DNA of 26,241 nt from assembly GCA_029932675.1 (NCBI GenBank), contig JAOZPP010000040.1, positions 1 to 26,241 on the forward strand, in the 5' to 3' direction. Origin of the DNA: a bacterium (GTDB lineage: Bacteria > SM23-81 > DAOVCL01). Position 1 is the stretch's first letter. The number at the start of each line of letters is the position of its first letter. A program made the translations under genes and the position numbers. Below, piece after piece: positions 1 through 26,241 of this stretch. The notes beneath the pieces are model-generated. The model had not been told where the DNA came from, ran no database searches, and was given only the letters and a program-made list of their open reading frames with translations.

Positions 1-903
<903 letters not shown>

Positions 904-1022
904 GGTGCCTGTTCCCCCTATGCAGTTGTCGCTTGGATTTTGCCTGGTGTTCATTAGGAGAGACAACCTAATAAAAAGGGGTTCCACCCACAAACATTTG
1001 CCCCTGCCAGGCTTTTTTTCTT
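904..1022 (+). other. 23S-5S internal transcribed spacer with a three-way fold and U-tract
   Basis: The spacer holds nested inverted repeats. GCCTGG (942-947) can pair with CCAGGC (1007-1012), enclosing ATTAGG/CCTAAT (953-958/967-972) and AGGGG/CCCCT (977-981/1001-1005). Seven T residues follow at 1013-1019. Such folds usually serve rRNA processing. The U-tract also makes it look like a weak terminator, which may lower 5S and downstream transcription. No tRNA is present in the spacer. Confidence 0.5.
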
Positions 1023-1140
1023 GCCCGGTGGCTATGGCGGAGGGGAAACACCCGATCCCATTCCGAACTCGGAAGTTAAGCCCTCCAGCGCCGATGGTAC
1101 TGCTCGGGGGACCGAGTGGGAGAGTAGGTCGCTGCCGGGC
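1023..1140 (+). rRNA. 5S ribosomal RNA
   Basis: About 118 nt with the conserved 5S core CCCGATCCCATTCCGAACTC followed by GGAAGTTAAG, and terminal helix GCCCGG/CCGGGC closing the molecule. It lies 120 bp after the 23S in the same direction, as in a normal rRNA operon. A run of six T residues follows immediately at 1141-1146, so the terminal helix plus T-run could itself act as an intrinsic terminator. Confidence 0.97.
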
Positions 1141-1162
1141 TTTTTTGTTTGGAGGTAAACTG

Positions 1163-2185
1163 TTGCGCCCAAGAGTAAAGAGTTGGTCATTTTCTTCTCT
1201 TCTCATCTTTCTACTCCTCGTTGGCTGCGGGAAGAAGAATCCGGTGAAGAACGAATCCATCCCCCGGATTGCAAAGGCCTATATAACCAGAAACGACGAT
1301 AAGGTCTCGGTCATTGATCTGGAACAATTCAGAGAGATCAAGGATATTCCCGTGGGGAGGGCTTCTCAGAGGGTTGCCTTAACCCCTGACTACAACTATG
1401 CCTATGTAACCTGTCTTGAGGAAGATGGAGGTGGAGCAGTGTATAAGGTTAGGGTAAGGGATGACACGACTCTTGGTTCCATAAAATTAGGAGGGAGCCC
1501 AAACGGGATTGTCATCTCCTACGATGGAAAAAGGGCTTATGTAGCCAACACTGGTTCGAACTCTAAATCCATTTCTATCGTTAACCTCGGCTCGGATAAA
1601 GTAGAAAAAACGATGGAGTTAGGTGAGCCATCGCCTTCTATAGCCCTCACTCTTGATGACGCTAAGTTATTGGTTGCTCAACCTTCAGCTAACCTCCTCC
1701 TAGTTATAGACGCCAAAGATCTCAGCACGATTAGTCAAGTCAGCCTTTATCAACCTGGCGCCGTTACGGTCTCCTGTAATGGTGAGTATGTCTATGTGAC
1801 TTCTGCTGGGTCAAATTCTATTTCCAAGATCAACTTAAATTCTCTAACCGAAATTCACTCCTTTCAGGCGGGGGATCACCCCGATGGGGTGGCAGAGAAT
1901 CCTGTAAACGATGATCTTTTGATCTGTAACTGGTCAGGAAGACTAAACGAGGGAAACATCCTGATTTTGGATTCTACATTCGTTGTCCATGATACAATCA
2001 GTGTAGCCGGACTACCCACAGCTATGGCCTTCTCCGAGGATGGAGCCAATCTCTGGGTAATTTTCGGGGTGAGCGGTGGGGTCCATTCATTTCTATCCAT
2101 TGATCCAAATGATTACTTGACTAAGGACTCTCTTTTCTTCGAGTGTGGTTGGCCAATGGATATGGCTATAGTCCCCGGGGAGTAA
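1163..2185 (+). CDS. YVTN-type beta-propeller lipoprotein
   Basis: Predicted 340-residue lipoprotein. The start is a TTG at 1163, six bases after a GGAGGT Shine-Dalgarno at 1151-1156. The reading frame stays open much further upstream, but that part overlaps 5S and 23S rRNA. From TTG the protein begins with basic residues, a hydrophobic core and a lipobox ending LLVGC (Cys22), a classical lipoprotein signal. The rest shows repeated blade signatures of the YVTN/cytochrome-D1-like seven-bladed propeller: 'YITRNDDKVSVIDL', 'RAYVANTGSN..SISIVNL', 'EYVYVTSAGSNSISKINL', each followed by a 'P.G...S.DG' turn. Propellers of this kind usually mediate binding in the envelope; no catalytic residues are recognised. 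It starts 22 bp after the 5S gene, so it is probably transcribed by read-through from the rRNA operon. Confidence 0.88.
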   Translation: MRPRVKSWSFSSLLIFLLLVGCGKKNPVKNESIPRIAKAYITRNDDKVSVIDLEQFREIKDIPVGRASQRVALTPDYNYAYVTCLEEDGGGAVYKVRVRDDTTLGSIKLGGSPNGIVISYDGKRAYVANTGSNSKSISIVNLGSDKVEKTMELGEPSPSIALTLDDAKLLVAQPSANLLLVIDAKDLSTISQVSLYQPGAVTVSCNGEYVYVTSAGSNSISKINLNSLTEIHSFQAGDHPDGVAENPVNDDLLICNWSGRLNEGNILILDSTFVVHDTISVAGLPTAMAFSEDGANLWVIFGVSGGVHSFLSIDPNDYLTKDSLFFECGWPMDMAIVPGE

Positions 2186-2247
2186 GAGGGAGAGAGTAAA
2201 CCCAAGAGGCAAACAAAAGCCAAGCTTCGGCTGAAGTTCAGATTACC

Positions 2248-2274
2248 AAGGCCCTCCTCGGCAGGAGGGCCTTT
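2248..2274 (+). terminator. Intrinsic terminator after the propeller gene
   Basis: Perfect 11-bp stem AAGGCCCTCCT/AGGAGGGCCTT (2248-2258/2263-2273) with a CGGC tetraloop, followed by a short T-rich stretch (TTTGATTTA). It sits between convergent genes. The minus-strand side has no U-tract, so it probably works mainly for the plus strand, although the hairpin may also stop the long minus-strand operon ending at 2304. Confidence 0.75.
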
Positions 2275-2303
2275 GATTTATCTAACAGCCCACGATCCTT
2301 CCC

Positions 2304-4295
2304 TTACTCATACCTCAATGCCTCAACTGGGTCAAGTTTTGATGCCTTGTTGGCCGGATAGATACCGAAAAAGAGCCCCACGCTTATGGCAAAAAAGAAA
2401 GCTAAGAGTATAGAACTTAAGGTGACCACTGAGTGGCCGCCAGTGCCGAAGAGATGCCTTGGCCCAATGGTGCCCGCACCGACCATCATACTTCCTATTG
2501 TATTGGCAAAGCCAATGCCTAAAATTATCCCAATCATTCCCCCCGCAAAGGCAAGAACAGCCGATTCTATCAGAAACTGGAGCAATATATCCCGCCGTTT
2601 TGCCCCTACTGCCATTCTTACACCGATCTCCCGCGTCCGTTCAGTTACAGAGACAAGCATTATATTCATTATCCCGATTCCACCGACGATTAAGGAAATG
2701 GCCGCGATACCGGCCAGCATTTGCTTGAATGTCCCTGCCGATTTCTCTATGGTTTGACGAAACTCCTCCTGACTTCTTATCCTAAAGTCCACTACTCTAT
2801 TGTGCCTCTGAGTAAGAAGGGCTTCCACCTGTTTTTCAGCCAGATCAGTGGATTCCGCTGTTCTTGTCTGCACCAGGATCTCCTGCACCTTATCGTCTCC
2901 TGTAAACCTCTTTTGTGCGGTAATAATAGGGATAAAGATCTGATCATCAAAGTCTCGCCAGCCAAAGGCCCCTTTCTCCTTCATTACGCCGATAACGGTG
3001 AACCTCTCCCCTCTTATCTTGATCTCCTTACCGATGGGCTCTTCGTCTCCAAAGAGTTCACTCTTAACGGTTTTGCCAATCACGCAGACCTTGGCCCAGG
3101 AATCTAACTCCTCTTTACCGAAGAATCTCCCCTTCTCTACCCAGTGGTTCCTCACCGCCTGATAGGCCGGTAAGGTTCCAATTACTTGAGTATCCCACTC
3201 ATTGTCGCCATACTTAGCAGCCACCCAAGTTCTCACCTCTGGAGCTACATTCTCCACCTCGGAGCAGTGCTCTCCGATAGCAATTGCATCCTCTAAAGTT
3301 AGGCCCTTCGACCTCCCCCTCCATTCCAAGGCCTGCGTTTTGTTCTCCGGTCGCCTATAGAAGACCATAAGCACATTGGAGCCTAACTTCTCTATCTGCG
3401 ATGTAATCTGCCGCTTAGCCCCTTCCCCTACCCCTAACATTCCGATGACAGCAGCTACCCCAATGACTATGCCCAGGGTGGTGAGAAATAGACGCAGTTT
3501 GTTCGCTAAAAGGGCTTTGTATCCAGAAGAAAAGCCAGTGATGAAACTTCCCCTCAGGCTTTTTCTCCCCTTGGTCCTAATCGGAAAGCTCGGTTTAACC
3601 TCTGCGGGTTTCTCGGTAGTTTCGTCTCTCTCAATCCGCCCATCTCTTATCCTGATTATCCTCTTCCCATAGGAGGCAATTTCAGGGTCATGTGTAACTA
3701 CAATAATTGTTTTCCCTTGCTTATGGAGCATATCGAATACCGACATAACCTCCTGGCCTGATTGTGAATCCAAGTTCCCTGTGGGTTCATCAGCAAGTAT
3801 TATCGACGGGCTGTTTACCAGCGCCCTGGCAATAGCTACCCTCTGTTGCTCACCCCCGGAAAGTTCATTGGGATAGTGATGTGCACGCCCCTTGAGCCCC
3901 ACGGTTTCTAAGGCCTCAAGGGCTCTTCTCCTCCGCTCCTTCTCATTTATACCAGCATAAAGCAAGGGAAGTTCCACATTACTAAGCGCAGATGCCCTGG
4001 GCAGGAGGTTAAAGGTTTGAAAGACAAATCCGATTTCCTCATTTCTGATCTCAGAGAGGACGCCGTCACTGAGCTCATTGGTGGCTTGTCCATTCAAATA
4101 GTAGGATCCAGACGTGGGTTTGGAAAGACACCCCAATATGTCCATCAGGGTCGTCTTACCTGAGCCAGAGGGGCCCATAATGGAGACAAACTCCCCCCGT
4201 TCAATCTCCAATGAGACCCCTCTGAGGGCCCAGACTACGACTTTACCCTCCCCGTAAACCTTGGTTAGTTGATCTGCCTTTATCAGCATAGTCAT
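2304..4295 (-). CDS. MacB-like ABC exporter: ATPase fused to FtsX/MacB permease
   Basis: 663 residues, the usual length of MacB. The N-terminal ATPase domain (about 4-225) has Walker A GPSGSGKTT (41-49), Q-loop Gln93, signature LSGGEQQR (145-152), Walker B IILADEP (165-171) and His202. A first membrane helix lies at about 269-289, then a periplasmic domain (about 290-530), then three C-terminal helices between about 533 and 652 with the family motif IMNIMLVSVTERTREIG...AVGAKR. Proteins of this family are mechanotransmitting ABC pumps that work from the periplasm through a MacA adaptor and a TolC channel, exporting macrolides, peptides or siderophores. The adaptor gene lies 14 bp upstream and a TolC gene before that, so a complete tripartite pump is encoded. 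A second in-frame ATG two codons in could be the start. The substrate cannot be read from sequence. Confidence 0.93.
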   Translation of the reverse strand: MTMLIKADQLTKVYGEGKVVVWALRGVSLEIERGEFVSIMGPSGSGKTTLMDILGCLSKPTSGSYYLNGQATNELSDGVLSEIRNEEIGFVFQTFNLLPRASALSNVELPLLYAGINEKERRRRALEALETVGLKGRAHHYPNELSGGEQQRVAIARALVNSPSIILADEPTGNLDSQSGQEVMSVFDMLHKQGKTIIVVTHDPEIASYGKRIIRIRDGRIERDETTEKPAEVKPSFPIRTKGRKSLRGSFITGFSSGYKALLANKLRLFLTTLGIVIGVAAVIGMLGVGEGAKRQITSQIEKLGSNVLMVFYRRPENKTQALEWRGRSKGLTLEDAIAIGEHCSEVENVAPEVRTWVAAKYGDNEWDTQVIGTLPAYQAVRNHWVEKGRFFGKEELDSWAKVCVIGKTVKSELFGDEEPIGKEIKIRGERFTVIGVMKEKGAFGWRDFDDQIFIPIITAQKRFTGDDKVQEILVQTRTAESTDLAEKQVEALLTQRHNRVVDFRIRSQEEFRQTIEKSAGTFKQMLAGIAAISLIVGGIGIMNIMLVSVTERTREIGVRMAVGAKRRDILLQFLIESAVLAFAGGMIGIILGIGFANTIGSMMVGAGTIGPRHLFGTGGHSVVTLSSILLAFFFAISVGLFFGIYPANKASKLDPVEALRYE

Positions 4296-4309
4296 AACAA
4301 GCTACACCC

Positions 4310-5728
4310 CTATCTCGGCGGTGGAGGTCCCCCCAGGTGTTTAAACCCATCCGAGCTTTGAGGCTGTAGTCCAGGAGCAGAGACCACCACTTTGTCCCCC
4401 TCCTTTAATCCTTCCTTTATCTCCACCTTTATATCATCTTCAAGTCCAGTTATTACCGGTTGAAGAACGGTTTCCCCTCCCTTTATCAGCATTACCAGCG
4501 TGTGTCCTCCTCTCTTAATAATCGCTTCCTTAGGAAGACAGAGCACATTTTTCGCCTGTCCAACGATAATATCTAAATCCGCTGTCATACCAGGTTTGAT
4601 CAATCGTAACTCCTCTGATCCTCCTTCCTTAAACTGGCTAACCGGTTTTTGTGGAGGTGGTGGCTCAGCGGGGGTGACCCCGAATTCCTTTAGCCTTCTT
4701 TGCATAAGCTTTCGGATCTCCAACCTGCTTGCACCTTGCTGGCGGAGGTTTTGGATCTCCTGCCGAACAAGGGAGCGCTGCTTCTCAGACAATTGAGCAA
4801 AGAGTCGCTCCCTTGGTAGTTTCCTCTCTGGAGCAGCCTCCTGGCCTCGTTGAGGAGCAGAACTTAAGATTTCTACCTCAACCGGATATACCACGATGTT
4901 TTGTTTAACTGTTCCTGCAGGCGCTATTTTCTTTACCCTTCCATAATAAACTTTTCCCTTCAGGGCATCAAACCCAATTTGTACTGGCTGTCCCACCTTG
5001 ACCTTGCCGATGTCAACCTCGTTTATATCGACCTTGACGATCATCTTGCTCAAATCGGCTATAGCCATAATAGTTGTCCCGCCGCCACCAAAGGCTTGAG
5101 TTCCCGAGGTGATCATCTCGCCTTCCTCCACATTGAGGTTGATCACTACGCCGGAGATGGGTGATCTGACGATTATGTTATCCAGAGTCTTCGAGGCCAA
5201 GTCCTCTGTCTTGATTGATTCAGTTTCCCCTAAGAGTAACCATAGTTGCTTTTCGGCCAGTTCGACCTGTATCTTATTGCTATTGTATGATTTTTCCGCA
5301 TCTTCGACCTCTTTCTGAGCGATAAAACCCTTTTTATAGAGCTCTCTCTTTCGTCGCAGGTTCCTCTCCGCCTCTTCCAGGTTGAGTTTTGCGCTTTTTA
5401 GGGATGCCTTAGCCTGAGCCACCTGACGGGCTTGGGAGGATTCCTGCTGGACTAAAGCCAGTTTATCTCCCCTCTCCACGCTATCCCCTTCCTCCACAAA
5501 GAGCTCCTTCACTTCGCCAGCCAGTTCAGACTTTATCTTTACTGTCGTAACCGGCTCCACCGCGCCGCTTTCAGTCACCTTAACGATTATATCCTCCCTC
5601 TTCACCAAGGTGGTCCTGAACTGTTGTTCCCGGCGGTTTTCGTTTTTTAGGGTAGTGGTATAAACGATGAATATCCCTATTATTGTGATTGCTACGCTAC
5701 CAAAGATAAAAAAATACTTCGTTTTCAT
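4310..5728 (-). CDS. MacA/HlyD-like periplasmic adaptor with a Spy-like helical insertion
   Basis: 472 residues from an ATG at 5728 preceded by AGGGGGT; an in-frame ATG at 5785 lacks this and would put extra residues before the signal anchor. Order: N-terminal membrane anchor (about 5-25), first lipoyl half (about 62-95), alpha-helical hairpin (about 98-168), second lipoyl half with 'VRSPISGVV' (187-195), beta-barrel (about 228-290), membrane-proximal domain with 'LIKPGMTADLDI' (376-387) and a C-terminal 'GLKEGDKVVVSAPGL'. Adaptors of this type link an inner-membrane pump to TolC. Unusual is an insertion of about 85 residues (about 289-373) interrupting the barrel. It contains LSEKQRSLV...RQQGAS..EI...LKEFGVTPAE, which matches the repeats of the secreted protein encoded at 8311-9246. 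The tail is proline-rich. Confidence 0.92.
   Translation of the reverse strand: MKTKYFFIFGSVAITIIGIFIVYTTTLKNENRREQQFRTTLVKREDIIVKVTESGAVEPVTTVKIKSELAGEVKELFVEEGDSVERGDKLALVQQESSQARQVAQAKASLKSAKLNLEEAERNLRRKRELYKKGFIAQKEVEDAEKSYNSNKIQVELAEKQLWLLLGETESIKTEDLASKTLDNIIVRSPISGVVINLNVEEGEMITSGTQAFGGGGTTIMAIADLSKMIVKVDINEVDIGKVKVGQPVQIGFDALKGKVYYGRVKKIAPAGTVKQNIVVYPVEVEILSSAPQRGQEAAPERKLPRERLFAQLSEKQRSLVRQEIQNLRQQGASRLEIRKLMQRRLKEFGVTPAEPPPPQKPVSQFKEGGSEELRLIKPGMTADLDIIVGQAKNVLCLPKEAIIKRGGHTLVMLIKGGETVLQPVITGLEDDIKVEIKEGLKEGDKVVVSAPGLQPQSSDGFKHLGGPPPPR
4664..4792 (-). repeat. LTxxQ/QGAS-type repeat unit inside the MacA-like adaptor
   Basis: Codes for adaptor residues 313-355. The pattern is L[ST]xxQR, about 11 residues, [RG]xQGASxxEI, about 8 residues, LKxxGxxxPE. 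The same spacing and conserved residues occur three times in the protein encoded at 8311-9246. It lies between beta-barrel strands where other MacA proteins have a short turn, flanked by charged and proline-rich linkers (about 291-308 and 356-366). This is seen directly from the two translations; its function is inferred. Confidence 0.75.
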
Positions 5729-5903
5729 CAATACCCCCTGGTCATCCTGATCTTGGCGTACCACCAGTACAAGTCTCTCTGGCATCCAAGTTAATACAGG
5801 TCAGTAGACTATTGTGCTCGTAAGGTTCCTGCCCCCATAAAACTCCCTTGGAGAGCCATATCTGCTTGCTGGAACAGAGCCTCTGAAAACTATAATTCGG
5901 TTG
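5729..5903. other. Intergenic gap between tolC-like and macA-like genes
   Basis: 175 bp without a convincing gene. On the minus strand it contains TTGACA, but no -10 box at suitable spacing. The only clear signal is the Shine-Dalgarno AGGGGGT directly before the adaptor start at 5728. I see no terminator, so the pump genes may still be cotranscribed. Confidence 0.4.
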
Positions 5904-7325
5904 TCAAAATAGACTACCAATAGTCTTCTTCAAAATGACTTTTGCTAAATGATAATCATAAATTGCACTCATATAATTTACCTTGCTGTTTGTGAGAGCA
6001 ACTTCAGCGTCGATGACTTCAGTTATGGGAGCAACTCCTGTTTTGTATCTCCCTAAAGCGGCATTATAGCTTTCTTCCGCGCTCTCCACCACTTTCTTCG
6101 TTAATTCCACCTTTTTTAGTGCGGTAACCAAGTTGAGATGCGCTGATTTAATCTCCAACTTTATTTCCTTCTCTAACTCCTCCAAGTTAAGTTTGGCCTC
6201 ATTTATATTTATCTCAGCTTCTTGAATCGCTCGGCACCTTATGCCACCGTCAAATATAGGAAAATTCAATGCGAGACCTACTCTCCAATCAGTGTTTTTA
6301 TCCCAATTACCTCGATTAACTGGAACTCCACCGAACACAAACTTATCGGCATATACATTGTAACTACCAGTGAGGGAAAGGCTCGGCCACCTCTCTATCT
6401 GGACAAGTTTTAAGTTGTTCTCCATTATGGTTAGGGTAAGCCTCTTTTGGGCAAGTTCTGGACGGTGGCTTAAGGCTTGGCTCAAACAACTATCGAGCCT
6501 TGGTGGCTTCTCCTGGACAAACCTAACAGGTTTAATCTTCAACGGAAAGTCTAAACTTAAACCCATTGCATCGTTCAACTCGGCCCTGGCCAATTCCAAA
6601 TTACCCTTAGCTTGCAAGGAGTCCACCTGAGCAGAAGCAACATCTGCCTCTGCCTTCAAAATATCAGCCCTGGGTACAATTCCTAACCCATATTTGGTCT
6701 GGGCAAAATCCAGATGTGTTCTTTTCTGGCTTAAACTATGTAGTTTAACCCTCCAAATCTCCTCTGCTTTAAGCAAATTATAATATTTCCTGGTTACATC
6801 AAGGACTAAAGAGGCCTGCGTAAGACGATACCCTTCTTGTGCTACGGACAAGGAGGCCTTCGAGTTTGATACATTAATGAGCTTTCTGCCACCGGCAAAG
6901 GGGGACATAGATGCAGAAAGTGTGAGGTTATAATGCTTCTCGTTCCATTCAAGCTCATCGTATATATTGTTCAGGGTATATCCTCCGGAGAGGTAAACTT
7001 CGGGCAAGAAGCCTGCTCTGGCATCTTTTAGGTTTATCTTGGCCTTGCTTATCTCCCCCTTGGTGATGGCTACCCTATGGGAGTTCCTCAGGGCTATAGC
7101 AATGCATTGGTTCAGGGTTAATGAATCATTAGATAGAGGTTTCAAGGTTTGCCCCTTAGGTTCCTCCGGATTGGTAAATGCCGTGGTCGGTAGCCCAATT
7201 GTTAGGCAAGCCATTAAGAGACCAACCTTCATAATGTGCTGGATGTACTGCCCAGCTTTCCTCGCTGTTGTTCTGGGTTGAACCTTCCGCAACTGGAATG
7301 CAGGAGCATTTTTAGGAGTAATCAT
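5904..7325 (-). CDS. TolC-family outer-membrane efflux channel
   Basis: 473 residues, normal for the outer-membrane efflux protein family. The start at 7325 has GGAGG six bases upstream and gives a long basic n-region before a signal-peptide core at about 33-50 (MKVGLLMACLTIGLP). A shorter start at 7232 would give a neater signal peptide but lacks a Shine-Dalgarno. The mature part opens with the typical 'LTLNQCIAIALRNSH' motif and shows two structural repeats (about 68-270 and 280-470), with long amphipathic helices such as 'ILKAEADVASAQVDSL' and the family ending 'RYKTGVAPITEVIDAEVALTNSK'. Such trimers form the outer-membrane exit duct. It precedes the adaptor and permease genes on the same strand. 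Confidence 0.92.
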   Translation of the reverse strand: MITPKNAPAFQLRKVQPRTTARKAGQYIQHIMKVGLLMACLTIGLPTTAFTNPEEPKGQTLKPLSNDSLTLNQCIAIALRNSHRVAITKGEISKAKINLKDARAGFLPEVYLSGGYTLNNIYDELEWNEKHYNLTLSASMSPFAGGRKLINVSNSKASLSVAQEGYRLTQASLVLDVTRKYYNLLKAEEIWRVKLHSLSQKRTHLDFAQTKYGLGIVPRADILKAEADVASAQVDSLQAKGNLELARAELNDAMGLSLDFPLKIKPVRFVQEKPPRLDSCLSQALSHRPELAQKRLTLTIMENNLKLVQIERWPSLSLTGSYNVYADKFVFGGVPVNRGNWDKNTDWRVGLALNFPIFDGGIRCRAIQEAEININEAKLNLEELEKEIKLEIKSAHLNLVTALKKVELTKKVVESAEESYNAALGRYKTGVAPITEVIDAEVALTNSKVNYMSAIYDYHLAKVILKKTIGSLF

Positions 7326-7385
7326 CCTCGGCCTCCGTAGAGTTACGCTTTCAGATTCTGCCAGGAAAACCCAAGCATTGCTGTT

Positions 7386-8228
7386 TTACTTGCCGGTTGG
7401 AGGCAGGGACAGCACGGTTTTCACCCAGATCTCTTGCTTTCCAGGTGGCTGAGAGCCAGGTCTATCCCCATGTCCACCCCAACCGCCCATCACACCTTTG
7501 CCTCCCCCGGGTGGCCTACCACCCATTTCCTCCCTCATGCGTTGACGGTCCTCTCTACCCATACCACCCCACTCCAATCCAAGGGAAATGGTCTGTCCCG
7601 GTTGCGTTCCAATACCATAATGGCTAATATCCCCTTTCTGCAGTGGGATGCGGAACTCATAGGTGTAGACCCCCTGAAGCACCCCAAAGCCTGCAGCCAA
7701 TCCGCTGGAACCATTGGCCGGGATGGTTGTCTCCACATTTCCTTCCTTGTTAATGACGCTAATTCTATTGGCCATCCTTGCCTCTCTTTGGAGGAAACGC
7801 TTCTTCTGTTCCGGGGTGAGGTTCTCCCAGAAGCCACCTCGGTTGCCCATTCCCGCCTGTTGCATTTCTGAAGGAGAAGGGCCACCGGTATAGCGGATGC
7901 CAAAATTCCTCTCCTTTCTGCCGGAATTATCCAACCAGATGGTTACCCCACCCATGCGAATAGCGCGCGCCCAGACTTGGTTATTGAAACGAAAGAGAAC
8001 ATAAAGGTCCTGGTTGTCATTGCACAAACCCAGTTGCACGCCGCTATCCTCAAGGTAATGTGCTGGTATACCTGTCCAATCCGTCATCTGACCATCAACT
8101 TGCATTGGATGGGCCGACCAGTGACTGGATATCTCCTGAGTCTTACAGCCGCCCAAAAGAGTTAAGCTGGCAACTATTAGAGAGAGGAGCGCTGTTGCAC
8201 TCAACCTTGTAAGATCCTTACAAGCCAT
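7386..8228 (-). CDS. Lipoprotein with carbohydrate-binding-like beta domain and LTPEQ segment
   Basis: 280 residues, start supported by GAGG eight bases upstream. A lipoprotein signal ends at Cys28 (LLGGC). Residues about 40-110 ('MQVDGQMTDWTGIP', then 'VQLGLCNDNQDLYVLFRF', then 'GVTIWLD') look like the beta-sandwich of CBM9/DOMON-like surface proteins, and the strand pattern resumes at about 165-220. Between these halves lies 'ENLTPEQKKRFLQREARM' (135-152), which recalls the LTxxQ motif of its neighbours. The C-terminal third is rich in Gly, Met, His and Arg (about 222-260), perhaps disordered or metal-binding. No ligand can be assigned. It lies 60 bp upstream of the tolC-like gene in the same block, suggesting a role in the same envelope response. 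Confidence 0.8.
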   Translation of the reverse strand: MACKDLTRLSATALLSLIVASLTLLGGCKTQEISSHWSAHPMQVDGQMTDWTGIPAHYLEDSGVQLGLCNDNQDLYVLFRFNNQVWARAIRMGGVTIWLDNSGRKERNFGIRYTGGPSPSEMQQAGMGNRGGFWENLTPEQKKRFLQREARMANRISVINKEGNVETTIPANGSSGLAAGFGVLQGVYTYEFRIPLQKGDISHYGIGTQPGQTISLGLEWGGMGREDRQRMREEMGGRPPGGGKGVMGGWGGHGDRPGSQPPGKQEIWVKTVLSLPPTGK

Positions 8229-8310
8229 TTCTTCGCCTCGTCGGTAATTGGTTAAGAATGGGGGTGACCGGAACCCCCGATCACCCCTTCAACGGATAAT
8301 GCTTGCTTAT

Positions 8311-9246
8311 CTACCTAAGCAGGATCATCCTCCCCGTGGCAGAGTAAGGGCCGGCTTCGATGCGGTAAAGATAGATGCCGCTGGAAGCGCGATTCCCGTT
8401 TGCATCGCAACCGTCCCATTGCAGGCTATAGCTACCTGCCAGATGATATCCCTCATTGAAGGTGCGGACTACCTCCCCGGTGACATTGTAGATTTTTACC
8501 CTCACCTCCCCCGGAGCAGTCAAAGTATATCTGATCTGGGTTTCCGGGTTGAGGGGATTGGGGTGGCTTTGGACGATGATCCGCGGTTCCGGAGAAGCCA
8601 TCGGGGGGGAGATTTTAGGCTCATTCTCTGGCAGTTCAATACCATAGCCTCTGAGCATCTCAGTTACTGCTTTACGGGTCTCCTCAGGGGAGGCGCCCTG
8701 GCTGTGCATCCCTTTTACCTTCTCCTGTACTGCCTTCCTCTGTTCAGGGGTGAGCTGAAATAGGAATCTCCTGGGACCATTTGGGAACCCTCTACCCCAC
8801 TTCTCCGGCACCTCGATACCATAGCCTTTGAGCATCTCGGTTACTGTTTTATGGATCTCCTCAGGGGAGGCACCCTGATCCCCCATCTCTTTCACCTTCT
8901 CCCGAAGGGCCTGCCTCTGCTCGGTGGTGAGTTGGGAAAGGAACCTCCTGGGGCCACGAGGGAAGCCCTTACCCCAGTGCTCTGGCAGCTCGATGCCATA
9001 CCCTTTAAGCATCTGGGCCACTGCGGAGTGGACCTCCTCAGGGGAGGCGCCCTGATCCCTCATCTCTGCTACCATGGACCACAGGGCCTGCCTCTGCTCC
9101 TGAGTGAGGCTGGTCCAGAGCCCCATTCTGAAATGGCCTCTATCGTCTGGAGCATTTTGGTTTTGCCCCAAGACATCGCCCGCCGGGCCGACGATGAGAA
9201 TGGCGAAAAGAACCAGGATCCCCATAAATCTCCGATACGCTTTCAT
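8311..9246 (-). CDS. Secreted protein with three LTxxQ/QGAS repeats and FlgD-like C-terminal domain
   Basis: 311 residues behind an excellent AGGAGGT. Signal peptide at about 1-27 (MKAYRRFMGILVLFAILIVG...). Three tandem repeats begin at Leu47, Leu106 and Leu165, exactly 59 residues apart. Each reads LTxEQR, helix, QGASPEE, helix, MLKGYGIE(L/V)PE, and the first two continue into WG(K/R)GFP.GPRRFL. LTxxQ is the hallmark of Spy/CpxP-type periplasmic proteins. Residues about 222-311 form a FlgD-like/type IX-like sorting domain with HPNPLNPETQIRYTL, VKIYNVTGEVV and ASSGIYLYRIEAG. In other bacteria of this kind this domain directs export or surface attachment. Probably a secreted or surface-bound Spy-like protein; the gene lies mid-operon, 9 bp after the small DUF5659-like gene. 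Confidence 0.85.
   Translation of the reverse strand: MKAYRRFMGILVLFAILIVGPAGDVLGQNQNAPDDRGHFRMGLWTSLTQEQRQALWSMVAEMRDQGASPEEVHSAVAQMLKGYGIELPEHWGKGFPRGPRRFLSQLTTEQRQALREKVKEMGDQGASPEEIHKTVTEMLKGYGIEVPEKWGRGFPNGPRRFLFQLTPEQRKAVQEKVKGMHSQGASPEETRKAVTEMLRGYGIELPENEPKISPPMASPEPRIIVQSHPNPLNPETQIRYTLTAPGEVRVKIYNVTGEVVRTFNEGYHLAGSYSLQWDGCDANGNRASSGIYLYRIEAGPYSATGRMILLR
8623..9108 (-). repeat. Three tandem 177-bp coding repeats
   Basis: Units begin at 9108, 8931 and 8754 (reading leftwards) and encode residues 47-105, 106-164 and 165-208 of the protein above. The third is shorter because it runs into the linker before the FlgD-like domain. Similarity is high at both the protein and DNA level, which suggests fairly recent internal duplication. 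Confidence 0.85.
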
Positions 9247-9255
9247 CTTGACCTC

Positions 9256-9498
9256 CTATTTGGTGGAAATTATCTTCTTTAAGTTCCTCAGTTCATTATA
9301 GAACCGAACGAAATCGCTGTTGATGAACTCTACCTTCAGTTGCTCGATCTCTCCATCGGTCTCGAAGGTAAAGTGAGCCTTTGATTTCTTTTGATCTGAT
9401 TTGATCAGGCGATAACCCTTTAGCTTTAGATAGGCCGAAAAGGCTAGGTCATCTGTGGTGATGTGATTGATCTTGATTTGATGGGATTTCTGCTTCAT
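9256..9498 (-). CDS. Small DUF5659-like protein
   Basis: 80 residues from the ATG at 9498, which has GGGGAGAG about seven bases upstream; a GTG at 9546 would add 16 residues but has no Shine-Dalgarno. The pattern 'TTDDLAFSAYLKLKGYRLI', then 'HFTFE', then 'FINSDFVRFYNELRNLKKII' resembles DUF5659 proteins, a small uncharacterised family. No signal peptide or membrane helix, so probably cytoplasmic. It is nine bases upstream of the repeat-protein gene and therefore likely cotranscribed. Its role in an envelope-stress cluster is not obvious. Confidence 0.7.
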   Translation of the reverse strand: MKQKSHQIKINHITTDDLAFSAYLKLKGYRLIKSDQKKSKAHFTFETDGEIEQLKVEFINSDFVRFYNELRNLKKIISTK

Positions 9499-9583
9499 CT
9501 GTCGCTCTCCCCTCAGTAGATTTATCTGGTTTGTGTTATCAGCCACTTGTCAGGGAAGAGTTGCTTGCCGATTTTCCTTGCGA

Positions 9584-10102
9584 TTACCTATCCTCCTTGG
9601 GGCCAAACGGGTCCTTGCGTGGGCCTTTCCCCTTCGGCCATTTATGAGCTGGTATCATTCCCCTTCCTTGAAGCCTGTGTTCAAACATTTGCAGTAGTTT
9701 CTCCCGTTGTTCCGGGGTAAGGATCGCCTTCCCCTGCAGGATACCTCTGATGGCTTCTTTCTCCAATATGATCTGTAACCCCCCAATTTCCTCGATCAGT
9801 TGATCGATCCTCCCGCTGTCCGGCTCATCCGATCTCAGCTCCTCCAGCAGTGCCTTCCTCTTCTCTCGTAATTTTAAGCGGAATTTGTCGATCTGTTTAT
9901 CGAAAGCGGCACGTTGCGCCCTCAACTGGGTAATCTGAGAATCGCTCAACGCCAACTCGTGGCGCAGGAAGTCCAATGAACAAGGAGGACCGTAAGGCCT
10001 CTTTGGTGGTCTGAACAGGCGATTGTGGAAGATGGTAACCAACGCTGATATGTTCACAATAACCAGTATGATAACCCCTAAGAGGAGCAATTTTCTTTTC
10101 AT
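9584..10102 (-). CDS. Membrane-anchored Spy/CpxP/CnrX-like periplasmic protein
   Basis: 172 residues, start supported by AGGGGT eight bases upstream. An uncleaved N-terminal helix (about 4-25) would anchor it with the rest in the periplasm. The body is almost all helix, with paired motifs LSDSQ (52-56) and LTPEQ (128-132) typical of the Spy/CpxP and 'heavy-metal resistance' (Metal_resist) families, joined by a long charged helical hairpin (about 57-125). The C-terminal tail is rich in Lys, Pro and Gly. Related proteins are ATP-independent chaperones or metal sensors that control an anti-sigma factor (CnrX). Its position 11 bp after the anti-sigma gene fits the sensor role. No clear CnrX-style metal-binding His/Met set is visible. 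Confidence 0.82.
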   Translation of the reverse strand: MKRKLLLLGVIILVIVNISALVTIFHNRLFRPPKRPYGPPCSLDFLRHELALSDSQITQLRAQRAAFDKQIDKFRLKLREKRKALLEELRSDEPDSGRIDQLIEEIGGLQIILEKEAIRGILQGKAILTPEQREKLLQMFEHRLQGRGMIPAHKWPKGKGPRKDPFGPKEDR

Positions 10103-10113
10103 AATCTATACCC

Positions 10114-10587
10114 CTAATTGTTTTGCCCTAGGCTCACATAAAACTCCCCCACAGAGCCGGCTGGGAAGTCATACAAGCTGCCTAAGTTCTCGTCGACGAA
10201 CTGCTCTACCGCACTGTTAATCTGTTCACTTGATTGGATTACCCGGGGAGTTGATAGGCTGCCAAGCTGATAGCCGAAGAAGATCCCAATCAGTATGGTG
10301 GCCAGAGCGGCAATGGGCCGCAACCAGCGCTGTCCATCTCGAGCAAGGGGTAGAGCCCTCTTCCCTTCAGCCGCGCTAATCCGCTGTTCTAACCTCGTCC
10401 AAAAAAGGGGTGAGAGTTCAATCCCGGTGGGCTCCTCCCAGGCTTGCCAGGCCTGAGTAAACCCCTCCACCAAATCTGTACACCTGTTACAAGTTTGCAG
10501 GTGGGCCTCGATCCTTTTCCTTACTTCTGGCGGAAGTTGTCCTTCAACGACCCCAACCAGATTTTTTCGCACAAATTTACAGTCCAT
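10114..10587 (-). CDS. Anti-sigma factor with zf-HC2 zinc finger and one membrane helix
   Basis: 157 residues. The N-terminal zinc-binding motif has Cys3 and H29-x3-C33-x2-C36 ('HLQTCNRC'), the ZAS/zf-HC2 signature of anti-sigma factors. A single membrane helix lies at about 91-109, leaving about 48 residues outside. Such proteins hold an ECF sigma factor at the membrane until an envelope signal releases it. The partner sigma gene lies 60 bp upstream. That gap carries a second copy of the predicted ECF promoter element, so anti-sigma and downstream genes may be induced separately from the sigma gene. Confidence 0.9.
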   Translation of the reverse strand: MDCKFVRKNLVGVVEGQLPPEVRKRIEAHLQTCNRCTDLVEGFTQAWQAWEEPTGIELSPLFWTRLEQRISAAEGKRALPLARDGQRWLRPIAALATILIGIFFGYQLGSLSTPRVIQSSEQINSAVEQFVDENLGSLYDFPAGSVGEFYVSLGQNN

Positions 10588-10610
10588 CCCTTCTCATCCT
10601 TTCATCTTAT

Positions 10611-10640
10611 TTGACACCCCCTCCGGTCAAAAACTTGCGG
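10611..10640 (-). promoter_or_regulatory. Predicted ECF sigma promoter, copy 2 (before anti-sigma gene)
   Basis: On the minus strand CCGCAAGTTTTT, 11 bases, GTGTCAA. Both boxes are identical to copy 1 at 11273-11302 with the same spacing, while the 11 bases between differ. Counting from GCAAG to GTGTC the gap is 16 bases, the usual -35/-10 distance of ECF promoters. It ends 23 bases upstream of the anti-sigma start codon. Confidence 0.7.
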
Positions 10641-10647
10641 CTTATCT

Positions 10648-11223
10648 TTAAATCCGGTCTATTAGGGGAAGTAACTTTTTCTGCAGGTTAAGCTTTGCCC
10701 GATGTATCAGTGATTCCACTGCAGCCAGAGAGGTGCCTAAAACCTCGGCGATTTCCTGATAGGAAAGCCCCTGGTACTTGTGCAGGGTTATTGCCGCCCG
10801 TTGCCTTTCCGGTAGAGCATCCAAGGCCAAACTTAGGATTCTCTTTCTCTCCTTGCTTTCTATCACCCTATCTGGCCTATCTTCCGTCTCTGTCTCAAAG
10901 GGATAAGCGTTCCCACCCTCTTCCTGCTTCCAAAAGGCAAAAATATCTAAAAATCGATCCCACTTCCGCTTGCGGCGCCAGTTCAGGGAAAGATTGACTG
11001 CTATGCGGTAGAGCCAGGTGGAGATCTTCGATTCGCCACGGAATCCCTTGGCTTCTTGATACACTTTGATGAAAACCTCTTGGGCCACATCCTCAGCATC
11101 TTGCCTGTTGCCGAGTAAACTATAACATGTGCTTATAACCAGGGTTTGGTAGCGCTCGACTAAAGTTTTGAATGCAGTATGATCTTTCGCCGCAATTTTT
11201 TTAATCAATTCATTATCGTTCAT
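10648..11223 (-). CDS. ECF-type RNA polymerase sigma factor (RpoE/SigW-like)
   Basis: 191 residues with only sigma regions 2 and 4, the ECF layout. Region 2 (about 15-88) includes 'DAEDVAQEVFIKVY' (42-55) and 'KISTWLYRIAVNLSLNWRRK' (66-85). Region 4 (about 131-185) includes 'LDALPERQRAAITLH' and the helix-turn-helix 'LSYQEIAEVLGTSLAAVESL'. It is the first gene of the nine-gene minus-strand block and is followed by its likely anti-sigma factor. An identical bipartite element lies about 50 bp upstream of this gene and again before the anti-sigma gene, suggesting autoregulation. Confidence 0.95.
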   Translation of the reverse strand: MNDNELIKKIAAKDHTAFKTLVERYQTLVISTCYSLLGNRQDAEDVAQEVFIKVYQEAKGFRGESKISTWLYRIAVNLSLNWRRKRKWDRFLDIFAFWKQEEGGNAYPFETETEDRPDRVIESKERKRILSLALDALPERQRAAITLHKYQGLSYQEIAEVLGTSLAAVESLIHRAKLNLQKKLLPLIDRI

Positions 11224-11272
11224 AGAACCTTGAGATTGTGATGGAGCAAAATTTAATTTTCCATCTAAATAA

Positions 11273-11302
11273 TTGACACAAAAGGCAAGGAAAAACTTGC
11301 GG
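11273..11302 (-). promoter_or_regulatory. Predicted ECF sigma promoter, copy 1 (before sigma gene)
   Basis: Minus strand CCGCAAGTTTTT, 11 bases, GTGTCAA, located 49 bases upstream of the sigma factor start. It shares 19 of 19 box positions with copy 2. The plus-strand TTGACA inside it is not followed by a -10 box at usual spacing, so it is not a good sigma-70 promoter. The assignment to this sigma factor is inference from repetition and position. Confidence 0.7.
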
Positions 11303-11427
11303 AAATATTAGAGACTCCATTAGAGTTGAGTATGAGAATGATGGATATTGCCTATGATCGTTTATCTTCTCTGGTTATTAAAAAACTCTGACCTCGAGAA
11401 GAGAAGGAAACATTTTGACCTTCACCC

Positions 11428-11456
11428 TTGACAGGAAGGGGGGATCTCATTATCCT
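11428..11456 (+). promoter_or_regulatory. Sigma-70-type promoter for the PAP2 gene
   Basis: TTGACA (11428-11433), 17-bp spacer, TATCCT (11451-11456). Transcription would start near 11463, giving a leader of about 210 nt before the PAP2 gene. Confidence 0.65.
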
Positions 11457-11462
11457 ATAGGC

Positions 11463-11672
11463 TAACCCTGACCTTTGGCATCTCCAAGAAATCTCCAAGG
11501 GTGAGGGGATATTTGCAGTTCCGCACTCATGGTTATGCATAGGTGCGGAATTCAAGGGGTAAAAGCAAAGCCATCCAAGCAAGGGGAGAATTGCGGAACG
11601 CCAGAGGAGCGAGGGCCCCTAAGGAAAAATAGCGGGCGCAGCAAGCTAAGTCACTTTACTTGGAGGATGATC
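11463..11672 (+). other. Structured 5' leader of the PAP2 gene
   Basis: About 210 nt between promoter and start codon without a convincing gene. TTCCGCAC (11519-11526) can pair with GTGCGGAA (11543-11550), while GTTCCGC (11518-11524) can instead pair with GCGGAAC (11593-11599), so two exclusive folds exist. GAATTC/GAATT and GGGG/CCCC tracts add further pairing. No known riboswitch class is recognised; GCAAAGCCA at 11565 recalls the GEMM core but the rest does not fit. Confidence 0.4.
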
Positions 11673-12575
11673 TTGATAGGATTAAGTAAGACAAACAAGG
11701 AGAGAGCGCCATTTCGTCCTGTAGATATTGCCACTATTTCCTATGTGGTCTTGATGGGGACACTCATCCTCTTCTTTCACCAGAATCTAAGGGCTTGGGG
11801 GGGATATGTCTTCATCCACTACTTCTCTTCCCTTCTCATCTACCTTTTTTTGCGCCAATCCAGGAGGTTCAAGTCTCCCATTTTGATATTTCTCAGGGAT
11901 TGGTATCCAGTGCTCTTATTAGCCCCTATGTTTGAGGAGTTGGGCAGGATAACCACCATCCTCTTCCCCTACTGGGCAGAGGTTCCCCTGATGAGGCTTG
12001 ATCACCTCATATTTGGAGTACATCCCACTGTTTGGTTTGGTAAAATCGCTCGCCCTTGGCTTACCGAATATATGGAGTTTTCCTACTTTATGTATTTTCT
12101 GCTCATCCCCATTGGCGGTTTCCCCTTATACTTTAGGGGAAAAAGAAACGAGTTCAATAAATTTCTCTTCAATGTCCTCTTAGCCTATTACATCTCCTAT
12201 ATTGGATTCCTTTTCTTCCCGGCCAGAGGCCCATGGGAGACAATGGTGGGACTCCACTCTGCCCCCTTGACCGGAGGATTTTTTTTAGGCTTGGTAAGAG
12301 ACATCCAGGCCATGGGCTCAATTCATGGAGGATGTTTCCCCAGTTCCCATGTGGCTGCCGCCTTTGCTGTCCTTTTCTCGGCAAAAAGATATGAAAAACC
12401 TATCTTTTGGGTCCTCCTCCCTATAGTTTTCAGCTTAGCCATTGCCGTAGTCTACACCCGCTACCACTATGCGGTGGATTCCATAGCTGGGGCACTTGTA
12501 GGAACAGCCTGTGCCTTTGTGGGACCGAAGATCAGCAACAAATGGGAAAATCGAGGGCTACAGAAACAGGAGTAA
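11673..12575 (+). CDS. PAP2-family integral membrane phosphatase/transferase
   Basis: 300 residues from a TTG at 11673, which has GGAGG at 11662-11666 with six bases between. An ATG at 11667 abuts the Shine-Dalgarno, so TTG is preferred. About six membrane helices. Conserved PAP2 residues are PSSH (223-226) in 'GGCFPSSHVAAAFAV' and TRYHYAVD (262-269), whose His265 and Asp269 are the usual catalytic pair. The layout is closer to the inositol-phosphorylceramide-synthase/Aur1-like branch than to classical PgpB. It probably handles lipid phosphates or head-group transfer on the periplasmic face. It converges with the MFS gene, six bases apart. Confidence 0.83.
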   Translation: MIGLSKTNKERAPFRPVDIATISYVVLMGTLILFFHQNLRAWGGYVFIHYFSSLLIYLFLRQSRRFKSPILIFLRDWYPVLLLAPMFEELGRITTILFPYWAEVPLMRLDHLIFGVHPTVWFGKIARPWLTEYMEFSYFMYFLLIPIGGFPLYFRGKRNEFNKFLFNVLLAYYISYIGFLFFPARGPWETMVGLHSAPLTGGFFLGLVRDIQAMGSIHGGCFPSSHVAAAFAVLFSAKRYEKPIFWVLLPIVFSLAIAVVYTRYHYAVDSIAGALVGTACAFVGPKISNKWENRGLQKQE

Positions 12576-12581
12576 TGCCCC

Positions 12582-13847
12582 CTAAGTGTCCAGATGGCTG
12601 GTTCTGCCGCAGAATATCTTGCGCAACAATATGGGATTCCCTGGCTCTCTCACCCTGATGAGCAGAAGGAAAAACCCGGCTAAGCCAATAGCTGTCGAGA
12701 TCAAAAAGGCAACTTGTGGCTTGAAGGCCCATATAACTCCGCCTATTGTAGCAGCAGGCATCACCGCGAGACCCCGGAGGGCATAATAGATCCCTACAGC
12801 CTCTCCCCGAATTTCCTGAGGGGCCAGGTCGACAATCAGGGCCTTGCGCGGAGGTTCCCCTATCTCCCGCAGGCCAGCGACCATGAAGGCAAGGACAAGT
12901 CCGATAAAACTCTTGGAGAAAAAGAGAACAAGGGGGAACATAGGGAGAAAGAGAAAGGAAAGGGCCACAAACGGCAGACGACTTCCCCGATCAGCTAAGC
13001 GAGCGATAGGGATATAGCTGAGGATGGAGATAACCATTTGCAGCCCGGTAAGAAGGCCATATTGAAAGGCCGTTGCCCCAATGGAGTCCATTACCCAGAA
13101 GATGACAAATATCTTCACCAACCGATCTCCAAACCTCACTAAGCAGTCCGCACTGAGGAGGGATTTTAAGGAGGGGTTAAGTCCCTTCCACCTGGCTAAG
13201 GGGGAGCCGGATTTCCGTTCCTCACCAATTTGGGAGAGGGTCTCCGTATAGTATCTTTTCTGGAGGAAAACAACTAAGGCGGTAAGAGCTAAACTAATGA
13301 TCAATCCCAATCGAATACCCCCCTTAATCCCATACTTTCCTAAGAGAATCCCGCCAAGTGGTGGAGCAAGCACGATGGGCAACCTCTTCAGGATGGATTG
13401 GACAGTAAAGCCCATCGCCCTCTTTTCTCTGGGGAGTGAATCCCCGATGAGGGCGAAGATAGCGGGCTGGGCTAAGCTCAGGCCCATAGCGAAAAGTAGG
13501 CCAACGAAGATAAATGACCAATGGGGGGCAATAAGGTAAAGGAGATAGCCCAAGAAGCCGATACCAGTGAAGATGACTAAGGCGTTCTTTCTCCCTATTC
13601 GGTCAGTTAAACGGCCTCCCGGGTATTGGTAGATGGTGTCAACGAACTCCTGCAGAGTTCCAAAGACCCCTACCAAGCCTATACTCGCTCCCAGAGTCCG
13701 CAGATACTTGGGAAGGAATTTGGCCCAGAGGTTCTCACCACAACCAAGGAGGAAGGTAGAGGAAGCAAGAACTATGATGTTTCTCTCCAGGGCAAAAAAA
13801 TCCCGTATGCCTGGAAATTTCTTGGTAGCCGGTTGGGTCCCTTTCAT
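12582..13847 (-). CDS. Major facilitator superfamily transporter
   Basis: 421 residues with about 12 hydrophobic helices. MFS motif A appears as 'GGRLTDRIGRKN' after the second helix and a degenerate copy 'ARLADRGSRLP' in the second half, separated by a charged central loop (about 205-225). Members export drugs or small metabolites by proton antiport, but the substrate is not readable. Start has GAGGG nine bases upstream. It overlaps no neighbour but ends six bases from the convergent PAP2 gene, with no terminator between. Confidence 0.9.
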   Translation of the reverse strand: MKGTQPATKKFPGIRDFFALERNIIVLASSTFLLGCGENLWAKFLPKYLRTLGASIGLVGVFGTLQEFVDTIYQYPGGRLTDRIGRKNALVIFTGIGFLGYLLYLIAPHWSFIFVGLLFAMGLSLAQPAIFALIGDSLPREKRAMGFTVQSILKRLPIVLAPPLGGILLGKYGIKGGIRLGLIISLALTALVVFLQKRYYTETLSQIGEERKSGSPLARWKGLNPSLKSLLSADCLVRFGDRLVKIFVIFWVMDSIGATAFQYGLLTGLQMVISILSYIPIARLADRGSRLPFVALSFLFLPMFPLVLFFSKSFIGLVLAFMVAGLREIGEPPRKALIVDLAPQEIRGEAVGIYYALRGLAVMPAATIGGVIWAFKPQVAFLISTAIGLAGFFLLLIRVREPGNPILLRKIFCGRTSHLDT

Positions 13848-13864
13848 AATATTGCCCTCATAAG

Positions 13865-13893
13865 AAGTTACTTAATCAAATACACTTTATCAA
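13865..13893 (-). promoter_or_regulatory. Possible promoter of the MFS gene
   Basis: Minus strand TTGATA (13888-13893), 17 bp, TAACTT (13865-13870), ending 17 bp upstream of the start codon. Both boxes are imperfect; the only support is their spacing and position. Confidence 0.4.
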
Positions 13894-13908
13894 GAGATTT
13901 CCTTCGCT

Positions 13909-14259
13909 TCATGTAGAGGGAGTTCCTGTCCTTTGACTCCCCGCCAATTCATCACTGAGCCATTTTAGATACTCCTTACTTCCCAGGGTAAGTGGAACCC
14001 CAACTATCTCCGGTGTTTCATAGGGATGGATCTCCTTGATGACTCTCTCGATCTCCTTGTAAAGGGATCTCTTGCTTTTGATGATGCACAGCCACTCTTC
14101 TGCTGATTCAACCCTCCCTTTCCACCAATAGGTGCTCGTTATTGGGCCGACTATCTGCACACACCCAGCCAGCTTCCTCTCTACCAGGATCTTGGCTATG
14201 TTGCTGGCATCTTCCCTCTTCTCGGTGGTGGTAAAGACCTGGATATTTGCTGGCCTCAT
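13909..14259 (-). CDS. cutA: CutA divalent-cation tolerance protein
   Basis: 116 residues from the ATG at 14259, preceded by a perfect AAGGAGGT; the longer open frame upstream covers the promoter. Matches CutA throughout: 'IQVFTTTEKREDASNIAKILVERKLAGCVQI', 'ITSTYWWKGRVESAEEWLCIIKSK' and the motif 'HPYETPEIVGVPL' (about 83-95). CutA forms very stable ferredoxin-like trimers and is linked to copper and divalent-cation tolerance, though its exact job is unresolved. A short tail of about 12 residues (SQRTGTPST) follows the conserved core. It is encoded upstream of the MFS gene on the same strand, separated by 61 bp. Confidence 0.95.
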   Translation of the reverse strand: MRPANIQVFTTTEKREDASNIAKILVERKLAGCVQIVGPITSTYWWKGRVESAEEWLCIIKSKRSLYKEIERVIKEIHPYETPEIVGVPLTLGSKEYLKWLSDELAGSQRTGTPST

Positions 14260-14291
14260 AGATAAACCTCCTTGAGTTAAACTCTTGTTTG

Positions 14292-14320
14292 AATTTAGCC
14301 AAAGGATCAGGGAAAAGCAA
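14292..14320 (-). promoter_or_regulatory. Possible promoter of cutA
   Basis: Minus strand TTGCTT (14315-14320), 17 bp, TAAATT (14292-14297). The -10 ends 32 bp before the cutA start and the Shine-Dalgarno lies between. Confidence 0.45.
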
Positions 14321-14518
14321 GGTTTAAATGGGCTGGTCATCCTTCAGTTTTCTGTAGATTTCGTTGTGAACGCCTTTTGGCTTGCAAAAGTATAGAATAG
14401 GTGTGAGTTGAAACGACCTAATTGACCGATTATTCGATCGAAGACAGTTCCTTAACACCTGTTGATACCTGCGTATTTATAAAAGATTCAGGTTTCTCGG
14501 CTGTCTCAACAAAAACAC

Positions 14519-14547
14519 TTGACAAGAGATGGTCGAGCTTTTATAGT
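14519..14547 (+). promoter_or_regulatory. Sigma-70-type promoter of the broken coiled-coil gene
   Basis: TTGACA (14519-14524), 17 bp, TATAGT (14542-14547). The gene starts at about 14580. The rest of the 14260-14579 gap shows nothing except this and the cutA promoter. Confidence 0.6.
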
Positions 14548-14579
14548 TGATTTGGAGAGGGAAACCAAGAAGACAATTC

Positions 14580-14908
14580 ATGTTGAAGGAAAGAAGGGAA
14601 TTGGATGGAAGAGGAGTTCACCCTGAGGATAATTTTGAGACCCTTCAGAAGTTTGGCCAGGAGAACAGAGCACGGTTTGGCCAAATAGATAAGCGTTTGA
14701 TAAGTTTGACGGCCGCTTTGAGCAAATTGACAACCGCTTTGACAAAATGCAAAAGTATATGGATCAAAGGTTTGATGAGGTTGAGCGAAGGTCTGAAAAT
14801 TTGGAGAAAGATGTCCAGGAGATTAAAGGGACGCTGAAGATCATAGAGGCCAAGAATGAGGCATACAAGCGAAAGTTTGAGGTCATTGGGAAGGATACCT
14901 CGGCCTGA
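14580..14908 (+). pseudogene. Small coiled-coil protein gene with a one-base frameshift
   Basis: The first part, from the ATG at 14580, reads MLKERRELDGRG..ENRARFGQIDKR. At about 14695 the coding pattern moves to another frame and continues as FDKFDGRFEQIDNRFDKMQK, then DQRFDEVERRSENLEKDVQEIKG, ending at the TGA at 14906-14908. The repeating 'RFxQID/RFDKM' pattern spans the junction, so one base seems lost between CG and TTT. Intact, it would be about 110 residues of nearly continuous coiled coil, a type common in many genomes without known function. No clear Shine-Dalgarno is seen. Either a real pseudogene or a sequencing/assembly error; the unshifted frame stops at 14837. Confidence 0.65.
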
Positions 14909-14966
14909 GAAAGGTACCACCTCTACCTTTCATTGAGCGCTAAATCGTGGATAAGTTAAAAAGTTG

Positions 14967-14995
14967 TTGACACCGAGGGAGAAATTTTTTAAAAT
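14967..14995 (+). promoter_or_regulatory. Strong sigma-70-type promoter of tRNA-Gly
   Basis: Consensus TTGACA (14967-14972), 17-bp spacer, TAAAAT (14990-14995), with the tRNA beginning 11 bp after the -10. It is the only clear promoter before the downstream der operon. Confidence 0.8.
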
Positions 14996-15005
14996 TTGAT
15001 ATTAG

Positions 15006-15077
<72 letters not shown>

Positions 15078-15088
15078 CTAACCGAGGA

Positions 15089-15117
15089 GGGGACAGGGAT
15101 TCTGTCCCTTTTTTCTT
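15089..15117 (+). terminator. Intrinsic terminator after tRNA-Gly
   Basis: GGGACAG (15090-15096) pairs with CTGTCCC (15102-15108) around a five-base loop, followed by TTTTTTCTTT. The next gene starts only 20 bp later, so this element probably limits read-through into that operon. Confidence 0.85.
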
Positions 15118-15136
15118 TAAGGACCAAAGGTAAGGG

Positions 15137-16462
15137 ATGCTTGTAATAAAAGAGGGGGGAGAGAAGTGGGGGTTAAGGGCAGGGGACCAAGTGCTGGAGG
15201 TAAATGGATATCCAGTGAGGGACATCCTTGACTGGATCTTCTATGCTGATTCCGAAACCATTGGTTTAAGGATCAAGGATAAATCCGGGAAATTTAAGCA
15301 AATAATAATTGAGCGTTCCTCTGACCAAGAAATGGACATCCGATTTGAGCCAATGGTCTATCGTCATTGCCCAAACAAGTGTCTCTTCTGCTTCGTCGAT
15401 CAACTTCCCGCGGGGTTGAGAAAGAACCTTTACTTTAAGGACGAGGATTACCGCCTCTCCTTCCTATTTGGAAATTACATTACCTTAACAAATCTTTCGG
15501 AAGATGATCTAAGGAGAATCATCACCCAGCGGCTGAGCCCCCTGTATATCTCCGTGCACACCACTGATGACTCCCTGAGGGGAAAGATGTTAGGAAACCC
15601 CAAGACGCCGTCTCTCCTTCCCCTGATGAGAAGACTGGTAGAGGGGGAGATAGTTCTTCATACCCAAATAGTGCTCTGCCCAGGACTAAACGATGGATTC
15701 TATCTACGGAGGACGGTTCAAGAGCTTTCCTCCCTATATCCCGGTGTAAAGTCCCTTGCCGTCGTTCCAGTAGGCTTAACTAAGTGGAGGAGAGGTCTCT
15801 ATCCCCTTCGATCGATTGAAAAGACGGACTGCCTGGAACTCATCAAGAAGGTGGAAGGTTGGCAAAGGCATTTTCGGAGGAAAATCGGCTCTGGCTTCGT
15901 TTGGCTGGCCGATGAAATCTATTTGAAAGCAGAATGGAGACCGCCTCCGTTAAGCCATTATGAAGATTTCCCCCAACTAGAGAACGGGGTAGGAATGTGG
16001 AGGCTGTTTAAGGAGAGATGGAAACGAATCAGTAACCGTTTGAAGCCAGCTACAAAAGGGGAGGTAAGGTTGACCTTAGTAACTGGTAGACTAGCCCATA
16101 AGCTGATGGGGGAGGTAATAGATGATCTTAACAAGCTCCCAAAGGTTGAGGCTAAGCTTATAGTCCTCTCAAACAGACTCTTTGGCGAAGGGGTAACTGT
16201 CTCAGGCCTCCTTAGCGGAGAAGGAATCTTGGAGGGGATAAGTGAATCTAAAATACGCAGCGATGCCCTTTTCCTTCCCCCTAACTGCCTTAACGAGGAT
16301 GGGCGGTTCCTGGACGATCTTTCTCCAAAGCAGATGGAAAAAGAGTTGAATTGTCAGATATTTTTTGGTTTGGAGGAGGGGCTTAAGGCCCTTTCTCTCT
16401 TAAGAGAAGGTCCATTAGAATATTCAAGGAAGGAACAAAATTTGTCCGGCAATGTATTATGA
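15137..16462 (+). CDS. PDZ-radical SAM protein of the DUF512 (TIGR03279) family
   Basis: 441 residues, start preceded by AAGGTAAGGG. An N-terminal PDZ-like segment (about 2-60; 'WGLRAGDQVLEVNGYPV') is followed by an iron-sulfur motif CPNKCLFCFVDQLP (C78-x3-C82-x2-C85), the CX3CX2C of radical SAM enzymes, then the family core 'YRLSFLFGNYITLTNL' and 'PLYISVHTTDD...R..MLGN', and the C-terminal DUF512 region. The reaction is unknown. The gene is often found next to der, as here: its stop overlaps the der start by four bases. The link suggests a role in ribosome assembly or rRNA/tRNA modification, but that is inference. Confidence 0.92.
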   Translation: MLVIKEGGEKWGLRAGDQVLEVNGYPVRDILDWIFYADSETIGLRIKDKSGKFKQIIIERSSDQEMDIRFEPMVYRHCPNKCLFCFVDQLPAGLRKNLYFKDEDYRLSFLFGNYITLTNLSEDDLRRIITQRLSPLYISVHTTDDSLRGKMLGNPKTPSLLPLMRRLVEGEIVLHTQIVLCPGLNDGFYLRRTVQELSSLYPGVKSLAVVPVGLTKWRRGLYPLRSIEKTDCLELIKKVEGWQRHFRRKIGSGFVWLADEIYLKAEWRPPPLSHYEDFPQLENGVGMWRLFKERWKRISNRLKPATKGEVRLTLVTGRLAHKLMGEVIDDLNKLPKVEAKLIVLSNRLFGEGVTVSGLLSGEGILEGISESKIRSDALFLPPNCLNEDGRFLDDLSPKQMEKELNCQIFFGLEEGLKALSLLREGPLEYSRKEQNLSGNVL

Positions 16463-17775
16463 CAGAGGAATATAAGCTACCCACTGTGACTATAGTGGGA
16501 AGACCAAATGTAGGCAAATCCACCCTTTTCAACCGCATATTACGCAGAAGGGTAGCCATCGTAAGCCCAGACTCGGGAATAACCAGAGACAGGAACTATT
16601 CACCCACTAATTGGGAAGGGGAAGAGTTCCTCTTGGTGGATACGGGTGGTATCATCCCCCACCCCCAGGATCAGATAGAGGCATCAGTTAGAAATCAGGC
16701 CCAGTTTGCTATTGAGGAATCCGAGGTAGTGGTCTTCCTCGTCGACAACAGAACTGGACCAACGGATTTGGACTTTCAAATCGCCAAACTCCTTTTTAAA
16801 AAGGGAGATAAGGTAATTCTGGCCGTTAATAAGGTGGACAATCCGAATGAGGAACCTGAGAGCTATCAATTTATGAAACTGGGAATGGGTGAGCCTCTTC
16901 CCGTCTCAGCGACTACCGGAAGGAACATAGCGCTCCTCTTGGATAGAATAGTAAGGAGTTTTCCCCCCAGGGGAAAGATAAGGAGGGAGGAAGAGGAACT
17001 AAGGATTGCCATCCTTGGCCGTCCCAATGTGGGGAAATCATCACTGGTAAACGCTCTCTGTGGCGAGGAGAGGGTGATAGTCGATTCTAAGCCTGGCACC
17101 ACCAGGGATGCGGTCGATACCTTACTTTACAAGGATGGTCAGACCTTTATCTTAGTGGATACCGCTGGTTTAAGGAAAAGATGGAAGGTGGCAACAGGGG
17201 TAGAATATTACAGCACCCTAAGGGCATTTCGATCCCTCCAAAGGGCGCAAGTAGCCTTGGTTCTTGTTGATGCCTACCAGGGGATAACCAGCCAAGATCT
17301 GAAGATATTTTCTCTGGTGGCCTCTTCCTACAAGGGCTTGATAGTTGTAGCTAACAAATGGGATCTGGTGAGCGGAAGAGGTAAGGACGATTTCGAGCTT
17401 CATCTGCGGGAAAGAGCCCCTGGGGTTGCCTTTGCCCCATTGGTATTCACCTCGGCGACAAAAGGAATAGGGGTTACGGAATGTCTGGACTGGGCGAAAA
17501 GGGTGCAGGAGAACAGGAGGAGGAAGTTGGCCACCGGGTTCCTAAACAGAAGACTGAAGGAGTGGGTAAGGACAAATCCCCCTCCATCCCACAAGGGGAA
17601 AGAGGTTAAGCTCCTTTATCTCGTTCAGACGGACTTAGAGCCACCATCTTTTACCTTCTTTTGTAACTACCCGCAGGCTATAGGCAAAAACTACATCACC
17701 TATCTAAATCACCAAATAAGAAAGGACTTTGACTTTCAGGGAACTCCTATAAGGCTAAAGTTTCGTCATAAATAG
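16459..17775 (+). CDS. der: GTPase Der (EngA), ribosome assembly
   Basis: 438 residues, normal for Der, the only bacterial family with two G domains in tandem. Domain 1 has GRPNVGKST (14-22), DTGG and NKVD; domain 2 has GRPNVGKSS, 'DTAGLRK' and NKWD. A C-terminal KH-like domain follows, with 'YPQAIGKNYITYLNHQIRK' and the family ending 'GTPIRLKFR'. Der helps the 50S subunit mature. Translation is coupled to the upstream gene by an ATGA overlap, and plsY begins one base after its stop. Confidence 0.98.
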   Translation: MTEEYKLPTVTIVGRPNVGKSTLFNRILRRRVAIVSPDSGITRDRNYSPTNWEGEEFLLVDTGGIIPHPQDQIEASVRNQAQFAIEESEVVVFLVDNRTGPTDLDFQIAKLLFKKGDKVILAVNKVDNPNEEPESYQFMKLGMGEPLPVSATTGRNIALLLDRIVRSFPPRGKIRREEEELRIAILGRPNVGKSSLVNALCGEERVIVDSKPGTTRDAVDTLLYKDGQTFILVDTAGLRKRWKVATGVEYYSTLRAFRSLQRAQVALVLVDAYQGITSQDLKIFSLVASSYKGLIVVANKWDLVSGRGKDDFELHLRERAPGVAFAPLVFTSATKGIGVTECLDWAKRVQENRRRKLATGFLNRRLKEWVRTNPPPSHKGKEVKLLYLVQTDLEPPSFTFFCNYPQAIGKNYITYLNHQIRKDFDFQGTPIRLKFRHK

Positions 17776-17776
17776 A

Positions 17777-18412
17777 ATGATTAACCTCCTTTTGTCCTTG
17801 ATACTCAGCTATTTGATTGGATCTATCCCTACCAGTGTCTGGGTAAGCAGGCTGGCTCGCGGGATTGACCTAAGAAACTACGGAAGCGGCAATGCAGGAT
17901 TTACCAACGCCTATAGGGTCTTAGGCCTTAAGTATGCCCTTCTGGTTCTGGTCGTTGATATCTTTAAGGGCACGGCTTCCGTCCTTTGGTTGTGGAGGTT
18001 CCCCCATTATTCTGGGCTTCTCCCCCCGGAACTTTTGCCCATATTAGCCGGCCTCTTCGCCATATTAGGCCATATCTTCCCCATCTTTGCTGGTTTTAAA
18101 GGCGGAAAGGGGATAAATACAACATTTGGGGTCTTCTTAGGTCTCGCCCCATTGCCCACCCTCTTTGCCCTCTCGATCTTCCTTGGCTTCCTCTCCTTCA
18201 CCAGGTACGTATCCCTAAGTTCACTCTCTGCTTCCTTCTCCCTCCCCTTAATCCTGGCCCTAAAACATTTTATATTTGACTTGAAAACTAATCCATATCT
18301 TTTTATTTTATCATTGGTTGTCCTTTTGATAGTTCTGATAACCCATAGATCAAACATTCGAAGGTTACTGGCAGGGAAAGAGCGGAAAATAGGGGAAAAG
18401 GTAAAACTATGA
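17777..18412 (+). CDS. plsY: Glycerol-3-phosphate acyltransferase PlsY
   Basis: 211 residues, hydrophobic with about five membrane helices. It carries the conserved PlsY loops 'LIGSIPTSVWVSRL', 'RNYGSGNAGFTNAYRVLG' and 'GHIFPIFAGFKGGKG'. The usual GATN is GFTN here. PlsY moves the acyl group from acyl-phosphate to glycerol-3-phosphate, the first step of phospholipid synthesis. It is followed by gpsA, which makes the glycerol-3-phosphate, with an ATGA overlap, so substrate supply and use are coupled. No strong Shine-Dalgarno; probably translationally coupled to der. Confidence 0.96.
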   Translation: MINLLLSLILSYLIGSIPTSVWVSRLARGIDLRNYGSGNAGFTNAYRVLGLKYALLVLVVDIFKGTASVLWLWRFPHYSGLLPPELLPILAGLFAILGHIFPIFAGFKGGKGINTTFGVFLGLAPLPTLFALSIFLGFLSFTRYVSLSSLSASFSLPLILALKHFIFDLKTNPYLFILSLVVLLIVLITHRSNIRRLLAGKERKIGEKVKL

Positions 18413-19413
18413 GGGGAGTAGCCATCTTAGGCGCGGGAAGTTGGGGATTAGCTCTCTCCCTCCTCTTGAACCATAAAGGTTTACATGTAGGGGTTTGGGA
18501 GTCAGACCCCAATGCCTCAGCCCTTTTGGCAAAGGAGAGAGAGCGCGCGGAGAAGCTCCCTGGAGTGAAGATACCACCAGAGGTAGAAATCAACTCCTCC
18601 TTAAAGAAAATTATCGAGGGTAAGGAATACATTGTATTTGCCCTTCCCTCCCATTGTCTGCGGGATGTTGCTCGCAAGTTGAAAGGATTACTTCCTCCCG
18701 GACCTATACTTATCAGCGGAACTAAGGGGATAGAGAACGAAAGCCTGATGACGATGTCCCAGATTTTAGAGGATGAGCTGAGAGTCCCCTCAAAAAGGAT
18801 CGCCGTTCTCTCTGGCCCCAGTCATGCTGAAGAAGTAGCCAGAGGCATACCTACTACTGTGGTCTCCGCTTCCCAGAGTCTGGCTACTGCTCAAAAGGTG
18901 CAGGAGTTGTTCTTCACCCCCAACTTTCGAGTTTACACCAACCCAGATGTTTTGGGGGTAGAGTTAGGGGGCGCACTGAAGAATATAATCGCTATTGCTA
19001 CAGGTATCTGCGATGGGTTGGGGTTGGGGGATAACACAAAGGGAGCACTCTTGACCAGAGGATTGGCTGAAATGGTCAGGTTAGGGAAAAGGATGGGAGC
19101 CAATCCGGTTACCTTCTCCGGACTTTCCGGCGTTGGGGATTTAATCACCACCTGCACCAGTAGGTTCAGCCGTAACCGATTCGTTGGAGAAAAAATTGGG
19201 AAGGGGGAAAAGCTAAACGAGATACTGGGTGAGATGACTATGGTAGCTGAAGGGGTAAAAACAACCGGTTCAGCCTATAATCTGAGCCATAAGTATGGGG
19301 TGGAGATGCCCATAACCGAGCAAATGTACGAAGTTCTCTTCAAAGGCAAGGAGCCCAAGGTAGCCTTACTTGAACTGATGAGTAGAGAACCAAAGGCCGA
19401 GATCTGGGATTAA
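18409..19413 (+). CDS. gpsA: NAD(P)H-dependent glycerol-3-phosphate dehydrogenase
   Basis: 334 residues. Nucleotide-binding motif GAGSWGLAL near the N-terminus, 'SGTKGIE', 'LSGPSHAEEVARG', catalytic region 'GALKNIIAIATGICDGL' containing the conserved Lys, and 'GLSGVGDLITTCTSRFSRNRFVG' are all typical. The enzyme reduces dihydroxyacetone phosphate to sn-glycerol-3-phosphate for phospholipid synthesis in the cytoplasm. It overlaps plsY by four bases and is followed 13 bp later by a merR-like gene. No unusual features. Confidence 0.98.
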   Translation: MRGVAILGAGSWGLALSLLLNHKGLHVGVWESDPNASALLAKERERAEKLPGVKIPPEVEINSSLKKIIEGKEYIVFALPSHCLRDVARKLKGLLPPGPILISGTKGIENESLMTMSQILEDELRVPSKRIAVLSGPSHAEEVARGIPTTVVSASQSLATAQKVQELFFTPNFRVYTNPDVLGVELGGALKNIIAIATGICDGLGLGDNTKGALLTRGLAEMVRLGKRMGANPVTFSGLSGVGDLITTCTSRFSRNRFVGEKIGKGEKLNEILGEMTMVAEGVKTTGSAYNLSHKYGVEMPITEQMYEVLFKGKEPKVALLELMSREPKAEIWD

Positions 19414-19426
19414 GAAAGGAGGTAAG

Positions 19427-19792
19427 TTGCCCAAAGTAAAAAAACTATATCATTCCATCAAGGAAGCAAGCAAACTTGTAGGGGTGGAACAGTATGTCCT
19501 CAGATATTGGGAGAGCGAATTCCCCCAGCTCAAACCAAAAAGGACCAAAGGAGGAAACAGATCCTATACTTCCAAGGACATCAAACTCCTCCTCCTGATC
19601 AAGAAGTTACTTTACGAGGACGGCTATACAATCGAAGGAGCCAGGAAGAAATTACGGAGCCTTAGACCAACCCCCCAAGTGGAGATAGATTTTGAAGGCC
19701 TAAGGGCCAAAAACCTGCTTTTAGAGGTGAAGAGGGACCTGGAGGAGATTGTGAAACTGTTGGAAGAGGGCAAAGAATCGGATGCCGAATGA
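19427..19792 (+). CDS. MerR-family DNA-binding regulator
   Basis: 121 residues from a TTG start at 19427 behind AAAGGAGGT. The N-terminal winged helix-turn-helix is of the MerR type: 'YHSIKEASKLVGVEQYVLRYWESEFPQLKPKR', then 'GGNRSYTSKDIKLLLLIKKLLYEDGYTIEGARKKL' (about 8-85). A short charged helical tail (about 92-118) could dimerise. No metal-binding Cys or ligand domain follows, so the inducer is unknown. This compact type is common as a housekeeping gene in related phyla, here last in the der-plsY-gpsA operon. Confidence 0.9.
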   Translation: MPKVKKLYHSIKEASKLVGVEQYVLRYWESEFPQLKPKRTKGGNRSYTSKDIKLLLLIKKLLYEDGYTIEGARKKLRSLRPTPQVEIDFEGLRAKNLLLEVKRDLEEIVKLLEEGKESDAE

Positions 19793-19876
19793 AGCAAAAT
19801 ACAAATCCGGGGGATAAGGCAATTTTAATGGAAGATCTCCCTCCCGTTTAAAAGGGGTCCAATAAATCGTTTTCAT

Positions 19877-19905
19877 TTGACTTTTAGTGAGTTTTTTGTT
19901 ATCTT
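19877..19905 (+). promoter_or_regulatory. Sigma-70-type promoter of the intergenic unit
   Basis: TTGACT (19877-19882), 17-bp spacer, TATCTT (19900-19905). It is followed at once by GTGTCAA (19907-19913), the same heptamer as the -10 part of the ECF elements. An imperfect upstream partner, GTGAGTTTTT, lies one base too close, so that match may be chance. Confidence 0.6.
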
Positions 19906-19911
19906 TGTGTC

Positions 19912-20200
19912 AAATGAAGAGCTTATCTCAATAATATACACACTGGTCCGGCCTATTCACCAACGAGTTTGCTTACCTTATCCGAGAAATTAGAATTGGG
20001 GGACACCTTATCCCTGAAAAACTGGGTGTAGAGTCATTTTCCTTTGGCGTAGATGCAGGGGTTCCCTGTAGTCTATCGGAGATAAAAGGTAACTTGGTAG
20101 CTTCACTGAATAGCCCGGGAGAGGAGGGGCATACTGTAACTAACGAAAATAATTGCTAAACTTTAACCTAATCCACGGACCACCTCCGTGGATTTTTTGC
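19912..20200 (+). ncRNA. Candidate RNA or attenuated leader between merR and ABC-F genes
   Basis: A unit of about 285 nt bounded by a promoter at 19877-19905 and an intrinsic terminator at 20170-20198. It holds an internal hairpin (TAGA..CAGGG, loop GTT, CCCTG..TCTA, 20050-20075) and a 30-bp-period direct repeat ACCTTATCC (19975 and 20005). One frame is open for 73 codons up to a TAA ending at about 20158 but has no start; an ATG at 19914 reads six codons and meets TAA. It could be a free-standing small RNA, the regulated leader of the ABC-F gene, or a decayed small gene. It matches no RNA family that I recognise. Confidence 0.45.
20170..20198 (+). terminator. Intrinsic terminator directly before the ABC-F start codon
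   Basis: AATCCACGG (20170-20178) pairs with CCGTGGATT (20186-20194) around a seven-base loop, and the T-run continues to 20198. The ABC-F ATG is at 20202, and no separate Shine-Dalgarno fits between. This arrangement would either end the upstream RNA or act as an attenuator for ABC-F. Confidence 0.85.
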
Positions 20201-20201
20201 T

Positions 20202-21890
20202 ATGTTTAATATCCAAATCAAAGCTATTAGCTATGGGTTTGAAGGACAGCCGGAGTCCATCTTTGAGAATGTCTCCTTCGAGGTCAGCGGAAGAGAGAAG
20301 GTAGGCCTAATCGGTCCCAACGGTTCTGGCAAGACAACCCTTCTGCGGATAGTATATGGGGAGGTCTTACCCCTCAAAGGCCAGATAATCAGGCCAAGGG
20401 AAGGAACCTCCCTTGGGTTTCTCAGACAGAACCCTATCCAATCCTCTCCCTTAACCCTTTTGGATGAGGTAAAAGGCGCTTTCCCCAGGTTGCTCTTTTT
20501 GAAAAAGGAGATGGAAGCCCTGGAAGGTTCCGCCAGGACTTCGTCATCTGCCTTGAGAAGATATGGGCAACTACAGGAGGAATTTGAAGCCCTGGATGGT
20601 TACCTCTTAGAGAACAGGGTTCAGACTATTCTCTATGGGTTAGGCTTCGAGGCAGTGGATCTAAATACTCCCTATAACCTGTTGAGTAGCGGCCAAAAAA
20701 GCAAGGCGCAACTTGCCAAACTCCTACTGAAAGAACCGGAACTTCTCCTTCTGGATGAGCCCACTAACCACCTGGATATTAAAGCTTTGGAGTGGTTAGA
20801 GGAGGGGCTGTCCTCATATAAGAAAGCAGTTTTGGTTGTATCCCATGATAGGTTCTTCCTCGACCGGGTGGTGGACAAGATCCTGGAGCTCAAGAGAAGA
20901 TCTCTAAAAATCTATTCGGGTAATTATTCTTTCTACCAAAGGGAGAAAGAGATCGAAGAGAAGAGGGCCTGGGAAGAGTATGAACAACAAAGGAGAAAGG
21001 TGAAGAAGATGAGGAGGGAAGCCCTACAGAGGAAGGTATGGGCAAAGAGAAGGGAGAAAGATAGAATCGGAGGAGGGGGAGCTAAGGGTTATATTACCCA
21101 CCGGGCAGCTAAAATGGCCAAGAGGGCAAAGGCCGTGGAGAAAAGAATGGAACATATACTCCGAAAGGAAAAGGTGGAGAAACCATGGATGGAGAAGAGG
21201 ATCAAGATCGATTTTGACCTCCCCCAACCGAGCGGTGACCTGATTTGTGAGGTTGAAGATTTAACTAAATCTTATGGGGATAAGAGGCTCTTCTCTGGTC
21301 TCAACTTCTCATTACAGAAGGGGGAAAATTTAGCCATCATTGGTCCCAACGGCTCAGGTAAAACAACCCTCTTTAAGCTCATCCTCGGCATAGAGGTTGC
21401 CGACAAGGGCAAGATAAAATTAGGGAATAGGGTGAGAATCGGTTACTACCCCCAGGAGAGGGAAATCCTTCACCCGGAAAATACCGTCCTCCAAGAGGTC
21501 TTAAGAGACGGGGTCGATGAAACCTTCGCTCGGACTGTCCTCGGATGCCTAAAGTTCAGAAAGAATAGGGTCTATGAAAGGGTTGGGGAACTCAGCTTAG
21601 GCGAGATGGGGAAGGTAATCATAGCCAGGCTTCTCCTCTCCCGCTGCAACTTGCTTATCTTAGATGAACCTACCAATCATCTGGACATAGAGGCTAGGAT
21701 AGCAGTGGAGGAGGCCCTCCTCCAATTTCCTGGGACTATACTCTTTACCTCCCATGACAGATACTTCTTAAGAAAGCTCTCCCAAAGGATAATTGAAATT
21801 GCGGGGGGAATTATCCATTACTATGAGGGGGGATGGGATTATTACTGGGAGAAAAGGAGAGCTACTCAAGGTAGCAAGATTCCTCAGTAG
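20202..21890 (+). CDS. ABC-F family ATPase (ribosome-associated type)
   Basis: 562 residues with two ABC ATPase domains and no membrane segments, the ABC-F layout. Domain 1 has Walker A GPNGSGKT (38-45), signature LSSGQ (161-165) and Walker B LLLLDEP (181-187). Domain 2 has GPNGSGKT (381-388), signature LSLGE (464-468) and LLILDEP (484-490). A long basic interdomain linker (about 245-330) with many Lys/Arg fits a P-site tRNA interaction motif. ABC-F proteins act on the ribosome, rescuing stalled complexes or protecting it from antibiotics. Housekeeping and resistance types cannot be told apart here. A terminator hairpin ends four bases before the start codon and no Shine-Dalgarno is visible, which hints at leader control. 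A later start would cut into the first nucleotide-binding strand. Confidence 0.93.
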   Translation: MFNIQIKAISYGFEGQPESIFENVSFEVSGREKVGLIGPNGSGKTTLLRIVYGEVLPLKGQIIRPREGTSLGFLRQNPIQSSPLTLLDEVKGAFPRLLFLKKEMEALEGSARTSSSALRRYGQLQEEFEALDGYLLENRVQTILYGLGFEAVDLNTPYNLLSSGQKSKAQLAKLLLKEPELLLLDEPTNHLDIKALEWLEEGLSSYKKAVLVVSHDRFFLDRVVDKILELKRRSLKIYSGNYSFYQREKEIEEKRAWEEYEQQRRKVKKMRREALQRKVWAKRREKDRIGGGGAKGYITHRAAKMAKRAKAVEKRMEHILRKEKVEKPWMEKRIKIDFDLPQPSGDLICEVEDLTKSYGDKRLFSGLNFSLQKGENLAIIGPNGSGKTTLFKLILGIEVADKGKIKLGNRVRIGYYPQEREILHPENTVLQEVLRDGVDETFARTVLGCLKFRKNRVYERVGELSLGEMGKVIIARLLLSRCNLLILDEPTNHLDIEARIAVEEALLQFPGTILFTSHDRYFLRKLSQRIIEIAGGIIHYYEGGWDYYWEKRRATQGSKIPQ

Positions 21891-22180
21891 GAACTGTGAA
21901 AGAGTCTAAGTGCCTTTGAAAGCCAGGGGTTTGTGACCCTGCCGCCAAGCTGGAATTCAATGCGGCTTGAGGATGTTACCGCCTTGGGTCATTTGTGCTG
22001 TTGCGAATCCTTGCACGAAAATAGCAGAAGATACGGAGAGGCCTCTCCCCCACTGATATCCGACGGACAGCATCCGGTCTCTCCCTACATAAGGTTATGC
22101 CAATCGGCTATCAGTTTTGTTTAAGCTAAGTGTCCCCCTTCCAAAAACTTATACCGCAAATGGCTTCTCTAAAATAGAGC
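21891..22180 (+). other. Gene-free stretch after the ABC-F gene
   Basis: 290 bp without a supported gene. A 63-codon open frame (21933-22124) has no Shine-Dalgarno and a composition unlike a protein. A short hairpin CAGGG/CCCTG occurs at about 21925-21942 but has no T-run. No clear terminator for the ABC-F gene was found. Confidence 0.4.
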
Positions 22181-22209
22181 TTGACAAAGGATAGGTTTTG
22201 CTTTATATT
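22181..22209 (+). promoter_or_regulatory. Strong sigma-70-type promoter of the small protein-TPR regulator operon
   Basis: TTGACA (22181-22186), 17 bp, TATATT (22204-22209). It drives an RNA with a leader of about 178 nt. Confidence 0.75.
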
Positions 22210-22215
22210 TGATAT

Positions 22216-22393
22216 TGAATTCAGGGCTACCACTCCACTTGCCGTCAGATTTGGGGATCTGACGGCTCGGTGAAAACTCTGAGGGAACAGAACCCGGAGT
22301 TGCTAACCTTATCGGTGCAACCAACAAAGTTTTTTCATTCTTAATTTTTAATTCTTCATTCATAATTCTCTCCACATTGTGAGGTGAGATAAA
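22216..22393 (+). other. Structured leader with competing hairpins
   Basis: Hairpin 1 is perfect: GCCGTCAGAT/ATCTGACGGC (22241-22250/22257-22266). Hairpin 2 pairs AACTC (22275-22279) with GAGTT (22297-22301) and GGG with CCC inside. Hairpin 3 pairs GTTGC (22299-22303) with GCAAC (22317-22321) and is followed by TTTTTT at 22330-22335. Hairpins 2 and 3 share bases, so they exclude each other, as in an attenuator. No known riboswitch consensus is recognised. The last 50 nt are AT-rich and lead to a GAGGTGA Shine-Dalgarno. Confidence 0.45.
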
Positions 22394-22720
22394 ATGATTA
22401 GAAAGTTGTGGGTTGGCCTGCTGGTTTTGGTGATTGTAGTCGGCTTGGCTTCCAGCTTCTGGTTAAAGCCAGCACAGGCCAACACCGGGGATGAGCGTCG
22501 GGTAATGCTCTGCGCCGCCGAGCCGTGGGATGATGATTTCCCTGGGGCGAATAACCCTTCTCCTCCTGATACTTCAGGACTAAGCCCCACTGGGACTCAG
22601 GTCAAGATGCAAAATGCTCAACAGAGTTCTCCCCCTAAGAAGGCTGATTCCAGAGCCAGGAACTTTTTCCACCGCATCCTTCATACCCTCTGGGGAATGA
22701 TCTTCCCCGAATCATTCTGA
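22394..22720 (+). CDS. Small exported protein of unknown function
   Basis: 108 residues, start supported by GAGGTGA seven bases upstream. A clear signal peptide (about 1-29; MIRKLWVGLLVLVIVVGLAS...) ends at PAQA, giving a mature protein of about 79 residues. The middle is rich in Pro, Ser and Gly and looks disordered; the C-terminus (about 87-108; FFHRILHTLWGMIFPESF) is an aromatic, amphipathic helix. Two tryptophan-containing short motifs and one Cys are present. I recognise no family. It is 12 bp upstream of the TPR regulator, after a shared promoter and leader, so the two are almost surely cotranscribed. A peptide-signal role is possible but unproven. Confidence 0.75.
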   Translation: MIRKLWVGLLVLVIVVGLASSFWLKPAQANTGDERRVMLCAAEPWDDDFPGANNPSPPDTSGLSPTGTQVKMQNAQQSSPPKKADSRARNFFHRILHTLWGMIFPESF

Positions 22721-22732
22721 GAGGAGCCCAAG

Positions 22733-25700
22733 ATGAAAGCTGAAAGCTACGGGTTCAAGTCGTCGGTAAAATCAGCAGAGGCTCTCTTTCGGAGAGGCGA
22801 GATTGCCCAGGCATTGGAGGTCTATCAGAGGGTGAGGGAGGAAAATGGTTCCTCGATAAGTGCCACCACCTTAAATCTACTGAAGAGGAAGGAGCTTGAT
22901 TGTCTGCAGAGGCTGGGCAGGTATGAGGAGTGTCTGAAGGCAATAGCGGAGCTGAGACCCTTCTATGAATTTGAAGGGGATACAAGGCAATTGGGATGGG
23001 TGCTTTCCCTGAAGGCTTATTGTCTCAAGCAGTTGAGCAGGTTAAAGGAAGGTAAACAAGCAGCCGAAGAGGCGAGGGAACTCCTCAGAAACACGGCCCA
23101 TAATCTGGAGTACGGTGTTGCCCTTAACACGCTTGGGAATATCTATATGGGTCTTGGTAATCTAAGGGAGGCCAAGAAGTTATTGATGTATAGCATTCCA
23201 GCCTTTGAGAGGATTTCACCTATTCCCTATGGGAAAGTTATCAGTTCGCAGAACCTTCTGGGTCAGGTATGTTTTATGAGGGGGGAGACTAAGGAAGCGT
23301 TGGCGCATCTCAATGAGGCTCTGGAGCTTTGTAAGGATGTGGACAGCAAGGCCCAGGAGGCAATGGTTAAGGGAAATCTGGGCATTGTGCATCGTCGTGC
23401 TGCTATAGATTGGCCATTAGCCTCCAAGATGCTGAAGTCAAGCCTGAAGCTATCTGAAGAGCTGAATGACCCCTTGAGGATTGCCAGAAAGCTAACAGCT
23501 CTCTGTAGGCTCTATATCCTGCAGAGGAGATGGGATAAAGCCTCGGAAATTTCTGAGCTTTTGGAACGGGCTCAGAAGTTGGCCCAAGAGGGAGGGTATC
23601 AGAGGGAGTTGGCCACAGTCTGGGAGACAAGGGGCTGGTGGGAGATGGCCCTGGCCCAGCGGGAGGGTGGCTCTCATTTAGGGGCAGCAGAGCAGGCTTT
23701 GATACAGGCCCTGCAGATTGGCCAGCGGATAGCCCCCCAGGGCGATATAGTGATGGAGGCAAGTGAGAGGTTAGGCTGGGTCTGCCTTATGCGGGGCAGC
23801 CTGGAGGGTGCTTTAAGCTATGGGGAGCGCAGCCTGCGCATCGCCCGACATATAGGCTCGGTTTATGATGAAGGGCTGGCCCACAGGCTCTTAGGGGCAG
23901 TCTATCAGACCAGAGCAGAGACAAAAACCGAGAGGCGAAAGGCGAGGGATCACCTTGCCCGCAGCATCTCCCTTTTGGAGGAGGCAGGGGCTCGGTATGA
24001 CCTGGGGATAAGTCTCCTTTACAGTGGAAGCCTTCTGGTTAAGGATGGGGACTTTCGCCCTGAGGGGGAGAGGCAGTTGCTGGAGGCTGGGAGGGTATTT
24101 GAGGAACTCAAGCTCAGCTACTGGCTGGGAAGGTGCATTGCCCAGAGGGCTCGGGGGTTGATCCTGGATAACCGCTTGGACAAGGCCAGGGAGGCTCTTG
24201 AGAGGGCAAGGTCGTTGCTGGAGGAGGCTGGAGAGGGGGAGGCCTTGAGGGAAGTTGAAGAGGTGGAGGCCCAATGGGAGGGGGCCTCTGGTCAGGCGAT
24301 TGCCCAGGCCAGGGAGGAGCAGGAGCTTTTGGAGAGGTTGGGGCAGACATCTGTTGAAGAGCTGGGTAAGCTCCTCCAGGAGGTGGCCCAGAGGGTAGCA
24401 GCTCAGCGGGGGCTTATGGGATACAGGGGCAGTAAGAGGATGGTCTTAGGAGGACATTGGGGGATGAAGGAGGGAGAGGCCAGGGAGCTTCTCCAGGAGC
24501 TGGTGGATGGGGAGGTGCTTAGGCCCAGGCAGGCAGTTATCTCCACTTTCGGCTCAGAGGATGCGAGGTTTCCCTTTCTGAGGGGCAGGGGGATAACCAG
24601 CCTGATGTTTGTTCCCTTTGGGTTAAACAGCAAGGTAGAGGGACTTCTCTATCTGGACAGGAGATCAGGGGGGCCCTTTCGGCAGAGGGAGATGGATTTC
24701 TTTGTGCGGGCAGCAGGGATGTTGCAGTTTAAGGTGGTGGAGTTTCAGAGGGATGAGCTCCTTCGGGAGAACCTTCTGCTCAAGGAAAGGCTGGAGGAGG
24801 AGTATGGCTTTGGCAACATAGTCACTGTCAACCCCAAACTGAAGCAAGCTCTGCGGACTGCTCAAAGGTTCAAGGATTCCGGACTTCACATTCTCCTCCA
24901 GGGGGAGACAGGGACCGGAAAAGAACTTTTGGCCAGGGCCATTCACTATAGCAGCGAGAGGAGGGGAAAAAAGTTTGTGCCGGTAAACTGTGCCGCCTTC
25001 ACCGACACCCTTTTGGAGAGCGAGTTCTTTGGCCACAAGAGGGGTTCCTTTACCAATGCCCTTCAGGACAAGAGGGGGCTTTTTGAGGAAGCCGATGGGG
25101 GGACCTTGTTCTTGGATGAGGTAACCAATGCCAGTGAGGAGTTGCAGGCTAAGCTGTTGCGGGCGATAGAGGAGATGGAGGTAAGGAAGGTAGGGGAGAC
25201 CAGATCTAAGAAGGTGGATGTGCGGATAATTGGGGCCACCAACAGGGACCTGGGGGAGATGGTAGAGGCTGGTAAATTCCGCAAGGACCTCTACTACAGG
25301 CTCAAGGGGGTGGAGATAGAGCTACCTCCCTTAAGGGAGAGGAAGGAGGATATCCCGCCGCTTATCAACCATTTCCTCAATCTCTCTGCCCAGAAGGGAG
25401 GGGGGAGGATAAAGGGGGTAACCCAGGAGGCGATGGAACTTCTTGTTGCCTATGACTGGCCGGGGAATGTGCGGGAGTTGAAGAACGAGGTGGAGAGGGC
25501 AGCGGTCTTAGCCGAAGGTGGCTGGATTACTCCAGAGCATTTGTCCAAGGAGGTAAGGGCAGGAAACCCGAGGTCCTCTGAGGAGATATTTAGCTTTACA
25601 CTGGAAGAATCCCCGAAAGAAGTGATGGAGAGGTTAGAGAGGCAGCTCACGGAGTCTATCCTCCGGAGGTGTAATGGCAATAAAACGAAGGCAGCAAAGC

Positions 25701-25765
25701 TTCTGGGGCTTACGCGTGAGGGGTTGTTTAAAAGGCTAAGGAGATATCAAGCCCCCCAAGTGTGA
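22733..25765 (+). CDS. TPR-GAF-AAA+ sigma-54-type transcriptional regulator with Fis HTH
   Basis: 1010 residues; GAGGAG Shine-Dalgarno upstream. The N-terminal half (about 10-540) is an array of tetratricopeptide-like helical pairs ('GVALNTLGNIYMGLGNLREAKKL', 'AHLNEALELC', 'VCLMRGSLEGALSYGERSL'). A GAF-like domain (about 545-680; 'SLMFVPFGLNSKVEGLLYLDRRSGGPF') and a linker helix follow. The AAA+ domain (about 700-930) has Walker A GETGTGKE (724-731), Walker B 'GGTLFLDEV' and arginine-finger region 'FRKDLYYRL'. The sigma-54 contact loop is GSFTNA (771-776) instead of GAFTGA. A Fis-type helix-turn-helix ends the protein ('NKTKAAKLLGLTREGLFKRL'). It probably activates sigma-54 promoters in response to a protein or peptide bound by the TPRs. 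Its targets are not visible in the window. Confidence 0.93.
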   Translation: MKAESYGFKSSVKSAEALFRRGEIAQALEVYQRVREENGSSISATTLNLLKRKELDCLQRLGRYEECLKAIAELRPFYEFEGDTRQLGWVLSLKAYCLKQLSRLKEGKQAAEEARELLRNTAHNLEYGVALNTLGNIYMGLGNLREAKKLLMYSIPAFERISPIPYGKVISSQNLLGQVCFMRGETKEALAHLNEALELCKDVDSKAQEAMVKGNLGIVHRRAAIDWPLASKMLKSSLKLSEELNDPLRIARKLTALCRLYILQRRWDKASEISELLERAQKLAQEGGYQRELATVWETRGWWEMALAQREGGSHLGAAEQALIQALQIGQRIAPQGDIVMEASERLGWVCLMRGSLEGALSYGERSLRIARHIGSVYDEGLAHRLLGAVYQTRAETKTERRKARDHLARSISLLEEAGARYDLGISLLYSGSLLVKDGDFRPEGERQLLEAGRVFEELKLSYWLGRCIAQRARGLILDNRLDKAREALERARSLLEEAGEGEALREVEEVEAQWEGASGQAIAQAREEQELLERLGQTSVEELGKLLQEVAQRVAAQRGLMGYRGSKRMVLGGHWGMKEGEARELLQELVDGEVLRPRQAVISTFGSEDARFPFLRGRGITSLMFVPFGLNSKVEGLLYLDRRSGGPFRQREMDFFVRAAGMLQFKVVEFQRDELLRENLLLKERLEEEYGFGNIVTVNPKLKQALRTAQRFKDSGLHILLQGETGTGKELLARAIHYSSERRGKKFVPVNCAAFTDTLLESEFFGHKRGSFTNALQDKRGLFEEADGGTLFLDEVTNASEELQAKLLRAIEEMEVRKVGETRSKKVDVRIIGATNRDLGEMVEAGKFRKDLYYRLKGVEIELPPLRERKEDIPPLINHFLNLSAQKGGGRIKGVTQEAMELLVAYDWPGNVRELKNEVERAAVLAEGGWITPEHLSKEVRAGNPRSSEEIFSFTLEESPKEVMERLERQLTESILRRCNGNKTKAAKLLGLTREGLFKRLRRYQAPQV

Positions 25766-25945
25766 ACTTGATTCCCAAATCGTTAATTCAAGTTAATAGT
25801 CAAGATAATTTAGGTGAAAGTTGGATTATCTTGATGTTCTGACAATTATGATGTGAACTTCAGTTAACAAAACTTAGCTAATGGAGGGTTAGAAAAGGGG
25901 CAGAATACTGAGGAGCATTTAAAACTCAAACGAATAACTGATTAT

Positions 25946-25984
25946 AAAACAGCCACTTAGATTGGAAAACTAAGTGGCTGTTTT
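25946..25984. terminator. Strong, probably bidirectional terminator
   Basis: Perfect 15-bp stem AAAACAGCCACTTAG/CTAAGTGGCTGTTTT (25946-25960/25970-25984) with a nine-base loop. The A-run on one arm and T-run on the other suit termination in both directions. It lies 180 bp after the TPR regulator. Confidence 0.9.
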
Positions 25985-26074
25985 CATTTGGCATAAAATT
26001 TGTGTCAACATCTAAGTGCAGGCGGGGCTGCGCTTTCTTTCCCGTTTGCTTGCTTTCCTCCAAAGGAAGGGGTA

Positions 26075-26102
26075 GTGGGACAGGGCACCTGCCCTGTCCC
26101 AC
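26075..26102. repeat. Perfect 13-bp palindrome (REP-like)
   Basis: GTGGGACAGGGCA (26075-26087) and TGCCCTGTCCCAC (26090-26102) with two bases between. No T-run follows, so it is not a terminator. The core GGGACAGGG also occurs in the tRNA-Gly terminator (15090-15098). Resembles dispersed extragenic palindromes; copy number cannot be judged here. Confidence 0.6.
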
Positions 26103-26112
26103 CCATAAATGA

Positions 26113-26138
26113 GGTGGCAGAACCCTGATTCTGCCACC
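26113..26138. repeat. Perfect 10-bp palindrome (REP-like)
   Basis: GGTGGCAGAA (26113-26122), loop CCCTGA, TTCTGCCACC (26129-26138), 10 bp after the previous palindrome. The pair looks like a cluster of interspersed palindromic repeats. Confidence 0.6.
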
Positions 26139-26241
26139 AGAACCAACATTGTGCCCTCAGGGCTCCTGTCCTGACGGAAGACGGTAAAGAGGCAAGCGAG
26201 GGCCGGTAGAGTGTGGTCCGATAATCTCCTTGTGGTCCCCC

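Follow-up and report, generated by a model that had tools for sequence, protein, structure and literature searches.

Nine genes of an uncultured bacterium may couple a Spy-gated sigma factor to a TolC-MacA-MacB pump

Nine co-directional genes of an uncultured bacterium probably form one envelope-stress operon, in which a sigma factor gated by a Spy-like protein would drive a TolC-MacA-MacB pump. Co-transcription, contact between the Spy-like protein and the anti-sigma tail, the signal and the pump substrate are predicted parts of this reading. The genes lie in a 26,241-nucleotide stretch of DNA (the window) and encode, in order, an ECF sigma factor, a zf-HC2 anti-sigma factor, a Spy/CnrX-fold protein, a DUF5659 protein, a repeat protein, a lipoprotein, TolC, MacA and MacB (Table 1). 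The reading draws on the position of pumps near sigma/anti-sigma/Spy triads elsewhere, the Spy fold, an anti-sigma tail motif, a repeat common to MacA and the secreted protein, and the precedents cirYZ-spy, CnrYX/CnrH and CpxR.

Layout of the unit and its pump

The first-pass annotation described nine same-strand genes from sigma to macB. All nine ORFs were found in place on the minus strand, and the families proposed for them were matched in Pfam and NCBIfam. Count and families stood, but the DUF5659 protein, which is a real gene, had been left unnamed. The intergenic gaps are, in order, 60, 11, 37, 9, 82, 60, 118 and 14 bp. The 37-bp gap between the Spy-like and DUF5659 genes becomes about 85 bp if DUF5659 starts at an ATG near 9498, a start that is better supported, follows a good ribosome site and gives a product of about 80 aa. 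No minus-strand terminator-like sites were found between 11285 and 2716. Together with the tight co-directional spacing, this suggests a single operon. The unit is well bounded, since a divergent PAP2 gene lies upstream and a convergent ORF lies past macB.

Table 1. Positions of the nine genes, of motifs within them and of the flanking ORFs in the window
Feature	Positions	Strand or orientation	Length	Matches and notes
PAP2 protein	11529-12575	divergent		neighbour upstream of sigma gene
ECF sigma factor (RpoE/SigW-like)	10648-11223	-	191 aa	Pfam Sigma70_r2 1.5e-20, r4_2 1.4e-19; NCBIfam sigma70-ECF over cut-off
Membrane zf-HC2 class I anti-sigma factor	10114-10587	-	157 aa	zf-HC2 4.6e-7
Anti-sigma periplasmic tail motif	10138-10167	-		FPAGSVGEFY
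TM-anchored Spy/CnrX-fold periplasmic protein	9584-10102	-	172 aa	Metal_resist PF13801 1.8e-15; LTXXQ 3.7e-5
DUF5659 small protein	9256-9546	-		PF18903 5.8e-10
Secreted repeat protein	8311-9246	-		FlgD_ig 3.8e-13; T9SS type A tail
Lipoprotein	7386-8228	-		LGGC lipobox; CBM9/DOMON-like beta-sandwich
TolC-family outer membrane channel	5904-7325	-		OEP 2.4e-67
MacA-like periplasmic adaptor	4310-5785	-		HlyD_D23 8.2e-23; RND_mfp 4.4e-45, over cut-off
LTxxQ/GAS repeat inserted in MacA	4676-4816	-	aa 324-370	homologous to secreted protein's repeats
Full-length MacB (ATPase, permease, periplasmic core)	2304-4295	-	663 aa	MacB_PCD 3.6e-51; ABC_tran 1.8e-33; FtsX 2.4e-21
ORF beyond macB	896-2185	convergent		

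The pump is complete, as first annotated, with the expected domains matched in all three proteins. MacB also matched the solved MacB structures 5lil, 5gko and 5nik over its full length (1e-133 to 1e-130). Scores fell below the NCBIfam equivalog cut-offs (529 bits against 966 for MacB; 109 against 342 for MacA), indicating a pump of MacAB type and not an enterobacterial orthologue. MacA likely starts at its second Met. Over 47 aligned columns, its insert shares 38% identity with the repeats of the secreted protein (E 6.6e-7); with an HMM it scored 18.9 bits, against a best of 9.6 among 1109 scored local shuffles. It was seen in the window's MacA only. The claim of several extra LTxxQ proteins was an overstatement: we find three repeats in a single secreted protein, a further repeat within MacA and a lone LTPEQ in the lipoprotein.

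The anti-sigma tail, the Spy-like protein and the signal

The anti-sigma factor has a zinc finger, one hydrophobic (TM) segment and a periplasmic tail, and both Hx3Cx2C and the C-terminal motif are conserved in its alignment. Among 43 anti-sigma factors adjoining Spy-like genes, 16 carry tail-motif variants under a looser pattern and 12 under a strict one, the pattern being derived from the same triads in which it was counted. The strict pattern occurred in 0 of 27 control anti-sigma factors. This difference and the Spy fold of the neighbouring protein are consistent with the sigma-pump operon. Four two-box ECF promoter patterns showed no clear excess upstream of 28 sigma genes; no such motif stands out, a point against the operon reading, in which the sigma factor would regulate its own genes.

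The Spy-like protein carries a membrane anchor at its N-terminus, and we propose that it is a sensor or a titratable co-inhibitor. Its AlphaFold2 model (mean pLDDT 78.9) matched CnrX with Z 10.8 over 103 residues (rmsd 2.2). The matches to CpxP, Spy and ZraP were about as good, and the fold is therefore not specific to CnrX. In an alignment to the CnrX sequence given for PDB 2y39, the positions of the CnrX metal ligands H42, H46, E63, H119 and M123 are taken in the window's protein by a gap, R, R, G and G, respectively. No CnrX-type ligand set was conserved across the eight proteins aligned, with the N-terminal alignment being loose.

These results bear on whether the unit confers metal resistance, with the Spy/CnrX-like protein binding periplasmic metal and signalling, like CnrX with Ni/Co, while the pump exports metal or metal-damaged components. 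Metal_resist is the best Pfam family of the Spy-like protein, CnrX ranks high among the matches to its fold, and the layout resembles cnrYXH-cnrCBA. However, the missing ligands make Ni/Co sensing unlikely and led us to reject the metal-sensor reading, and the pump is an ABC pump of MacAB type, not a heavy-metal RND pump. We consider metal resistance quite unlikely. Sensing of damaged envelope protein, as in Spy or CpxP, is the better guess for the signal.

Recurrence in other genomes and the accessory genes

In relatives, the sigma/anti-sigma/Spy module lies recurrently beside tripartite pump genes, so the neighbourhood check proposed with the first-pass annotation came out in favour of the link. 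A co-directional MacAB or RND pump was found within 7 kb downstream in 8 of 23 assessable triads, compared to 0 of 19 control ECF/zf-HC2 pairs without Spy (P = 0.004); 15 of the 23 triads had no pump. Upstream of triads, any pump was seen in 1 of 25, with about 1% expected. The gap between the Spy gene and the pump set was -4 to 137 bp in 10 of 14 cases. When triads were collapsed to families and seeds were dropped, the contrast with these Spy-less controls was weak (3/18 versus 0/17, P = 0.12; with looser triads 5/20 versus 0/17, P = 0.036), with family-level counts tallied by hand. Linkage to MacAB occurs in families f1, f2, f22, f40, f88, f150, f166 and f199, and linkage to an RND pump in f114. 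Since the switch is paired with a pump in at least eight further bacterial families, the pairing looks real.

A genome of the same phylum (G003) has the complete set in another gene order and with MacB split. These data, with the downstream bias and the short gaps, argue for a sigma-pump operon. Most regulatory and accessory genes are kept with no pump nearby in a KSB1 genome (G004) and a Gemmatimonadota genome (G061), suggesting that the pump is an optional output.

The window's DUF5659 protein and lipoprotein are 78% and 62% identical to their G004 counterparts, far above the 43% of the housekeeping protein Der, which points to transfer. A horizontally acquired island of sigma, Spy, DUF5659 and lipoprotein genes might thus have landed beside an independent macAB-tolC operon. 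The lack of a pump at the G004 locus would fit such adjacency, as would the position of the largest internal gap (118 bp) between tolC and macA. However, the pairing is found repeatedly in other families, involves RND as well as MacAB pumps and is rearranged in G003, and MacA and the secreted protein have a repeat in common. We judge mere adjacency very unlikely.

The secreted protein has a signal peptide, three LTxEQR...QGASPEE...GYGIELPE repeats and an FlgD_ig/T9SS-type C-terminal sorting tail (TIGR04183 32.6 bits; NCBI cut-off 23). The same genome encodes a T9SS translocon gene (SprA_N match 1.4e-37), with T9SS presence judged from this gene alone. By sequence, the lipoprotein matched no Pfam family and nothing in the PDB above chance; its fold search returned CBM9 with Z 12.8 over 153 residues (rmsd 3.2). 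An eight-row alignment of the lipoprotein is highly divergent, and the congener G001 gave no lipoprotein match.

DUF5659, the repeat protein and the lipoprotein remain grouped in the window as well as in G003 and G004. That grouping, the SprA gene and the repeat inserted in MacA would suit a peptide or protein export unit. In it, MacAB-TolC would join the T9SS-tailed repeat protein and the CBM9 lipoprotein in a machine devoted to export or assembly at the surface, and the sigma module would monitor the quality of its cargo. We find this unlikely, as the MacA insert was seen only in the window and G004 has the accessory set without a pump.

Proposed mechanism and known systems

In the envelope-stress operon that we favour, the membrane zf-HC2 anti-sigma factor would hold the ECF sigma factor in unstressed cells, and the anchored Spy/CnrX-fold protein would recognise the short periplasmic tail and keep the complex shut. 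Under stress, a misfolded protein or amphipathic toxic compound in the periplasm may compete for the Spy-like cradle. The tail would be freed or exposed, and the anti-sigma factor would let go or be cleaved. Released sigma would then transcribe its own operon. More Spy-like protein would act as a buffer and as feedback, and the cell would also make more of the CBM9 lipoprotein and of the DUF5659 and repeat proteins. Raised TolC-MacA-MacB would clear the periplasm of the peptide, lipid or drug that caused the stress. A doubtful extension is an envelope machine that goes beyond a pump switch: the MacA insert, repeat protein and lipoprotein might contact one another, the Spy-like sensor, pump and surface proteins might read and clear the same ligand, and the anti-sigma tail might be a pseudo-client reporting occupancy of the Spy cradle.

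In E. coli, the Cpx and Bae envelope responses have spy and mdtABC among their targets. Likewise, CpxR of P. aeruginosa drives cpxP and mexAB-oprM (PMC5063474). As proposed for the window, these systems put a tripartite pump and a periplasmic LTxxQ protein under the control of a single envelope-stress regulator. They use a two-component system rather than a sigma/anti-sigma pair, however, and their pump genes are not in the same operon. Macrolide/peptide MacAB-TolC pumps share full-length MacB, a MacA-like adaptor and a TolC-like channel in one operon, whereas all three window proteins fall below NCBI equivalog cut-offs, MacA carries the LTxxQ insert and a sigma module is linked.

In Cupriavidus metallidurans, CnrYX holds CnrH and controls a pump (PMC4803752). 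The first-pass annotation saw the cnrYXH-cnrCBA plan here. The shared elements are an ECF sigma factor, a membrane anti-sigma factor, an N-terminally anchored sensor of predicted CnrX-like fold and an adjacent tripartite pump; reading the unit as a metal-sensing Cnr system was not supported. Two differences that had been claimed were borne out: the window's anti-sigma factor is class I zf-HC2 with Hx3Cx2C, whereas CnrY is short and class II (classes as in PMC7406223), and its pump is ABC (MacB_PCD/FtsX/ABC_tran), whereas that of Cnr is RND-class. Given the differences in the class of anti-sigma factor, the metal site and the class of pump, this is not a Cnr system. The window also has extra genes relative to CnrYXH-CnrCBAT.

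The unit had also been called new. The triad is already known from Phocaeicola vulgatus, where cirYZ-spy is an ECF/anti-sigma/Spy operon (PMC13114119, 2026) with the same order on one strand and with spy co-transcribed. Deletion of cirZ induces cirY, spy and neighbours, and one downstream gene encodes a predicted carbohydrate-binding hydrolase (PMC13114119). The window differs in its efflux pump, DUF5659 protein, CBM9 lipoprotein and T9SS-tailed repeat protein, none of which is reported among the cirYZ-spy genes. A full-text literature search turned up no description of an ECF/zf-HC2/Spy/MacAB operon; ECF classification tables may already list such a context.

The switch and its pump look like a real, little-described means of inducing efflux upon envelope damage. 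The anti-sigma tail motif offers a concrete short peptide as candidate target of the sensor. These data indicate that the CnrX plan is not limited to metals or RND pumps. They further suggest that many poorly studied families may switch on tripartite efflux through a zf-HC2 anti-sigma factor controlled by a Spy/CnrX-fold sensor, a sigma-factor counterpart of Cpx/Bae pump control.

Layout of the nine-gene unit

The window is the entire contig 7 of a 3.03 Mb genome that is 97% complete. Nine genes run in the order ECF sigma, zf-HC2 anti-sigma, Spy/CnrX-like protein, DUF5659, secreted LTxxQ-repeat protein, lipoprotein, TolC, MacA and MacB, confirming the nine-gene run described by the first-pass annotation. 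Intergenic gaps are 9-118 bp, the interval from 11285 to 2716 contains no terminator-like site on the minus strand, and the genes on both flanks are oppositely oriented. These data make a single operon plausible. The unit is convergent with rRNA genes and a beta-propeller-like lipoprotein ORF, whose true start is probably further in. Elsewhere in the window, a small secreted-looking ORF precedes a large putative regulator.

Coordinates of features in the window and at other loci
Feature	Position	Strand	Remark
Nine-gene candidate operon	11223-2304	-	ECF sigma to MacB
Repeat LTxxQ...QGASxxEI...FGV inserted in MacA, residues 324-370	4676-4816	-	homology to secreted protein's three repeats
23S rRNA, 5S rRNA and lipoprotein ORF	1-2185		contig begins within 23S rRNA gene
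Beta-propeller-like lipoprotein ORF	896-2185		
Small ORF and large protein	22394-25765		108 aa, then 1010 aa; by eye, TPR-rich sigma54-type AAA+ regulator, Fis-like C-terminus, without receiver domain
Second cluster, window's genome (L027)	G000:C69:1919-4052		
Second cluster, congener (L034)	G001:C151:6204-8316		
Spy/CBM9 locus with large proteins (L088)	8944-16912		

The MacA insert is 38% identical to the secreted protein's repeats (E 6.6e-7) and scores 18.9 bits, against 9.6 for the best of 1109 scored local shuffles. In a search of 6075 ORFs, significance was reached only by secreted-protein relatives and the window's MacA. Because the pump adaptor shares a domain with its operon neighbour, we count this as independent evidence for the operon functioning as a unit.

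The Spy-like protein, anti-sigma and accessory proteins

The Spy-like protein is anchored in the membrane by its N-terminus. The AlphaFold2 model of this protein (mean pLDDT 78.9; helical core about 90-96) matched CnrX, CpxP, ZraP and Spy in Foldseek at probability 1.00, with E-values of just 0.03-0.1. VIA-align gave Z 11.8 against ZraP (79 residues, rmsd 1.7) and Z 10.8 against CnrX (103 residues, rmsd 2.2); helical bundles readily reach such middling scores, but sequence profiles concur (Salmonella VirG-like protein STV, 1.2e-8; Spy, 2.8e-8; ZraP, 3.2e-7). The CnrX metal ligands are not retained. The earlier interpretation is mostly upheld, with a metal-sensing reading disfavored.

In the anti-sigma, a zinc finger is accompanied by a single strongly hydrophobic stretch and by a periplasmic tail, which ends in the motif P(x)xS-hydrophobic-G/A/S/P...Y (FPAGSVGEFY in the window). 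A strict pattern occurs in 12/43 Spy-adjacent anti-sigmas versus 0/27 controls, which are ECF/zf-HC2 pairs without Spy (p 0.0014); a looser one, counted on Spy-adjacent anti-sigmas only, occurs in 16/43. Both patterns were derived from the triads (sigma, anti-sigma and Spy together), which leaves the control count as the informative part of this comparison. We infer that the tail is the target of the Spy cradle. In family f8 (L146, L122, L038), two ECF/anti-sigma pairs are separated by no more than about 3 kb; one of them is accompanied by Spy and has the tail motif, the other lacks both.

The lipoprotein model (mean pLDDT 70.5; core 80-90) aligns with CBM9 modules (Z 12.8, 153 residues, rmsd 3.2; Foldseek 7e-6) and also matches the related DOMON-like heme domains. 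The T9SS type A tail of the repeat protein scores above the curated threshold, and an SprA_N gene is present in the genome; the protein is therefore probably exported to the cell surface. Locus L088 encodes three large proteins that match the repeat protein, probably through the FlgD/T9SS-type tail; they follow a Spy-like gene and a relative of the CBM9 lipoprotein. This suggests that the Spy/CBM9 pair serves surface-protein loci as well.

Pump linkage of the triad

A Spy alignment searched against 386 genomes found matches in 190, and about 100 neighborhoods were annotated with HMMs built for this analysis. Triads were present at 32 loci. The sigma/Spy/pump neighborhood, for which the first-pass annotation proposed a search in relatives, recurs: a co-directional MacB or RND gene lies within 7 kb downstream in 8/23 triads with enough sequence, versus 0/19 assessable controls (27 pairs in 40 control loci; Fisher p 0.004). 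Upstream, on either strand, the count is 1/25. Without the seeds L030 and L032, linkage holds in 6/21 (p 0.014).

When seed-free loci were collapsed to families, tallied by hand, the direct comparison gave 3/18 versus 0/17 (p 0.12), and 5/20 versus 0/17 (p 0.036) when loci with cut or undetected sigma/anti-sigma were included. Both triad counts remain unlikely by chance against the rate of about 1% expected from background density in control DNA. On the Spy tree, the pump label is clustered yet spread across several lineages (7 changes; 0/500 shuffles as low), as expected if module and pump have long been together but are separable.

In family f114 (L099, L101, L102), triads are followed at once by a MacA-like adaptor gene and a tandem of two RND genes resembling MdtBC, an arrangement reminiscent of the co-control of Spy and mdtABC in E. 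coli. The window's genome and its congener share a second cluster, with no pump seen nearby, in which an ECF sigma, a TM-segment protein (the putative anti-sigma, without a zinc finger) and two Spy-like genes lie beside an MreB-like gene.

Relatives and precedents

A KSB1 genome has a colinear locus with sigma, anti-sigma, two Spy genes, DUF5659, FlgD-tailed protein and lipoprotein; the pump is absent from it. Its lipoprotein and DUF5659 are 62% and 78% identical to those of the window, versus only 43% for the housekeeping GTPase Der, so by sequence identity the block was probably transferred between phyla. A genome of the window's own phylum holds the same set in altered order, with a different MacB architecture: sigma, anti-sigma (zinc finger missing), Spy-like, TolC, MacA, separate MacB ATPase and permease, DUF5659, repeat protein and lipoprotein. 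Near other lipoprotein relatives lie MacAB-TolC genes (families f55, f150, f172) or RND pumps (loci L089, L082).

In Cpx and Bae, Spy/CpxP is tied to pumps through two-component systems, with Bae coupling Spy and pumps. CpxR couples CpxP and the mexAB-oprM pump (PMC5063474). The closest experimental precedent for the triad is CirYZ-Spy of P. vulgatus (PMC13114119), and for triad plus pump it is CnrYXH-CnrCBAT (PMC4803752). Three features of the latter were looked for in the window and do not hold there. Therefore the window's system, whose plan was likened to cnrYXH-cnrCBA at first pass, is Cnr-like in that plan without being a Cnr system.
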